Source: Gordonia polyisoprenivorans (GTDB taxonomy: Bacteria > Actinomycetota > Actinomycetes > Mycobacteriales > Mycobacteriaceae). Taken from it: a stretch of 64,000 nucleotides of DNA. Position 1 is the stretch's first letter. Every line of letters begins with the position of its first letter. Under the pieces are notes generated by a model that was not told the DNA's origin, did not search any database, and saw only the letters and a list, made by a program, of their open reading frames with translations. Positions 1-64,000 of the stretch are shown here, piece by piece. The stretch is from the NCBI RefSeq assembly GCF_017654315.1, contig NZ_CP072203.1:4960001-5024000 (forward strand), read 5' to 3'. Both the position numbers and the translations under genes were made by a program.

Positions 1-544
1 CGATGGTCGCTGCCAAGGCGAAGAGCCCAACGGTGCCCACTACGCCCCCGTCCGCTCTCCACCCGATGATCAGGCACGCGACAGCCGCACACAGCAGGGA
101 CACCGCCAGCAGAACGAGGTTCGTGGCGGTCCGCGCAAGCATGGGTATCGCGGCCGACATGGGCAGAACCCGGAACCGGGTGTTGATACCCTCGGCGCCG
201 TCATTGGCGGCCCGCATGGCCGCGGACGACGCGGCGAAGCCCACCGACTGCAGAACGATGATCGGCATGAGGAACTGGCCGTAATTCATTCCGGGCGCCT
301 CGTTCATGATGCTGCGAAGAGGCAGATAAAAGCAGACCGCCAGGAACGCCGGCGAGATGAAGGCAAAGATCAGCTCACCGTTGCGGAAGACCTTCGAGGT
401 GCCCCGGCAGGTCAGTGCCCACCACTGCTGCAGCGACCGTGGGTGAGGGTCGAGCCTCACACCGGCACCGCCCGGCGGGGTCACCTCCGGCGACGCTGAA
501 ATGCCCCCTGAGACCAGGACCGGCACCTCGGAACCTGTACTCAT
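1..544 (-). CDS. ABC-2 type multidrug transporter permease (DrrB-like), C-terminus beyond window edge
   Basis: The first 181 residues of an integral membrane protein are visible. About 50 polar residues come first, then hydrophobic segments around residues 57-72 (FAFISPAFLAVCFY), 87-105 (FLMPIIVLQSVGFAASSAA) and 140-158 (LVLLAVSLLCAAVACLIIG). This is the topology of the ABC-2/DrrB permease family. The ATG lies 19 bp after the stop of the DrrA-type ATPase gene, so the two are read from one transcript as a typical DrrAB exporter for a lipid or hydrophobic drug. The protein continues past position 1, so its length and the later membrane spans cannot be judged. The family call is fairly safe; the substrate is unknown. 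Confidence 0.8.
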   Translation of the reverse strand, partial: MSTGSEVPVLVSGGISASPEVTPPGGAGVRLDPHPRSLQQWWALTCRGTSKVFRNGELIFAFISPAFLAVCFYLPLRSIMNEAPGMNYGQFLMPIIVLQSVGFAASSAAMRAANDGAEGINTRFRVLPMSAAIPMLARTATNLVLLAVSLLCAAVACLIIGWRADGGVVGTVGLFALAATI

Positions 545-563
545 TGCGCAGTTCCTACCCGGC

Positions 564-2165
564 TCACGATGCCGTTCCCGGTCGGTCACGACGCGGATCG
601 GTCAGCGCAAGGAAGACCTCGTCCAACGACGGTCGCCGCATTGCCACATCGGTGAGCTCGATGCCGGCCTCGGTGGTTCTGCGGATCACCTCGACGAGAG
701 TTTCGGGACCGCGTGGCGCGGGAACCGCAACCACGTGGTCGTCGCCGCCACCGCCACCTTCGGGGATCAGATCGGCGAAGAGCCTTCGCAACCTGTCGAG
801 ATCCCGTGCGTGGGCCGGGGTCACCTCGCAGTAGGCGGCGCCGATCGACAGTTTGAGCTCGTCCGATGTGCCCTCTGCGATCACCCGCCCCTTGTCGATC
901 ACCACGATGTTGTCGGACAGGACGTCGGCTTCTTCGAGGTACTGCGTGGTGAGCAGAATCGTCACACCCGAATCCCGAAGTCGCTCGACGAGGGTCCACA
1001 CCTCTTGTCTGCTGCGAGGGTCCAGCCCTGTCGTCGGCTCATCGAGGAACACCACCTTGGGTTGCGTCACCAGGCCACACGCGATATCGATCCGCCGACG
1101 CATACCGCCGGAGTACTGGCCCACCCGTTTTGCGCCGGCGTCGGTCAACGAGAACATGTCCAGCAGTTCGTCGGCGCGTGCCCGCGCGACCGACTTCGAC
1201 AGGCCCAACAGTCGCCCGAACAGAACCAGATTCTCGCGGCCGGTCAACGCCTCATCCAGCGCGGCGAACTGTCCCGTCAACATGATCGATCGGCGAACGG
1301 CTGAGGCTTGATTGACCACATCGTGTCCGTACACGGTCGCCGTGCCCTTGTCGGGGGTCAGAAGAGTACAGAGCATGTTGACCGTCGTGGTCTTGCCCGC
1401 CCCGTTGGGTCCGAGAATCGCGACGATCTGACCCTGCGGCACCGAGAAACTCACATCCTCGACAGCAATCGTGTCCTTGAATCGTTTGTGCAGCCCGGAC
1501 GCCACGATCGCATAGGACGTTTCGTCCGCCCGCGAGATCCCATCGGCTGCCTTGCCACCGACCGCCGCCCTGCCATCACCCCGATCGGCAGTGATCGTCC
1601 CAGGTGGGTGGGGCGTCGATGACCGAGGCGAAGGGATCCCCCGACCGTCGGGATCGCGCACCGGCGGTACGAAAGGCCCTCCCCCGAACGTCCCAGCCGG
1701 AATCTCGTGATGCGTGGGCTCCGCCAGTCGCCCCTGAGGTACTCGATCGCCTCGCGGGGGGCCGTATCCGTTGAGTGGTCGTGCGGTCGGCGAGCTCCCC
1801 TGCGGCGCGGTCGGCGATCGAACATGAGGATCGGTCAGGTGCAGCTGCGAGTTCTGCGCGGCACTCTGCGCCAGGTCCGGGCGAGATTCCGGGCGAGGTG
1901 CAGACGAACCGTTGACCTGGCGACGGGCCGGTGCACCACCCTGCCGAGTGGGTGAGTTACCGTTCGCCGACGTCGTTCCGTTCGAGCCGCCATGCCCTTG
2001 CTCCGATGCCACCACACCGGCCGCGCGCTCGGCACGCCAGCGGCGAAGCTGCTGCTCGACAGGGTCCGGCTCGTCGAAGGGATCGACCTCGTCGGCAGGC
2101 TTCACGCTCGCATGCCTACGATGCCTCGGCTCACGTGCCGAGACAGACTCCTGGGCTTCGGGCAT
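564..2165 (-). CDS. DrrA-type ABC transporter ATP-binding protein with long disordered N-terminal extension
   Basis: 533 aa. The ABC domain starts near residue 218: Walker A GPNGAGKTT at 252-260, signature YSGGM at 351-355, Walker B VVFLDEP at 371-377. It ends in the DrrA-type C-terminal region, and the DrrB-like permease follows 19 bp downstream. The function is energising export of a hydrophobic compound. DrrA-family ATPases are normally about 310-340 aa; here roughly 210 residues rich in Pro, Ser, Arg, Gly and Gln precede the ATPase. The extension seems real because a good ribosome-binding site (AGAGGA, 5 nt spacing, at 2171-2176) precedes this ATG. A start near residue 210 cannot be fully excluded. 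Confidence 0.88.
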   Translation of the reverse strand: MPEAQESVSAREPRHRRHASVKPADEVDPFDEPDPVEQQLRRWRAERAAGVVASEQGHGGSNGTTSANGNSPTRQGGAPARRQVNGSSAPRPESRPDLAQSAAQNSQLHLTDPHVRSPTAPQGSSPTARPLNGYGPPRGDRVPQGRLAEPTHHEIPAGTFGGGPFVPPVRDPDGRGIPSPRSSTPHPPGTITADRGDGRAAVGGKAADGISRADETSYAIVASGLHKRFKDTIAVEDVSFSVPQGQIVAILGPNGAGKTTTVNMLCTLLTPDKGTATVYGHDVVNQASAVRRSIMLTGQFAALDEALTGRENLVLFGRLLGLSKSVARARADELLDMFSLTDAGAKRVGQYSGGMRRRIDIACGLVTQPKVVFLDEPTTGLDPRSRQEVWTLVERLRDSGVTILLTTQYLEEADVLSDNIVVIDKGRVIAEGTSDELKLSIGAAYCEVTPAHARDLDRLRRLFADLIPEGGGGGDDHVVAVPAPRGPETLVEVIRRTTEAGIELTDVAMRRPSLDEVFLALTDPRRDRPGTAS

Positions 2166-2322
2166 TGCTTTCCTCTACGTTCGGTGACGCTTTCGGCACA
2201 ACAGACTGAGGGATTCCGCCGGGGTCGGTTCCGCGAGATCCGACGCCCTCGGATGGCAGCGGGTCCACGATTCAAACTTACGCACAGATCCGCTTCAACA
2301 CGCTCATCCTCGCCCTAACCTA

Positions 2323-2340
2323 TCGTCGAACGATCGACGA
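2323..2340. promoter_or_regulatory. Inverted repeat, probable operator of the ABC exporter
   Basis: TCGTCGA-ACGA-TCGACGA, perfect 7-bp arms around a 4-nt spacer, directly upstream of and touching the TAGGTT -10 of the exporter promoter (-). Position and symmetry fit a TetR/PadR-type repressor site, which is common for DrrAB exporters. No regulator gene is adjacent. Confidence 0.45.
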
Positions 2341-2405
2341 GAGTTACCCCTCCTCCTGTCGGCGGTTGCCGTCATTCACGACGGCGTGGTTCAGAAGGTC
2401 CACGT

Positions 2406-2423
2406 TTTGATCGTTCGATCAAA
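2406..2423. promoter_or_regulatory. Inverted repeat of unknown role between divergent genes
   Basis: TTTGATCG-TT-CGATCAAA, perfect 8-bp arms with a 2-nt spacer, AT-richer than its surroundings. It lies between the divergent exporter and glycosyltransferase genes and is a candidate binding site for a dimeric regulator. The spacer is too short for a stable RNA hairpin, so a DNA site is more likely. Confidence 0.4.
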
Positions 2424-2575
2424 TGCGGACGGATCAAAGGGCCTGTCAACGTCGAGCATCGGCAACCGTTCGGTGCCCAACCAAATCCCACAGTTGAATT
2501 CAAGGCAATCCCAAGAAACGTGTACCTTGGCTAACGACGCGACGCCCAAACCAATCGATTTTCGGGAGATCACCG

Positions 2576-3409
2576 GTGAAGCTTTCCGTCGTTATTCCTG
2601 CATTCAACGAGGAATCTCAGTTGCCGGGCTGCCTCGACAGCCTGCTCGCCCAGACCAGAGCGATCGACGAGATCATCGTGGTCGACAACAACTCGACCGA
2701 CCGGACATCTTCGGTGGTCGCGGACTACGCAGCGCGCCACGCCGCGGTCCGTCGCGAATTCGAGCCGGTCCAGGGTGTTCACGCGGCCCGAAGTCGCGGC
2801 CTCGACTCGGCGACATCAGAACTGATAGCCAAGGTCGATGCTGACACACGCGTCGGACCTGACTGGGCCGCACGGGGAGTGGAGTTCCTCGCGGGCCCCC
2901 GGGGTCGCGGGTTCTCCGCGCTCACCGGGCCCCTTCTCATGACGGATGCCCCCTTCGAGGAGTTTCAGCGGCGGATGGCCGCACGCAGCTACGGCAAGCT
3001 CGCCGAGGGCGGATCGATCGGATCGGTTCACGGGCCCGCCTACATTCTTCGACGCGATGCCTGGCAACAGATCCGCCACCGCTTACACACCGACAAACAC
3101 GTGTGGGAGGACCTCGACGTCGGTTTGTCCATGGCCGCCTGCGGAATGCGGGTGGCATTCGATCCACGACTTCTGGCCGAAACATCCTGCCGGCGCCTGC
3201 GAACGTCGCCATGGCGCAACCGCCACTACATTCTCGGCGGTCGGCGGACGGCGCGCGCGCACGGGCACACCCGGCTCACCGTGATGATGACGCTCGATGC
3301 CGTCGTCAAGTTCGCGATGTTCACCTACTTCTGGCTGGTCCTCCGCCCTTGGGACCCGACCACCCGCACGTGGCGGCCACATCGATATCTCACGCCGCTC
3401 CCGGCCTGA
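2576..3409 (+). CDS. Family 2 glycosyltransferase
   Basis: 277 aa. A GT-A fold begins at the N-terminus (SVVIPAFNEESQLPGCLDSL), with the nucleotide-binding VVDNNSTDRT around 35-44 and a metal-binding DADT motif near residue 88 (KVDADTRV). A later WEDLD motif (about residue 180) resembles the acceptor/catalytic [ED]D element of the family, and the C-terminus has one hydrophobic stretch. It transfers a sugar from a nucleotide-sugar, probably in envelope glycan or lipid glycosylation; donor and acceptor are unknown. It starts with GTG behind GGGAG. The pyruvyl transferase gene 2 kb downstream may belong to the same glycan theme. Confidence 0.85.
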   Translation: MKLSVVIPAFNEESQLPGCLDSLLAQTRAIDEIIVVDNNSTDRTSSVVADYAARHAAVRREFEPVQGVHAARSRGLDSATSELIAKVDADTRVGPDWAARGVEFLAGPRGRGFSALTGPLLMTDAPFEEFQRRMAARSYGKLAEGGSIGSVHGPAYILRRDAWQQIRHRLHTDKHVWEDLDVGLSMAACGMRVAFDPRLLAETSCRRLRTSPWRNRHYILGGRRTARAHGHTRLTVMMTLDAVVKFAMFTYFWLVLRPWDPTTRTWRPHRYLTPLPA

Positions 3410-3492
3410 GATATCGAACCCGCATCGTGCTCCCCGCGACGACCGCCGGTCACGACCGCCTGCTCCTCGGCTCGACACACCCAGCCCATCGC

Positions 3493-3498
3493 TACCCT
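3493..3498 (+). promoter_or_regulatory. -10 element (TACCCT) of a leaderless transcript
   Basis: TACCCT matches the actinobacterial TANNNT -10 and ends 7 nt before the ATG at 3506. Transcription should therefore start at or next to that ATG, which has no Shine-Dalgarno sequence. Confidence 0.45.
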
Positions 3499-3505
3499 CG
3501 ATCCC

Positions 3506-3862
3506 ATGACCCTCGACAAGACCGGTGCAGAAGCAGACGTCTCCCAGGTTGCCGACACGCAGCGCTACCAGATCAGCGTCGACGAACAGATCGCCGGTTT
3601 CACCGCCTATCGCGAACGCGAGCACGACGGTGCGACCGAACGCATCTTCTTCCACACCGAGGTGGACGAGAGGTTCGGCGGACGCGGCCTGGCCACCATC
3701 CTCATCGAGCAGGCTCTCACCGACACACGGGCGCAGGGCAAGATCATCGTGGGCGTCTGCCCGATGGTCGCGGCGTTCCTCAAGAAGCACCACGAGTTCG
3801 ACGCGGACACCCGCCCGGTGCGCGAGGAAACGATCAACTGGCTCCAAGGACAGATCAATTGA
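3506..3862 (+). CDS. Small GNAT-like N-acetyltransferase (YjdJ type)
   Basis: 118 aa. The central part (RIFFHTEVDERFGGRGLATILIEQAL) matches the acetyl-CoA-binding RGxGxA/L motif of the short single-domain 'Gcn5-related' proteins (YjdJ family). It is followed by a VCPMVAAFLKKH segment also typical of that family. Members bind acetyl-CoA, but their physiological substrate is largely unknown. The family is usually 90-110 aa, so this is full length with a slightly longer N-terminus. Translation is probably leaderless. It is monocistronic, with no partner gene nearby. Confidence 0.82.
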   Translation: MTLDKTGAEADVSQVADTQRYQISVDEQIAGFTAYREREHDGATERIFFHTEVDERFGGRGLATILIEQALTDTRAQGKIIVGVCPMVAAFLKKHHEFDADTRPVREETINWLQGQIN

Positions 3863-3930
3863 TCAACTTTTCGCGGATCTGGGGCCCTAAGTCCCTGTCG
3901 GTCCCCGCGACTCTCCCCTAGAGTTGGTCC

Positions 3931-4048
3931 TGTGAGCGGGGGTGGACGACCGCTCACCGCGACGGTTGGGAAGACCCGCCGGCCACCTCTCCGGGCGTGG
4001 CACCGCAACCGATCACCGGCCCGTCCGACGCTTGCGTCGGACGGGCCG
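3931..4048 (+). ncRNA. Candidate structured small RNA (or leaderless micro-ORF)
   Basis: A TAGAGT -10 (3919-3924) predicts a transcript start near 3931. Downstream come a hairpin with 8-bp perfect arms and a 10-nt loop (3932-3939/3950-3957), a second with 5-bp arms and a 10-nt loop (3982-3986/3997-4001), and the 15-bp terminator-like stem at 4017-4048. This reads as a roughly 118-nt RNA with three stems. The same start also opens a leaderless GTG frame of 58 codons (3932-4108) with no recognisable domain. No match to a named RNA family was recognised. Confidence 0.35.
4017..4048. terminator. Strong 15-bp hairpin, probable terminator upstream of the kinase gene
   Basis: Perfect 15-bp arms (4017-4031 and 4034-4048) closing on a CTTG loop, with no U-tract, as is usual for actinobacterial terminators. 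It lies 155 nt after the GNAT-like stop and 65 nt before the kinase start. It can end the upstream transcript or the candidate small RNA. Confidence 0.6.
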
Positions 4049-4100
4049 AGTCGCGTCGGGACCCGTGCCGGCGACCACCGGACATGTCGGACTCGCCCCC

Positions 4101-4106
4101 TAGACT
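4101..4106 (+). promoter_or_regulatory. -10 element (TAGACT) of the kinase gene, leaderless
   Basis: TAGACT (TANNNT) ends 6 nt before the GTG at 4113, so the mRNA probably begins at the start codon. No Shine-Dalgarno sequence precedes the GTG. Confidence 0.5.
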
Positions 4107-4112
4107 GACGAC

Positions 4113-5528
4113 GTGGCGTTGATGGTTGGGCAAGAATTCGCGGGATATCGGATCGTCCGGGTACTGGGCGCCGGCGGTATGGGCGAGGTCTACCTGGCCC
4201 AACACCCACGACTACCCCGTCTCGACGCCCTCAAGGTGTTGCCGGCGAATCTTTCGTCGGACGAGGCCTTCCGCCGTCGGTTCACCCGAGAAGCCGATCT
4301 CGCCGTGCGGCTCGACCATCCGAACGTCGTCAACGTCTACGACCGCGGAGAGAACGACGGCCAGCTCTGGATCACCATGCGATATGTCGAAGGCCTCGAC
4401 GCCGCCGCGCTGTTGTCGGCACATCCGGGCGGTCTGCCTACCGATGAGGTCGTGCACATTGTGTCCGCGGTGGCCGACGCACTCGACCACGCGCACTCCC
4501 AGAACCTGCTACATCGCGACGTCAAACCCGCCAACATCCTGCTCACCGAGACCACCGGACCGTCCGGGAATCGCCGCGTCCTGCTCGCCGACTTCGGCAT
4601 CGCGCGCCCCATCCTCGACGACACCCGCCTGACCGCCACGAACCTCACCGTCGGGTCGTTCGCCTACTCCTCACCCGAGCAGCTTGCCGCCGAGAAGCTC
4701 GACGGTCGCGCCGACCAGTACTCACTCGCCTGCACCGCTTACCAGCTACTCAGCGGCTCAACACCTTTCGCGAACACGAATGCGGCGGCACTGATCCGTC
4801 AGCACTTGACCGAGACCCCACCGGCGATCACCACCCGCCGACGCGATCTGTCTCCGCGCGTCGACCAGGTCCTTCACCGTGCGCTCGAGAAGGATCCGAA
4901 TCACCGGTATCGGACCTGCACGGAATTCGCGACCGAACTCACCGCAGCACTCGCAGCACATCCGGCCGCACCCACCGTCGCACCTCCACCCGATCCCTCC
5001 ACCGTCGGCCATCAGCGCACGCAAAGTGCTCCGGCCTCGTATCCACAACCTGCCGTCGAACTGAGGAAGCCCGGTCCGTCCCCAGGTGGTGCGCCCCAAC
5101 CCGGTCAGACCTCACTTCCCCCGATCTCGCCAGGCGTGACACCGCCGCCGCACACGACGCACGGAACTGCGCAACGGTCGAATCCGGTCGTGTCATATCA
5201 GGCACACGGCGGTCCACAGAACCAACATCGGCAACCATCGGGATACCCGTCGCCACCTGACCCCAAAGCCAAGAGTTACGCCCTGTGGTCGATGATCTGT
5301 GCGGTGCTGTCGTTCCCCGGCGTCTGCTTGGTCGTCGTCGGATTCGCCGCGGCTGCTCTGGCGGTGTTTTTCGGACTCTCCAGCCTCAAGATCGCCAAGG
5401 CGCGCGCCGACGTGCCGCCTGCACAGCACAATCGCGGCCTGGCCATCGCCGGACTCGTCGTGGCCGGTCTCGGCCTCGTGTGGAATATCGCCGTCCTCAT
5501 CGCGGCCCTCGCACCCAGCAATCTGTGA
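4113..5528 (+). CDS. Membrane-anchored Hanks-type Ser/Thr protein kinase with C-terminal DUF4190
   Basis: 471 aa. The kinase domain spans about residues 11-270: glycine loop GAGGMGEV at 19-26, catalytic Lys41, HRDVKPAN at 134-141, DFG at 160-162, and a GSFAYSSPEQL activation-segment end. All catalytic residues are present. A Pro/Gln-rich linker (about 285-385) follows, then a DUF4190-like pair of membrane helices (YALWSMICAVLSF... and GLAIAGLVVAGLGLVW...) with a short C-terminus. There is no PASTA domain, so it is not PknB; the architecture resembles other mycobacterial receptor-like kinases. Leaderless transcription supports the GTG start, though ATG 4122 is possible. Substrates are unknown. 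A terminator-like hairpin follows. Confidence 0.92.
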   Translation: MALMVGQEFAGYRIVRVLGAGGMGEVYLAQHPRLPRLDALKVLPANLSSDEAFRRRFTREADLAVRLDHPNVVNVYDRGENDGQLWITMRYVEGLDAAALLSAHPGGLPTDEVVHIVSAVADALDHAHSQNLLHRDVKPANILLTETTGPSGNRRVLLADFGIARPILDDTRLTATNLTVGSFAYSSPEQLAAEKLDGRADQYSLACTAYQLLSGSTPFANTNAAALIRQHLTETPPAITTRRRDLSPRVDQVLHRALEKDPNHRYRTCTEFATELTAALAAHPAAPTVAPPPDPSTVGHQRTQSAPASYPQPAVELRKPGPSPGGAPQPGQTSLPPISPGVTPPPHTTHGTAQRSNPVVSYQAHGGPQNQHRQPSGYPSPPDPKAKSYALWSMICAVLSFPGVCLVVVGFAAAALAVFFGLSSLKIAKARADVPPAQHNRGLAIAGLVVAGLGLVWNIAVLIAALAPSNL

Positions 5529-5535
5529 TCCGGTG

Positions 5536-5580
5536 GGATTTCGGGGTTTCTTGGAAACGTCTGCGCCGAAATCCTGCTTT
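5536..5580 (+). terminator. Nested hairpin terminator after the kinase gene
   Basis: Outer 9-bp perfect arms (GGATTTCGG at 5536-5544, CCGAAATCC at 5566-5574) enclose an inner GTTTC-TTG-GAAAC hairpin. A TGCTTT tail follows. It starts 7 nt after the kinase stop. Confidence 0.55.
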
Positions 5581-5614
5581 CACGGCTTCGCAAATCACCC
5601 GTCGCTCTTCCGGC

Positions 5615-5620
5615 TATGAT
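5615..5620 (+). promoter_or_regulatory. -10 element (TATGAT) of the pyruvyl transferase operon, leaderless
   Basis: TATGAT ends 7 nt before ATG 5628. It overlaps an in-frame ATG at 5616, which would lie upstream of the transcript start. This favours 5628 as the true start. Confidence 0.55.
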
Positions 5621-5627
5621 TTCCCGC

Positions 5628-6635
5628 ATGTCCGCGATCTCTGCGATCCAGACCGAAACTCTCGACATCCTCCGGACGGTGATTCCCGCTGGCAGCACGG
5701 TCGCCCTCCTCGATTTCCCCAACCACGCCAACGCCGGAGACGTCCTCATCTATCGAGGTGAACTCGCCTATCTCGAGCTGCTGGGGTGCGAGATCGCCTA
5801 CACGGCAACCTTCAACACCTATGACAAAGGCGCACTGGCTTCCGCCGTCTCCACGGGGCCGATCCTCCTTCATGGTGGAGGCAACTTCGGTGACAGGTAC
5901 CCGATTTACCAGCCATTTCGGGAACGCGTGATCGGCGAGAATCGCGACCGGCCGATCATCGGTCTACCGCAGACATTCGAATACAGCGATCGCAATGCTC
6001 TGACCCACACCCAGCAGGTGTACGGCGAACATCCCGACCTGACCTTGCTGATTCGCGATCGCAGCGCTCTACAGCGACTCACCGAACTTTTTCCCGCGAA
6101 CCAGGTCCGCTATTGCCCGGACACCGCCCTCGGAACCGGGCGCATCGACCCCGCCCGCGATCCCGACCACGACGTTGTCTTCCTCAAACGGACCGACGGC
6201 GAGTCGGCGTACTCCGTCGATGACATCCCGCAGGGCTTGATCGATGAGGCGTTCACCCATGACTGGCGCATGGAGTGGTTCGGATACGACCTCAGATGGT
6301 GGCCGCAGTCGCTCGCGATAGTGACTCTGAGTACGGTCCCGGTGTTCCGGCGTCGGATTCACCGGTGGGCGAAGCGAGCCTTCGACCGCCAGTCCGAACT
6401 GATCGTGCGCTCGGCAGTCGATGCCCTCTCACGCGGTCGTGTCGTCCTCACCGACCGACTCCACGGCGCAGTCCTCGGTGTTCTGCTCGAGAAGCCGGTG
6501 GTCATGGTCGACAACGCCAACAGCAAGTTGTCCGCGGCGTTCCGCGATTACCTGGCCACCTTCGGTCACGTTGCCCTTGCCCGCGACTTCCACGAAGGCT
6601 ATGACGTCGCCAAATCGATGGTTTCCGCGTTGTGA
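5628..6635 (+). CDS. Polysaccharide pyruvyl transferase family protein
   Basis: 335 aa. It shows the N-terminal FPNHANAGDVLIYRGELAYL motif, the HGGGNFGDRYP loop, the GLPQT strand and the C-terminal LTDRLHGAVLGVLLEKPVVMVDN segment. These are hallmarks of the PssM/CsaB-type pyruvyl transferases. The family adds a ketal-linked pyruvate from phosphoenolpyruvate to sugars of extracellular polysaccharides. The start is set by the leaderless promoter. The last 4 nt overlap the start of the next gene (GTGA), so the two are co-translated. The glycan acceptor is not evident; no full exopolysaccharide cluster is present in the window. Confidence 0.85.
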   Translation: MSAISAIQTETLDILRTVIPAGSTVALLDFPNHANAGDVLIYRGELAYLELLGCEIAYTATFNTYDKGALASAVSTGPILLHGGGNFGDRYPIYQPFRERVIGENRDRPIIGLPQTFEYSDRNALTHTQQVYGEHPDLTLLIRDRSALQRLTELFPANQVRYCPDTALGTGRIDPARDPDHDVVFLKRTDGESAYSVDDIPQGLIDEAFTHDWRMEWFGYDLRWWPQSLAIVTLSTVPVFRRRIHRWAKRAFDRQSELIVRSAVDALSRGRVVLTDRLHGAVLGVLLEKPVVMVDNANSKLSAAFRDYLATFGHVALARDFHEGYDVAKSMVSAL

Positions 6636-7750
6636 CTCGGGTCGCGCGACGTAGTAGGCGTGCCGGCGCCAAACCCCGACTCGAGGTCCGTCCCGACTCC
6701 CCGGCCACCACGCGCATCTCCGCAACAATCCAGGCTCCCGATGGCACGACGATGATTGTCGCCACCGAGTCGTCGCACCCGTTGGACAGCTCGGCGACGC
6801 CGTGGCTGGCGCCCGCGGTCCCGACGGCGATGTGGCTGTCCGCCGATCTCACCATCGAGGGCGCGGTCGATCCTGTAGCCCTTGAGAACGCGGGCAAAGC
6901 CCAGCGAGTGCTCGCCGAGTGGTATCCACGGCACCTCGCACCCGCCGACATTCACGCCGGCCAGGGGCCGACCGCGCCCCGCGCGGATGGCGTCGGGTGC
7001 TTTTTCAGCGGAGGTGTGGACAGCTTCTATTCCGCCCTCACCCACCTGGACCGACTCACTCACCTCGTCTTCGTCCTGGGCTTCGACATCATGAATGACG
7101 AAGCACTGGCGACTCAGGCGTTGGATTCGGCGCGATCAGCAGCAGCCGAACTCGGCAAACCTCTCATAGAGGTGCGCACCACCCTACGGAGCGCGTTCGG
7201 TGACGTCGCTCGCGTGCCATGGGGATGGATCTTCCACGGCCCCGCCTTGGCGCACGTGGCCACCGCGCTCTCGCCAGTGCTCGGTACGGTCATCGTCCCG
7301 TCGTCGTACTCGACGGGCAACATGCACCGATGGGGTTCTCACCCAGAGCTCGACTCGCTGTGGTCGACCTCTGCGGTGACACTGGAACACGACGCCACTG
7401 ACGTGACCAGGTTCGAGAAGGTCCGCGCGATCAGCCGATCGGCCACCGCCATGAAGAATCTCCGCGTGTGCTGGGAGAACCGCGACGGCCGTTTCAACTG
7501 TGGTCGCTGTTCGAAATGCCTGCGCACCAAGCTGGAGTTGCTGGTGGCGGAGGCAGATTGCGCGACATTGTCCCAACGCCCTCGCGCCGAGCAGGTACGT
7601 CGTATGCGCACCGATTCGGGCGAGCGGTTCTTCCTCCAACAGGTTCTCGACGAGCTACACAGTGGGAACATCGACGACCCCGAACTCGAACGGGCCATCA
7701 GGTATGCGATCAGATGGGGCCCCATCCTGCAATTCGTTCCCGAGCGCTGA
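6632..7750 (+). CDS. QueC-like PP-loop ATPase of unknown function
   Basis: 372 aa. After about 115 N-terminal residues comes a PP-loop, CFFSGGVDSFYSAL (pyrophosphatase SGGxDS motif). Near residue 285 a cysteine cluster CWENRDGRFNCGRCSKC (C-X9-C-X2-C-X2-C) resembles the zinc site of QueC (7-cyano-7-deazaguanine synthase). The N-terminal region and the roughly 370-aa length do not fit canonical QueC (about 220-240 aa), and no queD/E/F lies nearby. The chemistry should be ATP-dependent adenylation of a carboxylate or carbonyl followed by attack of N or S. It is translationally coupled to the pyruvyl transferase, which suggests glycan or small-molecule decoration. The precise function is unknown. 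Confidence 0.75.
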   Translation: MTRVARRSRRAGAKPRLEVRPDSPATTRISATIQAPDGTTMIVATESSHPLDSSATPWLAPAVPTAMWLSADLTIEGAVDPVALENAGKAQRVLAEWYPRHLAPADIHAGQGPTAPRADGVGCFFSGGVDSFYSALTHLDRLTHLVFVLGFDIMNDEALATQALDSARSAAAELGKPLIEVRTTLRSAFGDVARVPWGWIFHGPALAHVATALSPVLGTVIVPSSYSTGNMHRWGSHPELDSLWSTSAVTLEHDATDVTRFEKVRAISRSATAMKNLRVCWENRDGRFNCGRCSKCLRTKLELLVAEADCATLSQRPRAEQVRRMRTDSGERFFLQQVLDELHSGNIDDPELERAIRYAIRWGPILQFVPER

Positions 7751-7758
7751 TGCACGAA

Positions 7759-7786
7759 CGGCCCGCTCCCCTGAGGGAACGGGCCG
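7759..7786. terminator. Bidirectional terminator between PP-loop gene and ribosomal operon
   Basis: 12-bp stem (7759-7770/7775-7786, one mismatch) with a CTGA loop, located in the 65-bp gap between convergent genes. It can serve both the + strand pair and the S10 operon. Confidence 0.7.
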
Positions 7787-7815
7787 CTTCGCGTGAATCC
7801 TGTTGCGAGAACGCC

Positions 7816-8118
7816 TTACTTGGCCTTCTCCAGCACCTCGACGAGTCGCCAATGCTTGGTCGCCGACAGCGGGCGGGTCTCCATGATCCGCACACGGTCG
7901 CCGACGCCGGCATCGCCGTTCTCGTCGTGGGCCTTGACCTTGCTCGTGGTCCGGATGATCTTGCCGTACAGCGCGTGACGCTTACGGTCTTCCAGCTCGA
8001 CCACGATGGTCTTCTGCATCTTGTCGCTGACGACGTAACCGATCCGCTCCTTGCGGCGGTTACGCTCGGCGGTCGCCGATGCTTCTTGGGTTTCGGTCAC
8101 CTTCTGGTCCTCACTCAT
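7816..8118 (-). CDS. rpsQ: 30S ribosomal protein S17
   Basis: 100 aa, last gene of the S10 operon. The core [46 protein letters not shown] is the OB-fold of S17, which binds 16S rRNA early in 30S assembly. An N-terminal extension of about 20 residues rich in Glu, Gln and Thr is typical of actinobacterial S17. The ATG overlaps the rpmC stop by 4 nt (ATGA). The operon ends here at a hairpin rather than continuing into rplN, as in several other actinobacteria where the spc operon is separate. Confidence 0.98.
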
Positions 8119-8347
8119 GCGTCATCACCATCCGGTCCCGACGCCAGACCGAGCTCGCGCTCCCGCATCACGGTGTAGATGCGCGCGATCTCGCGACGCA
8201 CCGTCCGCAGACGCCGGTTGTTGTCGAGCTGACCGGTGGCCATCTGGAACCGAAGGTTGAAGAGCTCTTCCTTCGACTCTTTCAAGCGGTCGACCAGATC
8301 GGTGTCACTGAGGTCACGCAGCTCGGCTGCGGCAACTCCGAGTCCCA

Positions 8348-8348
<1 letters not shown>
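8115..8348 (-). CDS. rpmC: 50S ribosomal protein L29
   Basis: 77 aa. The body [57 protein letters not shown] is the two-helix L29 fold, located near the peptide exit tunnel. A longer upstream frame exists, but the correct start is the ATG at 8348, overlapping the rplP stop by one base (TGATG). The C-terminal tail ([10 protein letters not shown]) is acidic. Overlaps at both ends mean tight translational coupling. Confidence 0.97.
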
Positions 8349-8764
<416 letters not shown>

Positions 8765-8767
8765 TGC

Positions 8768-9989
<1,222 letters not shown>

Positions 9990-9990
<1 letters not shown>

Positions 9991-10271
9991 TACCGGCGCT
10001 TCGCTTTCCGGTCATCCTTGATGTGACCCTTGAAGGTACGGGTGGGGGCGAACTCGCCCAACTTGTGCCCGACCATGTTGTCCGAGACGAACACCGGGAC
10101 ATGCTTGCGCCCGTCGTGGACGGCGAAGGTGTGTCCGATGAAGTCGGGGATGATGGTCGAACGGCGCGACCAGGTCTTGATGACCTGCTTGGTGCCCTTC
10201 TCGTTCTGTGCGTCGACCTTGGCAAGCAGGTGGTCGTCGACGAACGGGCCCTTCTTGAGGCTGCGTGGCAT
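9990..10271 (-). CDS. rpsS: 30S ribosomal protein S19
   Basis: 93 aa, the usual length. [48 protein letters not shown] and [19 protein letters not shown] are diagnostic of S19, which sits in the 30S head beside S13. An SD-like GAGGGAG lies just upstream of the ATG, in the 20-bp gap to rplB. Confidence 0.98.
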
Positions 10272-10291
10272 TCTCTAACTCCCTCCTGTGC

Positions 10292-11128
<837 letters not shown>

Positions 11129-11158
11129 GTGAAAGTCCCTCTATTCCAAGAGTCCCGG

Positions 11159-11464
11159 TCAGCTGACCGAGCCTCCGAAGATCTCGATGGGCTTGCTGTC
11201 GGCGGTCAGCGTCACGAACGCGCGCTTGGTGGAGCGGCGCTGGCCGTAGCCGAAGCGGGTCCGCTTGCGCTTGCCCTGCCGGTTCGCGGTGTTGACGCTG
11301 TCGACGGTCACGTCGAAGATCTGCTCGACGGCGATCTTGATCTGCGTCTTGTTGGAGTCCGGGTGCACCAGGAAGGTGTACACGTTCTCCTCCATGAGCC
11401 CGTAGGACTTCTCCGAGATCACCGGCGCCAGGATGATGTCGCGCGGGTTGGCCTGGATAGCCAT
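11159..11464 (-). CDS. rplW: 50S ribosomal protein L23
   Basis: 101 aa. [44 protein letters not shown] is the L23 signature; L23 lies at the tunnel exit and docks trigger factor and SRP. Two starts are possible. ATG 11464 is preferred because GGAGG lies 7 nt upstream, while the GTG at 11470 is only one base after that site. The frame overlaps rplD's stop region only if GTG is used. Confidence 0.97.
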
Positions 11465-11466
11465 GC

Positions 11467-12138
11467 TCACGCCTCCTTCTGGTCGGTCTTGGATCCGTTG
11501 GCAGCGATGTACGCGTTGAGCGTCTCCACGCTGAACACCACCTCATCGGCGTCGAGGACGTCGTAGGTGTTGAGCTGATCGGCCGAGATCGGCAGCACGT
11601 TCTGCAGGTTCGCGACGCTCTTCCATGCGGTGAGGTCCTCACGGCCCAGCACCACCAGGAACTTGCGACGATCGCTCAGGCTCTCGAGGAACTGACGCGC
11701 GGTCTTGGTCGAGGGGACCTGACCGGGAACCAGCTCGGTGATCACATGGATGCGCTCGTTGCGAGCCCGATCGCTCAGCGCGCCGCGCAGGGCGGCCGCC
11801 TTCATCTTCTTCGGGGTGCGCTGGCTGTAGTCACGCGGCTGCGGACCGTGCACGGTGCCACCACCGGCGAACTGCGGTGCGCGGGTCGAACCCTGACGGG
11901 CGCGACCGGTGCCCTTCTGCCGGTACGGCTTGGCGCCACCGCCGCGAACCTCGCCGCGGGTCTTGGTGGCGTGCGTGCCCTGGCGCGCGGCGGCCTGCTG
12001 GGCCACCACGACCTGGTGCATCAGCGCGATGTTGGCCGGCGCGTCGAACAGTTCGGCGGGCAGATCAACGGTGCCGTTGGTCGTGCCGTCGGCGTTGCGG
12101 ACGTCCAGCGTCAATTTGACTGTGGTTTCGGCGCTCAC
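11467..12138 (-). CDS. rplD: 50S ribosomal protein L4
   Basis: 223 aa. It contains the tunnel-lining loop [37 protein letters not shown] and the C-terminal globular part with KNVLPISA-like residues ([18 protein letters not shown]). In E. coli L4 also represses its own operon; whether that occurs here is not visible. It overlaps rplC by 4 nt. Confidence 0.98.
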
Positions 12139-12794
12139 TTGTCAGCACCACCCTTCACTGCGTCGCGAACCACCACGATGCCGCCCCGACGACCCGGGAT
12201 CGCTCCCTTGATCAGCAGCAGGCCGGCCTCGGCGTCCACCTTGTGGACGGTGAGGTTCTGCGTGGTCACCTTGTCGTTACCCATACGTCCGGCCATCCGC
12301 ATGCCCTTGAACACGCGGCCCGGGGTGGCACAGCCACCGATGGAACCCGGCGCGCGGTGCACGCGGTGTGCACCGTGGCTGGCGCCCAGACCGGAGAAGC
12401 CGTGACGCTTCATCGGACCGGCGAAGCCCTTGCCCTTGGAGGTGCCGGTGACGTCCACCAGCGCACCGTCGGCGAAGATCTCGGCGGTCAATTCCTGACC
12501 GACCTCGAGCTCGCTGACATCGGCCACGCGGATCTCGGCCAGGTGCCGGCGCGGGGTGACCCCGGCCTTGCTGAACTGACCGGCGACCGGCTTGGTGACC
12601 TTGCGCGGATCGATGGCGCCGTAGGCGACCTGCACGGCGGTGTAGCCGTCACGCTCCGCGGTGCGCAGCTGGGTCACGACGTTCGGGCCCGCCGCGATGA
12701 CGGTGACCGGGACGACGCGGTTGTTCTCGTCGAATACCTGGGTCATGCCGAGCTTGGTGCCCAGGATGCCCTTGGTTGAACTCTGGTTGCTCAT
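12135..12794 (-). CDS. rplC: 50S ribosomal protein L3
   Basis: 219 aa. [25 protein letters not shown] at the start and [53 protein letters not shown] in the middle are L3 hallmarks. The Gln usually methylated by PrmB in enterobacteria is not at the same position. L3 nucleates 50S assembly near the peptidyl transferase centre. 17 bp separate it from rpsJ. Confidence 0.98.
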
Positions 12795-12811
12795 GATTCT
12801 TCGCCCCCGCC

Positions 12812-13117
12812 CTACTGGATGTTGACGTCGACGCTGGCCGGCAGGTCGATGCGCATGAGCGCGTCGACCGTCTTCGGCGTCGGGTCGAGGATGTCGATGA
12901 GTCGCTTGTGGGTACGCATCTCGAAGTGTTCGCGGCTGTCCTTGTACTTATGCGGCGAACGGATGACGCAGTACACGTTCTTCTCGGTGGGCAACGGCAC
13001 CGGGCCGACCACGCGTGCCCCGGTACGGGTCACGGTTTCCACGATCTTGCGCGCCGAAGCGTCGATCGCCTCGTGGTCATAGGCCTTGAGCCTGATGCGG
13101 ATCTTCTGTCCCGCCAC
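12812..13117 (-). CDS. rpsJ: 30S ribosomal protein S10 (NusE)
   Basis: 101 aa from the GTG at 13117: [65 protein letters not shown]. The family length (101-103 aa) and conserved N-terminus ([10 protein letters not shown]) choose this start over an upstream ATG in the same frame. S10 also acts as NusE in transcription antitermination with NusB. It is the first gene of the 11-gene operon. Confidence 0.98.
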
Positions 13118-13501
13118 GCTGTGTCCTCTTCCGTCAGTTGTTCTCGACAGACGAACACCGCGCACCTGGACCGGCACTAGCCGCCGGCGGGCACATAGAT
13201 CACCGCGTGAGAGTCGGGATCGACGCTGTTCATCTGTCGTTGTACGTTGGCTCGCCCATCAGACGAACCGATTTGCTCCGGCACCCGCGGTCGGGCGTGT
13301 CGAGTCCGTGAACCGAGACCGGCGCACGCGTTACACGCCCAGTCCCCGATTTCCGGGCCTGGGAGTCATTCACCTGAGCGAAGCCGCGGAAAATCCCGCA
13401 ACCTGCCGTCCAGGCAACCCGACAAGTATGCACCAGGGCGGGGGGTGGATTCAAATCGGCCCCTGATCCCACCCGACCTGCAACGACCGCGCAGTCAGCT
13501 G
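13118..13501 (-). promoter_or_regulatory. Leader/promoter region of the S10 operon
   Basis: 384 bp with no convincing gene. It must hold the S10 operon promoter and a long 5' leader. TANNNT-like hexamers occur on the minus strand, but none has a clear -35, so no promoter is assigned. The end adjoining 13501 also contains the downstream region of the Gly/Pro/Gln-rich membrane protein gene. Confidence 0.4.
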
Positions 13502-14632
13502 CTACCAGCCGGAGCGGGGTGGGCCCCCGAAACCCTGCTGACCCGGCTCCTGTCGGCCGGGCGCCGACCTGAACCCCGATTGCCCCGGATACTGCTGCTG
13601 CCCGAAACCCTGTTGTCCGAACCCCGGTTGCCCGAGTCCCTGTTGTCCCGGTGCCGACCCGAAACCCGGCTGCGGCGCGCCCGGGAATCCGTTCCCGAAG
13701 GCGGTCGGCGCCGGACCCGCCGGCGTCGCGGGCCGCATCAGCGACAGCACGAGCCCGCCGACGGCGACGATCAGTGCGACCAGCGCCGCGACGAACACGA
13801 TCCACAGTCCGTAGCCCGCGTGCACGTCGGGAGCCGGGCCCCCGAGCGAGTTGTCGTCGGCAGGACTCTTGCCGTCGGCAGAGACCGCCGCACCGGGGTC
13901 GGAGAGAAAGATCGCCGCAGCGATCAACGCGGCGAGGCCGATGACGGTGCCGACGATCGACGCGATCGCGGGAAATCTCCGCAGGATCAGCGGTACCGAC
14001 GCGATGACGAGGAGCACACCGAAGACGATCGTCCACACACCCGGTGCCGCCGTGTTGTCGTCGGACGAGTCGCCGGAGCTCTGTTCGCGCTCGAGCTCCT
14101 GTTTGAACTGTTCCTGGAATTGTGACGGCAACGACGAGACGTCGATGTCATTGCTCGTCGACACCGACCCGAGACCGGTCACCGACGACGACACCGATCC
14201 CGTGATCGCCCCGGCACCCGGAATCGACTGATTGAGTTGGAGTTCGGCGGTGGCCCACGTCAGGAAGCTGAAGGCGACCATCACCAGGCCGAGCACTGCC
14301 AAACCCGCGCCGATGATCAGGGTGGGCGTGGGTCGCCCGGAGCGCGTCGCGGTGAGTCGCGACGCCACCGATCCGGACCCGGATGCCGGCGCAGGCGCCG
14401 CGGGCGATCCGAACGGACCGGGTTGCCCGTACGGCTGCTGCCCGGCGTTCGGTTGCTGGTGCCCGTGATTCGGCTGCCCGTACTGGGGCTGACCGTATTG
14501 GGGCTGACCGTATTGCGGCTGGCCCTGCCCGCCGGGCGCGCCGTAGCCCGCCTGGCCGAATCCGCCGTGACCGGGATTCGAGGACCCCGGCTGCCCCTGA
14601 CCGCCGAGATTCCCGTGGTCGCCGAATGTCAT
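13502..14632 (-). CDS. Gly/Pro/Gln-rich four-helix membrane protein of unknown function
   Basis: 376 aa. The N-terminal 90 residues are low complexity (GHGGFGQAGYGAPGG, then repeated YGQPQ units encoded by 18-bp repeats). Four membrane helices follow (about 108-135, 198-220, 224-248 and 282-307), separated by an extracellular-looking Ser/Asp-rich loop with an ERE Q-rich stretch. The tail again has PGFG/QQGFGQ repeats. Such proteins are common in mycolata and often annotated only as hypothetical membrane proteins. ATG has GGGAGG 9 nt upstream and a TACAGT -10 at 14692-14687. Function not inferred. Confidence 0.75.
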   Translation of the reverse strand: MTFGDHGNLGGQGQPGSSNPGHGGFGQAGYGAPGGQGQPQYGQPQYGQPQYGQPNHGHQQPNAGQQPYGQPGPFGSPAAPAPASGSGSVASRLTATRSGRPTPTLIIGAGLAVLGLVMVAFSFLTWATAELQLNQSIPGAGAITGSVSSSVTGLGSVSTSNDIDVSSLPSQFQEQFKQELEREQSSGDSSDDNTAAPGVWTIVFGVLLVIASVPLILRRFPAIASIVGTVIGLAALIAAAIFLSDPGAAVSADGKSPADDNSLGGPAPDVHAGYGLWIVFVAALVALIVAVGGLVLSLMRPATPAGPAPTAFGNGFPGAPQPGFGSAPGQQGLGQPGFGQQGFGQQQYPGQSGFRSAPGRQEPGQQGFGGPPRSGW

Positions 14633-14972
14633 TGGTCAGCCTCCCGCAGCCGTTCGCACACCTCTGCCGAGGTTCGGACGCATCGAACTGTATCCCCCGG
14701 AACGGACATTCACCGCGCATGTCGATCATTCGATCATTCGGATCAGGAAGCCGCGTGGCCACCCAGACTTGTCGGCGGACGCCGCGCACCGCGGATACAG
14801 CCAGGCTCGGCCGGCATGAATCAGTCTGTCCCCGAACCGGTTTGACGAGCGCACGAGGCAACCGATCCGACCAGGTGCGGACGGCGTCATGTGCAAGACG
14901 TCGACGACGCCGGGACCATGGAGGTCTCCGACGTCGTCGACGAGCCGACCCGGCGGTCGGATGAATGTGGTA
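14633..14972. other. Intergenic region: promoter of the membrane protein gene and terminator of the secreted-protein gene
   Basis: 340 bp without a gene. Near 14687-14692 is the -10 of the membrane protein gene. Near 14899-14942 is the hairpin that follows the small secreted protein gene. No coding signal was found between. Confidence 0.5.
14899..14942 (-). terminator. Hairpin downstream of the first small secreted protein gene
   Basis: Perfect 11-bp arms CGTCGACGACG (14899-14909) and CGTCGTCGACG (14932-14942) enclose a second small GACC/GGTC hairpin. It begins 30 nt after the stop of the gene ending at 14973. Confidence 0.5.
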
Positions 14973-15299
14973 TCAGGGCAGGGGAATCCAGAACCCGAAC
15001 AGCCAGAACCCGTTCGGGGTGTACTGACCCGGCTGCCAGCGCGGCTGCGGATGCCACTGGGGCCGGGGATGCCACTGCTGGGGCTGTGGCTGCCACCGGT
15101 TCGGCCGTGGTTGCGGCTGCCACCGGTTGGGCTGCTGGTAGTGGTTTCCCTGCGGCGGCGGGGCGGCCGACGCGATGCCGGCGCCGATGCCGGTGACGAT
15201 GGCCCCGGCGGCGATGACGCCCGCCACGATCCGCTTTGCGGGCACTGAGCGCGACTTCACCGACCGCGCCTCGGTCCCCGAACTGCTGACGGTGTTCAT
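14973..15299 (-). CDS. Small secreted Trp/Gln/Pro-rich protein with GFW-type C-terminus
   Basis: 108 aa. Residues 1-25 are polar/basic. A signal peptide follows (RIVAGVIAAGAIVTGIGAGIASAA, cleavage predicted after ASAA), and the mature part is low complexity, dominated by Gln, Pro, Trp and Arg (NRWQPQPQQWHPRP). It ends in GFWLFGFWIPLP. The neighbouring gene at 15588-15890 encodes a paralogue with almost the same signal peptide and C-terminus but a different linker. The ATG at 15299 is chosen over an upstream frame because the signal-peptide layout matches the paralogue. No known domain; probably exported by Sec. Function unknown. Confidence 0.75.
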   Translation of the reverse strand: MNTVSSSGTEARSVKSRSVPAKRIVAGVIAAGAIVTGIGAGIASAAPPPQGNHYQQPNRWQPQPRPNRWQPQPQQWHPRPQWHPQPRWQPGQYTPNGFWLFGFWIPLP

Positions 15300-15373
15300 G
15301 AGATGTCCCTTCGAACGACAATGATCGTCGACGGCGTCGGACGGCGTCGGCTCGACAGCCGCGACGAACAACA

Positions 15374-15398
15374 ACTCCCGACCGTGTCGGTCGGGAGT
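15374..15398. terminator. 11-bp hairpin between the two secreted-protein paralogues
   Basis: Perfect arms ACTCCCGACCG (15374-15384) and CGGTCGGGAGT (15388-15398) with a TGT loop, about 190 nt after the stop of the upstream paralogue and 75 nt before the ATG of the other. It is a terminator or 5' leader structure. The rest of the 288-bp gap shows no gene. Confidence 0.5.
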
Positions 15399-15587
15399 CG
15401 ACGGCGTCGTCGGCCAGTGCTGACGCTACGCCGTCCCAGGGACAGAAAATCGGACCTGACCTGCAGATTCGCTGTGGGAGGCTGAGCCCTTTAGGTGCTT
15501 TGATCCGAACGCGAAGAGCTGATTGCCAGCCGAATCACATCAATGTTCGTTTTGCTCCCAGCAACCCCACAGCGCCCCTGCGGTCGG

Positions 15588-15890
15588 TCAGGGCAGCGGA
15601 ATCCAGAACCCGAAGAACCAGAACCCGCGCGGGCTGGTCTGACGCGGCGCCCACTGCTGACGCTGGGGCTGCCGCTGGCGCTGGGGCTGCGGTTGCTGCT
15701 GACGCTGGGACTGGGGCTGCTGCTGGCGCTGCGGTTGCTGCTGGGTCTGCTGGTGGGCGGGGGCCGTCGGCGCCGCCGAGGCGAGACCCGCCCCTGCTCC
15801 GACGCCGGTGATGATGGCGCCGGCGGCTACGACACCGGCCACGGTGCGCTTGACGGTGATGCCCGAACGCTTGGCGGTCGCTGTTGTCAT
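15588..15890 (-). CDS. Small secreted Gln/Arg/Pro-rich protein with GFW-type C-terminus (paralogue)
   Basis: 100 aa. It has a basic N-terminus and a signal peptide VAGVVAAGAIITGVGAGAGLASAA. A mature linker of about 50 residues is built almost only of Gln, Arg and Pro, then comes RGFWFFGFWIPLP. The ends match the gene at 14973-15299, while the linker differs in composition (no Trp repeats, more Arg). This indicates tandem duplication with fast-evolving linker repeats. A Gly/Phe/Trp tail ending in IPLP could anchor in a lipid layer such as the mycomembrane, which is inference only. Confidence 0.75.
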   Translation of the reverse strand: MTTATAKRSGITVKRTVAGVVAAGAIITGVGAGAGLASAAPTAPAHQQTQQQPQRQQQPQSQRQQQPQPQRQRQPQRQQWAPRQTSPRGFWFFGFWIPLP

Positions 15891-16239
15891 GTGGGTTTCC
15901 CTTTCTGGGATCTACGGACGGACGACGAGGTCGAAAGACCGCCGTCCACAGCCACGGCGACGTCGCCATCGGTGTGATCAGCAGATCCGATCCACTCCCC
16001 GGCGCACCGTTCGCTTCGTGTCTAAGCCATTACGCTACAACCGTTTTCGGGCCGAAATCGTCGCGCACACTGCGAGGTCTCTGTGCGGTTCATGCCGGTT
16101 TGACCGTTTCACCCGGTACACCCGAAGCGTCCTGTCAGGACCGCCACAGACAAGGCCGCAGTGCTCACAGCCGATCGCCAGCGATCTCGGCCGAGCACGG
16201 CCGCTCGCCCCGCACGGGTGGGCGGTTAGGGTCGGTTCC
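15891..16239. other. Divergent promoter region between secreted-protein gene and hotdog-protein gene
   Basis: 349 bp without a supported gene. It contains the leaderless promoter of the + strand gene at its right end and an unassigned promoter for the secreted paralogue at its left. Scattered short frames have no start signals. Confidence 0.4.
16227..16232 (+). promoter_or_regulatory. -10 element (TAGGGT) of a leaderless transcript
   Basis: TAGGGT (TANNNT) ends 7 nt before ATG 16240. No Shine-Dalgarno sequence is present. Confidence 0.5.
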
Positions 16240-16770
16240 ATGACGACCAAGCCCTCGCACACCGACGATGTTCGACCATCGGCGATGACCGCGACCTATG
16301 CCCTGCGCCGGCGCCTACCCGACAACGTTCTCGGCCACGCCCTGTTCTCTCTCGGAATGGTCGCGCGCGTTCCCTACTTCGGCACCGTGCTGCCCATCGT
16401 CGAGGAGATGCGCCCCGGGTACTGCAAGGTGAGCGCGCCCAAGTGGTTCGGTGTGTACAACCACATCGGCACCTTCCACGCGATCGCGGCCTGCAACCTC
16501 GCCGAGGCCGCGATGGGCATGCTGATGGAGGCCAGCCTGCCGCCGTCGCATCGCTGGCTGCCCAAGGCCATGTCGACGCAATACCTGGCCAAGGCCACCA
16601 CACGACTGACGGCGGAGGCGACCCTGACCGAACCGATCGACGTCGAGGCGATCAGTGCCGGAACCGACGTCGTCGTCTCCGTCCGCATCCTCGACACGCA
16701 CGGCACCGAGGTGGTCCACGCCGACATCACCACCTGGGTGACGCCACGCGCGGGCGACGACTCACGCTGA
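16240..16770 (+). CDS. DUF4442 hotdog-fold (thioesterase-like) protein
   Basis: 176 aa. The segment PYFGTVLPIVEEMRPGYCKVSAPKWFGVYNHIGTFHAIAACNLAEAAMGMLMEA matches DUF4442, a hotdog-fold family related to acyl-CoA thioesterases. The VYNHIGTFHA stretch corresponds to the family's central helix entry. Substrate and catalysis are unproven; family members are thought to act on acyl-CoA. A much longer open frame extends upstream, but the leaderless promoter and the family start fix the ATG at 16240. It is monocistronic, followed after 19 bp by the promoter of asnB. Confidence 0.8.
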   Translation: MTTKPSHTDDVRPSAMTATYALRRRLPDNVLGHALFSLGMVARVPYFGTVLPIVEEMRPGYCKVSAPKWFGVYNHIGTFHAIAACNLAEAAMGMLMEASLPPSHRWLPKAMSTQYLAKATTRLTAEATLTEPIDVEAISAGTDVVVSVRILDTHGTEVVHADITTWVTPRAGDDSR

Positions 16771-16789
16771 CGCACCGGGACAAAACTCC

Positions 16790-16795
16790 TAGGCT
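16790..16795 (+). promoter_or_regulatory. -10 element (TAGGCT) upstream of the amidotransferase gene
   Basis: TAGGCT implies transcription from about 16802 and a leader of about 46 nt before ATG 16848, which has an AAAGG site upstream. An out-of-frame ATG sits exactly at 16802 and could be a leaderless decoy start. Confidence 0.4.
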
Positions 16796-16847
16796 GGGAC
16801 GATGACGTCGCGTCTGCCGCGACATGGAGACGAAAGGTTGCTATTTC

Positions 16848-18650
16848 ATGTGTGGAGTCTGCGGCGAGATCCGCTTCAACGGGTCCGCGCCCGACGTCTC
16901 TTCCGTCGACGCGATGACTGCCGCGATGGCGCGACGGGGACCGGACGCCTCCGGAATCTACATGAAAGGCAATGTGGCGCTGGGGCATCGGCGTCTGAAG
17001 ATCATCGACCTGTCCGAGCGGGGCGGTCAGCCGATGGTCGATCCCGAGTTGGGGCTGGCGTTGGTGTTCAACGGCTGCATCTACAACTATCAGGAGTTGC
17101 GCCACGAACTCGAGGGCAAGGGCTACCGATTCTTCTCCCACGCCGATTCCGAGGTCATCCTCAAGGCCTTTCACGCGTGGGGCGCCGACTGCGTCGAGCG
17201 CCTGATCGGGATGTTCGCGTTCGCCGTCGTCGACACCGATTCGGGCACGGTGACCCTGGCTCGCGATCGTCTGGGCATCAAGCCGTTGTATCTGGCGGAA
17301 ACCCCCGGGCGGTTGCGGTTCGCGTCGTCGTTGCAGGCGCTGCTGCGGGCCGGGGACGTCGACACCTCCATCGACCGGGTCGCGCTGCACCACTACTTCA
17401 GCTTTCACGCGGTGGTTCCGGCGCCGCACACCATGTACAACGGCATCCGCAAACTGCCTCCGGCCACCGTCCGAACCATCACCCGCGATGGCCGCAGCAC
17501 CGAGCGCCGGTACTGGGAGCCGGTGTTCGCCCCACATGCCGATCGGGCCGACTGGGACGAGAAGCGCTGGCAGTACGAGTTGATAAATTCCCTGCGCACC
17601 TCGGTGCGGCGTCGGATGGTCGCCGACGTCCCGGTCGGGGTGTTGCTGTCCGGGGGCATCGACTCGTCTCTGGTGGTGGCGCTGCTGGCCGAGCAGGGCC
17701 AGACCGACCTCGCCACATTCAGCATCGGATTCGATTCCGCAGCAGGCGAATCGGGCGATGAGTACGCCTACTCCGACCTCATCGCCGATACCTTCGGCAC
17801 CGATCATCACAAGATCCACATCGGCACCGACCGGCTGCTGCCCGCCGTCGGCGACACGATCGCCGCAATGAGTGAGCCGATGGTCAGCCACGATTGCGTC
17901 GCGTTCTATCTGCTCTCCGAGGAGGTGAGCAAGTCCATCAAGGTGGTGCAGTCCGGGCAGGGTGCCGACGAGATCCTCGGCGGCTACTCCTGGTATCCGC
18001 CGCTGGCCGGTATCGCGCGCCCGGAGACGACGAAGGCCTACCGTGAGGTTTTCTTCGATCGGTCACACGAGGAGATCGCCGCGATCCTCGCCGACGATTA
18101 TCTGTTGGAGGAGCGCGATTTCGACCCGAGTTGGGAGTTCGCACTGGCCCATCAGTCGGCGCCGGGTGCGGACACCTCGGTCGACGCAGCGCTACGACTC
18201 GATACCACGGTCATGCTGGTCGACGACCCGGTCAAGCGGGTCGACACGATGACCATGGCCTGGGGACTCGAAGCACGCGTGCCCTTTCTCGACCACGAGT
18301 TCGTCGAGCTCGCCGCCACCTGCCCGCCGGATCTCAAACTGGCACATGGCGGTAAGGGCGTTCTGAAGGAGGCCAGTCGCGCGTTGCTGCCCTCGGCCGT
18401 CATCGACCGCACCAAGGGGTACTTCCCGGTGCCGGGTATCCGGCATCTCGAGGGTGAGGTCTTCGATCTCGTCGCCGATGTACTCAAGACGCGCTCAGCA
18501 ACCGACCGCGGGCTGTACCGGCCGGCCGCGCTTGACCGACTGTTCACAGATCCCAACGGGATTCGCACTCGCCTCGACGGCAACGAGCTGTGGCAGGTCG
18601 CGATGCTCGAGATGTGGTTGCAGACCATGGAAGGTATCACCGCACCGTGA
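16848..18650 (+). CDS. Asparagine synthase-type amidotransferase, N-acetylglutaminylglutamine amidotransferase-like
   Basis: 600 aa. A class II glutamine amidotransferase domain begins MCGVCGEIRF with the catalytic Cys at position 2, then FNGCIYNYQELR and the synthetase PP-loop LSGGIDSS at 267-274. The Cys2 requirement fixes the start at 16848. The sequence style (MCGVCGEIRFNGSAPD, RRLKIIDLSERGGQPMVDPELGLALVFNG) resembles the NAGGN-type amidotransferases (TIGR03104) more than housekeeping AsnB. Those make the osmolyte N-acetylglutaminylglutamine amide. The usual partners (GNAT/ATP-grasp NAGGN synthetase and M42 peptidase) are not adjacent; an S9 peptidase overlaps by 4 nt instead. The substrate is therefore tentative; asparagine synthesis remains possible. 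Confidence 0.8.
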   Translation: MCGVCGEIRFNGSAPDVSSVDAMTAAMARRGPDASGIYMKGNVALGHRRLKIIDLSERGGQPMVDPELGLALVFNGCIYNYQELRHELEGKGYRFFSHADSEVILKAFHAWGADCVERLIGMFAFAVVDTDSGTVTLARDRLGIKPLYLAETPGRLRFASSLQALLRAGDVDTSIDRVALHHYFSFHAVVPAPHTMYNGIRKLPPATVRTITRDGRSTERRYWEPVFAPHADRADWDEKRWQYELINSLRTSVRRRMVADVPVGVLLSGGIDSSLVVALLAEQGQTDLATFSIGFDSAAGESGDEYAYSDLIADTFGTDHHKIHIGTDRLLPAVGDTIAAMSEPMVSHDCVAFYLLSEEVSKSIKVVQSGQGADEILGGYSWYPPLAGIARPETTKAYREVFFDRSHEEIAAILADDYLLEERDFDPSWEFALAHQSAPGADTSVDAALRLDTTVMLVDDPVKRVDTMTMAWGLEARVPFLDHEFVELAATCPPDLKLAHGGKGVLKEASRALLPSAVIDRTKGYFPVPGIRHLEGEVFDLVADVLKTRSATDRGLYRPAALDRLFTDPNGIRTRLDGNELWQVAMLEMWLQTMEGITAP

Positions 18651-20830
18651 CGCCGTCCGTTCCACCCGGCGCGCAGGCGTCGACACCCGATTCCATCGCC
18701 GCCGGCGTCCCCGACCCCGCGTTCTCGGTGCGCTTCGACGAGAACGGGTGGCACACGTACGGTCCGTCGGTCTCGCCGGACGGGTCGGCATTCGCCTACA
18801 TCGTCGACGACGGGACAGGTTATCCGCGTGCGGCACAGCGGGTTCTGACTCCCGACGGGGTCGGCGAACTGCGGTGGGTGCGGGTGCCGGCGACCGGACC
18901 GGTGCGCAAGCTCGTGCATTCCAGCGACGGCCAGTGGCTCGCGGTGGAGCTGGCGCCCGGCGGCGGTGAGCACCACCAGGTGTGGGTCGTGACGACCGAT
19001 CCCGACGACGACACCGCACATCGCGTCGCCGCCATCCGTCCCGACGGTAATCCCTACACCGCGGGCGCCGGGCGGTCTTTCGGTACGGTGACCCTCGTCG
19101 GTTGGGACACCGACTGGGTCCTGATCACCGCCACGGCGACCGACGGCACCGCGCACTCGCTGCGGATTCATCCGAGCACGGGCACCACCCAAACCCTCGA
19201 CGTGCGTGTCGGTGGCGCACTGATCGACTCGTGGAAGGGCGCCACGCTGCTACGTGTCGGCCCACGCGGTTACCACGACATGCTGCTGCTGCGACGCCGG
19301 GATCGCCAGGACGGCAAGGGATCGGCCGGTCCGCTCGGTGGTCACGTCCGACGTTCGGCGCGTCCACTGCGACCGGCGCTCGCGGTCGAGGCCCGTGAGG
19401 ACGAGCCGGAGGTCGAGATGAGCACACTGTTGCCCAACGATCCGGGTTCGGTGACCGACGACGGGTACATTCTCGACCAGGGCTTCGACCACCCGTCGCT
19501 GGTGTTCGTCGGGCCGCCCGGTGACGCCGAGCGTGATCTCGACTCGGTACAAGCCGTGGTGCGCAGTGACTTCGACGCCAAGTATCCGCGCCTACTCGGG
19601 GTGGAGGTGGCCCGCACCGGAACCCGCTTCCGGGTGCTGGCACAGCGCGCGGGCTGCGGCCTCGACGCCTTCGCGGTCTCCCACGACCAATCAACGGTCG
19701 CGATGTTGTGGAACACCGACGGGCACAGCGAGTTACAGATCATGACGCTTCCCGATCAGACACTGCACGATCCGATTCCACTGCCGGGTGACGTGGCATC
19801 GGAGTTGTCGATCAGCGCGGCGGGCACTCTCATCGCGGTGACGGTGTCGAGTCCGCAGCGCTCGCCGCTGGTGCATCTGATCAACACCGCGAGCCGGGAG
19901 GTCACCCCGGTCCGCGACGACATGGTGACCGGCACCGGCCCGTCGCACACCCTGCGGCCCGAGTTGCACGATTTCTCCGCGCGCGATGGGATGCCGTTGT
20001 CGGGCTGGCTGTTTCGGCCAGCACAGCGCTCATCCGACGCCGACGACGGTCCGACCCCGTACCTGTTGTATTTTCACGGTGGTCCCGAGGCACAGACCCG
20101 GCCCGACTATCACTTCCTGTTCGGTCCGCTCGTCGACGCCGGCATCGGGGTGTTCGCTCCCAACGTGCGTGGGTCCTCGGGGTACGGGCGTCTGTTCTCA
20201 CACGCCGACGACCGCTACGGCCGGTACGCAGGGATCGACGACGCGGCCGATTGTGCCGAGTATCTCGTCGATGCCGGTATCGCCGATCCCGACGCGCTCT
20301 ACGTGTCGGGACGGTCCTATGGTGGCTATCTGACATTGGCGTGCTTGACTTTCCACCCCCAGCTCTTCGCGGCCGGCATCGCAATCTGCGGTATGAGCGA
20401 TCTCGAGTCGTTCTTCCGCAACACCGAGCCGTGGATCGCGGTGGCCGCCTACACCAAGTACGGTCATCCGGAGTCGGATCGCGAACTGCTGCGTGACCTG
20501 TCCCCGATCCACCGGATCGACGAGGTGTGCGCTCCGTTGCTGGTGATCCACGGCGCCCACGACACCAACGTTCCGGTCAGTGAATCGCAGCAGATCGTGC
20601 ACGAATTGCGGTCTCGTGGTCGGGTGGCCGAGTTGCTGATGTTCGGTGACGAGGGCCACGAGATCGTCAAGCGCGACAATCAGCAGCGACTGACCAACGC
20701 GGTTGCCGATTGGGTGCTGCGTCATCCCTCGGCCGCGGCCGCCCACGCCGAATCGCACCGGCTGGCCCGCGCCGCCGAATTCGGCTGGGATGCCGCGGAT
20801 TCGGTGTCGGATCAGGCCCGGCTGTCGTGA
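18647..20830 (+). CDS. S9 family prolyl oligopeptidase / acylaminoacyl peptidase-like serine peptidase
   Basis: 727 aa. About 450 N-terminal residues form a beta-propeller-like region, then an alpha/beta hydrolase domain. The catalytic Ser557 lies in GRSYGGY, Asp639 in HGAHDTNVP and His671 in DEGHEI. The oxyanion region YFHGGPEAQTRPDY precedes them. No signal peptide is seen, so it is cytoplasmic. The GTG start overlaps the amidotransferase stop (GTGA), and its own stop overlaps the GntR gene (GTGA). These three are thus one coupled unit. It could cleave a blocked dipeptide, which would fit an N-acetylated dipeptide amide, but that is inference. Confidence 0.88.
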   Translation: MTPSVPPGAQASTPDSIAAGVPDPAFSVRFDENGWHTYGPSVSPDGSAFAYIVDDGTGYPRAAQRVLTPDGVGELRWVRVPATGPVRKLVHSSDGQWLAVELAPGGGEHHQVWVVTTDPDDDTAHRVAAIRPDGNPYTAGAGRSFGTVTLVGWDTDWVLITATATDGTAHSLRIHPSTGTTQTLDVRVGGALIDSWKGATLLRVGPRGYHDMLLLRRRDRQDGKGSAGPLGGHVRRSARPLRPALAVEAREDEPEVEMSTLLPNDPGSVTDDGYILDQGFDHPSLVFVGPPGDAERDLDSVQAVVRSDFDAKYPRLLGVEVARTGTRFRVLAQRAGCGLDAFAVSHDQSTVAMLWNTDGHSELQIMTLPDQTLHDPIPLPGDVASELSISAAGTLIAVTVSSPQRSPLVHLINTASREVTPVRDDMVTGTGPSHTLRPELHDFSARDGMPLSGWLFRPAQRSSDADDGPTPYLLYFHGGPEAQTRPDYHFLFGPLVDAGIGVFAPNVRGSSGYGRLFSHADDRYGRYAGIDDAADCAEYLVDAGIADPDALYVSGRSYGGYLTLACLTFHPQLFAAGIAICGMSDLESFFRNTEPWIAVAAYTKYGHPESDRELLRDLSPIHRIDEVCAPLLVIHGAHDTNVPVSESQQIVHELRSRGRVAELLMFGDEGHEIVKRDNQQRLTNAVADWVLRHPSAAAAHAESHRLARAAEFGWDAADSVSDQARLS

Positions 20831-21531
20831 ACCGCCGTCGGCCCAATCTCCTGGTTGCGAAACTCGTCGAGGTCCGATCACATCACGAGCACGCGAACAT
20901 CGAGGAGGAGTTGCGCCGACTGATCCTCTCCGGTGGCGCACCGCCGGGCACCGTCATTCCCCCGGGTGAGGTCGCCAACGCCTTTCGTGTGAGTCCGATC
21001 CCGGTGCGGGAGGCACTCAAGACCCTCGTCGGAGAGGGACTGGTTGTCCACCAGCGTAATTCCGGGTATCGGGTGAGTTCGTTGTCGACCGACGAACTCA
21101 AGGAGATCTACTTCGTTCGCGGCGTCTTGGAGCAGGCTGCGCTCGCCCAGTCCGTCGACCGTGTCTCCGACGCCGACATCGCAGCTGCACGTGACTGCCA
21201 CGAGCAACTGGTGACCGCCACCAAGTGGGGCGACGGCAAGTCATTTCACGACGTGTCGAGACAGTTCCACATGTGCCTGACCGCGCCGTGCGCGATGCCA
21301 CGTTTGTTGTCGATGTTCGAGTCGACGTGGAATCTGACCGAGCCGTTCCAGATCATGCGCAGCGTGAGCTCGGCCACCCAGGAGCTCCTGAACGCCGACC
21401 ATGCGGCTCTGCTGGACGGATTCACCGCTCGCGACGTCAGCGCCGTACTCGACGTGGCGAATACTCACCACGCTCGCCTGGAGACCGCGATCCTGGAGAC
21501 CGCGGGCCGTCTCGGCCTTCCACCGCAGTGA
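20827..21531 (+). CDS. GntR family regulator, FadR (FCD) subfamily
   Basis: 234 aa. Residues 20-85 form the winged helix (EEELRRLILSGGAPPGTVIPPGEVANAFRVSPIPVREALKTLVGEGLV), and the FCD ligand domain (LKEIYFVRGVLEQAAL ... ADHAALLDGFTARD) follows. FCD ligands are often carboxylates bound through a metal. The start is the GTG overlapping the peptidase stop. The gene lies 90 bp upstream of the NCS1 permease and probably controls it. An inverted repeat between them (21585-21599) is a possible operator. Confidence 0.88.
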   Translation: MNRRRPNLLVAKLVEVRSHHEHANIEEELRRLILSGGAPPGTVIPPGEVANAFRVSPIPVREALKTLVGEGLVVHQRNSGYRVSSLSTDELKEIYFVRGVLEQAALAQSVDRVSDADIAAARDCHEQLVTATKWGDGKSFHDVSRQFHMCLTAPCAMPRLLSMFESTWNLTEPFQIMRSVSSATQELLNADHAALLDGFTARDVSAVLDVANTHHARLETAILETAGRLGLPPQ

Positions 21532-21584
21532 CGGCCGGGGAGAATATATCCGTCGAGTAATCGTCGGGTAACAATGCGTTCGTA

Positions 21585-21599
21585 GGTTGTTCCTCAACC
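21585..21599. promoter_or_regulatory. Candidate GntR operator upstream of the NCS1 permease gene
   Basis: GGTTG-TTCCT-CAACC, perfect 5-bp arms, located 22 nt before the permease ATG and 54 nt after the GntR gene. Its GGTTGnnnnnCAACC layout is like short symmetric GntR sites but does not match the TnGTnnnACnA consensus exactly. Confidence 0.35.
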
Positions 21600-21621
21600 A
21601 TTCGTGTGAGGAGCCGATCCC

Positions 21622-23280
21622 ATGTCCGCAACCACCGACTCCGCTGCGGCGCAGACGCATCACAGCGCCGCGGGCGACAGTGTCATCAAGCCCGGCTATG
21701 ACCCATCTCTGACCAACGAGGACCTCGCTCCGCTCAAAGAGCAGAAGTGGACCTGGTACAACATCTTTGCGTTCTGGATGTCCGATGTGCACAGCGTCGG
21801 CGGATACGTGTTCGCGGGTAGCCTCTTCGCGCTCGGCATCGCCGCCTGGCAGGTCCTCGTGGCACTGCTCGTCGGCATCGTGGCGGTCAACCTCCTGTGC
21901 AATCTCGTCGCCAAGCCCTCGCAGAAAGCAGGCGTGCCCTATCCGGTGACGACGCGCATCTGCTTCGGCGTCAAGGGCGCCAACATCCCGGCGATCATCC
22001 GTGGTGTCATCGCGGTGGTCTGGTACGGCATCCAGACCTATCTCGCCTCGGTCGCCTTCGGCCTGCTGGCGTTGAAGTTCTGGCCGTCCCTGGAGCAGTA
22101 CGGCGACACCGGAACACACTCGTTCCTGGGTCTGTCGCCGTTGGGCTGGGCCGGCTTCGTCCTGATGTGGGTGCTGCAGGCGATCGTCTTCTGGAACGGC
22201 ATGGACACCATCCGCAAGTTCATCGACTTCTGTGGTCCCGCAGTGTACGTCGTCATGATCGCGCTGGCGGCGTACCTCATCGTCAAGGCCGGATGGAGCA
22301 ATGTCCACTTCGATCTGTCGGAAGGGTCGGGAACCACCGGCTGGGCGTCGGTGACGGCGATGATCAGTGCGTTCGCCCTTGTGGTGTCGTACTTCTCGGG
22401 CCCGATGCTCAACTTCGGCGATTTCTCCCGCTACGGCAAGACCTTCGGTGAGGTCAAGAAGGGCAACTTCTGGGGTCTGCCGGTCAACTTCTTGTTCTTC
22501 TCCCTCCTCGTGGTCTGCACGGTTTCGGCCGGCGCCACCGTGATCGGCCGGGACAGCGACGGCAAGATCGTCACCGACCCGGTCCACATCGTCGACCAGA
22601 TCGACAACACCACCGCCGCCGTATTGGGCGTGCTGACCTTCGCCATCGCCACCATCGGCATCAATATCGTCGCGAACTTCGTCTCCCCCGCCTTCGACTT
22701 CTCCAACGTCGCACCGACCAAGATCACCTGGCGGATGGGCGGAATGATCGCCGCGGTCGGTTCGGTGCTCATCACCCCGTGGAATCTGTTCAACAATGCC
22801 AGCGCGATCCACTACACGATGGACACGCTCGGCGCGGTGATCGGACCGCTGTTCGGAATCCTGATCGCCGACTTCTATCTCGTCAGGAAGCAACAGATCG
22901 TGGTCGACGACCTGTTCACCCGCAAGCCCGAAGGCGCCTACTTCTACCGCAACGGCTGGAATCCGGTCGCGGTGATCTCGGTGATCCTCGCCTCGATCCT
23001 GCCGATATCCTTCGTCATCTGGGGCACCGCCTACGAGGCCAGCTTCACCTGGTTCATGGGCGCGGGCGCAGGTCTGGTCATCTACTACCTCGGAATGCGG
23101 TTGGCGCCCAACGAATTCGTGTACGGGCGCGCGGCGGCTCCGGGCGGCGTCACCGCGCATTCGACCAGTGACATCTCGGTGGCGGCCGACGGCTCGATGA
23201 GTCTCGACGACCAGCCGACCACCGTCTCGGTCGGCGACGGCGAGGACGACGGGGGCACCGCGTCCCTGACGAAAGCATGA
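21622..23280 (+). CDS. NCS1 family nucleobase/hydantoin:cation symporter
   Basis: 552 aa with about 12 membrane helices. Family features include WTWYNIFAFWMSDVHSVGGYVFAGSLFALG near the N-terminus, GVPYPVTTRICFGVKGANIPAIIRGVIAVVWYGIQTYLA and FSGPMLNFGDFSRYGKTF. NCS1 carriers import uracil, cytosine, allantoin or hydantoins with Na+ or H+. The next gene is a hydantoin-type racemase and the preceding one a GntR regulator, which favours hydantoin or allantoin as substrate. The ATG has GAGGAG 10 nt upstream. The acidic C-terminal 50 residues are hydrophilic and cytoplasmic. Confidence 0.9.
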   Translation: MSATTDSAAAQTHHSAAGDSVIKPGYDPSLTNEDLAPLKEQKWTWYNIFAFWMSDVHSVGGYVFAGSLFALGIAAWQVLVALLVGIVAVNLLCNLVAKPSQKAGVPYPVTTRICFGVKGANIPAIIRGVIAVVWYGIQTYLASVAFGLLALKFWPSLEQYGDTGTHSFLGLSPLGWAGFVLMWVLQAIVFWNGMDTIRKFIDFCGPAVYVVMIALAAYLIVKAGWSNVHFDLSEGSGTTGWASVTAMISAFALVVSYFSGPMLNFGDFSRYGKTFGEVKKGNFWGLPVNFLFFSLLVVCTVSAGATVIGRDSDGKIVTDPVHIVDQIDNTTAAVLGVLTFAIATIGINIVANFVSPAFDFSNVAPTKITWRMGGMIAAVGSVLITPWNLFNNASAIHYTMDTLGAVIGPLFGILIADFYLVRKQQIVVDDLFTRKPEGAYFYRNGWNPVAVISVILASILPISFVIWGTAYEASFTWFMGAGAGLVIYYLGMRLAPNEFVYGRAAAPGGVTAHSTSDISVAADGSMSLDDQPTTVSVGDGEDDGGTASLTKA

Positions 23281-23328
23281 CGCCCCGCCGGTGGCAGCGG
23301 GACCGATCGACATGGTGAACTCGCTGCC

Positions 23329-24060
23329 ATGAGGCTCGTTGTCATCAATCCCAACACCACCGCAGAGATGACCGCGGTGATCTCGGCCGCCGCCCGCTCC
23401 GTCGCGCGGGCCGACGCCGAGATCGTCGCGGTCACCTCCGCAACCGGCCCCGAATCCATCGAAAGTCATTACGACGAGGCGCTCGCGGTGCCCGGCGTCC
23501 TCGATGCGATCGCCGCCCACCCCGACGCCGACGGTTACCTGCTGGCCTGCTTCGGCGACCCGGGACTCGATGCGGCCCGCGAGGTCGCCGTCGCACCGGT
23601 ACTCGGAATCGCCGAGGCCGCAGTGCATCTCGCGGCCCCCCTCGGCCGCGGGTTCTCCATCGTCACCACCTTGTCGCGCACCATCGGCAGGGCACGAGAT
23701 CTGGTCTCGCACTACGGTTTCAGCGATCGCTGTCTCGGTATCCACGCGTGCGAGATCCCGGTGCTCGACCTCGAATCCAACCCCGACACCGAGGCCATCC
23801 TTGCCAAGGCCTGCGCGCAGGCACTCGCCGACGACGGCTCCGACGCCGTCGTCCTGGGCTGTGCCGGCATGGCCGATCTGGCTGCGCGGATGTCCTCGCA
23901 GATCGGTGCGCCCGTCGTCGACGGGGTCGCCGCGGGGGTCGGCATGCTCTCGGCGATGGCGGCGATGGGGCTGCGGACCGGTACCGCGTCCGGAGAATTC
24001 GCCTCGCCACCACCCAAGCGCTACACCGGGGTGCTGCACCACTGGGGTTCTCCGGGGTGA
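23329..24060 (+). CDS. Asp/Glu/hydantoin racemase family protein
   Basis: 243 aa. The start MRLVVINPNTTAEMT is typical of hydantoin racemase (HyuE) and allantoin racemase. The two catalytic cysteines are seen as C74 (LLACFGDPGLDAA) and C178 (VLGCAGM), and a GFSIVTTLSRTIGRA segment lies between. It interconverts enantiomers at the 5-carbon of the imported hydantoin or allantoin. The hydantoinase/allantoinase that would follow in the pathway is not in this window. 48 bp separate it from the permease gene, so the two are probably co-transcribed. Confidence 0.85.
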   Translation: MRLVVINPNTTAEMTAVISAAARSVARADAEIVAVTSATGPESIESHYDEALAVPGVLDAIAAHPDADGYLLACFGDPGLDAAREVAVAPVLGIAEAAVHLAAPLGRGFSIVTTLSRTIGRARDLVSHYGFSDRCLGIHACEIPVLDLESNPDTEAILAKACAQALADDGSDAVVLGCAGMADLAARMSSQIGAPVVDGVAAGVGMLSAMAAMGLRTGTASGEFASPPPKRYTGVLHHWGSPG

Positions 24061-24158
24061 GACATCCCGTAGCGGGCATGCCGGGCGGCGGCCACCGGTG
24101 GGCGGCGCACCAATGACCGGTGCACGGGTGGGACGCCGGACGCGGTTCTCCGACCCGA

Positions 24159-24164
24159 TAGGGT
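24159..24164 (+). promoter_or_regulatory. -10 element (TAGGGT) of sigC, leaderless
   Basis: TAGGGT ends 7 nt before ATG 24172. It overlaps a GTG at 24163 that would otherwise be a possible start. Confidence 0.5.
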
Positions 24165-24171
24165 GTGCGCC

Positions 24172-24723
24172 ATGGATGTCTGCCCCGACGACGAGTTGAC
24201 GCGTGCCGCGTTGCGCGCGGCAATCGGCGACCGGGCGGCACTGACGGCGTTCATCCGCGCCACGCAGAAGGACGTCTGGCGGTTCATCGCGCACCTCGGG
24301 CACGCGAACACCGCCGACGATCTCACCCAGGAGACCTACCTGCGGGCGATGAAGAGCATCTCCCGCTTCCGGGCCGAGGCCAGCGCCAAGACGTGGCTGT
24401 TGTCGATCGCGCGACGGGTCTGCGCCGACGAGGTCCGGCACGACCGGTCCCGCCCGCGTGTCAGCCCCGGCGTCGACTGGGTCTCGGCCGCTGAGGCCCG
24501 CAGCTCCCGTCCCCGCTGGGAGGACATGGTGGAGGTGAACCTCCTCCTCGAGGATCTGCCCGCCGAACGTCGTGAAGCGCTCGTCCTCACCCAGATCCTC
24601 GGCCTGTCCTATCAAGAAGCCGCCGAGGTCACCGGCACCCCGATCGGCACCATCCGCTCCCGCGTCGCCCGGGCTCGCGAGTACCTGATCGCCGCGTCGG
24701 CTCCGCAACGTCGATCGGTCTGA
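24172..24723 (+). CDS. sigC: ECF RNA polymerase sigma factor SigC
   Basis: 183 aa. Region 2 is ATQKDVWRFIAHLGHANTADDLTQETYLRAMKSISRFRAEASAKTWLLSIARRVCADEVRHDRSRPR, and region 4 LPAERREALVLTQILGLSYQEAAEVTGTPIGTIRSRVARAREYL. Both align closely with what is known of mycobacterial SigC (Rv2069). SigC is linked to copper acquisition in M. tuberculosis and to copper/heme-a limitation responses in Corynebacterium. Here it lies 168 bp upstream of a CtpB-type copper ATPase, with a zf-HC2 anti-sigma-like gene just beyond. The start is set by the leaderless promoter. Confidence 0.88.
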   Translation: MDVCPDDELTRAALRAAIGDRAALTAFIRATQKDVWRFIAHLGHANTADDLTQETYLRAMKSISRFRAEASAKTWLLSIARRVCADEVRHDRSRPRVSPGVDWVSAAEARSSRPRWEDMVEVNLLLEDLPAERREALVLTQILGLSYQEAAEVTGTPIGTIRSRVARAREYLIAASAPQRRSV

Positions 24724-24752
24724 GGCCTGACGTCGCGCCTCCGTCTCGCACT

Positions 24753-24799
24753 GTGACGTAGACCACTCGACTCGTCGGGAACCAGACGGTGTACGTCAC
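24753..24799. promoter_or_regulatory. Promoter region of the copper ATPase gene with spaced inverted repeat
   Basis: GTGACGTA (24753-24760) and TACGTCAC (24792-24799) form perfect 8-bp arms 31 nt apart, with a TATCCT -10-like hexamer just downstream (about 24804). It may be an operator pair for a metal regulator. No CsoR or RicR box is evident. Confidence 0.35.
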
Positions 24800-24891
24800 C
24801 GACCTATCCTGAGGACGAGTGTGCGTGAGGCTCCGACGTTCCCGAGAGGCGAGGTGATCCGGGACGCCGGAGGCCAGAGATCGAGGATGAT

Positions 24892-27204
24892 GTGACCACC
24901 CTGCACGACGTGAATCCCCACCACGATGCGAACTCCGGTGCCGCTGCGAACCCCGGGGCAACCGCGAGCTCTGGGGCCGACGACCCGGCGATCGACCAGC
25001 GGCGTCAGCTCGACGTCACCGGCATGACCTGCGGGGCATGCGCGGCTCGCGTGGAACGCAAACTGAACAAGGTCGACGGCGTGAAGGCGTCGGTCAACTA
25101 TGCGACACGGGTGGCGACCATCGAGGCGCCGGCACAGGTGAGCACCGAGGACCTCTGCGCCGTCGTCGACAAGGCCGGCTACGGTGCGACGCCCCGCCCG
25201 CAGGTGCCCACCAGGATTCCCGACACCGACGCCGCCGACGCGAAGCGCCTGTTCCGGCGACTGGCCGTCGCGGTGGTGCTGTTCGTGCCGCTCGCCGACC
25301 TGTCCATCGTGTTCGCGGTTGTGCCCTCGACGCGGTTCACCGGCTGGCAGTGGCTTCTCATCGCGATGGCCGCACCCATCGTCACCTGGTGTGCCTGGCC
25401 CTTCTACCGGATCGCGGCGAAGAATCTGCGCACCGGGGCGGCGACCATGGAAACGCTGGTCACCCTCGGCGTGCTGGCCGCGACCGGCTGGTCGTTGTAC
25501 TCCATGTTCACCACCGACCCCAACGCCACCACCCACGGCGTGTGGGATGCCATCTGGAGCAGCGACTCGATCTACCTCGAGGTCGCCACCGGTGTGACCG
25601 TCCTCGTCCTGGCCGGCCGGTACTTCGAGGCGCGCGCCCGCTCACGAGCCGGTGGCGCACTGCGGGCGCTCGCGGCGATCGGTGCGAAGGACGTCGCGGT
25701 ACTCCTGTCCGACGGCCGCGAGATGCGCATCCCCGCCGAAGAACTCTCCGAAGAGCAACGCTTCGTCGTGCGGCCCGGCGAGACCGTCGGCACCGACGGC
25801 CTGGTGATCGAGGGCAGCGCGGCCATCGACATGAGTGCGATGACCGGTGAATCCCGGCCGGTCGAGGTCACCCCCGGCGAGGCCGTCATCGGCGGCACCA
25901 CCGTCCTCAACGGTCGGCTCATCGTCGAGGCCGCCGCGGTGGGCGCCGACACCGCCTTCGCCGGGATGATGCGGCTGGTCGAGGAGGCCCAGTCCGGCAA
26001 GGCCCGGGCCCAACGCCTCGCCGACCGGATCGCCGGGGTGTTCGTCCCGATCGTCGTGGCCCTGTCCCTGGTGACCCTGGCCGTCTGGCTCGGTCTCGGT
26101 CAGCCCGCCGACCGCGCGGTGTCGGCGGCCCTGGCCGTGCTGATCATCGCCTGCCCGTGCGCGCTGGGATTGGCCACCCCGATCGCGGTGATGGTGGCCA
26201 CCGGACGCGGTGCGCAGCTCGGCATCTTCCTCAAGGGCCACCAGACCCTCGACACCTCTCGTCTGATCGACACCGTCGTCTTCGACAAGACCGGCACCGT
26301 CACCGAGGGCACACTGTCGGTCGAATCGATCCATCCTGCGCCGGGATTCGACGCCGACGAGGTCCTCGCACGAGCCGCGGCGGTCGAGGCGGCCTCCGAA
26401 CACGCCGTCGGCGCCGCAATCGCCGCCGCGGTGACCGAAGAACACCGCGCCGAGGTCACCGACTTCACCACCGAACCCGGACGTGGCGTCAGCGGCATCG
26501 TCGACGGCCACCGGGTCCGCGTCGGCTCGCCCCGATGGGCCTCGCATGCGCTGGTGGTGCCCGCCGAGCTGGCCCGCGCCCGACGCGACGCCGAAGCACA
26601 GGGCAAGACCGTGGTCTACGTCGTCGTCGACGATGTGCCCGCCGCGGCCATCGCTGTCGGCGACACCATCAAGACGTCTGCGGCCACGGCGATCGCCGCG
26701 CTCAAGGCCGCCGGCCTGCGCACGATCCTGCTGACCGGAGACAACGAGGGCGCCGCCCGTGCGGTCGCCGAGGCGGTGGGCGTCGACGACGTCATCGCCG
26801 AGGTACTGCCCGATGAGAAGGTCGAGACCCTGCGCGCCCTGCAGGACGAGGGGCATTCGGTCGCGATGGTCGGCGACGGCATCAACGACGGCCCGGCACT
26901 CGCGACCGCCGACCTCGGGCTCGCGATCGGCCGCGGCACCGACGTCGCCATCGGCGCCGCCGACGTCATCCTGGTCCGTGACGACCTCCGGGCCGTACCG
27001 GCCGCCCTCAGCCTCGCCGGGGCCACCCAACGCACCATCCGCACCAACCTGGTGTGGGCGTTCGGCTACAACGTCGCCGCGATCCCGATCGCGGCGCTCG
27101 GCGTCCTCAACCCGCTGATCGCCGGTGCCGCGATGGCGCTGTCGTCGCTGTTCGTCGTCACCAACAGCCTGCGGCTGCAACACTTCGGCGAATCCCGACG
27201 CTGA
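24892..27204 (+). CDS. ctpB: Heavy-metal (copper) P1B-type ATPase, CtpA/CtpB-like
   Basis: 770 aa. A disordered N-terminus (about 37 aa) precedes one HMA domain with [12 protein letters not shown] (44-55). Eight membrane helices follow, including the transmembrane metal site [11 protein letters not shown] (CPC), the phosphorylation loop DKTGTVTEG and the hinge [15 protein letters not shown] plus the HMA CxxC indicates Cu(I) transport. Context matches the M. tuberculosis ctpB/Rv0102 region: a CopD-CtaG fusion lies nearby, with sigC upstream. Direction of transport is uncertain; CtpA/CtpB types are often assigned to supply copper to secreted enzymes. GTG start behind GAGGA. A clear terminator follows. 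Confidence 0.9.
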
Positions 27205-27223
27205 GCGGCTTCAGCTCCCACGG

Positions 27224-27270
27224 ACGCTGACGGGCGGCACCCGCTGTTCTTCCGTCAGCGTTTCGTTCTT
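27224..27270 (+). terminator. Terminator of the copper ATPase gene
   Basis: Perfect 10-bp arms ACGCTGACGG (27224-27233) and CCGTCAGCGT (27252-27261) followed by TTCGTTCTT, a T-rich tail. It starts 19 nt after the stop. Confidence 0.75.
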
Positions 27271-27316
27271 CCCCGGGAAATTTCCCGCGGACGAACGGAT
27301 TTCTTCGGGAAGAACA
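27265..27316 (-). terminator. Nested hairpin, probable terminator of the zf-HC2 gene
   Basis: Outer arms GTTCTTCCC (27265-27273) and GGGAAGAAC (27308-27316) flank an inner perfect palindrome CGGGAAATTTCCCG (27274-27287). It lies 27 nt after the stop of the minus-strand gene ending at 27344. Together with the preceding hairpin it isolates the convergent genes. Confidence 0.5.
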
Positions 27317-27343
27317 CGGCGCGCCGGTGGGGACCAGCCCACG

Positions 27344-27763
27344 TCACCGCCGGGCGCGCACCGTCAACCCGACGGTCACCAGCATCGCGGCGACAAACAA
27401 GCAGATCGTCACCACCGACCCATGGGTCACGACCATCGACACGGCCAGCGCACCGGACGCGAAGGCTGCACCACCGGCCATCAACCACCATGTGCGCGAA
27501 GAACTCTCGCTCCCCCGCGCCGGCGGCGCAGCGGTGTCTGCGCGCGCCGCGATCATCATCTCGACGAGATCGGGGCCCTCGTTACCACGCACCACCCGCA
27601 GCGGCTCACCGATCTCCGGAATCGTGAAACGCTGCAACGCCTGATACCACTGCGCGCAGTCGGCGCATCCGGCCACGTGTTCGTCCACACGCGCCGACGG
27701 AACGGTCTCCCGTTCTCCGTCCACACGCGCCGACAGCGCCTCCCGCGCGACCTCGCACCGCAT
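27344..27763 (-). CDS. zf-HC2 anti-sigma-factor-like membrane protein
   Basis: 139 aa. The N-terminal zinc motif C3 ... H28-x3-C32-x2-C35 (RCEVAREAL ... DEHVAGCADC) is the ZAS-type zf-HC2 fold of anti-sigma factors. Two membrane helices follow near residues 92-110 (WWLMAGGAAFASGALAVSMV) and 115-135. The M. tuberculosis counterpart by context is Rv0093c, next to ctpA. The gene lies beside sigC-ctpB, so it may hold SigC at the membrane and release it on a copper or redox cue. That pairing is inference, because mycobacterial SigC has no generally accepted cognate anti-sigma. The ORF start at the ATG of MRCEVA is natural. Confidence 0.8.
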   Translation of the reverse strand: MRCEVAREALSARVDGERETVPSARVDEHVAGCADCAQWYQALQRFTIPEIGEPLRVVRGNEGPDLVEMMIAARADTAAPPARGSESSSRTWWLMAGGAAFASGALAVSMVVTHGSVVTICLFVAAMLVTVGLTVRARR

Positions 27764-27810
27764 GAATCCATTGTCCCGTCACGGTCAAGTCAGGCTCCGG
27801 CCCGGCACAT

Positions 27811-27921
27811 TCACCGGCTCCGCCTCAGTGACACTCACCGGCTCCGCCTCAGCCACATCACCGGCTCCGCCTCAGCCACATCACCGGCTCCGCCTCAGCC
27901 ACATCACCGGCTCCGCCTCAG
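27811..27921. repeat. Five tandem copies of an 18-bp unit (23-24 bp period) at the 3' end of ctaG
   Basis: TCACCGGCTCCGCCTCAG occurs at 27811, 27835, 27858, 27881 and 27904 with spacers GTGACAC or CCACA. The last copy contains the stop codon of the CopD-CtaG gene (minus strand, 27918-27920). The array then runs through the gap to the upstream side of the zf-HC2 gene. It has no strong internal hairpin and no CRISPR-like unique spacers. Confidence 0.85.
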
Positions 27922-30035
27922 CGACGTGTCCGGGCCAGCTCCTCGAGCATCTTGTTGTAATCGTCGAGCTCGGAGTCCTCGTAGGTTTCGGCATGCCGAT
28001 CGGCCCGGCGTGCTTCCCGTCGATCCGACTTGGCCCACTGCGTCACGATCGCGATGACGACGAGCACCACCGGGACCTCGCTGGCGCCCCACGCGATCGC
28101 CCCGCCGAGCCACTGGTCGTGCAGCAGATCGGTGACCCAGGGCAGACCGAGCTGGCTGTAGAACTCGCCACCGGTCACCGACGACATCGTCATCAGCGCG
28201 ATACCGAAGAACGCGTGAAAAGGCATGACCGCGAACAGCAATCCGATGCGCGCCAGGTACGGGATGCGCCGGGGTCCGGGGTCGATACCGATGATCACCC
28301 AATAGAAGAGGTAGCCGACGATGATGAAGTGGATCGTCAGCAGCACGTGACCCCAGTGATAGCGGACAAACGTGCCGAAGATGGCGGTGAAGTACACCAC
28401 GTAGAGCGACAACACGAACAACAGCAACGCGACCGCCGGATTCGACAGCACCCTGGTCACCTTGGAGTGCAGCACCCAGAGCAGCCATTCGCGCGGCCCG
28501 GGTGGGCGCGAACCGGCCGTCGGCAGAGCGCGCAGGGCCAGGGTCGCCGGCGCACCCAGCACCAGCAGCACCGGCGCGAACATGTTGAGCGCCATGTGTT
28601 CTGCCATGTGCACACTGAACATCGCCGAACCGTAGGCGCGCACCCCCGACCCGGTCACGACGACGAGGACCAGACAGCCCAGCATCCACGAGAGGGTGCG
28701 ACCCCACGGCCACTCGTCACCCCGGCGACGCAGCCGCAACACCCCGATCCCGTACAGCACGGCCGCGGCAATGGCCGCGGTGCCGACGAGGAAGTCGAAT
28801 CGCCAGAAGGTGGCCAGCCGCCACGCGGTCGGCGGTCCCGGCAACTCGTAGCCGAGGAACACGTCCCACGCGGTGAACGGGTGCGCGAGCAGGCCGGGCG
28901 CCACCCGGGTGTCCATGATCGCCCAGCACACGTACACCGCCGCCATCACCGCGACGGCCGCCATCTCGATCCGCCGCAGCCGTGTCGCGCCCGACGCCGA
29001 CCGCAGCGCGACGACGCTCGAGGCGGTGGCCGCGATCAACCCCACCACCATCACCACCGAGGTCACCCCGAAGGTCGTGGTGAACAGATAGCGCACCGGC
29101 ACCAGGAACGCGATCAGGATCACCCCGGAGATCAGCGCCAGCACATCGGCGACGCCGACGATCGAGGTGTGCCGGCGTTCGAGGATCACGCGGTCGGCCT
29201 CGGGCGTCACGGTCGGGGCGGCCACGTACGCGACGCGGTATCCGATGGAGACGGCCATGGCCAGCACCAGGACGATCACCAGGCTGGTGCCGTAATCGTG
29301 GTTGGGTCCCTGAGCACCGTTGCCGGCCATCGGCAACGCGGCGACGGCGATTCCGGTGGGGATCAGCAGAACCGCGTGCGCAATCCAGGACAAAAAGAAT
29401 CGGACGGCGATCGCAACGACGGTGGCGAAGATCGCGACCACCAGCCAGGCCACCGCCTCCTCGCTGATGCCGATCGCCTCGAACAGGGTTCCCGACGACA
29501 CGAGCTTGCCGAGCGGGAGACCGTACCCGTCGGATGCGGCGACGCCGACCATCAGCCAGGCCACCACCGCCCACACCGGCGTCGCGCGCGAGACGAAGAG
29601 GTGCGCGCGATAGACGGTGGCGTCGATGATGCCGTCGGAATCCGGTCGCGACCCGGCGACCACGAACGCCAATGCTCCCAAACACAGCGCGGCAAGGGTG
29701 GCGCCGACGAAGTATCCGGCCACATCGAGTACCGCGGTGGTCAGACCCGGGTACGGATCGCCGCGCTCGATGTGGCGGGTCGGACCCGACACCAGCGCGT
29801 AGAGGACCACGACCAGCAATCCGGCGGCAAGTACCGCGCCCACCCAGCGCACCGCGGCGACGTTCGATCGTCGTGCCGTCCCCACAGACGCAGCGCCGGC
29901 GGCCACCGGATTGTCGGTGGAAACAGCGGTCCCGGCGGGCGAGGTTCCGGCAGGCGCCGTGTCGACGGTCGCGGCAACGTCGGTCGAGGTTGGCGGCACG
30001 CCGGGATCGGCGTGGGCATCGTCAGGGGCGGTCAC
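27918..30035 (-). CDS. CopD-CtaG fusion: copper-handling / cytochrome c oxidase assembly membrane protein
   Basis: 705 aa. An N-terminal Ala/Pro/Thr-rich cytoplasmic stretch (about 55 aa) is followed by a multi-helix CopD-like half (to about residue 330). The second half is a CtaG (caa3-type) domain with MFSVHMAEHMALNMFAPVLLVLGAP and LLTIHFIIVGYLFYWVIIGIDPGP, which carry conserved histidines. It matches M. tuberculosis Rv0102 by layout, next to ctpB there. The likely role is copper delivery to the cytochrome oxidase Cu centres. The first in-frame start is TTG 30053, but AGGAGA falls inside that reading, 7 nt before GTG 30035, so GTG 30035 is chosen. Confidence 0.88.
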   Translation of the reverse strand: MTAPDDAHADPGVPPTSTDVAATVDTAPAGTSPAGTAVSTDNPVAAGAASVGTARRSNVAAVRWVGAVLAAGLLVVVLYALVSGPTRHIERGDPYPGLTTAVLDVAGYFVGATLAALCLGALAFVVAGSRPDSDGIIDATVYRAHLFVSRATPVWAVVAWLMVGVAASDGYGLPLGKLVSSGTLFEAIGISEEAVAWLVVAIFATVVAIAVRFFLSWIAHAVLLIPTGIAVAALPMAGNGAQGPNHDYGTSLVIVLVLAMAVSIGYRVAYVAAPTVTPEADRVILERRHTSIVGVADVLALISGVILIAFLVPVRYLFTTTFGVTSVVMVVGLIAATASSVVALRSASGATRLRRIEMAAVAVMAAVYVCWAIMDTRVAPGLLAHPFTAWDVFLGYELPGPPTAWRLATFWRFDFLVGTAAIAAAVLYGIGVLRLRRRGDEWPWGRTLSWMLGCLVLVVVTGSGVRAYGSAMFSVHMAEHMALNMFAPVLLVLGAPATLALRALPTAGSRPPGPREWLLWVLHSKVTRVLSNPAVALLLFVLSLYVVYFTAIFGTFVRYHWGHVLLTIHFIIVGYLFYWVIIGIDPGPRRIPYLARIGLLFAVMPFHAFFGIALMTMSSVTGGEFYSQLGLPWVTDLLHDQWLGGAIAWGASEVPVVLVVIAIVTQWAKSDRREARRADRHAETYEDSELDDYNKMLEELARTRR

Positions 30036-30304
30036 AACAATGTCTCCTAGCAACGCCGCTGCGAGACGGCATCGTCGTCAGTCTACGACGCGGCGTAGGC
30101 GAACCGACCACGCTGCCGAGGCCCGCATCGGCGTCACGTGACGAGAACCACCCGGGACCAACGTCCCACCGGCCCCTACCGCTCAGATGCTCCTCAGATT
30201 CCTGCCAGTACCCTGAACACCGGCATGGCGGTCCTCCGGTCCTGCGCAGACCGACCGGAGCCCGACACCGATGCCGGAGAACCCGTGGACCAGGGAGACA
30301 AAAA

Positions 30305-31039
30305 GTGGCAGACAAACGCCGGAAGCCGATCGTCGATCCGCGAGCCGCCGAACGGCGCCGTTCGCTCTTCATGAAGATCGGGGCGGGTGTTGCGATCGTC
30401 GTCATCGCCGTCATCGTCGCCGTCGCGGTGATCCTCACCAACAAGTCCTCCACAGGTGACGCGACCGCGCCGTCGGTCGCGACCAACAGCTCGTTCCGCG
30501 TCACCACCGCACCCAAGGGCACCACCCCGCCGGTGACCGTGCAGATCTACGAGGACTTCCAGTGCCCGGTCTGCAAGCAGTTCGAGCAGGTCTACAGAGA
30601 CGCGCTGACGCAGGTGCGCAGCAATCCCAAGGTCGCCACCGATTATCAGCCGGTGGCCATCCTCGACCGGATGTCGAGCACCAATTACTCCACCCGCGCA
30701 GCCAATGCATCGGCGTGTGTGGCCGAGGCGACCAAGGGCGCCGACAACTTCGCCATCTGGCTCAAGTTCCACACCATCCTGTACGCGAATCAGCCCGAGG
30801 AGAACGGATCCGGTCTGACCGACGATCAGCTCGCTGATTTCGCCAACCAAGCGGGCGCACCCAACGTCAAGGAGTGCATCTCCGACGGCCAGTTCAAGAA
30901 CTGGGTCGGTCAGGAGACCACGGCCTCCCAGGTCCAAGGAACACCGACGGTGAAGATCAACGGTCAGGATTTCAACATCCAGCTGGGGCCCGATGCCTTC
31001 CTCGCCCAGATCAATCAGGCCGCCGGCACCGCACAGTAA
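30305..31039 (+). CDS. Membrane-anchored DsbA-like thioredoxin-fold oxidoreductase
   Basis: 244 aa. A basic N-terminus (KRRKPIVDPRAAERRR) and one membrane helix (about 24-46) lead to a periplasmic DsbA-like domain with the redox motif CPVC at 87-90 (YEDFQCPVCKQF). A cis-Pro strand lies near 212 (QGTPTVKI). A DSBA helical insertion with an extra Cys pair is visible between. The next gene is VKOR, the known reoxidant of DsbA in mycobacteria (Rv2968c/Rv2969c), so the two make disulfides in exported proteins. GTG start behind GGGAG, 7 nt spacing. A longer upstream frame is not supported. Confidence 0.9.
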   Translation: MADKRRKPIVDPRAAERRRSLFMKIGAGVAIVVIAVIVAVAVILTNKSSTGDATAPSVATNSSFRVTTAPKGTTPPVTVQIYEDFQCPVCKQFEQVYRDALTQVRSNPKVATDYQPVAILDRMSSTNYSTRAANASACVAEATKGADNFAIWLKFHTILYANQPEENGSGLTDDQLADFANQAGAPNVKECISDGQFKNWVGQETTASQVQGTPTVKINGQDFNIQLGPDAFLAQINQAAGTAQ

Positions 31040-32892
31040 TCCACCCCGAGACGAAGCGACCAGCAATGAGCAGCACCACCTCTCCTTCCGGCACCACCCC
31101 GGACCCTGAGGCACCGGCGGTCGAACCGCCCGACGACGAGCTGATCGCCGCGGACGTGATCACCGATGACCGGCCGTGGTGGCTTCAGCGCCCCGACGTG
31201 TCCACCGCGACCGGCATCGTGACCCTGATTCTCGGTGTCCTCGGGTTCATCTCGGCGGCGACGCTGACGATCGAGCGCATCGAACTGCTCATCAACCCGG
31301 AGTACGTGCCGAGTTGCAGCATCAATCCGGTGCTGTCCTGTGGCTCGGTGATGGTGACCGAGCAGGCTCGTGTCTTCGGGTTCCCCAATCCGCTGATCGG
31401 TATCGCCGCCTTCTCGGTGATCATCGTGACCGGCGTGCTCACCATCGCCCGCGTCTGGCTGCCGCGGTGGTATTGGGCGGGTCAAACACTCGGGCTCGCC
31501 CTGGGTTTCGTCTTCGTCAACTGGCTCGCCTTCCAGAGCATCTACCGGATCAACGCGCTGTGCCCTTACTGCATGGTGGTGTGGACGCTGACGCCGATTC
31601 TGTTGATCCTCAGCGCCGGAAGGCTTTTCGGTGACTCGCCACGAGCCCACGACCTTCGCGGCTGGCTGTGGGTGCTGTTGCCGCTGTGGTACGCGATCAT
31701 CATCGTCGCGATCGGTGTGCACTTCTGGGATTACTGGTCGACGCTGATCTGAGACGTTCTGTCTCCTCCGAGGTGGATGGTCACCGAGGTTCGGAGGGGT
31801 CCGGACCAGCCGGTGCTCCAGCCGCGCCAGTTTCCAATAGGCGATGGCGATACCCCACGCGACGATGAACATGATCACGATCGCGATGCCCGCGGTGTTC
31901 AGATCGAAACCACTGATCCAGTTGGTGATCGGGTCATCCCAGCCGAGATCGTCGTGCAGCACGCTGACCAGTTCGATGGTCCCGATGAGCAACGCCACCG
32001 CGATCGACAGGCCGGTGATGGTCAGGTTGTAGTAGATCTTGCGTGCGGGATGGGCGAACGCCCAGTCGTAGGCCACGGTCATGAACATGCCGTCGAGGGT
32101 GTCCATCAGACTCATCCCGCTCGCGAACAGCAGGGGCAGAACGAGAATCGCATACCAGGGCAATCCCGCGACAGCGCCGGTACCGGCGAGTGCGAGCAGA
32201 GCCACCTCCGTCGCGGTATCGAAGCCGAGTCCGAACAACACACCCACGGGATACATCTGGAATGGATGCCGGATGCGGCGCATCACCGGCCCGAGGAGTC
32301 GTGCGAGAAAGCCCCGGCCGTCGAGTGCCTCGTCGAGTTGCTCCTCGTCGAAACTACCGCGGCGCAGTGAGCGGAACACCCGCCAGATACCGATGAGCGC
32401 AACGATGTTGATCAGCGCGATCAGATACAGGAACGAGCCGGACGCGATCGTGCTGATGGTGCCCAGCGCATGCCGGGCGGGCGAATCGTCGTCGGCGAGC
32501 GCCGAGACCGCGTGGGCGCCGGCGACCACGAGTATCGCCATCACGAAGACGATCGTGGAATGCCCCATGGCGAACCAGAATCCGACCGATTTCGGGCGTT
32601 TGCCGTCATTCATCAGTTTGCGGGTGGTGTTGTCGATCGCGGCGATGTGATCGGCGTCGAATGCGTGCCGCAGACCGAAGGTGTAGGCCGTGACGGCGAG
32701 ACCCACACTGAAGACCTGCTTACCAAGGCTGTAGTGGTGCGGCACGATGACCATGAACAGCACACCGAAAGCCACGGCGTGCATCGCCGCGATGACGCCG
32801 AGTTGTACTGCGGCGTGGACCCAGTCGGTCCGGGTCCATCTGGTGCTACCGGCCGAGCCGATCTGGCCGGCGGCCGAGGATGCAGAATTCAC
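31015..32892 (-). CDS. NiCoT-family transporter (cobalt supply), C-terminal frame running antisense through VKOR
   Basis: Residues 1 to about 370 form a NiCoT permease: RHAFDADHIAAIDNTTRKL (the metal-selecting HX4DH helix), GHSTIVFVMAILVVAG, GLGFDTATEVALLALA and FASGMSLMDTLDGMFM. A cobalamin riboswitch directly upstream points to cobalt uptake for B12. Known NiCoTs are about 340-380 aa and end soon after the last helix (GIAIAYWKLARLEHR, about 31800). Here no stop occurs until 31015, so the frame continues for about 260 hydrophilic residues antisense to VKOR. Either the stop was lost, a frameshift hides it, or the tail is translated. Start GTG 32892 with AAAGG upstream. Confidence 0.75.
   Translation of the reverse strand: MNSASSAAGQIGSAGSTRWTRTDWVHAAVQLGVIAAMHAVAFGVLFMVIVPHHYSLGKQVFSVGLAVTAYTFGLRHAFDADHIAAIDNTTRKLMNDGKRPKSVGFWFAMGHSTIVFVMAILVVAGAHAVSALADDDSPARHALGTISTIASGSFLYLIALINIVALIGIWRVFRSLRRGSFDEEQLDEALDGRGFLARLLGPVMRRIRHPFQMYPVGVLFGLGFDTATEVALLALAGTGAVAGLPWYAILVLPLLFASGMSLMDTLDGMFMTVAYDWAFAHPARKIYYNLTITGLSIAVALLIGTIELVSVLHDDLGWDDPITNWISGFDLNTAGIAIVIMFIVAWGIAIAYWKLARLEHRLVRTPPNLGDHPPRRRQNVSDQRRPVIPEVHTDRDDDDRVPQRQQHPQPAAKVVGSWRVTEKPSGAEDQQNRRQRPHHHAVRAQRVDPVDALEGEPVDEDETQGEPECLTRPIPPRQPDAGDGEHAGHDDHREGGDTDQRIGEPEDTSLLGHHHRATGQHRIDAATRHVLRVDEQFDALDRQRRRRDEPEDTENQGHDAGRGGHVGALKPPRPVIGDHVRGDQLVVGRFDRRCLRVRGGAGRRGGAAHCWSLRLGVDYCAVPAA
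31066..31752 (+). CDS. Vitamin K epoxide reductase (VKOR) family protein
   Basis: 228 aa. A cytoplasmic Pro/Glu-rich N-terminus (about 45 aa) is followed by five predicted helices. The VKOR cysteines are visible: loop pair C84/C92 (PSCSINPVLSCGSV) and the membrane CPYC at 166-169, plus the conserved Ser/Asn segment FGFPNPLIGI. It accepts electrons from DsbA and passes them to menaquinone. 26 bp separate it from the dsbA-like stop, so it is an operon. The whole gene is overlapped on the opposite strand by the tail of the NiCoT reading frame. Confidence 0.9.
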   Translation: MSSTTSPSGTTPDPEAPAVEPPDDELIAADVITDDRPWWLQRPDVSTATGIVTLILGVLGFISAATLTIERIELLINPEYVPSCSINPVLSCGSVMVTEQARVFGFPNPLIGIAAFSVIIVTGVLTIARVWLPRWYWAGQTLGLALGFVFVNWLAFQSIYRINALCPYCMVVWTLTPILLILSAGRLFGDSPRAHDLRGWLWVLLPLWYAIIIVAIGVHFWDYWSTLI

Positions 32893-32911
32893 GTGAGAGC
32901 CTTTGGATTAC

Positions 32912-33036
32912 GCGTCCGGACAAGGTGACGTGGGCCAGGGTCTGGCTGACCGTGCCCGTTCGGCACGGATGACAGTGGCGCGACCGCACCGGATTTCCAC
33001 CGGTTTCCTGGATTCCCACGCGCTGACGAAGGACGC
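32912..33036 (-). promoter_or_regulatory. Cobalamin (B12) riboswitch in the leader of the NiCoT gene
   Basis: Read on the minus strand, a P1 stem GCGTCC (33036-33031)/GGACGC (32917-32912) encloses the family core GGTGGAAATCCGGTGCGG followed by the B12 box GCCACTG (32979-32973). A GTGCCG-AAC-GGGCAC hairpin and the 3' element TCAGCCAGACCCTGGCC come next. These are the conserved features of the cobalamin riboswitch. The ribosome-binding site and GTG lie about 12-20 nt further on, so translational or transcriptional shut-off by adenosylcobalamin is expected. Confidence 0.88.
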
Positions 33037-33118
33037 TACTCCCTCGGCGGTGAAATCAATCGACGAGGCGTCTCGCAGACCGGGGAATTCCCGACGGGAA
33101 CTCACGACCCCGGGGGCA

Positions 33119-34819
33119 TCACCACACGACAAATCCGACGGTGGTGACCTGCGCGTCGGAATCGCTGAACTGCACGGTCAGCGTCAGTGTCCACGCACCG
33201 GCGACGGGAACCGACGCCGCAACGCTGTGCCAGCGGGCCGACCCGGGCGAGCCCGTGTCCGTTGTGTCCGATTGGGCCGGAACGAATCTCAGCGCCAACG
33301 ACGGAATCCCCGCCGACTCCGAGGACAATGTGGCGCGCAGCGACCGGGCCCGGATCGGCGTCCCGTGACCGTCATCGAGGGTCACGTCCACCACGGTGGC
33401 GCCGCGGCGCGTTGTCGATACCGACACCTGTGCCGAGCCGTCGTCGAGAGGGGCCACCACCTGCACCGGCGGACCGTATGTGGTGCGCGCGGGCGGTTCG
33501 GTGACCAAGACGGAGGTGACGACGAGGACAGCGATGCCGCATGCCATCTCGAGCGGCACCGAACGCCGAAGACGGCTGAGGCCGAGGCGACGACGCGCGT
33601 ATGCCGCCAGGCCGAGCATCGACAGTACGAGAGCCGATTTGACGAGTAGCACGACACCGTAGGTGGTGTCCCACAGCGCTTGCACCGGCCAGATCTGCCG
33701 CCACGCCTGGAATTCCCCGGAGAGCACCAGGACGACCACCATGGCGAACGCCCACCTCGACCACCGGTGCAACACGGCAGGTGTCAGCAGCTCAGGCGTC
33801 GGCGGTTCGGATTCCGGGGATTCAGGTGTCGCCGATTTGGACGCCACCGCGGCTGGGTTCCGGGAGTGCTTGTAAGACAATATGATCAGCACCATCGAGA
33901 GCAGCCCGCCGAGCCACAGCATCATTGCCACCACGTGCAGGGTGGTGACCGGCACGGCCAGCCATGCCAGATCCCCCACCGACGCATGGCCGTCGGCGGC
34001 GATGGTGACGGCGACACCCAGCCCGCAGGCCCCGATCAGCGCTGCACCCCACGCATGTGGAACTCGCCGGCGCGCGGCCGCGAACAGCACCGGCCCGAGC
34101 ACCACGACCAGGGCCGCTCTGATGAGCACCACCCTCGTATCGCCACCGTCGAGGCCGGAGGAGAGGGCCGAGCCCGAGAAAGCCTGGCTCACAACGACAT
34201 CTGCCTTTTCGGCGGCCCGGACGAGAACCGTCCCCGCACAGGCCAGCACCGCCAGAACCCAACTCGACGCCACCGCCCGTCGGAATCGTTTGAGCGCCAA
34301 CGTTCTCGGATACAGCATCAGCGACACCACCGCGAGACCCACAGCGCCCACCAGGCCCGCGTAGAGCAGCACCTGCGATGCGCGATCGAGTGCGGCGACC
34401 GAGGCGGCGACCGGCGGTGCCACCGGGGCGGGCGCTCCGGGGTCGGCCCGCACGCCGAACACGATGGACCCGGTGACCACGTGGGTGTCGGCGGAGATGA
34501 CTCGCCAGGTGGCCGAATAACTTCCGGCAGGCAGATCGGGGCGCACCGGGATGACCAGGGCGTTGCCGGCCGAGATCAGATGTGGTGAGCCGGTGTCGAC
34601 GCGATCGCCCTGTGCCGAGATGACACGCGCGGGATCGGCTCCCACACTGATGTTCTCGTCGAAGGTCAACACCACCTGTGACGGCGAGATGGCGACTCGC
34701 GAGTCGCCGGCGGGCACGCTGGAGACCAGGGTGGCATGTGCGCCGGCCAGGCCGGGAGTGGCCATCACCAACGCACATACCACCCCGGTGAACACCAGGA
34801 GCGCTCTGCGCCAACTCAA
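33119..34819 (-). CDS. CopC-CopD fusion copper resistance/import protein
   Basis: 566 aa from TTG 34819. After a signal peptide (ALLVFTGVVCALVMATPGLAGA) the mature part begins HATLVSSVPAGD, the CopC start with the N-terminal copper-ligand His. The CopC domain ends near residue 120 (FGVRAD), and a multi-helix CopD domain with His residues follows (VTTLHVVAMMLWLGG). The C-terminal 130 residues are a YtkA-like beta domain (DVTLDDGHGTPIRAR). It binds and moves periplasmic copper. TTGA overlap with the ycnI stop and AGGGG 11 nt upstream favour TTG; a longer frame reaches 34912. Confidence 0.85.
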   Translation of the reverse strand: MSWRRALLVFTGVVCALVMATPGLAGAHATLVSSVPAGDSRVAISPSQVVLTFDENISVGADPARVISAQGDRVDTGSPHLISAGNALVIPVRPDLPAGSYSATWRVISADTHVVTGSIVFGVRADPGAPAPVAPPVAASVAALDRASQVLLYAGLVGAVGLAVVSLMLYPRTLALKRFRRAVASSWVLAVLACAGTVLVRAAEKADVVVSQAFSGSALSSGLDGGDTRVVLIRAALVVVLGPVLFAAARRRVPHAWGAALIGACGLGVAVTIAADGHASVGDLAWLAVPVTTLHVVAMMLWLGGLLSMVLIILSYKHSRNPAAVASKSATPESPESEPPTPELLTPAVLHRWSRWAFAMVVVLVLSGEFQAWRQIWPVQALWDTTYGVVLLVKSALVLSMLGLAAYARRRLGLSRLRRSVPLEMACGIAVLVVTSVLVTEPPARTTYGPPVQVVAPLDDGSAQVSVSTTRRGATVVDVTLDDGHGTPIRARSLRATLSSESAGIPSLALRFVPAQSDTTDTGSPGSARWHSVAASVPVAGAWTLTLTVQFSDSDAQVTTVGFVVW

Positions 34820-35514
34820 TTCGATGAACGCCCCTTGCGAATCAGCGCGAGGTTGGCTACCCCGACCAGCAGGGCGATGATCGCGATGACCAATCCGGCG
34901 ATACCCGGCCATGACGGTGACGAAGTCGAGTCATTCGACATCGACTGATCGGTCGTGTGTCCACCGGATGCGGCGGCGAGGGAGAGCACGGGCGCCGGAT
35001 GCTCGGGCTCGGCGTGACCGGAGACCGCTTTCTCGTTCCAGTTCACGACGGTGCCGTCACTGTAGGTCTGCTGGGCGGGCAACGAGAGCGTCGCCTTGTC
35101 GGGTAGCGGTCCCGCCGACACGCTGAACGTGTCGAAGCTCCCGGGCGCGATGGCTGCCTGCGGGGTCTGCGCCTTCCAGATTACCTGGGAGACATACTGG
35201 GTGATCTCGTTGCCGTCGTCGTCCTTCTGCGGCGTGGGCAGGCTCTTCTTGACCACCTGCACCGTCCATCCCGGCTTGGGTTGCGTCGACACCGAGATGA
35301 TCGGGGTGTCGTCCGGGAAGGTCACCGCCAGTTCCGTGGTCGACGCGGTGTCGGATTCGGTGGGCACCCGGAAGGTCAACACGCCGTATCCGCCCTCGGT
35401 GGCGTCGATTCCCGACACCTTCACGTGCGCCGACGCCGTCCCGGAGAGGCCGATCATCAGCGCCACCACAGTTCCCGCCACGGCGAGCACCAACGCCGCT
35501 CGTCTTCTCACCAT
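34816..35514 (-). CDS. ycnI: YcnI family (DUF1775) copper-binding protein
   Basis: 232 aa. Signal peptide MVRRRAALVLAVAGTVVALMIGLSGTASA, with the mature protein starting HVKVSG. The N-terminal His is the copper-brace ligand of YcnI proteins. The DUF1775 beta-sandwich follows (VLTFRVPTESDTASTTELAVTFPDD, WNEKAVSGHAEPEHPAP), then a linker and a C-terminal membrane helix (GIAGLVIAIIALLVGVANLAL). YcnI genes commonly sit beside copC-copD, as here. It probably acts as an extracytoplasmic Cu(II) chaperone. ATG with GAGGA upstream. Confidence 0.9.
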   Translation of the reverse strand: MVRRRAALVLAVAGTVVALMIGLSGTASAHVKVSGIDATEGGYGVLTFRVPTESDTASTTELAVTFPDDTPIISVSTQPKPGWTVQVVKKSLPTPQKDDDGNEITQYVSQVIWKAQTPQAAIAPGSFDTFSVSAGPLPDKATLSLPAQQTYSDGTVVNWNEKAVSGHAEPEHPAPVLSLAAASGGHTTDQSMSNDSTSSPSWPGIAGLVIAIIALLVGVANLALIRKGRSSN

Positions 35515-35569
35515 CGATATCCTCGTTCTCTCGTAGTTTCACTATTCCGGTGGCGATTGCACCGGGGTC

Positions 35570-36166
35570 TCACCTCAGGACGGCGAATGCCACGCCCATC
35601 CCGGTTGCCATCAGCACCTCACCCCACGGGCGCGCGGGTCCACGGATCAGCGCGTAGAACCACCACAGTGCGGCGGCGAAATAGGCTGCCGCACAAAGCG
35701 CGGCGAGCACCGCGACGCCGGTCGGCTGCGCCCAGCCCGCGGTACCCGGCACGCCCATAGCGCTCATCGAGCCCATACCGGGCATCGAACCCATGCCAGG
35801 CATCGAACCCTGGGCCGAGTTCGCCTCCGCCGAAGCGGAATTCACCGTCGCCGGCACCGACATCAGCACCGACATCACCACCATCGACGCCATCATGGCC
35901 GCGTCGTAGGACCCCACCAGCAGGTGACGCCGCGTCGCATCGGCGTCGACGACCACGCGATGAGCAAAGAACAGGGCGCCACCGCTGAACACGAGAACCG
36001 ACACGATCGGTGCCACCTGCGCGCCCCACGGCCAGACCATGGCGATCATCGCGACGGCCATCAGGACGTGCAGAATTCCGGCAAATCGGGTCAGTGGGGT
36101 CGGCGAGTGCCAGGCACGCATGAGGTAGATCACCGCGCACAGCGTGAACACGCCGGTGATCGCCAC
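35570..36166 (-). CDS. DUF5134 membrane protein with Met-rich loop
   Basis: 198 aa with about six membrane helices. A loop around residues 120-137 (SMPGMGSMPGMGSMSAMG) is rich in Met, resembling Cu(I)-binding Mets motifs. The DUF5134 assignment rests on the helix pattern and the recurring position upstream of ycnI/copCD in Mycobacteriales. It probably belongs to the copper operon; function is unproven. 55 bp separate it from ycnI. The GTG at 36166 is used; no better start with a clear ribosome site is seen. Confidence 0.7.
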   Translation of the reverse strand: MAITGVFTLCAVIYLMRAWHSPTPLTRFAGILHVLMAVAMIAMVWPWGAQVAPIVSVLVFSGGALFFAHRVVVDADATRRHLLVGSYDAAMMASMVVMSVLMSVPATVNSASAEANSAQGSMPGMGSMPGMGSMSAMGVPGTAGWAQPTGVAVLAALCAAAYFAAALWWFYALIRGPARPWGEVLMATGMGVAFAVLR

Positions 36167-36312
36167 GGTTGCGGCCAGTTCGCCACCCGCCTCTCGTCAG
36201 TCAGATGTAGTCGAGCCGCAAGAGTGGTCGGATGCCGGTGCACAAAGGTTCCCGGGATCGATGAACTTCTTTCCCGAAATGTGTTCGGGTGCGCAGGGCG
36301 TGGTCGGTGCGG

Positions 36313-37752
36313 TCAGTGCTCCGCCGCGAGCGCCGCACCGATCCGCCGCGCCATCATCATGATCGTGGCGTGCGGTCCGCTGCGGCCCGGGCTCGGCAGG
36401 ATCGAGCCGTCCACCACCCGTAGTCCCCGCACGCCGACCACCCCGCCCAGCCAGTCGGTGCGGACGCCCATTGGCAGGCTGCCGAAGGCGTGCTGCGAAC
36501 TGCGGATCACCGGATCGACCGAGATCGAATCGGGCTCCACCACGTCGTCGAACTCGGCGGACGCCAACATGTCCACCACGTCCGACGCCGTGGCCCACAA
36601 CGGGGCGGTCGCCGACTCGTCGAGGTCGTCGAACCGTATGCGTACTGAACCTTCCGACGCCGACGTGAGCCGCGCGGGGCCCGCCTGGAGCATCCCGCAG
36701 ACCCCCATGGCCTGCGAGCCGCCGGCCGATCCGGTCACATACCGCTCGAAATTGTCGGAGTAGCAGCGGATCTCGATACCGTCGCCGGTGTGCACCACGG
36801 TCGGCAGGAGTGGCCGCAGATCGTCGGGCGAACGCCTGCGGTATCCGACGAGCACCTCACGGTGTTCGCCGGCGACGAGTACGCCGGAGGGCCCGATCAC
36901 TTCCGGGATCGAGCGCAGCAGGATGCCTGCGGTACCGAGCGTTCCGGCGCACAGGATCACCTCGGCGCAGGCGATGTCGGCGTCGGTGCCCCCCGACCCC
37001 GTGCCCCCCGACCCCGTGACCCGCAGGCCCGTCGCCCGGCGTCCCGCCATCAGGATCTCCTGTACCCGAATACCGGTTCTCACAACGAGATTCGGACGTG
37101 CGAGAGCCGGGCGGAGAAATGCCTCCGCGGAGGTCGTGCGCAGTCGGTGGGCGTTGGTGCCCAGCACTGCATTGTTGCCCAGCACTGCGTTGTCGCCCTG
37201 CAGTTCGTTGTTGCCCAGCACTCGGTTGAGACCGATGATCGGCCACCGGTCGGTGACATCGCGGACCGGTACCCGCGTCGACCAGAATCGCTCGAAGGCG
37301 CGGGCGGCCGGCCCAAGATCGTCCTCGCCGAACGGATGCACCGACATCGGGCCGTCGGTCTCGTCGAGTTCGCGGTAGGCCCTTTCGACGTCGTCGACGC
37401 CCCAGCCGGTGGGCCACCCCGCGAAATCATCGCGATGCCAGCGCAAGAAATATCCACCGTTGATCGCCGAGGACCCGCCCAGCCCGCGCCCGCGGACCAC
37501 GGTCTGGCCGGGCGGCGCGTCGTGGACGGTCACGAAGCCCGACGACGCGCTGATCGGCAGTGTCCGGAGATCGCGAACCGTGGCATCGGGCCAGCCGCTC
37601 CCCTGCTCGAGCAGGAGTACCGATCGGGTGCCGTCGCGGCTCAATGTGTCGGCCAGTACCGACCCGGCGCTGCCGGCGCCGACGATGACGACGTCTGCGC
37701 GTCGGGGAAGCTCACCCGCCACCGACGTCTCGTCCACCGGCGTCTCTATCAC
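36313..37752 (-). CDS. mftG: Mycofactocin-system GMC oxidoreductase MftG
   Basis: 479 aa. FAD-binding GxGxxG motif VVIVGAGSAGSVLADTLS near the N-terminus, GMC signature GRGLGGSSAINGGYFLRWHRDDF, and a C-terminal HAFGSLPMGVRTDWLGG/VDGSILPSPGRSGPHATIMMMARR with the catalytic His region. MftG links reduced mycofactocin to the respiratory chain in mycobacteria. The gene follows mftF by 13 nt, and the start GTG 37752 is chosen because the flavin fold starts soon after. A tract at 37153-37224 (four 18-bp units, LGNN-like hexapeptides) is an internal repeat. Confidence 0.85.
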   Translation of the reverse strand: MIETPVDETSVAGELPRRADVVIVGAGSAGSVLADTLSRDGTRSVLLLEQGSGWPDATVRDLRTLPISASSGFVTVHDAPPGQTVVRGRGLGGSSAINGGYFLRWHRDDFAGWPTGWGVDDVERAYRELDETDGPMSVHPFGEDDLGPAARAFERFWSTRVPVRDVTDRWPIIGLNRVLGNNELQGDNAVLGNNAVLGTNAHRLRTTSAEAFLRPALARPNLVVRTGIRVQEILMAGRRATGLRVTGSGGTGSGGTDADIACAEVILCAGTLGTAGILLRSIPEVIGPSGVLVAGEHREVLVGYRRRSPDDLRPLLPTVVHTGDGIEIRCYSDNFERYVTGSAGGSQAMGVCGMLQAGPARLTSASEGSVRIRFDDLDESATAPLWATASDVVDMLASAEFDDVVEPDSISVDPVIRSSQHAFGSLPMGVRTDWLGGVVGVRGLRVVDGSILPSPGRSGPHATIMMMARRIGAALAAEH

Positions 37753-37765
37753 CTTGGTTCGGCGG

Positions 37766-39208
37766 TCAGCGCGTGACGACAGGTCGAAGCGCGCCGAGAT
37801 CACGTTGACGCACAACGCCTTCCCACAGCCCCACACCGTAGGCGAGATCGTCGAGACGGCGACAGATCAGATAGGCGACGGGGCCGATCGCGGGCCCTTG
37901 CGTGGTGTCGGCGAGGACAGCGCGCACCCATTCGATGAGACCCTCGGCGATGGCGACCTCGATGACGAGTATCCGAAATCGCTTGGAGATCAACGCCAAC
38001 AGGACTGCAACCGGCCAATAATGTCGACAGATCGCACCGGCCGCCTGCAGTAGTCCGTATCCGGCCGCGCGGCCAGTCATCTGCGCGGCGGCCACCGGCG
38101 CGTCCGGCAGGTCACCGAGTCGCGTCCGCAATCGATGGGCCACGCGGGCCAGCACGAGAAAAGCGAGAACGAGTCCGAACTTCGTCCGCGACAACAGCGC
38201 CGCGACCGCCAGCGCCATCGACGCCGTCATCACCATCGGTGCGGCGAGCGTGCCGTGCCGCTGAGCCAGGAACGCCGCCCCGGTGCCGTAGTACCGGCGA
38301 CGGGACAACACCTGCCGGAGATTGGTGCGGTGGTCGTGGGCCACCCGGGCCACCGGGTCGTAGCGCATCCGCCAGCCCGCCTCGTGCAGTCGCCAGCACA
38401 GGTCGACGTCCTCGGCCACCCGGAGATTCTCGTCGAATCCGCAAAAAGCACTGCGCCGCACGATCATTGCCGCACTGGGCACATATGGTACGGGCGTACC
38501 GGGAACCACGGCAGCCTCGGTGGGCCCCATGTCGAGTGAGGAGTGACCGTTCTCGTAGCGCTCGGCCATCGACTGGCGTTCACCGCGTCGGGCCGACAAG
38601 CCGACGATCCGGGGAGCGGCCAGCGCAACCAGCGGATCGGAGAAGTGCGCCAGCAGCATCACCAGCCAGTCCGGCTCGGGAACGACGTCGGAGTCGAGGA
38701 AGGCCACGAAGTCGGTTGTCGCAGCCGCAGCCCCGGCGTTGCGGGCTGCGGCCGGGCCGCGATTGGACTCGAATCGGATGACCTGCACCAGCGGCCCCTG
38801 CGCGACGAGGGGCACCGCCGAGCCGTCATCGACCACGATGACCCGGGTACCGGCCACCGCGTCGAGGAGCCGGTCGACGCCGGATTGGTTGTCGCGCACC
38901 GGGATCACCACGGTGACGTCGTCGGGCTTGGGCCCCGACATGGGCCGCGGATGAGCGATGCCCGTCTCGAGCAGCGTCCGCGAGAGCGTGCGCGTGGCGG
39001 TGTTGCACACCTCGATGCGGCCGTCTGCGGAGGTGAGACCGAGCGCGGTGTCGCTGAGCCGGAGCATGCGCGTCGGCGACCCACCGACGAGATAGCGCAG
39101 GTCGCCGCGACGTGCGCACCGCAGATCGATCTGGATCTGGAAACCGTCCGGCAATCCGGAGTCACTCGGGGCGGGCGTCTTCTGCGCGACCCATTCGGTC
39201 GTCGTCAC
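37766..39208 (-). CDS. mftF: Mycofactocin glycosyltransferase MftF
   Basis: 480 aa. An N-terminal segment common to MftF (about 80 aa) is followed by a GT2 domain: DDVTVVIPVRDN, VVDDGS, FLDSDVVPEPDW (DxD) and the acceptor motif VAEDVDLCWRLHEAGWRMRY. C-terminal membrane helices follow. It adds beta-1,4-glucose units to mycofactocin. Start GTG 39208 overlaps the mftE stop (GTGA), and the family start (TTTEWVAQ) fits; an upstream extension to 39274 is unlikely. Second gene of the mftEFG operon. Confidence 0.9.
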   Translation of the reverse strand: MTTTEWVAQKTPAPSDSGLPDGFQIQIDLRCARRGDLRYLVGGSPTRMLRLSDTALGLTSADGRIEVCNTATRTLSRTLLETGIAHPRPMSGPKPDDVTVVIPVRDNQSGVDRLLDAVAGTRVIVVDDGSAVPLVAQGPLVQVIRFESNRGPAAARNAGAAAATTDFVAFLDSDVVPEPDWLVMLLAHFSDPLVALAAPRIVGLSARRGERQSMAERYENGHSSLDMGPTEAAVVPGTPVPYVPSAAMIVRRSAFCGFDENLRVAEDVDLCWRLHEAGWRMRYDPVARVAHDHRTNLRQVLSRRRYYGTGAAFLAQRHGTLAAPMVMTASMALAVAALLSRTKFGLVLAFLVLARVAHRLRTRLGDLPDAPVAAAQMTGRAAGYGLLQAAGAICRHYWPVAVLLALISKRFRILVIEVAIAEGLIEWVRAVLADTTQGPAIGPVAYLICRRLDDLAYGVGLWEGVVRQRDLGALRPVVTR

Positions 39209-39918
39209 CGCAGTCTCCCCCCGTCGTCGACGGTCCACTCGCCGAGCGCCCGCGTCAGGTCGTCGACGACACACGAGAGGAGTTGCGCACCGTGCTCGGC
39301 GGTCGCCGTTCGCGGGTCGCCCAGTACCCCGTTCTCGCTGACCGCGGCGACACCGCCGGCACGCATCGGTGCCATCAGCGCGCCGATCGGCTCACGGTTA
39401 CCCGCCTCGATCCGGTCGGTCAGCACCAACTCTGGCGAAAGATGAAGCAGCACCGAGGTTTCGGTATGACCGGCGTGAGCGTCGGCGTTGGCGAACATGC
39501 ACGGATACCAGGCCACCTCGCGCGCCTCATAGCGCAATCTGGTGACCGCAGCGGCCAGCGTGGGCACGTTGCCACCGTGACCGTTGACGAAGACGATCCG
39601 CCGCGCCCAGCGACACGCGCTGCGACCGAATTCGACGAGGAGGTCGGTCAGCGCCTGCTGTCCCAGCGAGATCGTCCCGGCGAAACCCTCGTGCTCACCG
39701 CTGGCTCCGTAGGCGATCTCCGGTGCGACCGCGACCGGGGCGTCGGCGGGCAATTCCGAACGGGCGGCGGTGGCCACCGCGACGGCGATGCGGGTGTCGG
39801 TGTCGAGCGGGAGATGCGGCCCGTGCTGTTCGACGGAACCGATCGGAACGAGAAGCGTCAGTTCGGCGGGCGTCACCTGCGGCCATGCGTATTGCCCCAG
39901 CCTCGCCGTTCGCACCAT
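39205..39918 (-). CDS. mftE: Mycofactocin peptidase MftE (creatininase family)
   Basis: 237 aa. It has the creatininase-fold metal ligands in LVPIGSVEQHGPHLPLDTD (E30, H32, D41) and VFVNGHGGNVP (H114), plus the C-terminal Glu in AGHTETSVLLHLSPEL. MftE cleaves MftA to release the VY-derived dipeptide after MftC processing. ATG 39918 is 7 nt downstream of a TAGACT -10 and is therefore leaderless, which discards the much longer frame upstream. It is separated from mftD by two + strand genes and 2.5 kb, unlike the contiguous mftA-F order in mycobacteria. Confidence 0.92.
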   Translation of the reverse strand: MVRTARLGQYAWPQVTPAELTLLVPIGSVEQHGPHLPLDTDTRIAVAVATAARSELPADAPVAVAPEIAYGASGEHEGFAGTISLGQQALTDLLVEFGRSACRWARRIVFVNGHGGNVPTLAAAVTRLRYEAREVAWYPCMFANADAHAGHTETSVLLHLSPELVLTDRIEAGNREPIGALMAPMRAGGVAAVSENGVLGDPRTATAEHGAQLLSCVVDDLTRALGEWTVDDGGRLR

Positions 39919-39925
39919 TCGGCCA

Positions 39926-39931
39926 AGTCTA
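39926..39931 (-). promoter_or_regulatory. -10 element (TAGACT) of the mftEFG operon, leaderless
   Basis: TAGACT on the minus strand ends 7 nt before the mftE ATG. It gives the displaced mftE-F-G block its own promoter. Confidence 0.55.
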
Positions 39932-40110
39932 ATGTGCGCGGCGCCTCGGGGTAACCGGTCGTCACCAATTACACGACCAAGATCCCCTGTTCGGACCCGC
40001 TTGGACGAGCGCTCGATCGGTTGTGGAATCCTGGATCGCAGTATGTGTCGCAGAACACGGTCGGCACCAGTCGGCACAACAATGCCGACAACATTCGAGG
40101 GAGGACATCC

Positions 40111-41223
40111 ATGACAGCAGATTCGACACCCACCAGCGGTAAGAGCGGACCGCTGAATCGATTGCGCGTGATCGAGTTCGCGGGCATCGGTCCGGGACCA
40201 CACGCAGCGATGATGCTCGCCGACCTCGGCGCCGACGTCATCCGGGTGCAGCGTCCCGGCACACTGCCGGCCGAGGGCCGCAATGCCGACGCGCTGCTGC
40301 GCGGGCGTCGCGTCGTCGAGGCCAACCTCAAGGACCCGGCCGACCGCGACACCATCCTCGGGTTGGTCGCCAAGGCCGACGTGATTCTCGAGGGATTCCG
40401 GCCCGGCGTGATGGAACGACTCGGCTTCGGGCCCGATGATCTCGCCGAGGTCAACCCCGGCCTGGTCTACGGCCGAATGACCGGCTGGGGCCAGGAAGGG
40501 CCGCGCGCCGAGCTCGCCGGCCACGACATCAACTACATCTCGCTGACCGGCCTGCTGCACGCGATCGGCCGTCACGGTGAGCGTCCGGTGCCCCCGCTCA
40601 ACCTCGCCGGCGACTTCGGCGGCGGCTCGATGTTCCTCGTCATGGGCGTGCTCTCGGCACTCTTCGAGCGACAGTTCTCCGGTCGCGGCCAGGTGATCGA
40701 CGCAGCGATGGTCGACGGCGCTTCCGTTCTGGGACAGATGATGTGGGCCTTCCGCGGCACCGGGCTGTGGTCGGACGAGCGCGGGGTGAACATGCTCGAC
40801 ACCGGCGCCCCGTACTACGAGGTGTACGAGACCTCCGACGGCAAGTACATGGCCGTCGGCGCGATCGAGCCGCAGTTCTACGCCGCACTCCTCGAGGGCC
40901 TCGGACTCGCCGACGCCGATCTGCCGGACCAGAACGACATCGCGAAATGGCCGGAGCTCAAGAAGGTCTTCACCGAGACCTTCGCCTCGCGCACCCGCGA
41001 CGAGTGGGCCAAGGTCTTCGACGGCACCGACGCCTGCACCTCACCGGTGCTGACCTTCGCCGAGGCCCCCACCGACCCGCACATGTCGGCCCGCGCCAAC
41101 CTCCTCGAGATCGACGGCGTCATGCAGGCACAAGTGGCACCGCGGTTCTCGCGCACCTCGCCGGAGACGCCGAGCGGACCGGCCCGCCAGGCCACCGATC
41201 CGTCGACCATCTGGACCGACTGA
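40111..41223 (+). CDS. Alpha-methylacyl-CoA racemase-like CoA-transferase family III enzyme
   Basis: 370 aa, full length for the family (about 360-380). [32 protein letters not shown] is the N-terminal CaiB/BaiF motif. The catalytic region [17 protein letters not shown] contains the Asp and GHDINY typical of alpha-methylacyl-CoA racemases, and [21 protein letters not shown] follows. Such racemases epimerise C25 of sterol side chains and methyl-branched acyl-CoAs. Start ATG behind GGGAGGAC. It sits between the two mycofactocin blocks and is followed by a strong hairpin and a 21-bp repeat array. No KstR box is visible upstream. Confidence 0.87.
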
Positions 41224-41249
41224 CCGGATCGCACCTCCTCCGTCCGACG

Positions 41250-41279
41250 CGGGGCGCCGACGATGTCGTCGGCGCCCCG
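41250..41279. terminator. Strong terminator after the racemase gene
   Basis: Perfect 14-bp arms (41250-41263, CGGGGCGCCGACGA; 41266-41279, TCGTCGGCGCCCCG) with a TG loop, starting 26 nt after the stop and just before repeat array 1. Confidence 0.8.
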
Positions 41280-41287
41280 TCTTGTCG

Positions 41288-41401
41288 CGACAGCGCCCTC
41301 CACCTCGCCGACAGCGCCTTCTGTTGTGCCGACAGCGCTCGTGCCAACGCCGACAGCGCTCTCCAACTCGCCGACGGCGCCCGTCTCAGCGCCGACAGCG
41401 C
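41288..41401. repeat. 21-bp tandem repeat array 1 (six units, inverted orientation)
   Basis: CGACAGCGC or close variants recur at exactly 21-bp spacing (41288, 41309, 41330, 41351, 41372, 41393). The intervening 12 bp are variable. This is the reverse complement of the core seen in arrays 2 and 3 (GCGCTGTCG). It fills the gap between the racemase terminator and the KstR-like box of the SDR gene. Confidence 0.9.
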
Positions 41402-41429
41402 TTTCCCTCGGTAGCCCACCCCACCGAAA

Positions 41430-41445
41430 TAGAACGTGTTACAGT
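41430..41445 (+). promoter_or_regulatory. KstR-like operator overlapping a -10 upstream of the mycofactocin-type SDR
   Basis: TAGAACGTGTTACA (41430-41443) fits the reported KstR consensus TnnAACnnGTTnnA. It overlaps TACAGT (41440-41445), a TANNNT -10 that ends 8 nt before ATG 41454. Repression by a sterol-responsive KstR is inferred; kstR itself is not in the window. Confidence 0.6.
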
Positions 41446-41453
41446 TTTTCCTC

Positions 41454-42269
41454 ATGGGACAGTTCGACGGCAAGGTCGTCTACATCACCGGCATCGCCCG
41501 TGGCCAGGGACGTAATCACGCGCTCCGCTTCGCCCGTGAGGGTGCGTCGATCATCGGACTCGACATCGCCGGCGAGGTCGCCGACCACATCACCTACCCG
41601 GCGTCGACTCCGGACGATCTTGCCGAGACGATTCGCCTCGTCGAGGAAGCCGGCGGCAAAATCCTTGCACGTCAGGGGGATACGCGAGATCTGGCGTTCC
41701 AGGAGGAGCTCGTCGCCGACGGCGTGCGGCAATTCGGCCGCCTCGATCATGTGATCGCCAACGCCGGCATCCTCTCGTGGGGGCTCACCTGGGAGCTCTC
41801 CGAACACGAATTCACCGACGTCATGGACGTCAATGTGGTGGGCACCTGGAAGACGTTGCGCGCCACCATTCCCACGCTCCTGGAGACCGACGCCGAGAAC
41901 CGCTCGATCGTCGTCATCTCGTCGGTCGCCGGGCTCAAGGCGATGCCCGTCCAGGCGGCCTACTCGGCGTCGAAATACGCGCTCACCGGACTGGCACAGA
42001 CAACCGCCAAAGAACTCGCCCCGCGCCGCATCCGCGTCAACTCGATCCACCCCTACGCCGTCAACACGCCGATGGGCATCGCCGACACCTCAGCCATGAA
42101 GATCTTCGAGATGGGCGAGTACACAAGGTATTTCATCTCGATGATGGATCACTTCCCGGTTGCCTCGCTCGACGACATCTCCGACGCCGTGCTCTACCTC
42201 ACCTCACCGCAAGCGCGCGCGGTCACCGGCTCGCAATTCCAGATCGACATGGGAAACTCCAAGGTCTGA
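41454..42269 (+). CDS. Mycofactocin-coupled SDR family oxidoreductase
   Basis: 271 aa. TGIARGQGRNHAL at 12-24 (cofactor glycine motif), IANAGILS near 101, catalytic Ser157, Tyr170 and Lys174 (YSASK). TGxARGQGRxHA and the roughly 20-residue insertion after the first helix are characteristic of mycofactocin-dependent SDRs (TIGR03971), which retain a non-exchangeable NAD and pass electrons to mycofactocin. Likely substrate: an alcohol in steroid or terpenoid catabolism, given the KstR-like box. ATG 41454 is chosen over an upstream ATG that lies inside the promoter. The stop abuts repeat array 2. Confidence 0.9.
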   Translation: MGQFDGKVVYITGIARGQGRNHALRFAREGASIIGLDIAGEVADHITYPASTPDDLAETIRLVEEAGGKILARQGDTRDLAFQEELVADGVRQFGRLDHVIANAGILSWGLTWELSEHEFTDVMDVNVVGTWKTLRATIPTLLETDAENRSIVVISSVAGLKAMPVQAAYSASKYALTGLAQTTAKELAPRRIRVNSIHPYAVNTPMGIADTSAMKIFEMGEYTRYFISMMDHFPVASLDDISDAVLYLTSPQARAVTGSQFQIDMGNSKV

Positions 42270-42384
42270 GCGCCGTCGGCGAAACCGAGGGCGCCGTCGG
42301 CGAAAAACAGAGCGCTGTCGACGGAATCGAGAGCTCCGTCGGCGAGATACCGGGCGCTGTCGGCGAAAAACAGAGCGCCGTCGG
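42270..42384. repeat. 21-bp tandem repeat array 2 (six units) directly after the SDR stop
   Basis: GCGC(C/T)GTCG recurs at exactly 21 bp (42270, 42291, 42312, 42333, 42354, 42375), with GCTCCGTCG at 42333. The first unit starts one base after the SDR stop codon. The last unit forms the left arm of the terminator hairpin at 42371-42404. Confidence 0.9.
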
Positions 42385-42404
42385 CGGGAACCGACGGCGC
42401 TCTG
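42371..42404. terminator. Terminator formed from the last 21-bp unit and its inverted copy
   Basis: CAGAGCGCCGTCGG (42371-42384) and CCGACGGCGCTCTG (42391-42404) are perfect 14-bp arms around CGGGAA. TCTTTC follows. It is bidirectional, serving the convergent SDR and mftD genes. Confidence 0.75.
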
Positions 42405-42449
42405 TCTTTCGTAGCCTGTTTCTGCGGCGTTCTTCCGGCGCGGATTCGC

Positions 42450-43652
42450 TCAGATGCTGCCGAAGGACCGATCGAAGTCCTCGGGGATGATCAGGTCATC
42501 GCGCGAGAGTTCGTGAATACTCTTGTGGCCCAGTCCCATCACCACGCCGTCGAGGCCCATGCGGAGCAGGTCGAGGACGTTCTCGACGCCCGCCTGACCG
42601 TTGGCCGCCAGACCCCACAGGTAGGCGCGACCGATCATGACCGCGCGCGCCCCGAGCGCGAGTGCCTTGGCGACGTCGCTGCCGCGGCGGATGCCGCCGT
42701 CGAGCAGGACCTCGATCTGGTCGCCGACCGCCTCGGCGATGCCCGGCAGCAGGCGGATGGTGGCGGGGGTGCCGTCGAGGTTGTTGCCACCGTGGTTGGA
42801 CACCGACAGCGCGGTCGCCCCGATGTCGACGGCCCGCTTGGCGTCGTCGAGACGGGTGACGCCTTTGACCATGAACGGTCCGCCCCACTGCTCGCGCAGC
42901 CATTGAAGGTCGTCCCAGGTGGGCGGAGCCGTGCTCATCCACTCGCCGTAGGCACCGAAGAATGTCGGGCCGGGCTGCCCCTTACCCTTGGAGACGTTGG
43001 GCGCGGTCAGGTCGGGAATGATGATCTTGCCGTCGTGAATCCAGTCCATCGCATAGCGCGGCTTGACCGCGATCTCCGGCGCCAGACGCAGCAGAGCCTT
43101 GAAGTCTACCTTCTCCGGGATCTCCGGGCTTCCCCAGTCGCGACCGATGTTGAACACCCAGTCGGTCGTGACGATCAGACCTTTCGCGCCGGCTTCCTTG
43201 GCGCGCATGGCACGCGCCAGGATTTCGTCGCGACTGCCGAGCCAGTAGATCTGGAAGAAGATCTTGTCGTTGACCGCGGTGACCTCTTCGACCGGATGAG
43301 AAGCGAAGCTGGACAAGCCCATTGCGGTGCCGCGCGCTGCCGCGGCGCGCGCCACCGCGACCTCGCCGTCGGGGTCGACGGCCTGTACGCCGGTGGGGCT
43401 GATCATCACCGGGAACGACAGGTCCTGGCCCATCACGGTGGTGGAGAGTTCACGATCGGGCTGCGCGCCGATCACATGCGGGGCAAACCCGATCTCGGAG
43501 TACGCGTCGACGTTGTCGCGCACCGTCACGCCGGCCTGGGTGCCGGCGATCAGCGAGGAGTACACCGATTTCGGCAGTCGCTTCTTGGCGCGACGCTGCG
43601 CTTCGTGAACGGTTTCGAACCAGGGATTGCGGGCCCAGGGATTGGTGACCAT
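42450..43652 (-). CDS. mftD: Mycofactocin FMN-dependent dehydrogenase MftD
   Basis: 400 aa. Alpha-hydroxy-acid dehydrogenase fold: PVMISPTGVQAVDPDGE, FFQIYWLGSRDEI, GPFMVKGVTRLDDAKRAVDIGATALSVSNHGGNNLDGTPATI (catalytic His) and VLLDGGIRRGSDVAKALALGARAVMIGRAYLWGLA (FMN phosphate). MftD oxidatively deaminates AHDP to premycofactocin, the redox-active core. It lies 95 bp downstream of mftC in the mftABCD operon. Start ATG with AGGA upstream. Array 2 and its terminator lie downstream. Confidence 0.95.
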   Translation of the reverse strand: MVTNPWARNPWFETVHEAQRRAKKRLPKSVYSSLIAGTQAGVTVRDNVDAYSEIGFAPHVIGAQPDRELSTTVMGQDLSFPVMISPTGVQAVDPDGEVAVARAAAARGTAMGLSSFASHPVEEVTAVNDKIFFQIYWLGSRDEILARAMRAKEAGAKGLIVTTDWVFNIGRDWGSPEIPEKVDFKALLRLAPEIAVKPRYAMDWIHDGKIIIPDLTAPNVSKGKGQPGPTFFGAYGEWMSTAPPTWDDLQWLREQWGGPFMVKGVTRLDDAKRAVDIGATALSVSNHGGNNLDGTPATIRLLPGIAEAVGDQIEVLLDGGIRRGSDVAKALALGARAVMIGRAYLWGLAANGQAGVENVLDLLRMGLDGVVMGLGHKSIHELSRDDLIIPEDFDRSFGSI

Positions 43653-43747
43653 TGTGTGTTCCTACCTATTTTCTTTACTTGTTCGTCGCAGCATCGAACC
43701 ACCCGGGCGGCCGGCCCGAGTGCTCGACGATCCGCCACGCGGGGGTA

Positions 43748-45025
43748 CTACAGGGCGAATCCCGCCAACGGGTTCTCATCGCAGTTCTTCGACGGCGGCC
43801 CACCGATCGGGGTGATCTCCCCGTCGGGTTGCCGGGTCATCAGTGTCAACGGGGTACCGCGGGAATGATCTTTGTTCGCAGTCGGTTTGGCGCGCTCACC
43901 GGCCAGCAGCTCCTCGCCGTATCCCTGCACGCACTCCGGGTCGGGTCCGGCCAGCGGCAGTCCGGTGAAGAACTTGGCCGCCATGCAGCCGCCGCGGCAG
44001 GCGTCGAAATGGGCACAGCGCGTGCAGGCTCCGGCGTTCTGCGGCTCACGAAGCTCGGTGAAGAGGTCCGATTTCTGCCAGATCTGTTGGAAGCCACCGT
44101 CGGTGGTGATGTTGCCGGCGAGGAAGTTCTCGTGGATCGCGAACGGGCAGGCATAGACGTCGCCGACCGGATCGATGAGGCACACCACGCGACCCGCGCC
44201 GCACAGATTCAGCCCGGGCAGGCCAGACCCGCCGGTCCCGCCGAATGCCGACAGGTGGAAGAACGAGTCGCCGGTGAGGACGTTCTCGCCGTGGGCGACG
44301 AGCCAGTCGTAGAGTTCGCGCTGCTGTTCGGGCAGCGGGTGCAGGTCGTCCCAGACGTCGGCGCCGCGGCCCGACGGGCGCAGCCGGGTGATGCGCAGAG
44401 TGGCGTTGTAGCGGTCGGCGAGAGCCTTGAACTCGTCGAGCTGCGCGACGTTCTGCCGTGTCATCACCACCGAGATCTTCGCGTCGGCGAATCCCGCCTC
44501 GTGGAGGTTTTCCAGCGCGCGCACGGCCATGTCGAACGAGCCGGGGCCGCGCACGGCGTCGTTGACCTCCGCGGTCGCACCGTCCAGCGAGATCTGCACG
44601 TCGACGTAGTCCGACGCGGCCAGCCGCGCAGCGACCTTCTTGTCGATCCGTAAACCGTTGGTGGAGAACTTGACTCCCACCTGATGGCTGGTGGCGTAGT
44701 CGACGAGTTCCCAGAAGTCCGGGCGCACCGTCGGCTCCCCGCCACCGATGTTGACGTAGAAGACCTGCATGCGCTGCAGTTCGTCGATGATCGCCTTGCA
44801 CTGTTCGGTCGACAGCTCACGCGGGTCGCGCTTACCCGAGGACGACAGGCAGTGCACACATGCCAGGTTGCAGGCGTAGGTCAGCTCCCACGTCAGGCAG
44901 ATCGGGGCGTCGAGCCCTTTCTCGAACTGATCGACCAGACGCCCGACCTTGGGGGGCGCGCTGGGCTGCAGCGTCGGCATGGCGGCGAGTTCGGTTGCGG
45001 TGGGCGGCAACTCGAGTGTGGTCAT
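43748..45025 (-). CDS. mftC: Mycofactocin radical SAM maturase MftC
   Basis: 425 aa. The radical SAM motif C52-x3-C56-x2-C59 (YACNLACVHCLSS) is intact. A SPASM domain with auxiliary cluster cysteines follows (CAHFDACRGGC). It contains NIGGGEPTVRPDFWELVDYA, the GGE motif. MftC decarboxylates and cross-links the C-terminal Val-Tyr of MftA in complex with MftB. ATG behind AAGGAG. It lies 55 bp after mftB. Confidence 0.96.
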   Translation of the reverse strand: MTTLELPPTATELAAMPTLQPSAPPKVGRLVDQFEKGLDAPICLTWELTYACNLACVHCLSSSGKRDPRELSTEQCKAIIDELQRMQVFYVNIGGGEPTVRPDFWELVDYATSHQVGVKFSTNGLRIDKKVAARLAASDYVDVQISLDGATAEVNDAVRGPGSFDMAVRALENLHEAGFADAKISVVMTRQNVAQLDEFKALADRYNATLRITRLRPSGRGADVWDDLHPLPEQQRELYDWLVAHGENVLTGDSFFHLSAFGGTGGSGLPGLNLCGAGRVVCLIDPVGDVYACPFAIHENFLAGNITTDGGFQQIWQKSDLFTELREPQNAGACTRCAHFDACRGGCMAAKFFTGLPLAGPDPECVQGYGEELLAGERAKPTANKDHSRGTPLTLMTRQPDGEITPIGGPPSKNCDENPLAGFAL

Positions 45026-45080
45026 CTTCGGGTCTCCTTGGGCTCGAGGAGCGGTGGTGGACGGTGGACGAGAACGCCGG

Positions 45081-45431
45081 TCAGCGGCGGACGATCATCC
45101 CGGAGTCGGCCAGGGCGGTCAGCGCCTGCAGGTACAGCGCGCGCTCGGCGGCTCCGATCCCGGCGGCAGCCAGGGCGGACTCGGCGTCGTCATGCTCGGC
45201 GAGGGAGCGCACGATCCCGACGACGGTCAGGTTCTTGAGGAATGAGAGTTTGCGGGTACCGAAGTGATACAGCAACGCCCCGAAGGGTTCCGGGCGTAGT
45301 GCGACCTTGGGGTTGAGCTCCCAGGCGGCGTCGAGATCGAAGGTGGACAGGGTGGCGGGGGCGTCGCGCCGGTCACCGGCGACCGCGGAGTCGCGGTCGC
45401 CGGCAACCGGAGCAGATGTCGGGGTGGACAT
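45081..45431 (-). CDS. mftB: Mycofactocin RRE chaperone MftB
   Basis: 116 aa. The body AWELNPKVALRPEPFGALLYHFGTRKLSFLKNLTVVGIVRSLAEHDDA matches MftB, a PqqD-like RiPP recognition element that presents MftA to MftC. The N-terminal 30 residues are disordered. ATG 45431 overlaps the mftA stop by one base; a 5-codon longer frame is less likely. Length is close to the usual 95-110 aa. Confidence 0.93.
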   Translation of the reverse strand: MSTPTSAPVAGDRDSAVAGDRRDAPATLSTFDLDAAWELNPKVALRPEPFGALLYHFGTRKLSFLKNLTVVGIVRSLAEHDDAESALAAAGIGAAERALYLQALTALADSGMIVRR

Positions 45432-45553
45432 CAGTAAACCCCGCACATCCCGTCGATCGAGACCTCTTCGACGAGGGACTCACCCACGAGCTCGGTCTCG
45501 ACGTCGGCGGGAACCGCCACGTCCTGAGTTGCCTTGGCTGTGTGATCGGCCAT
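45431..45553 (-). CDS. mftA: Mycofactocin precursor peptide MftA
   Basis: 40 aa, too short for most gene finders. The leader region is acidic/neutral ([23 protein letters not shown]...), and the end is the invariant [10 protein letters not shown], whose final Val-Tyr becomes mycofactocin. GGAGG lies 7 nt upstream of the ATG. The stop overlaps the mftB ATG (TGATG). It is first gene of the mftABCD operon, divergent from mftR. Confidence 0.97.
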
Positions 45554-45598
45554 GATCCAAACCTCCTAATATTCGGGTAGTGATGTGGATCACCGACC

Positions 45599-45630
45599 AC
45601 TATAATGGCACCGGGTGCAGAATTGCACCC
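45599..45630. promoter_or_regulatory. Overlapping divergent promoters and probable MftR operator
   Basis: ACTATAAT at 45599-45606 holds a -10 on each strand: TATAAT (+, for mftR) and TATAGT (-, for mftA). Seven bp further, GGGTGCA-GAAT-TGCACCC (45613-45630) is a perfect 7-bp inverted repeat. Its position between the promoters suits autoregulated TetR-type MftR. Confidence 0.6.
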
Positions 45631-45683
45631 CCTAGCCGAAAATTGACCAAACGGACAGGTCCCGACCTGGTGAGAGAGGTCTG

Positions 45684-46280
45684 ATGACGACCGAGAACGC
45701 GACGGCGCCGGGCCGGCGTCCGCGCACCAGCCGCGCGCAGATCAGCGCGACCGCCATCGACCTGTTCACCACCGTCGGCTTCGAGGAAACCAGCGTCGAC
45801 GACATCGCCGAGGCCGTCGGCATCGCGCGTCGCACGCTGTTCCGGTACTTCCCGTCGAAGAACGCGATCCCGTGGGGCGAGTTCGACGCCCACCTCGACG
45901 ACCTGCGTGCGCTGCTCGCCGAGATCCCCGACGACCTCCCCATCGCCGAGGCCGTCACCCGGGCTCTGATCGCCTTCAACGAGGTGCCCGCAGAATTCCT
46001 CGACGGCCACCGCCGGCGCATGCAGCTACTCCTGGGAGTGCCGAGCCTGCAAGCACATTCGATGTTGATGTACGCCGACTGGCGCCACGTCATCGCCGAG
46101 TTCTGCGCCCACCGGCTCGGCCTGGACGAAGGCGATCACCTCCCGCAGACGATCGGCTGGCTGTGCCTGGGCACCGCCCTGGCCGCCTACGAACAATGGC
46201 TCGCCCATCCCGACGCCGATCTCGACGCACTCATCCGAGCGGGGTGCGCAACGCTGGCCGCGGGGCTGGAGGGGTTGTAA
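45684..46280 (+). CDS. mftR: Mycofactocin system TetR regulator MftR
   Basis: 198 aa. TetR HTH at about 15-60 (RAQISATAIDLFTTVGFEETSVDDIAEAVGIARRTLFRYFPSKNAIPWGEFDAHL), which matches the MftR signature (ARRTLFRYFPSKNxxxWGxFD). The rest is a helical ligand domain; MftR in mycobacteria responds to acyl-CoA. It is divergent from mftA with a shared operator region. Array 3 follows downstream. Confidence 0.93.
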   Translation: MTTENATAPGRRPRTSRAQISATAIDLFTTVGFEETSVDDIAEAVGIARRTLFRYFPSKNAIPWGEFDAHLDDLRALLAEIPDDLPIAEAVTRALIAFNEVPAEFLDGHRRRMQLLLGVPSLQAHSMLMYADWRHVIAEFCAHRLGLDEGDHLPQTIGWLCLGTALAAYEQWLAHPDADLDALIRAGCATLAAGLEGL

Positions 46281-46388
46281 GTGCTCATCGCACGCGGTAG
46301 ACCCCGTCACCGACTCGGCGGCACACGTGTGGTCCTCGATGCCGAGGCTCGCGATCGACGGGTTCGCCGAGCCAGCCCCGCGACTCGA

Positions 46389-46607
46389 TCGTTGTCGATG
46401 AGATACCGAGCGCTGTCGACGAGATACCGGGCGCTGTCGACGTGACCGAGAGCGCTGTCGGGGAGAAATAGAGCGCCGTCGACGAAGTCCTGAGCGCTGT
46501 CGGCGAGAGACGGGGCACTGTCGACGTGACCGAGAGCGCCATCGACGTAATCAAGGGCGCCGTCGACGAAGTCCTGAGCGCTGTCGGCGAGAGACGGGGC
46601 GCTGTCG
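46389..46607. repeat. 21-bp tandem repeat array 3 (ten units plus a degenerate one)
   Basis: GCGCTGTCG or one-base variants recur at exactly 21 bp from 46410 to 46599 (46410, 46431, 46452, 46473, 46494, 46515, 46536, 46557, 46578, 46599), with a degenerate copy at 46389. It lies in the 489-bp gap between mftR and kshB. No other gene signal is seen there apart from the KstR-type box. In several frames the array reads as a 7-residue repeat (SAVDE-like or RALSA-like), but stops interrupt it. Confidence 0.92.
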
Positions 46608-46705
46608 AGGAAATACCGGCGACACCGCCGCCACGGACCGCCCTCTACCCTGGAACCGATCGCCTTGCCGGTGTCGACAGCCCGACATCTAGGCTAGGCT
46701 CAAAG

Positions 46706-46723
46706 TAGAACGTGTTCTAGTTT
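46706..46723 (+). promoter_or_regulatory. Perfect KstR-type operator and -10 of kshB
   Basis: TAGAACGTGTTCTA (46706-46719) is a perfect palindrome matching the KstR consensus TnnAACnnGTTnnA. It overlaps a TAGTTT -10 (46718-46723), giving a leader of about 40 nt before ATG 46770. KstR controls cholesterol catabolism, and kshB belongs to that regulon in mycobacteria and rhodococci. Confidence 0.8.
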
Positions 46724-46769
46724 TCGCACCTTCGACTTGCACCTTCGACGACGCCAGGAGACCTGAGCC

Positions 46770-47840
46770 ATGACCGGATCGGACACGACCGAACTGACGC
46801 CGCACGGCTCGCGCAGCGTGATCCTCACCGTGGCCGAGGTCATCGACGAGACCCACGATGCACGGTCGATCGTCTTCGAACTCCCCGATACGGCCAAAGA
46901 CGCGTTCACCCAGTACAAGTCGGGCCAGTTCCTCACCCTGCGCATCCCGAGTGAGCAGACCGGGTCGGTGGCCCGCTGCTACTCACTGGCCTCCTCCCCC
47001 GCCCGAGACGAACTGCCCAAGGTGACGGTCAAGCGCACCGTCGACGGCTACGGGTCGAACTGGGTGTGCGACAACCTCTCCGCGGGCTCACAGATCGAGG
47101 TACTGCCACCGTCGGGGGTGTTCACCCCGCGGTCGGTCGACGAACCGCTCCTGTTGATCGCTGCGGGCAGCGGGGTGACCCCGGTGATGTCGATCCTCAA
47201 GACCGCCCTGGCCTCCGGGAGCGGCACCATCGTGTTCTTCTACGCCAACCGCAGCGCCGACGACGTCATCTTCGCCGACGAACTGCGCGAGCTACAGACC
47301 GCGCACGCCGACCGGCTGGTCCTCATCCACTGGCTCGAGACGCTGCAAGGCCTGCCCCGTGCGCAGTCCCTGGCGACGATCTTCGGTGCCTTCCGCGGCC
47401 ACGCCGCCTACATGTGCGGCCCCGGCCCCTTCATGGACGCCGTGCACCAGGCGCTGCACACCGCGGGCTTCGCCCATCACGACGTGCACGCCGAGGTCTA
47501 CAACTCGCTCTCGGGTGATCCCTTCGCCGACGTGGTCCTCGACGAGGTGAGCGCCGAGGAGCAGGCCGACGCCGCCACGGTGGAGGTCGAACTCGACGGC
47601 GAGACCCACGAGCTGACCTGGCCCCGCAAACGCACCCTGATCGACATCATGCTCGAGGCCGGACTCGATGCGCCGTACTCGTGCCAGGAGGGTGAATGCG
47701 GTTCGTGCGCATGCACTCTCACCGACGGAACCGTCGAGATGGACAACGCGGGTGCGCTCGATCCCGAGGACATCGCCGACGGCTATATCCTCGGGTGTCA
47801 GGCCCATCCGACTTCCGACCGACTGCGAATCGAGTTCTGA
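46770..47840 (+). CDS. kshB: 3-ketosteroid 9-alpha-monooxygenase, ferredoxin reductase component
   Basis: 356 aa. An FAD domain (RCYSLASSPARDELPKVTVKR) is followed by an NAD(P) domain (LIAAGSGVTPVMSILKTAL, YMCGPGPFMDAV) and a C-terminal plant-type [2Fe-2S] with C305, C310, C313 and C343 (SCQEGECGSCAC ... GCQAHP). This order (FAD-NAD-2Fe2S) is that of KshB/HmpA-like reductases, which pass electrons to the oxygenase KshA. The KstR-type box upstream supports KshB over other reductases. ATG behind GGAG. kshA is not in the window. Confidence 0.88.
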   Translation: MTGSDTTELTPHGSRSVILTVAEVIDETHDARSIVFELPDTAKDAFTQYKSGQFLTLRIPSEQTGSVARCYSLASSPARDELPKVTVKRTVDGYGSNWVCDNLSAGSQIEVLPPSGVFTPRSVDEPLLLIAAGSGVTPVMSILKTALASGSGTIVFFYANRSADDVIFADELRELQTAHADRLVLIHWLETLQGLPRAQSLATIFGAFRGHAAYMCGPGPFMDAVHQALHTAGFAHHDVHAEVYNSLSGDPFADVVLDEVSAEEQADAATVEVELDGETHELTWPRKRTLIDIMLEAGLDAPYSCQEGECGSCACTLTDGTVEMDNAGALDPEDIADGYILGCQAHPTSDRLRIEF

Positions 47841-47841
47841 C

Positions 47842-48219
47842 GTGCTCTCACGCCTGTCCCCCATCCAGCTCGCCCGCGCCCTGGCGGGAATGCTGCTGAC
47901 CATCGGCACCCTGCACTTCGTGGCGCCGAAGCCGTTCGACGAGATCATCCCGGAGGAGATCCCCGCCGACCCGCGCATGCTGACCTATGCCTCCGGTGTC
48001 GCCGAGGTCGCGCTCGGCGTGGGACTTCTCGTCCCGGCCACCCGCAAGCCGTCCGCCGCCGCAGCCGCGGCCCTGTTCGTCGCGGTGTACCCGGCCAACA
48101 TCAACATGGTCCGGCTGTGGTGGCACAAGCCGGCGATCTACAAGGCGATCGCCGTCGGACGGCTGCCGCTGCAGTTCCCGATGATCGCCGCGGCGATCAA
48201 GGTGTTCCGGGCGTCCTGA
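47842..48219 (+). CDS. DoxX-like small membrane protein
   Basis: 125 aa, about four membrane helices. LARALAGMLLTIGTLHFVAPKPFDEIIPEEIPADPRMLTYASGVAEVALGVGLLVP followed by PANINMVRLWWHKP is the pattern of the DoxX/DUF-like family. The GTG starts one base after the kshB stop, so the two are co-transcribed and possibly coupled. It may form a redox membrane partner, but no cofactor motif is visible and no function is assigned. Confidence 0.75.
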   Translation: MLSRLSPIQLARALAGMLLTIGTLHFVAPKPFDEIIPEEIPADPRMLTYASGVAEVALGVGLLVPATRKPSAAAAAALFVAVYPANINMVRLWWHKPAIYKAIAVGRLPLQFPMIAAAIKVFRAS

Positions 48220-48342
48220 CGATCGAGAACGCCGTCGGGCAACCCTGGCCGTCACCGAGGGCCCGTCGGGGTTCTACCGTGGATTGGTGTCCGCGACCCG
48301 AAATCCCCAGCCCGGTGATCACCAACGGCCCGGTGACGACGC

Positions 48343-49698
48343 GTGACGGCGCCGGACTCCCCTGATCTCACACCAGAAGCGCCCGAAGAGGACACCGGTG
48401 CACGGGTTCTCGTCTGGCTGACCATCGTCGCCACGATCGCCGGTGCGATCACCGGTCTGGTCGGCGGGGCATTCCGGTGGCTGCTGATCCGCGCCGATCA
48501 CCTGCGCGCCGATCTGATCGACTGGACCCACCACCACGGCCCCGCCGCCTGGCTGATACCCGTGGTGATCTCGGCGACCGCGGCGCTCATCGCGGCACTG
48601 ATCACCCGATGGGAACCGCGCGCGGCCGGCAGCGGCATCCAGCATGTGGAGGCCGTCGAACGCGGCGAGGCCGCACCACCGCCACCCGCGGTCATCCCGG
48701 CCCGCTTCGTCGGCGGCCTGCTGGCCATCGGCGTCGGCGGGATGGTCCTCGGCCGAGAGGGTCCGACGGTGCACATGGGCGCCGCGATCGGCGCGCTCAC
48801 CGGCCGCGTGTGCCGCGCCACCATGCGCGAGATCCGGGTACTGCAGACCACCTTGTCCGGTGCCGGTCTCGCCGTCGCATTCAACGCACCGATCAGCGGC
48901 ACCCTGTTCTGCATCGAGGAGATCGCCAAGACCGTCAAGGTGCGCTACGTCCTCTGGACGATGGCCGCGGTCGCCGCAGGCACCGTGTGCAGCCGACTGA
49001 TCGTCGGCAACCATCCCGACTTCGTCGTCCCGCAGATCAATTCCGTTGCGTTGTCCTCACTTCCGGTGTTCGTCGTCTTCGGCGTCGTGGTCGGGCTGCT
49101 CGGCGTCGTCTACAACTGGCTGATCCGTGCCTGTCTGAGCGGCTTCGCGGCCATCCCCCGGGTGCCCGGCCCGGTGAAGGCCGCGATCATCGGAGCGGTC
49201 ATCGGGGCGGTGCTGACCATCGACCCCGACCTCGGCGGCGGCGGTGACGACCTGACGCAGAACATCCTGTCCGGTCAGCATCTGGCCTTCTGGGCGATCG
49301 TGATGCTGCTGGCGATCCGCTTCGTCGCCGGCCCGGTGTCGTATTCGGCGGGCACGCCCGGCGGCATCTTCGCCCCTATGCTGGCGCTCGGCGCCATGAC
49401 CGGTCTCGTCGCCTCGCGGCTGATCGATCTGGTGTCGCCGGGCTACGGGCACGAGCTGTTGTTGCCACTGATGATCGTGGGCATGTCGTCGTTCTTCACC
49501 GCCGTGGTCCGTGCCCCGTTCACCGGCGCGGTGCTGGTGATGGAGATGACCTCGACGACCTCGGTTGCGGTGTCGGTGCTCGCCGCGGGGGCCGCGACGA
49601 TGATCGTCGCCGAACTGCTGCGTTCGCCGCCGATCTACGACGATCTGCGCGAACGCATGTTGCGGCAGTGGAAGGGCCACGAGGCCGAGGGCGTCTGA
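48343..49698 (+). CDS. ClC-family chloride channel/antiporter
   Basis: 451 aa, about 11-12 membrane helices. The ion-pathway motifs are GSGIQHVEA (GSGIP-type), GREGPTVHMGAAIG (GxEGP with the gating Glu) and GTPGGIFAPMLALGA (GxFxP). The gating Glu of GREGP is present. Whether it is a channel or H+/Cl- exchanger depends on the internal proton Glu, which is not resolved by eye. Start GTG without a strong ribosome site. It stands alone between kshB-DoxX and the AlkD-like gene. Confidence 0.9.
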   Translation: MTAPDSPDLTPEAPEEDTGARVLVWLTIVATIAGAITGLVGGAFRWLLIRADHLRADLIDWTHHHGPAAWLIPVVISATAALIAALITRWEPRAAGSGIQHVEAVERGEAAPPPPAVIPARFVGGLLAIGVGGMVLGREGPTVHMGAAIGALTGRVCRATMREIRVLQTTLSGAGLAVAFNAPISGTLFCIEEIAKTVKVRYVLWTMAAVAAGTVCSRLIVGNHPDFVVPQINSVALSSLPVFVVFGVVVGLLGVVYNWLIRACLSGFAAIPRVPGPVKAAIIGAVIGAVLTIDPDLGGGGDDLTQNILSGQHLAFWAIVMLLAIRFVAGPVSYSAGTPGGIFAPMLALGAMTGLVASRLIDLVSPGYGHELLLPLMIVGMSSFFTAVVRAPFTGAVLVMEMTSTTSVAVSVLAAGAATMIVAELLRSPPIYDDLRERMLRQWKGHEAEGV

Positions 49699-49726
49699 GC
49701 GATCGGTGCCGGACGGCCCGCGAGAC

Positions 49727-50446
49727 TCATCGCATCGCGCGATAGCCGGCGCGCATCGCGGGATCGAGATGCTCGATCGCATACCGCAGCGCGGTGCGTC
49801 CCATCGACGCCGCATGGGCGTCGAGATAATCGGTGAGCGTTGATCTCTCGACGCGCTTGCCCATCTCGCGCAGCATCCAGCCCAGCGCCTTCTGGATGAG
49901 GTCGCGCCGGTCGTCGATGACGAGCGGCGCCACCGCCAGCGTGGGGCCGGCGTCACCCTCACGCAGGTGGGCGTGGGTGCCGACGATACCGACCCGCCGG
50001 TGCCAGAGCCGCTCGTCGGCGGCGAGGTCGACGAGCGCGGTGTGGTCACCGATCCGTACACACCAGTGTCCGAGAACCGGTGCGGCCGAGGTGTCGACGA
50101 GATCCCAGTTGTTCACATACCCGTCGTCGACGGCCCGGCGATAGTCGGCGACCCACGCGCGAGCGTCGGCGTCGTCGGCGCGCGCGGACTCCTGCGCCAT
50201 AAGAAGTAGTGCGAGAAACCGGATCTCGTGGATCGGCGAACTCAGCAGCTCGCCGACGGCACTGCGGTCGATGCCACGCCACCGGCGGGCCAACACACGC
50301 AGTTGCGGCACCGCGACCCCGACGAACTCGTCGCCCTCACCGTAACCACCGGGCCGGGCCTGCAAATAGCGTGCGATACCCGCGGCCCGCTCGGCGTCAC
50401 CGAGTTCGCCGACCTCGGCGATCACCTGCGCGGCAACGGAATCCAC
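49727..50446 (-). CDS. AlkD-like DNA alkylation repair protein
   Basis: 239 aa. HEAT-like helical repeats typical of PF08713: the segments GVAVPQLRVLARRWRG, EIRFLALLLMAQESARADD, NNWDLVDTSAAPVLGHWC, LIQKALGWMLREMGKR and a C-terminal TALRYAIEHLDPAMRAGYR are characteristic. The family excises or binds N-alkylated purines. NNWDLVD corresponds to the Trp/Asp active-site region of AlkD. It lies 13 bp after a FAD reductase gene on the same strand. Confidence 0.88.
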   Translation of the reverse strand: MDSVAAQVIAEVGELGDAERAAGIARYLQARPGGYGEGDEFVGVAVPQLRVLARRWRGIDRSAVGELLSSPIHEIRFLALLLMAQESARADDADARAWVADYRRAVDDGYVNNWDLVDTSAAPVLGHWCVRIGDHTALVDLAADERLWHRRVGIVGTHAHLREGDAGPTLAVAPLVIDDRRDLIQKALGWMLREMGKRVERSTLTDYLDAHAASMGRTALRYAIEHLDPAMRAGYRAMR

Positions 50447-50459
50447 GGCGACCCCGCGG

Positions 50460-51683
50460 TCAGAGAAGGTCGGCGACCGGTGTCGGGGTCTGCAGCTTGG
50501 GCCGGGTCTTCATCACCGGGCCCGCCTTGCCCGCGCCGACCACACCGGTGAGGATTCCGTCGCGGCTGTAGTAGGCCAGGAATTTCGTGCCGTCGTCGCT
50601 GACGATGTGCACCTCGTCGTCGGCGCGCGGATGCCCGAGCGCCTGGATCTTCACCGCGAACTGGTCGCTCCAGAAGTAGGGCACCGCCGCGGTGATCGGC
50701 GCGCCCTCACTGCCGGCGATCTGATGGGCGACGACCGCGGCCTGTTCGACGGTGTGATTCCAGTGCTCGACGCGCCGCGCGGCGGGCGAACCGTCGGCCC
50801 AGTTGGCGACGTCGCCGATCGCGAACACATCTGGGGCGCTGGTCTTTCCGCCGCCATCGCAGGCGATCCCACCACCGGTCTCACGCGGCACGAACCCGAT
50901 ACCCGAGCCCTCGAGGTAGTCGGTGACGGGAATCGAGCCGATGCCGACGACGACGATGTCGGCGGGCAATTCGGTCCCGTCGGCCAGACGCACCGCCCGC
51001 ACCGCGCCCGAGTCGCCGCCGACGATCTCCGAAACCCCGACGCCCGCACGGACATCGACTCCCTTGGCGGTGTGCAGCCGGGCCACCAGGGTTCCGATCG
51101 GTTCGCCGAGCGCCTGGGCCAGCGGGGTCGGTGCCGGCTCGACGAGCGAGACCCGCACACCGCGCTCGGTCAGGCTCGCCGCGACCTCGCAGCCGATGAA
51201 GCCGGCACCGATGACCACCGCGGTCTGCGCACCGTCGATCTCCGAGCGCAGGGCGACCGCGTCGTCGAAGGTGCGCAGGGTGTGCACGCCCGCAAGGTGT
51301 TCGGCGCCGGGGAAGGCCCGCGGGGCGAGTCCGGTGGCGAGCACCAGGACGTCGTAGGGGACGCTCTGGGTGGCGTCGGTATCGGGCCCATCGGTGTCGT
51401 CTGCGCGCACGGTGACGGTTTTGGCCTGCGGGTCGACGGCGGTGACCCGTTGGCCCAGTCGCAGGGTGATCGACGACTCGGTGTAGAACTCGGCCGGTTT
51501 GAGCTCGACGCGGTCGTCCTTGCCGAGTAGCACGGTCTTCGACAGCGGTGGCCGATCGTAGGGTGCGTAGGGCTCGGCACCGATCAGTGTGATCGGGCCC
51601 TCGTATCCGTTGGTACGCAGGTTCTCTGCGAGGCGGATGGCCCCGAGTCCCGCACCGACCACCACGACACCTGCTGCACTCAT
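50460..51683 (-). CDS. FAD/NAD(P)-dependent ferredoxin/rubredoxin reductase
   Basis: 407 aa from ATG 51683 (MSAAGVVVVGAGLGAIRLAENL). It has two Rossmann motifs, VVVVGAGLGAIRLAE and the internal AVVIGAGFIGCEVAASLTERG, then DVFAIGDVANW, the FAD-binding end. The EPYAPYDRPPLSKTVLLG motif is typical of ThcD/HcaD-like ferredoxin reductases (AIFM-type). It should reduce a small ferredoxin or rubredoxin for a P450 or ring-hydroxylating oxygenase; the nearby P450 could be a client, which is inference. Confidence 0.85.
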   Translation of the reverse strand: MSAAGVVVVGAGLGAIRLAENLRTNGYEGPITLIGAEPYAPYDRPPLSKTVLLGKDDRVELKPAEFYTESSITLRLGQRVTAVDPQAKTVTVRADDTDGPDTDATQSVPYDVLVLATGLAPRAFPGAEHLAGVHTLRTFDDAVALRSEIDGAQTAVVIGAGFIGCEVAASLTERGVRVSLVEPAPTPLAQALGEPIGTLVARLHTAKGVDVRAGVGVSEIVGGDSGAVRAVRLADGTELPADIVVVGIGSIPVTDYLEGSGIGFVPRETGGGIACDGGGKTSAPDVFAIGDVANWADGSPAARRVEHWNHTVEQAAVVAHQIAGSEGAPITAAVPYFWSDQFAVKIQALGHPRADDEVHIVSDDGTKFLAYYSRDGILTGVVGAGKAGPVMKTRPKLQTPTPVADLL

Positions 51684-51748
51684 CCTCGGTTCTCGCCCTC
51701 TCGTTGACGGTGCTGCCCGCATCAGCGGTTCGAATGTCGCTGCCCGCA

Positions 51749-52375
51749 TCAGCGGGTGACGTCTCCCACCGGTCGGACGTCGGCGAGCAGCCAGGTTTGG
51801 TTCACCTTACGCATGACCAACCACATTTCGGTAGATGTATGTCCGTTCTCCGCGCCCGACCCGGCTCCTGGTGTGCCGGCCCCCGGCGCACCCGCGTCGG
51901 GCACCGTCACCGTCTGGTCGAGAAAAGCGAGCAGACGTGCGTCGTCGGCGTGGGATTCCCCGACCGCCATGCCGACCACATTCACCGTCATCTGCGCCGA
52001 CGCGGCAACCGCATCCGGCAGGACGACGTCGGCACGCTCGGCGTCGTATCGCGTGAGCAGCGGGTCGCTCAGATGGGCGCGTACCGCATCGGGGGCCGGG
52101 GGGTGCGGCCCGCCGAAGGTCATCAGCGCGGTGACCGCACTCGTCGCGGCCCGTTCGAGGTCTGCACGGTCGGCGTCGGTGGGACGGGGGGTCTGCCGAT
52201 ACGCCTGGGTCCAGGCGAGGGCGGCGACCACCAGCGCGGTCAGGGTCAGCGCCGCGATCGCCATCAGCAGCCGGCGTGCGCGCCGCGACATCTGCGGCGG
52301 CGCGGCGAGCGGCCGGACCCGGTGGCGCTGGTTCCAGGTGAGCCAGCGGCTCGGGGTGAAACGCGGCGCGATCAT
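51749..52375 (-). CDS. Mce-associated membrane protein (fourth of a tandem set)
   Basis: 208 aa. A cytoplasmic N-terminus (about 35 aa), one membrane helix (about 38-58, LLMAIAALTLTALVVAALAWTQAY) and a periplasmic domain ending in TEMWLVMRKVNQTWLLADVRPVGD. The single helix plus the 'NGxW-like' terminal strand is typical of Mas/Mam proteins that stabilise Mce transporters. Pro/Gly repeats (DAGAPGAGTPGAG) sit in the middle. It overlaps the preceding gene by 4 nt. The reductase gene starts 65 bp after its stop. Confidence 0.8.
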   Translation of the reverse strand: MIAPRFTPSRWLTWNQRHRVRPLAAPPQMSRRARRLLMAIAALTLTALVVAALAWTQAYRQTPRPTDADRADLERAATSAVTALMTFGGPHPPAPDAVRAHLSDPLLTRYDAERADVVLPDAVAASAQMTVNVVGMAVGESHADDARLLAFLDQTVTVPDAGAPGAGTPGAGSGAENGHTSTEMWLVMRKVNQTWLLADVRPVGDVTR

Positions 52376-52995
52376 GCGGGTACCGCCGAGTCGACGAGCC
52401 AGCCGGCGTCGGTGCGGGTCATCCCGACGGTGAGGGTGAGGCGGTCGGCCTGCGGATCCCCGCCGAGCAGAACGGGATTGGATGCCTGCACGACCACCAG
52501 TACCTGGGCGCGGGAACCCGGGTCGTCGGACCCGGGATCGGTGACGAGCCCGGCCGAGAGCACCCGTCCGGCACTGGGTGCGGTCTGGGCGGCGACGGCG
52601 GCCGACAGGGCCGCGCCGGCCTGCTCAAGACGTTTCTTCAGTGTCCCGGTACTCAGGGCGAGGACCCGCTCGACGTAGGCCTCGGCGTGCGCCGGGTCCG
52701 ACGTCAGCATGCTCGTGGTGGCCGATCGGGCCGCCCCGAGGACCTCGTCGTCGAGGTCGGCGCGGCCGGTCGCCCGGTGATCGAGAACCGCGAGCGTGCT
52801 CGCCACGATGATCAGCACCACCGCCACGAGCGCGGCCACCGCGAGCCCGCGACGCACCCATCGCGAGCGTGCCACCGCGCGGGCCCGCAGATCGTCGGCG
52901 GCGGCGATCCGGGCGAGGCGAGCGGCGCGCAGGGCGTGCGTCACCCGCTCCTGCGCGAGCCGTTCCCGCGCGGTGGCGTCGGTCGGCGGGGTCAT
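52372..52995 (-). CDS. Mce-associated membrane protein (third of a tandem set)
   Basis: 207 aa. About 40 basic/polar residues, then a membrane helix (RRGLAVAALVAVVLIIVASTLAVL, about 48-72), then a periplasmic domain of about 130 residues with TMLTSDPAHAEAYVERVLALSTGTLKKRLEQAG and a final DAGWLVDSAVPA. This is the Mas pattern (helix, dimerisation-like helical part, NTF2-like beta sheet). ATGA overlaps link it to both neighbours. Function as for the set. Confidence 0.8.
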   Translation of the reverse strand: MTPPTDATARERLAQERVTHALRAARLARIAAADDLRARAVARSRWVRRGLAVAALVAVVLIIVASTLAVLDHRATGRADLDDEVLGAARSATTSMLTSDPAHAEAYVERVLALSTGTLKKRLEQAGAALSAAVAAQTAPSAGRVLSAGLVTDPGSDDPGSRAQVLVVVQASNPVLLGGDPQADRLTLTVGMTRTDAGWLVDSAVPA

Positions 52996-53510
52996 GACAC
53001 CACCTCCGCATCACGTAACAACCATCGTCCGTCGCGGAGCACGAACCCCGTGCGGAGCGTGAGCTTTTCGGTACTCTGCTGTCCCGTTCCGCTGCGGGTC
53101 AGCACGGTCGCGCGGATCAGGGCGTCACCGCCCTCGCGACCGGTGTCGATGATCGCGACCGAGTCGGGATGCCACCGGACCGACGCCGTACCCGCGGGCG
53201 GGGCGCGATGCAGTTGCGTGGCGAACGATCCGGCGAAGTCCCCGGCCACCAGGGTGCGGGCCCGCGCCCGATCGGCCTGCCAGGTCGCGTTGTCGACGGA
53301 GAACACCTGCGCGACGATCGCACCGGCATGAGCACGCAGCGAGTCGCGATTGTCCGCGGTCCGTCGCTGATCGGACAACGACGTCGCGGTGGTGATCACC
53401 GCGGTCACCAGTGCGGCGATCACCACGACCACAACCACCGCGGCGACCAGCGCAGCGCCGGGCGCGACGATGCGGTCACGGCCGGAGGTGGTGCGCAGCG
53501 AGATTCTCAT
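52992..53510 (-). CDS. Mce-associated membrane protein (second of a tandem set)
   Basis: 172 aa. The N-terminal helix is at about 17-41 (ALVAAVVVVVVIAALVTAVITTATSL). A periplasmic domain follows (NRDSLRAHAGAIVAQVFSVDNATWQADRARARTLVAGDF) and ends in RTGFVLRDGRWLLRDAEVVS. The '...GRWLLRD' end matches the other three. The shortest of the four. It overlaps both adjacent genes by 4 nt. Confidence 0.8.
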   Translation of the reverse strand: MRISLRTTSGRDRIVAPGAALVAAVVVVVVIAALVTAVITTATSLSDQRRTADNRDSLRAHAGAIVAQVFSVDNATWQADRARARTLVAGDFAGSFATQLHRAPPAGTASVRWHPDSVAIIDTGREGGDALIRATVLTRSGTGQQSTEKLTLRTGFVLRDGRWLLRDAEVVS

Positions 53511-54094
53511 GGAAGGTATTGCACCGCCGCGACCTTGAGCCGTCCCGAATCGTCGGTGACGGCCAGACGCAACCGGAACGCGCGGTCACCCACGGCCCGC
53601 CCGGCCTGCTGGTAACCCACGGTCGCCGCAACGAGCACCACCGCGGAATCGGGGGTGCGCGTGACGATTCCGGCGCCGTCGATGGTGGCACTCGCCGCGG
53701 TTCCGCTGCGCCGGACGAACGCGGTGTAGGCGTCGGCCGATTGCGCGAATTCGTCGTAGAAGGCTCCGGTCGCATCGTCGAGTACCGACCGAACCCGTTG
53801 CGGCGCAGTCAGATCAGGGCTCAACAACTCCGCGACGACGCCGGTGGCGACGTCGGTGAAATCGGCGTCGGTCCAGGAATTCGCGGCGCGCAACCACGCC
53901 GCCACACCGAATCCCGCGACCAGCAGCGCAGCGGCCAGGATCAGCGCGGCGGCCGACCACCACCACCGCGACAGCGCGGCGATCCGACCATTCGCCCGGC
54001 GCACCTCGTCGAGATCGCGAACCGCGCGCCGCAACTCGCGGCGGGCCACCCGCTCCTCCCGGATCGACGCGGATCCCGATGTCGGCCACGGCAT
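53507..54094 (-). CDS. Mce-associated membrane protein (first of a tandem set)
   Basis: 195 aa. A coiled basic N-terminus (REERVARRELRRAVRDLDEVRRANGRIAALS) precedes the membrane helix (about 44-65) and a periplasmic domain with SWTDADFTDVATGVVAELLSPDLTAPQRVRSVLDDATGAFYDEF. ATG 54094 is chosen because AGGAGG lies 8 nt upstream; the frame extends to TTG 54100. It is the first gene of the four-gene Mas operon. No mce genes are in the window, so the operon is an orphan set. Confidence 0.8.
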   Translation of the reverse strand: MPWPTSGSASIREERVARRELRRAVRDLDEVRRANGRIAALSRWWWSAAALILAAALLVAGFGVAAWLRAANSWTDADFTDVATGVVAELLSPDLTAPQRVRSVLDDATGAFYDEFAQSADAYTAFVRRSGTAASATIDGAGIVTRTPDSAVVLVAATVGYQQAGRAVGDRAFRLRLAVTDDSGRLKVAAVQYLP

Positions 54095-54146
54095 CGTCAA
54101 CGCCTCCTTGCCAGCACCGCACGATCATAACGCCGGGCCGTGACGC

Positions 54147-55019
54147 TCAGGATGTCGCGCGCCCCCGCATCCGGGCGTCGTAGTCGGCGCGGCCGGCCGG
54201 GTCGTAGTCGAGGAAGATCCGGTCGAGTCCGGTGCGTCGGCGCGTCAGACGTTTGAGTGCCTGCGGGAAGACCGGATTGGCGTCCACCCACCGCATCGCC
54301 CGCGGCGCGGCCACCCGGGTGCGCGGCTCGGCGATGACCCCGACGACGGCGGCGGCCACGACCTCGGGTTCGACGGTCTGGATGTAGCGATTGGTCGCCA
54401 GGCCCGAGATCAGGCCGGTGCGGGTGAAGGTCGGCATCACGGTGCTCACCCGTACGCCGTGGCCGGACAGTTCGGCGTCGAGGGCCTCGGAGAACTCGAT
54501 GACCCCCGATTTCGCGGCGTTGTAGACGGCCAGGCCGGGCATCGGCAGCCGGCCCGCGACCGAGGCGATGTTGACGATCTGCCCGGACTCTCGGACCGTC
54601 ATTCGTTGCGCGGCAAGCTGACTGCCGGTGATGACGCCGATCAGGTCGATGTCGAAGGTCCGGCGGATCAACGCGTCGTCGAACTCGAGGAAGGACCCGA
54701 CGGGCATGATCCCGGCGTTGTTGATCAGCACGTCCACCGGACCCAGACGCCGTTCGACCTCGTCGAGGAAGGCGGCGAAACTCGCCCGGTCGGTGACGTC
54801 GACCTCGACCCCCTCCACCCCGAGATCGGCGGCCGCCTTGGCCAGGACCTCACCGTCGACGTCGCCGATCGCCACCCGCGCCCCGGCGTCGAGGAGTTGA
54901 CCGGCGGTCTGAAAGCCGATACCTCGTGCGCCGCCGGTGATCACCACGACCTTGTCGGCCAGCCGGGCCCGCACCTCGTCATGCCCGATACGACCGAATC
55001 GGTTGCTGCGCATACTCAT
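54147..55019 (-). CDS. Short-chain dehydrogenase/reductase
   Basis: 290 aa. VVITGGARGIGFQTAG (TGGxxGxG) at about 26, NNAGIMPVG near 103, and YNAAKSG with catalytic Tyr/Lys near 170. The motif TFDIDLIGVITGSQLAAQRM is of the classical SDR type. A C-terminal extension of about 55 residues follows the core. ATG 55019 is preceded by GGGGGAG, 6 nt away. Gene order SDR, TetR, P450 resembles Rv3057c-Rv3058c-Rv3059 of M. tuberculosis. It probably oxidises a product of the P450. Confidence 0.88.
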   Translation of the reverse strand: MSMRSNRFGRIGHDEVRARLADKVVVITGGARGIGFQTAGQLLDAGARVAIGDVDGEVLAKAAADLGVEGVEVDVTDRASFAAFLDEVERRLGPVDVLINNAGIMPVGSFLEFDDALIRRTFDIDLIGVITGSQLAAQRMTVRESGQIVNIASVAGRLPMPGLAVYNAAKSGVIEFSEALDAELSGHGVRVSTVMPTFTRTGLISGLATNRYIQTVEPEVVAAAVVGVIAEPRTRVAAPRAMRWVDANPVFPQALKRLTRRRTGLDRIFLDYDPAGRADYDARMRGRATS

Positions 55020-55077
55020 CGACTACTCCCCCTTGGTGAGATCACGTACTGACTTCGACGGTGGCCGCCCGGGGCGG

Positions 55078-55701
55078 TCACCAGATCATCGGCGCGAGGA
55101 ACTTCTCCGCGAATGCCCGCACCCGGTCCGGCTCCCGCCGTGCCTCGTCGGAGGCCGGTGTCTCCAGGAACGAGATGACCAGGCGCACATGAATTTCGAT
55201 GGCCTCGAGCAGATCGTCGTCGGGCATCTGCGCACCGGCGGTCCGCAGAGTCGCGGCGACGCGGCCGGTCGCGACGTCGATGAACAGGGCGGTCACCGAA
55301 GCGGTGATCGGCGCCATGTCGTGGTCGGTCAGGACGAGTCGGCGCATCAGCGGTTCGTCGGAGATCATCGCCGCGCCCGCGGCAAAAGCCTCGATCACCG
55401 CCTCGCGGGGCCCGAGACCGCGGACCGCGTCGACCAGCCGGGCCATGCCGCGTTCGTAGAGCTCCTCGGCGACGCCGAGCAGCAGCGCCTCCTTGTTGGG
55501 GAACCGGCGATACAGCGTGGACCGGGAGACCCCGGCGCGCTTGGCGACCTCGTCGACGTTCGCGCGGCGCACCCCGACCTCGGTGAACTCCGCCTCGGCG
55601 GCTGCGATGATCGCGCTGTTCTGATCGGCGGGACTGTCGGTGTTGCGGACCTTGCGCCGACGGCCCTGCTCGGCGTGGGTGCCCGCCGCACCCGGGGTCA
55701 T
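55078..55701 (-). CDS. TetR family regulator of the P450/SDR cluster
   Basis: 207 aa. HTH (IIAAAEAEFTEVGVRRANVDEVAKRAGVSRSTLYRRFPNKEALLLGVAEELY) at about 30-82, then a TetR C-terminal domain with VLTDHDMAPITASVTALF. ATG 55701 overlaps the P450 stop (ATGA), so the regulator is co-transcribed downstream of the P450 gene. The Rv3058c-like context supports autoregulation of the operon. Confidence 0.88.
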   Translation of the reverse strand: MTPGAAGTHAEQGRRRKVRNTDSPADQNSAIIAAAEAEFTEVGVRRANVDEVAKRAGVSRSTLYRRFPNKEALLLGVAEELYERGMARLVDAVRGLGPREAVIEAFAAGAAMISDEPLMRRLVLTDHDMAPITASVTALFIDVATGRVAATLRTAGAQMPDDDLLEAIEIHVRLVISFLETPASDEARREPDRVRAFAEKFLAPMIW

Positions 55702-57077
55702 CGCAAACCCCGGACGGTGACCGGTAGGCGGTCCTTGGGAACCGGCAGTGCGCTGTAGTCCATCGGAAGCGTGTACCCCGCGGGGACCGACCACTCGTAC
55801 CCGCGCAGCAGGTGATGCATGATCGTCTTGATTTCCATTTGTCCAAAATACAGACCGATGCATTTGTGGACGCCCGCACCGAACGGAATCCAGGCCATCC
55901 GATGCGACTTGTCCTCGGCGCGTTCGGGGCCGAAACGATCGGGGTCGAAGACCCCGGGGTCGGTGTAGAACTCGGGGTCCCGATGATTGGCCAGCTGCGG
56001 AACACTGACCAACGTCCCCTCTGGTACGAAGAACCCCTGAATCGAGGTGTCCTTGACCGCGATTCGCGGCTGGGCGGGTACCGGCGGGCACATCCGCAAC
56101 GACTCCTTCATCACCCGGTCGAGCACGTCGAGACGGCCGAGATCGTCATAGCCCACCTCGGGGCCGAGTGCGTCGGACTCGGCGCGCGCCCGCTCCTGCC
56201 AGTGTGGGTCGGCGGCCATCCGGTAGGCCATCTGGGTCATCGTGATCGTCGAGGTGTCGTGCGCGGCCATCAGGACGAAGATCATGTGATTCACGACGTC
56301 CTCGTCGGTGAATCGGTGCCCCTCGTCGCTGCGCGCATGACAGAGCACCGAGAACAGATCGGGGGTCTCACGCGCCCGCTTGGCGGGCAGGGTGGCGTAG
56401 AAGAACTCCTCGAGCACCTTGCGGCTGCGCAGGCCCTTCCACCACCGACCGCCGGGAATCGGCTTGCGCACGTAGGCGACTCCGGCGCGAACGGTCTCCA
56501 CGAAGGCCTTGTTCAGCGTGGCGGACTCGTCGGCGGACAGGTCGACGCCGAGGAAGACCTCGAGCGCGACGTCGAGGGTCAACGACTTGAACCGATCGAA
56601 CAGGTGCACGCGCCCCGTCGGGAAGCGGGTCATCGCCTCGGCGATCATCGGCGACATCTCCTGCAGGTAGCCCTTGAGCATCGCCGGCGCGAAGGCCTGC
56701 TGCATGATGCGCCGGTGGTGGCGGTGTTCCTCGAAGTCGAGGAACATCACCCCGCGGTTGAAGAAGGGGCCGATGAAATAACTCCAGGCCGGGCCGTTGG
56801 CGAAGGCCCGGTCGGAGTTCATCAGGATCTCCGCGGCCGCGTCGGGGCCTGCGGCGGTGACGATTCGAATTCCCAGCGCGCTCATGCCGGAGATGACGCC
56901 CAGCTCGGCGCGACGGCGTTCGGCGAAGGCGAAGGGGTCGCGGCGCATCGACATGATCTCGAGGATTCCGTTGCGGTGCGCGCACGGAATCGCCCGCAGA
57001 TCGCTGCCGGGCGGCGGCGCGGCGAAGATCGGCGACTTCCCGGCCGGGCCCCGAGACACCGACGAGGGGGCGGTCAT
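55698..57077 (-). CDS. Cytochrome P450, CYP136-like
   Basis: 459 aa. All P450 landmarks are present: I-helix AAHDTSTITMTQ, ExxR ESLR, meander, and heme loop FGAGVHKCIG with Cys406. WxxxR-type FEEHRHHRRIMQQAF near residue 110 is also present. The TetR and SDR neighbours match the arrangement around M. tuberculosis cyp136 (Rv3059), hence the family suggestion; sequence identity was not computed. The substrate is probably a lipid or sterol. Start ATG 57077 (MTAPSS); an upstream frame to 57140 is inside the promoter. Confidence 0.87.
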   Translation of the reverse strand: MTAPSSVSRGPAGKSPIFAAPPPGSDLRAIPCAHRNGILEIMSMRRDPFAFAERRRAELGVISGMSALGIRIVTAAGPDAAAEILMNSDRAFANGPAWSYFIGPFFNRGVMFLDFEEHRHHRRIMQQAFAPAMLKGYLQEMSPMIAEAMTRFPTGRVHLFDRFKSLTLDVALEVFLGVDLSADESATLNKAFVETVRAGVAYVRKPIPGGRWWKGLRSRKVLEEFFYATLPAKRARETPDLFSVLCHARSDEGHRFTDEDVVNHMIFVLMAAHDTSTITMTQMAYRMAADPHWQERARAESDALGPEVGYDDLGRLDVLDRVMKESLRMCPPVPAQPRIAVKDTSIQGFFVPEGTLVSVPQLANHRDPEFYTDPGVFDPDRFGPERAEDKSHRMAWIPFGAGVHKCIGLYFGQMEIKTIMHHLLRGYEWSVPAGYTLPMDYSALPVPKDRLPVTVRGLR

Positions 57078-57140
57078 GACAGCACCCTGCACATGCGCGA
57101 ATCCGTCCGCGCCTGTGAGCCACACAACACCATGGAACAA

Positions 57141-57170
57141 ACTCTACGATATGTCTCTATCAACTGTCAC
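57141..57170 (-). promoter_or_regulatory. Promoter of the P450-TetR-SDR operon
   Basis: On the minus strand, -35 GTGACA (57170-57165) and -10 TAGAGT (57146-57141) with an 18-bp spacer. Direct repeats of TAGAG about 11 bp apart in the spacer may be the TetR site. The leader is about 55 nt. Confidence 0.5.
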
Positions 57171-57196
57171 CCCACGAGCCCGGAACCGAACCCTCC

Positions 57197-58228
57197 TCAG
57201 CCGAGCCGATGACCCCGCGCGGTCAGCACCGCGTGAGCGCGCCGCAATCGCTCGTGCCACCACTGCCGGCGGTCGTCGGCGGCGCGCAGCGTCGACGGAA
57301 CGTCGAGGTCACCGGGCCCGAACCACCGTGGCCGCAGATGACCGTCGTCCGGGGTGCCGCCGTCCGGGGTGCCACCGTCCGGGGTGCCACCGTCCGGGGT
57401 GCCACCGTCGGCGACGTCTCCGGTGAACAACGAGCCGGTGCCGAGACCGCAGGCGAACGGTAGCTCGGGCAGCGCCGCGGCGGCCGCGACGCCGGCGGCG
57501 ATGCCGACCGCGGAGTCCAGCGCACTCGAGATCACCACGGGCAGACCGATCTCCTCGGCCAGGGTGAGCACGGCCCGCATGCCGCCCAGCGGTGCGACCT
57601 TGAGCACCGCGATGTCGGCGGCTTCGGCGGCGACCACCCGCATCGGGTCGGCGGCCTTGCGGATCGACTCGTCGGCGGCGATCGGCACATCGACCGCCCG
57701 ACGCACCGCAGCCAACTCCTCGACGGTGGCACACGGCTGCTCGGCATACTCGAGGTCGCCGATCGCCCGCAGCGCCGTGACCGCCTGTGCCACAGTCCAC
57801 TTCCCGTTCGCATCGACGCGGACGCGGCCGATGAGCTCGCGTGTGGCGGCAACGCGCGCGACGTCGTCGTCGAGGGTCTGTCCCGGTTCGGCGACCTTCA
57901 CCTTGGCCGTTCGCGCCCCGGGAAAACGGGCGAGAATGCCCGCGACCTCCGACGCGGGTACCGCGGGGACGGTGGCGTTGACCGGGACCCGATCGCGACG
58001 TGCGGGGGGTGGTCCGAGATAGGCCGCCTCGATTCCCGCCGCGAGCCACGCCGCGGACTCCTCGTCGTCGTACTCGACGAAGGGCCCGAATTCGCCCCAT
58101 CCCGCCGGCCCCTCGACGATCATCACCTCGCGCGTGGTGATGCCCCGGAATCGGGTGCGCATCGGCAGGCTGAGCACCACCGCGTGCTCGAGCAGTTCCT
58201 CCGGCGTCGGCAACCTCTGACCGGTCAC
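57197..58228 (-). CDS. menC: o-Succinylbenzoate synthase MenC
   Basis: 343 aa. Enolase-superfamily residues are visible: TAKVKVAEPG (KxK catalytic lysine), VRVDANGKWT, EYAEQPC, IAADES, and DIAVLKVAPLGG with a lysine. MenC dehydrates SHCHC to o-succinylbenzoate in menaquinone synthesis. A Gly/Asp/Thr/Pro tract from four 15-bp units (GGTPD, 57347-57406) interrupts the C-terminal third, an unusual surface-loop expansion. GTG 58228 has GAGGAGG 3-4 nt upstream; the longer frame to 58300 is inside the divergent promoter. Other men genes are not adjacent. Confidence 0.9.
   Translation of the reverse strand: MTGQRLPTPEELLEHAVVLSLPMRTRFRGITTREVMIVEGPAGWGEFGPFVEYDDEESAAWLAAGIEAAYLGPPPARRDRVPVNATVPAVPASEVAGILARFPGARTAKVKVAEPGQTLDDDVARVAATRELIGRVRVDANGKWTVAQAVTALRAIGDLEYAEQPCATVEELAAVRRAVDVPIAADESIRKAADPMRVVAAEAADIAVLKVAPLGGMRAVLTLAEEIGLPVVISSALDSAVGIAAGVAAAAALPELPFACGLGTGSLFTGDVADGGTPDGGTPDGGTPDGGTPDDGHLRPRWFGPGDLDVPSTLRAADDRRQWWHERLRRAHAVLTARGHRLG
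57347..57406. repeat. 15-bp tandem repeat inside menC
   Basis: Four units of GTCCGGGGTGCCACC (the first with GCC instead of ACC) encode GGTPD repeats in MenC. They are length-variable by slippage and in frame. Confidence 0.85.
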
Positions 58229-58286
58229 GATCCTCCTCACTGTCCAGACTGTTGAAACAAATCTGGAAACCCGTTCCTTCGTGCGA

Positions 58287-58292
58287 TAAGGT
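58287..58292 (+). promoter_or_regulatory. -10 element (TAAGGT) of the DUF2236 gene, leaderless
   Basis: TAAGGT ends 6 nt before ATG 58299. The 70-bp gap to menC also has TGTT-GA-AACA (58250-58259), a small inverted repeat. Confidence 0.5.
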
Positions 58293-58298
58293 CTCGCC

Positions 58299-59249
58299 AT
58301 GACAGTGAATCAGGATTTCGACTCGGCGATCCGTGAGGCGCAGCCTGTCCTGGTCGAGGCCGGCCCCGAACACCCCGCTCCGGAGAACGACGCGCTGCCG
58401 ACTCCGCGGCTCGGCGCGGACTCGCTGATCTGGAAGTTCTACGGCGACGTCCGCGGAATCCTCGGATTCCAGCGCCTCGCCGGCACCGAGAACTGCATCG
58501 AACAACTCGGACAGGGCGTGCTCGATCACTCGGTGATCTTCGACGACTTCCTCGGCCGCGCCCGCCGCACCGGCCCGCCCGTCATGCGCACCGTCTACAG
58601 CGCCGAACCCGCCAAGTGGGGGCGAACCGTGCGCGATTTCCATCGCGATATCAAGGGCACGATCAGCGACGGTTCGCGTTACCACGCGCTCAATCCCGAG
58701 CTGTTCTATTGGGCGCATGCCACTTTCGTCGATCAGGTGCTCTACATCACCGACACCTTCATCCGCAGGTTGTCCGAGGCGGAGAAGGAACAGATCTTCG
58801 CCGAGAGCAAGATCTGGTACGAGCTCTACGGCGTGAGCGCGCGCAGTCAGCCGCAGACCTACACCGAGTTCCGCGAGTACTGGGACTCCATGCTCGAGCG
58901 TTTCGTGCCGCACAAGACCGTCGTGTACGCCACCGGATACATCCGCAAGGGTCTGCCGCGGCCCCGCCGCATCCCGGCGCCGGTGTGGCGCGTCGTCTCC
59001 GCCCCACTCAACGCGTTCATCCGCACCGTGGTGGTCGGCACCCTTCCGCAGCAGATGCGAGATGTCTGCGACCTGGAATGGGATGCCAAGCGCGAAAAGA
59101 ACTCCCAGAGGTTTGCCGCATTCATGCGGGCGCTCAACCCGGTGTTCAACCGGCTGCCGGTGCAGTGGCTGTATGTGCCGTGGGCCGCCGAGGCATGGGA
59201 GAAGGTCGGCGTCGACCCGCGGCCGCTGCACAACAAGCCGGCCGCGTAG
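58299..59249 (+). CDS. DUF2236 / MpaB-like oxygenase family protein
   Basis: 316 aa. Segments SLIWKFYGDVRGILGFQRLAGTENCIEQLGQGVLDHS, RTVRDFHRDIKGTISDGSRYHALNPELFYWAHATFVDQVLYI and YWDSMLERF match the family that includes latex-clearing protein and fungal MpaB. They carry a conserved Arg/His pattern (FHRDIKG, WAHATF) that may bind heme b. The reaction is likely oxidative, on a terpenoid, lipid or sterol. Leaderless ATG. Convergent with the alpha/beta hydrolase gene 15 bp away. Confidence 0.8.
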   Translation: MTVNQDFDSAIREAQPVLVEAGPEHPAPENDALPTPRLGADSLIWKFYGDVRGILGFQRLAGTENCIEQLGQGVLDHSVIFDDFLGRARRTGPPVMRTVYSAEPAKWGRTVRDFHRDIKGTISDGSRYHALNPELFYWAHATFVDQVLYITDTFIRRLSEAEKEQIFAESKIWYELYGVSARSQPQTYTEFREYWDSMLERFVPHKTVVYATGYIRKGLPRPRRIPAPVWRVVSAPLNAFIRTVVVGTLPQQMRDVCDLEWDAKREKNSQRFAAFMRALNPVFNRLPVQWLYVPWAAEAWEKVGVDPRPLHNKPAA

Positions 59250-59264
59250 GGGCCGGCACCGGCG

Positions 59265-60023
59265 TCACCGCGCGAGGAAAGCGCCTGCCTTCGCGGCGAA
59301 TTCGCGACGACGGTCCCGATGGACCGAGTGGCCCGCGTCGATGATGTCGAAGCGGCCGTCGGGTAGGGCCTGCGCCAGGGACTGCAGATGCTGCGGCGGA
59401 AGGAAGCTGCGCGGACCACCGGAGATGACGAGGGTCCGGGCGGACACCGCGGCCAGACGGTCCCACCACTGCGGTTCGGCTCGCTCGAACTCGGTGCCGA
59501 CCTGCGTTGCCACGGCACGATCGAATCGGACGACCGGCATCGGGTTGCGCATCAGGGCGCCGATACCGCGCACGCGTTCACCGAATCCCGACGACATGAC
59601 GATCTCCTCGTCGAGGTCGTCCTGGTCGCGTGGCATCGGCGGTACCTCCTCGAGCACCAGCGACCGGACCCGGCCGGGATCGGTCATCGCCGCACGCAGT
59701 GCCGCATGCGCACCGAGCGAGTGACCAACCACATCAGCCCTCGCCACGTCGAACTCGTCGAGCACGAACCGCAGGTCGGCGGCGAAGGCCTCCAGCGTGT
59801 ACTCGACGGCACGGCCACTACGGCCGTGTCCACGCAGGTCGACCGCGATGACCGCACGGCCTGCGCGGCGCAGGACCGACGCGAAGGGCCGCCAGGTGCC
59901 GTGGTCGCTGCCCATCCCGTGGACCAGCAGGACCGGCGGTGTCCGGCCGTCGGCGAGATCGCCGTCGACGGCAACCGCGAGGGTGAGCTCGCCGTGCTCG
60001 ATGGGGCGCTGCAACAACCGCAT
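59265..60023 (-). CDS. Alpha/beta hydrolase
   Basis: 252 aa. HGMGSDHGTWRPF (oxyanion), the nucleophile elbow GHSLGAH (catalytic Ser), an Asp region (LVISGG) and the catalytic His in DAGHSVHRDR at the end. AVDLRGHGRSGR is typical of the hydrolase/haloperoxidase branch. Start ATG 60023 is leaderless, 7 nt after TAACTT; the frame from 60032 overlaps the promoter. Substrate unknown. Confidence 0.85.
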   Translation of the reverse strand: MRLLQRPIEHGELTLAVAVDGDLADGRTPPVLLVHGMGSDHGTWRPFASVLRRAGRAVIAVDLRGHGRSGRAVEYTLEAFAADLRFVLDEFDVARADVVGHSLGAHAALRAAMTDPGRVRSLVLEEVPPMPRDQDDLDEEIVMSSGFGERVRGIGALMRNPMPVVRFDRAVATQVGTEFERAEPQWWDRLAAVSARTLVISGGPRSFLPPQHLQSLAQALPDGRFDIIDAGHSVHRDRRREFAAKAGAFLAR

Positions 60024-60030
60024 TGGGCCC

Positions 60031-60036
60031 AAGTTA
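60031..60036 (-). promoter_or_regulatory. -10 element (TAACTT) of the hydrolase gene, leaderless
   Basis: TAACTT on the minus strand ends 7 nt before ATG 60023. It lies in the 54-bp gap behind the stop of the STAND-WD40 gene. Confidence 0.5.
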
Positions 60037-60077
60037 CCAGCGTCGATACCTACCCGGACCGGCCCCCGCGGCCGCGA

Positions 60078-63000
60078 TCACCGACCGCACGGAGGTTGGT
60101 AGCCCATGCCGCGCACATAGGTGTCCCACTCCTCCTCGGTGATCTGATCACCGACCTGCGCGCACTGCGCGTCGATGATCGCAGCGGTGTCGAGCTCCCA
60201 CGACTCGATCACCCCTCCCTCACCGGCGGCGAGGATCCGATCGTCGGGCGCGAATCGCACGTCGTAGACCCGTCCGGGGAACGAGCGCATCACGACCTCC
60301 GCCGACCCACCGTCGGCGAGATTCCACACCCACACCTCCGAATTCCCACCACCGGCGATCACGTGGGAACCGTCGGCGGAGAAACCGGCGCTGTAGAGCT
60401 GGCCCGCCGGACCGGTCAACGTCGCGACGGTATGCGGCGCTTGCGGATTCGAGACATCGGCGACGACGACCGCACGTTCCTCCGAGGTCGCCACGATCCG
60501 GTCGCCGCGGGGGGCCGAGAAGCGCACCGCGAGCGCTGCGCCCTCGAAGTCGATCGGATGCGGATAGGCTCGCGGCGCAGCCGGATCGGTGAGATCCAGT
60601 AGTTGCACGACGCCGGTGGAGGTCGCCACCGCGAGCCTGCGACCGTCGGGACTCAGCGTCGTCCACCACACACCACCGCCGGCGTCGAAGGTCGAGACCA
60701 CCTTGGGCGCAGCGAGATCCGAGGCATCGATGACGGTGACGATGTTGCTGTCGGTGGCCCCGGTCACGGCCAGATGCGACCGTTCGCTGTAGTCCACCGT
60801 CTCGTTGAGGGTGTGCTGCGCGTCGACCGTACCCACCAGATGCGGGTCGGCGGGATTCGACATGTCCGCGAACTGTACCGCGCCGGTGACCGTCCCCATG
60901 GTCGCGATCCGGCCCGACGGCGACATCGTCACCGCCCCCGAGTACACGATGCCCGGCGGCGGAACCAGATCCGGTCCCGCGCGGCGCAGTCCCCCGGACT
61001 CGATGTCCCACTGGGTGATCCGCCCATCGGTGCCGCTGTCGGCGGCGAGCAGCCGGGTCGTCGAGCCGTTCGCCGGGATCTGGTAGACGCTGTTGGTCCC
61101 GACCACCGTCCGATTCGACGTCGGCGGCCAATCCTGCACCCGCCCATCATCACTGGATGCGATCACATGGTCGCCGGCGAACACCACCGACACCGCGTTC
61201 GACGCGGCCGTCAGGATCCGCGGGGCGGCCGACGGGTTGGCCAGGTCGAAGATCCGCAGCGTGTTGTCGGCGCCCGCGCCCGCGATCTCGGTACCGGCGG
61301 CGTTGACGGCCACCGCCGTGACGTAACTGTCGAATCCGCCGAATCCCGCAACCTTGCGCGGAGCCGCCGGATCGGTGACGTCGACGACGTCGATGACGCG
61401 GCTGCGCAGTGCCGCCGCCAGCCGCGTACCGTCCGGCGTGTAGGTCAGGCCCTGCGCGAGTTCGTTGTCGCGCCACGCATCGAGTGGGATCTCCCCCGTC
61501 GCGACGATGGCGTCGCCGTCGATGCGCCACAGATCGATGCGACGGTTGGCGCTGCTCGTGGCCAGCGAGCGGCTGTCCGGGCTGAACGCGGCCGCGCCGG
61601 CGACTCCGGCGACCTTGCCCGGCAACGGCACCGGACGCCACGCCCCGGCCGAGTTCACCCATGCCTGCACCCCGACCTCGGGTACGGCGGCGACGACGAA
61701 CCGACCGTCCGGACTCACCGTGATCGCGTTGACGTCGCCGCCGACGTCCGGAAAGTCGAAGGCGCGCACCGGGTGTGCGGGGTCGGCGACATTCCACGCG
61801 GTGAGGGTGCCGCGACCGCCCAGAAGAACCGTTGAGGTCCCCGGCAGGATCGCCACCCCACCCAATCGGCCTCCGCCACCCGGGGCGCGGAAGGTGGTGA
61901 CCTGTCGGTCGATCCCGCGGTCGGACACGTCGAACACGCGCACCTGCCCACCACCTCCGGCGGCGACGAGCAGTGACACCGAGCGGGCCAGCAACACCGA
62001 CCCGCCCTCACCGACAAAGCGGTTCGGGACACCGTGACCGGTCGCGTCGATCAACCGCGACCGCGCCTCGAGGGTCGGCGAGGTCTGATAGGCGACCATG
62101 GCCAACTGCGCGGCGAGAAACGGGTCGCGATCCTCCAACTCACTCGACTGGATGGCCAACTGTCGGCTCAGCGCCTGATTCCGGGCGGCCTCGGCCTGCT
62201 CGCGCTGACCGACCGCATGTACGCCGGTGATCACCGCGATGACCGCTGCGGTGACTGCGACGATGCCGAAGACCCCGGCGGTCAGCGCGATTCGGCGCAG
62301 CTGACGACTGCGGCGGCGCTCCTGGGCGTCCTGGGCGCGTACCCGCGCCTCACCGGCCTCCAGGAAGCCACGGCTGGCCTGATCCAGCGAGGAGCCGTCG
62401 TCGGCGAGCGGCCGGAACATCTCCAGCCGGGCCCGCAGCGGCAGCAGGTCGTCGGGCCGTCCGTTGGCCTCCCACGTGTCCCGCAGGGTTTGTAGTCGGC
62501 GCCGCAGCAACAGCCGTTCCCGGTCGGCGTCAATCCACTCGCCCAGCCGCGGCCAGGCCGTCAGCAGCGCCTCGTGTGCGACCTGGGCGTGCGAGGTCGT
62601 CACCGTGACCAGACGTGCCGCGGCGAACGTCTCGAGCACATGACGGTTGTCCCCGGCCGGGTCGTCGGCGTCGAGATCGGCGAGACGGACGGTGCGCCGG
62701 GTGACGGTCTCCTCGTCGACGTTGACCATTTCCAACAGGATTCGGCGCGCCACGTCCCGCTGCGCGTCGTCGAGTGAGTCATACACCGACTCCGCGGTCT
62801 GTTCGACGGCCCCCGAGATACGCCCGGTCGACACATAGTCGCGCACGGTGAGTCGTCGGCGATCGGACTTCTCCCAGGTTGCACGCAGGGCATGGGACAG
62901 CAGTGGCAGTACGCCCGCGCCGACCGGCCGCACGCTCGTCGACGGCGCCACGTCGTCGAGCAACATGGTCACCAGATCGTCGTCGACGGTGAGCCCGGCG

Positions 63001-63905
63001 ACCTCGGCGGGTCGCACGATCACCTCCCGCAGCTGTGCGGGCAGCATCGGCGTGACGAGCAGCTGCGAGTCGGCCAGCACCGACGCGATGATCGGCCCGG
63101 CGGCGGCACGCTCGTAGAAGTCGGCGCGCAACACCCCAATCACCACGGTGCGCCGGCGCCCGGTGTACTCGGCCAGCCGGGTGGTCAGCCGTGCCCGCCC
63201 GGCGGAATCACCCTGGGTCCACAGCTCCTCGAGCTGATCGATCACAAGCAGCGCCGGACCGTCGCCGGGCGTCTCATCGAGTGTTGCGACGGCCTGCTCG
63301 AGTGCGGCGGCCGGATCGTCGCCGGGCTCCATGACTGCCGCGCGCCAGTCGATGAACGGCTCCTGCGTGCCGATGCGCGGTAGCAGGCCCGCCCGAACGA
63401 GCGATGACTTGCCCACCCCGGATGCCCCGACCACCGCGACGGCGTGCAGCCAGCCGGGCCCACCGTCTCCGACCGACTGGTCCGGCTCCGGGCCGGGACC
63501 GGGCACAGTCTCGGGAAGCCGGGAGCGCACCATGTCGGCGAGCCGGTCGATCAGCTCGTCGCGACCGAAGAACCAGGCCCCGTCGTCGGCCGAGAACGGC
63601 GCGAAGCCCCGGTACGGCGACACCGCCGACGCCGACCTGCGGGCGCGCCGCGACGACCGTTCGGCCGCGGCCCACCACCGCTGGACGTCGGCCTCCTCGA
63701 CGACGCCGCACGTGGCCAGGACACGCTCGAACATCTCCCGGCTCGCCCGCGTCGGGGCGTGCTGTCCGGCGAACCACCCGGCGACCGTGCCCAGCAGCGC
63801 GCCGGCGTCGGACGCGACCTCGCGCACACTCATCCCGGACCGTTCGCGGAGCCCGGTGAGGGCGCGGCCGAGCTCGTCGCGGGTGTGCACAGCATCGGGT
63901 CCCAT
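60078..63905 (-). CDS. HTH-STAND NTPase (nSTAND1) with WD40 beta-propeller
   Basis: 1275 aa. Residues 5-75: an Xre-like HTH (ELGRALTGLRERSGMSVREVASDAGALLGTVAGWFAG). Residues 98-115: nSTAND1 entry YRGFAPFSADDGAWFFGRD. Walker A GASGVGKSS at 160-168 and Walker B LLVIDQLEE at 219-227. A helical STAND region with LSHALRAT, HVAHEALL-like VAHEALLTAWPRL. Then one membrane helix (about 545-570, IALTAGVFGIVAVTAAVIAVI) and WD40-like blades (about 620-1250). The propeller is therefore probably extracytoplasmic, or the helix is peripheral. STAND NTPases switch on ligand sensing; in bacteria some act in antiphage defence. No effector is visible here. Confidence 0.85.
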   Translation of the reverse strand: MGPDAVHTRDELGRALTGLRERSGMSVREVASDAGALLGTVAGWFAGQHAPTRASREMFERVLATCGVVEEADVQRWWAAAERSSRRARRSASAVSPYRGFAPFSADDGAWFFGRDELIDRLADMVRSRLPETVPGPGPEPDQSVGDGGPGWLHAVAVVGASGVGKSSLVRAGLLPRIGTQEPFIDWRAAVMEPGDDPAAALEQAVATLDETPGDGPALLVIDQLEELWTQGDSAGRARLTTRLAEYTGRRRTVVIGVLRADFYERAAAGPIIASVLADSQLLVTPMLPAQLREVIVRPAEVAGLTVDDDLVTMLLDDVAPSTSVRPVGAGVLPLLSHALRATWEKSDRRRLTVRDYVSTGRISGAVEQTAESVYDSLDDAQRDVARRILLEMVNVDEETVTRRTVRLADLDADDPAGDNRHVLETFAAARLVTVTTSHAQVAHEALLTAWPRLGEWIDADRERLLLRRRLQTLRDTWEANGRPDDLLPLRARLEMFRPLADDGSSLDQASRGFLEAGEARVRAQDAQERRRSRQLRRIALTAGVFGIVAVTAAVIAVITGVHAVGQREQAEAARNQALSRQLAIQSSELEDRDPFLAAQLAMVAYQTSPTLEARSRLIDATGHGVPNRFVGEGGSVLLARSVSLLVAAGGGGQVRVFDVSDRGIDRQVTTFRAPGGGGRLGGVAILPGTSTVLLGGRGTLTAWNVADPAHPVRAFDFPDVGGDVNAITVSPDGRFVVAAVPEVGVQAWVNSAGAWRPVPLPGKVAGVAGAAAFSPDSRSLATSSANRRIDLWRIDGDAIVATGEIPLDAWRDNELAQGLTYTPDGTRLAAALRSRVIDVVDVTDPAAPRKVAGFGGFDSYVTAVAVNAAGTEIAGAGADNTLRIFDLANPSAAPRILTAASNAVSVVFAGDHVIASSDDGRVQDWPPTSNRTVVGTNSVYQIPANGSTTRLLAADSGTDGRITQWDIESGGLRRAGPDLVPPPGIVYSGAVTMSPSGRIATMGTVTGAVQFADMSNPADPHLVGTVDAQHTLNETVDYSERSHLAVTGATDSNIVTVIDASDLAAPKVVSTFDAGGGVWWTTLSPDGRRLAVATSTGVVQLLDLTDPAAPRAYPHPIDFEGAALAVRFSAPRGDRIVATSEERAVVVADVSNPQAPHTVATLTGPAGQLYSAGFSADGSHVIAGGGNSEVWVWNLADGGSAEVVMRSFPGRVYDVRFAPDDRILAAGEGGVIESWELDTAAIIDAQCAQVGDQITEEEWDTYVRGMGYQPPCGR

Positions 63906-64000
63906 GGCGAGAAGAGTCCTTGTCGTCGGACCAGATTCGCGCTGGTCAGCGTATCGAGAAATGTATCGACTTCCGATTCTCAGCCACCGCGGCGCGCTTC
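63906..64000. other. Upstream region of the STAND-WD40 gene at the window edge
   Basis: 95 bp with no supported gene. It must hold the promoter of the STAND-WD40 gene; the edge cuts the neighbour. Confidence 0.4.

What the first reader, a model, noticed from the sequence alone, without database searches (positions are those of the whole stretch)
41288..46607. Three 21-bp tandem repeat arrays around the mycofactocin locus
Arrays at 41288-41401, 42270-42384 and 46389-46607 share a core GCGC(T/C)GTCG with an exact 21-bp period and 6, 6 and 10-11 units. Array 1 is inverted relative to the other two. All lie in gaps downstream of + strand stops. 21 bp equals seven codons, and several frames read as degenerate heptapeptides (SAVDE-like or RALSA-like). 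They are not CRISPRs, as no spacer is protected. They could be a dispersed intergenic element, terminator/insulator or nucleoid-protein site. I know of no description of such arrays in this locus.
Basis: seen in the sequence. Interest (0 to 1): 0.85.

Follow-up and report, generated by a model that had tools for sequence, protein, structure and literature searches.

The report
Gordonia's genome-wide 21-bp DNA arrays
The three repeats belong to a family of 21-base DNA arrays, some seventy per genome by extrapolation, that sit mostly just after genes, and sometimes in frame inside them, in a Gordonia bacterium; related species carry arrays with their own version of the repeated core, which suggests that an as yet unknown DNA-binding protein likely recognises them.

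Summary
In detail: three arrays of exact 21-bp period (about 6, 6 and 11 units), array 1 inverted, all behind + strand stops. They are not special to the mycofactocin locus: this Gordonia genome has 304 two-unit matches against 9 in the reversed control, and 83 stretches at even 60-kb steps hold 20 arrays, about 73 per genome. A unit is a ~13-bp core, RGCGCYGTCGGCG, a free 7-bp spacer and a G. Within arrays the spacer varies about four to six times more than the core. Of those 20 arrays none lies between divergent genes and 4 are in frame inside genes. Twenty of 59 Gordonia genomes have 10 or more hits of at least one of five core dialects, and four sites carry different dialects in different species, one known from protein only. 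The arrays are thus very probably read as DNA. Best guess: a helically phased landing strip for an unknown binding protein (0.45); main rival: a spreading repeat without host function (0.3). No protein was identified; nine paper searches found nothing like it.

The parts
41288..41402 (-). array 1: six 21-bp units (one at its left end decayed), core on the - strand, between the stop of the CoA-transferase-like gene and the start of the SDR gene
   Evidence: same gap holds 13 units in G. oryzae (L032)
42270..42386 (+). array 2: six 21-bp units, begins inside the SDR stop codon
   Evidence: orthologous gap holds 18 units in G. oryzae (L032) and arrays of other dialects in other Gordonia
42363..42412 (+). 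hairpin made from the last unit of array 2 and an inverted copy of it, with TCTTTCG behind the inner stem; terminator-like
   Evidence: z -6.1; in sister genome G034 one pair is C-G instead of T-A (one event)
46389..46610 (+). array 3: eleven 21-bp units (first one decayed), between mftR and a ferredoxin-reductase-like gene
   Evidence: one search shows no RNA structure beyond shuffles
41251..41278 (+). separate inverted repeat (13-base arms) behind the CoA-transferase-like stop, next to array 1
   Evidence: read from the sequence
40168..41223 (+). CoA-transferase-like gene upstream of array 1 (below every NCBIfam cut-off)
41454..42269 (+). mycofactocin-coupled SDR gene (TIGR03971) between arrays 1 and 2
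42450..43652 (-). mftD (TIGR03966), convergent with the SDR gene across array 2
43748..45025 (-). mftC (TIGR03962)
45081..45431 (-). mftB (TIGR03967)
45684..46280 (+). mftR (TIGR03968), upstream of array 3
46770..47840 (+). ferredoxin-reductase-like gene downstream of array 3 (below every NCBIfam cut-off)

Best explanation
The three arrays are members of a genome-wide family of 21-bp tandem arrays, each unit a conserved ~13-bp core plus a freely varying 7-bp spacer, and they likely act at the DNA level as rows of binding sites for an unidentified sequence-specific protein that would sit on one face of the helix (21 bp is two turns) and organise or mark the DNA behind genes. Shown: the family, its period, its mostly 3'-gap and in-frame inter-domain positions, the low variation of the core against the spacer, the species dialects and the same sites carrying different dialects. 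Inferred: that a protein reads the core, that the two-turn spacing lets bound copies contact each other, that the dialects drift because site and protein co-evolve, and that the host gains from it (for example by bridging or insulating transcription units). Untested: the identity of the protein and any effect on expression or chromosome folding.
For: Constraint on the core: 0.11 differences per site (0.07 without its two variable positions) against 0.52 in the spacer within 39 G000 intergenic arrays; a neutral simulation with the same detection filter gives 0.22 against 0.46. Arrays at orthologous sites in sister genomes (mostly 91-95% DNA identity) have other copy numbers and partly other spacers but the same core. 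Spacers are not shared between loci beyond a column-shuffle null (10 against 6.7, sd 2.6), so recent copying of whole units between loci is not what keeps the core uniform. DNA rather than RNA: both orientations behind genes, arrays mid-gene between protein domains, third bases in coding cores fit the core in 271 of 281 fourfold codons against 138 expected. Promoter avoidance: 0 of 12 array-bearing gaps divergent in the strictly even sample, where 206 of 570 gaps of at least 100 bp are divergent (P 0.0046), and 1 of 21 in all 101 stretches (P 0.0014). Period: in the loci with lag-21 segments, where lags 18, 20, 22 and 24 were compared without a pattern, those other lags almost never score. Same sites, other dialects: PKS linker, lgt tail, AAA-ATPase linker (protein only), SDR 3' gap.
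Against: No binding protein was found or even nominated. 39 of 59 Gordonia genomes have fewer than 10 hits of all five searched patterns, so any function is dispensable or uses cores I did not search. Nine of 11 dialect-E loci of G028 with matching G000 DNA in hand have no G000 array of three or more units there (both flanks matched in 4 of the 9), which fits turnover of a spreading element as well. In 400 kb from seven other Gordonia genomes a pattern-free scan finds only 3 intergenic lag-21 segments (G009 1, G003 2), and G009 shows other lags as often. The third-base test is biased because units are picked by core match. 21 bp also equals seven codons, so the period alone does not prove helical phasing, and the counting patterns fix the spacing themselves.
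Confidence: 0.45

Rival explanations
1. A spreading (selfish or MITE-like) repeat family with no host function: arrays are seeded at new sites by an unknown machinery, expand by tandem duplication, and survive only where they do no harm, behind genes or in frame in flexible linkers.
For: Site gain or loss between dialect groups: 9 of 11 G028 loci without a G000 array. In-frame copies inside genes. Lineage-specific families. In G028 four loci (L268, L279, L282, L283) share parts of an outer flank such as GTGCTGGGCGCG (by eye), as a mobile element would.
Against: Copies at orthologous sites keep the core while spacers diverge, which an idle copy would not. The Y1/RAYT transposase family PF01797 is found in 0 of 59 genomes (rings in 5 of 14 controls); other transposases were not searched. 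Array 3 has no match on plasmids or phages; the 2 viral contigs with one two-unit match each were not followed. Sites shared across dialects need a homogenising step.
Confidence: 0.3
2. 3'-end RNA elements: the arrays end transcription or protect mRNA ends by forming hairpins, singly or as inverted pairs.
For: Position behind stops; array 2 ends in a strong hairpin with one compensatory change in a sister genome; close opposed pairs are all of the - then + order (7 of 7 in G000), so facing cores can form a stem.
Against: Array 3 folds no better than shuffles (z -1.0). Orientation relative to the upstream gene is mixed, 24 against 14. Arrays lie in the middle of an NRPS, a PKS and an AAA ATPase, where a terminator would be harmful. 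The terminator scan finds no more than shuffles do in this region (2 against 2.6).
Confidence: 0.1
3. Gyrase or topoisomerase landing sites like BIME-2: arrays lie where positive supercoils build up, behind and between converging genes.
For: Enrichment in convergent gaps (5 of 12 array gaps against 57 of 570 gaps of at least 100 bp, P 0.0043; 8 of 21 against 71 of 697 in all stretches, P 0.0007), GC content that swings with the 21-bp unit (0.80 core, 0.56 spacer). In E. coli gyrase cuts are enriched downstream of transcribed units and in BIME-2 (PMC6379681, passages seen).
Against: Species dialects would be odd for a highly conserved enzyme (recalled); 39 of 59 Gordonia genomes have few or none of the searched arrays.
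Confidence: 0.08
4. Neutral replication-slippage minisatellites without any constraint.
For: Copy number varies between strains and species.
Against: Core uniform across dozens of unrelated loci, spacers free; the core/spacer difference is not reproduced by the neutral simulation; single cores outside arrays are not enriched between genes (1 against a mean of 0.62 for permuted words), so there is no visible reservoir of seeds there.
Confidence: 0.05

Closest known systems
REP / BIME elements with RAYT transposases
   Same: dispersed, extragenic, mostly behind genes, lineage-specific sequence families, inverted pairs, clusters; BIME-2 binds gyrase in E. coli
   Different: unit is not a palindrome, strict direct 21-bp period, free spacer, in-frame copies inside genes, no Y1 transposase hit in 59 genomes
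DNA uptake sequence dialects of Neisseriaceae (PMC3630211 and PMC3868556; titles and starts of abstracts seen)
   Same: short conserved word with species dialects and a cognate receptor
   Different: between genes the word occurs here in arrays, not as enriched single copies
Rickettsia palindromic elements and other in-frame coding repeats (PMC3733652 passages; PMC2996958 start of abstract)
   Same: repeats found between genes and in frame inside genes (for RPEs recalled)
   Different: those are palindromic inserts or protein repeats; here the same DNA core is kept across several reading frames and both strands
MIRU/VNTR loci of mycobacteria and STRR/LTRR arrays of cyanobacteria (recalled; only listings seen)
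   Same: dispersed tandem repeats between genes, variable copy number
   Different: no fixed core with free spacer and no genome-wide dialects are known to me
Eukaryotic satellite DNA with a protein-binding box (recalled)
   Same: arrays, concerted change of the bound word, variable copy number
   Different: very short arrays dispersed over dozens of loci of a bacterial chromosome

Membership tests
REP/BIME | palindromic 20-40 bp unit with a GTAG or CGTC tag | tested here: not met
   unit logo RGCGCYGTCGGCG-N7-G, not a palindrome; definition from passages of PMC3733652
REP/BIME | RAYT / Y1 transposase in the genome (for GTAG families) | tested here: not met
   PF01797 in 0 of 59 Gordonia genomes, 5 of 14 controls ring
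REP/BIME | dispersed and extragenic, behind genes | tested here: met
   strictly even sample: 9 codirectional, 7 convergent, 0 divergent, 4 coding of 20 arrays
CRISPR array | longer repeats with unique spacers of similar length (recalled) | tested here: not met
   21-bp unit with a 7-bp spacer; spacers recur within arrays
DNA uptake sequence | over-represented single copies genome-wide | tested here: not met
   outside arrays 1 intergenic core against mean 0.62 for 40 permuted words; 36 coding against mean 8.0, sd 13.4, i.e. no clear excess over that wide spread
intrinsic terminator | stable hairpin followed by a T run | tested here: inconclusive
   hairpin at the end of array 2; array 3 not structured; scan at chance level
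Rickettsia palindromic element-like in-frame insert | in-frame copies in coding genes | tested here: met
   4 of 20 arrays in the strictly even sample; hosts
Rickettsia palindromic element-like in-frame insert | palindromic unit | tested here: not met
array of protein-binding sites | a protein binds the core | not testable with these tools
   needs a binding experiment
array of protein-binding sites | core conserved against spacer | tested here: met
   dialect A in three species sets, dialect E (0.10 against 0.45, 20 arrays)
Rfam RNA family | match at gathering score | tested here: not met
   0 matches in window 36000-52000

The most novel reading that the evidence does not exclude
A bacterial satellite DNA with a co-evolving reader: dozens of 21-bp arrays spread over the chromosome whose recognition core is rewritten in place, genome-wide and even inside coding genes, each time the binding specificity of a dedicated protein shifts, so that every array-bearing Gordonia lineage writes its own dialect.
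Probability: 0.4. Interest if true: 0.92.

Novelty: new variant of a known kind. Interest (0 to 1): 0.82.

Why it matters
If a protein reads these arrays, Gordonia offers a natural series of species in which a DNA word and its reader have drifted at dozens of loci per genome, which makes site-reader co-evolution and concerted change of dispersed repeats testable in bacteria. The arrays would also serve as hypervariable typing loci, they lengthen or shorten proteins in steps of seven residues (linkers of a PKS and an AAA ATPase, the Lgt tail), and some contigs of draft genomes start inside them, so they likely break assemblies.

Tried and rejected
Local curiosity of the mycofactocin locus: rejected, the family is genome-wide. 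CRISPR: rejected on unit geometry. REP/RAYT: rejected. Phages or plasmids: no match with array 3 as the only query; two viral contigs with one two-unit match each were looked at only as raw sequence. Exchange of units between loci: no excess sharing of spacers (against a half-shuffle null sharing is lower, 10 against 16.4). Uptake-sequence-like single copies: rejected for intergenic DNA. Matches outside Gordonia: Propioniciclava and Microbacterium are heptad repeats in long coding frames, a look-alike; Mesorhizobium and Krumholzibacteriota were only printed as rows.

Corrections on the way. My first gene calls ran a start through an array and missed a divergent one; one search masks arrays. 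Its sample of 101 stretches is not even: 83 lie on a strict 60-kb grid, but I placed several of the last 17 (and the window is the finding itself) where one search had shown arrays. One search recounts on the 83: 20 arrays, 73 per genome; the 91 per genome and the P values are superseded. Two hits (L127, L139) were dropped as chance matches inside genes. I took the L008/L276 host for a fatty acid synthase in notebook entry 5; Pfam shows acyl transferase, carrier and thioesterase domains, i.e. a PKS.

Paper searches that found nothing on such arrays: (nine searches of open-licence PubMed Central; listings capped at 6-20 rows). That is not proof that nothing is in print.
Full report
1. The observation. 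The three arrays are there, at the stated places and with an exact 21-bp period. Array 1 (41288-41402) runs on the - strand, arrays 2 (42270-42386) and 3 (46389-46610) on the + strand. Array 2 starts inside the stop codon of the gene for a mycofactocin-coupled SDR; array 1 lies in front of that gene, array 3 behind mftR (gene names from NCBIfam).

2. Genome-wide family. The window lies in a 6.03-Mb single-contig Gordonia genome, called G000 here, without a name. The Gordonia carriers named are G. oryzae RS15-1S and G. polyisoprenivorans NBRC 16320; orthologous loci in hand are 87.6-95.1% (G. oryzae) and 92.2-95.3% (G. polyisoprenivorans, 3 loci) identical to G000, leaving out one doubtful match (L062). 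The two-unit pattern with up to 2 mismatches gives 304 matches, the reversed control 9. I took 100 stretches of 20 kb and the window, 2.064 Mb. Only the first 83 stretches lie on a strict 60-kb grid (1.66 Mb); several of the last 17 were placed where one search had shown arrays. On the grid there are 20 arrays of three or more units, 111 units, median 5, about 73 arrays per genome; in all 101 stretches 31 arrays. Two further hits inside genes were dropped as chance. Period 21 and its double, 42, are the commonest lags of intergenic tandem segments in the 101 stretches (23 and 17; next is 15 with 11).

3. Anatomy of the unit. Weighted by array (48 arrays, 205 inner units, unit match of at least 11 of 13) the unit is R-GCGC-Y-GTCGGCG-N7-G: near-fixed positions with a C/T and a weaker G/A position, seven almost free positions and a G (0.92). 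GC content is 0.80 in positions 1-13 and 0.56 in the spacer. Within arrays positions 2-13 differ at 0.113 per site (0.068 without the two variable positions), the spacer at 0.518 (39 intergenic G000 arrays); 0.101 against 0.369 in 9 coding arrays; G. oryzae 0.064 against 0.363 (32 arrays); G. polyisoprenivorans 0.114 against 0.456 (10 arrays). A neutral simulation passed through the same filter gives 0.22 for the core at a spacer value of 0.46, and keeps under 1% of its trials there. So detection bias does not explain it.

4. Where the arrays lie. With arrays masked during gene calling, the 20 grid arrays are 9 between codirectional genes, 7 between convergent ones, 0 between divergent ones and 4 inside genes; they fill 12 gaps, 5 convergent and 7 codirectional, where 570 gaps of at least 100 bp are 307 codirectional, 206 divergent and 57 convergent (P 0.0046 for the lack of divergent, 0.0043 for the excess of convergent). 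In all 101 stretches 21 array gaps are 8 convergent, 12 codirectional and 1 divergent (P 0.0014 and 0.0007). Sets chosen for holding arrays: G000 loci L001-L029, 9 codirectional, 1 convergent, 2 divergent (one of them doubtful, L027), 5 coding of 17; G. oryzae 11, 8, 1, 9 and 3 unassignable of 32; G. polyisoprenivorans 4, 4, 0, 2 of 10. By the earlier gene calls, codirectional arrays lie closer to the upstream stop than to the downstream start in 33 of 38 cases (medians 15 and 102.5 bp), and both orientations relative to the upstream gene occur, 24 against 14 (all four sets, orthologs included). Gene calls are from my own codon-usage script, not from an annotation. Close opposed pairs have the - array left and the + array right in 7 of 7 cases in G000, 4 of 4 in G. 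oryzae and 1 of 1 in G. polyisoprenivorans (some are orthologous). In the capped listings for G009 I saw the opposite order, without a count.

5. Arrays inside genes. They are in frame and lie between domains or in tails: NRPS, between carrier and condensation domain; PKS of acyl transferase, carrier and thioesterase order, once before and once behind the carrier domain; the C-terminal tail of lgt; in front of an amidase domain; behind a cutinase/PE-PPE-like domain (one of the seven hosts scanned has no Pfam match). In coding cores the third base of fourfold codons fits the DNA core in 271 of 281 cases, 138 expected from codon usage. The units were picked by core match, and tandem units and orthologs are not independent, so this is support, not proof.

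6. Age and turnover. In orthologous gaps and genes of G. oryzae and G. polyisoprenivorans arrays sit at the same sites with other unit numbers; spacers have partly changed, cores hardly (15 locus pairs printed, chosen from loci that hold arrays). Named G. polyisoprenivorans entries of the AAA ATPase are 744, 751 and 758 residues long, steps of seven, with the difference in the repeat linker. Spacers are not shared between loci more than column shuffles allow (10 against 6.7, sd 2.6), so copying of whole units between loci is not visible.

7. Dialects. At the SDR locus I held 30 genomes of 59. A lag-21 array is detected in 8 of the 30; two more (G034, G017) show a few units by eye. Their cores differ. 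I then counted two-unit patterns in 59 Gordonia genomes; the reversed control was 0 throughout in these five searches. A, RGCGCYGTCGRCG (up to 1 mismatch): G000 198, G001 177, G034 100, six others 1-2. B, GGTGCYGTCGGCG (2 mismatches): G070 153, G003 126, G036 103, G028 69, G076 63, G001 41, G010 39, G031 35, G000 32, G080 23, G034 15, G075 13, thirteen others 1-5. C, RGCGCACAGTCGRC: G009 95, G079 71, G070 58, G017 34, G032 33, G068 20, G012 18, G073 17, G030 9, G000 7, six others 1-3. D, GCGCCCACTCGAC: G009 43, G008 40 (listed ones all GGGCCCACTCGAC), G079 21, G080 18, G070 11, five others 1-4. E, GGTTCYGTCGGCG: G028 101, G080 47, G070 42, G003 39, G010 11, G036 6, G076 3, two others 1. With 2 mismatches neighbouring dialects cross-match (E in B and the reverse, A in B), so the numbers are not additive. 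The patterns fix the 21-bp spacing. A looser A pattern gave 304, 265 and 182 in G000, G001 and G034, 59 in G003 and 6 to 35 in the other 33 Gordonia genomes of that search, with controls of 0 to 9 in the genus. Twenty of 59 genomes have 10 or more hits of at least one of the five patterns. On a tree of the SDR protein (30 genomes) the three A genomes form one side of a branch (97/94) and the labels, assigned by me, cluster more than shuffled ones (10 changes, shuffled mean 13.8, 0 of 200 as low). Against a simple picture: in 20 stretches of 20 kb from seven other Gordonia genomes a pattern-free scan shows 3 intergenic lag-21 segments, 1 in G009 and 2 in G003, and none in G070, G079, G017, G028 and G080; short arrays fall below that scan's threshold.

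8. Same site, other dialect. (a) Behind the SDR gene: A in G000, G001, G034; B in G070; C-type in G009 and G079; E in G028 and G080 (positions by locus coordinates). G003 has a D array on the other side of the SDR gene. (b) PKS linker: LNAYIDEQNAK followed by ADSA heptads in G000, G. oryzae and G. polyisoprenivorans and by ADGT heptads in G028. (c) lgt tail: an array at the same place in G000, G. oryzae and G028; of 117 homologous tails long enough, among the 120 listed of 7995 proteins, 19 are lag-7 periodic, with ADSA, TDSA/VDSA, ADST/ADGT and other heptads (a few of these Asp-rich tails need not be arrays). (d) AAA-ATPase linker: SAVG heptads in G. polyisoprenivorans and G. oryzae, SAVN/SAVS heptads in Gordonia sp. 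VNQ95, VNK1 and an unclassified one (28 of 120 listed proteins printed; protein only, the DNA was not seen). Against this, 9 of 11 G028 loci with matching G000 DNA have no G000 array of three or more units there; both flanks matched in 4 of these 9. Only the two coding sites are shared in that set. The G028 loci were chosen by me from the listings (20 loci, 29 arrays of two or more units: 17 convergent, 7 codirectional, 3 coding, 1 divergent, 1 unassignable).

9. Beyond Gordonia. Three GTCGRC words at 21-bp steps, in 397 genomes of the order, match at least once in 357 genomes, so the pattern is not specific; it stands out in G174 (175 against control 7), G337 (51 against 2) and G449 (24 against 1), and in Gordonia in G000 (114) and G080 (32). 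GTCGAC is its own complement, so many places count twice. Loci of the three show 21-bp arrays with other units, mostly in DNA without strong coding signal by a Gordonia codon table. The pattern was preselected for GTCGRC, so it cannot show that this word is universal.

10. Reading. Uniform core, free spacer, two-turn period, both strands, mid-gene copies and in-place dialect change point to sequence-specific reading of DNA. A spreading element without function explains site turnover and copies in genes, but not the constraint on copies at orthologous sites. A terminator function fits the end of array 2 (z -6.1; one compensatory pair in G034) and not the family. Gyrase fits the positions and not the dialects; the comparison with E. 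coli rests on passages of PMC6379681. I commit to protein-binding arrays at 0.45, because no reader is known. The recount weakened the position statistics (from about 2e-4 to about 5e-3 on the strict grid) and lowered the copy estimate from 91 to 73; the odds rest mainly on core against spacer and on the dialects, so I left them.

11. From recall: VH2 as a laboratory strain, MIRU, STRR/LTRR, RPE insertion in genes, satellite boxes, helical repeat of 10.5 bp, mftA (ORF 45431-45553, not scanned). Papers: passages of PMC3733652 and PMC6379681 were seen; of PMC3630211, PMC3868556 and PMC2996958 only title and start of abstract.

Noticed in passing
L268, L279, L282, L283 (G028 dialect E loci): Inverted pairs whose two arms match including spacers in L268, L282 and L283, with a partly shared outer flank (GTGCTGGGCGCG or its complement, by eye); no array in the matching G000 DNA. 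Looks like a MITE-type unit.
   Followed up: partly
L285:1001-2159 (G028): A - array and a + array flank a ~300-residue open frame; the matching place in G000 has about 110 bp between the two flanks.
   Followed up: partly
L037, L040 (Propioniciclava, Microbacterium): Exact matches to the array pattern that are coding heptads (LADGA type) in long reading frames: a look-alike to exclude.
   Followed up: yes
L248-L267 (G449, G174, G337): 21-bp arrays with other units in genomes of two other genera of the order, one of about 17-18 units (L265).
   Followed up: partly
G001:C5:3, G079:C107:11, G079:C112:1 (listings): Contigs of draft genomes start in arrays, so the arrays likely break short-read assemblies.
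   Followed up: no
window 27806-27922: 23-bp tandem repeat, five copies, 94% match; not the same unit.
   Followed up: no
window 57346-57409 and G000 stretches: 15-bp tandem repeat in the window; lag 15 is the next commonest intergenic period in the G000 stretches (11 segments).
   Followed up: no
L226, L227: Two viral contigs with one two-unit match each, apparently the same sequence.
   Followed up: partly
window 45431-45553: Small - strand frame at the expected place of the mycofactocin precursor gene mftA; not scanned.
   Followed up: no
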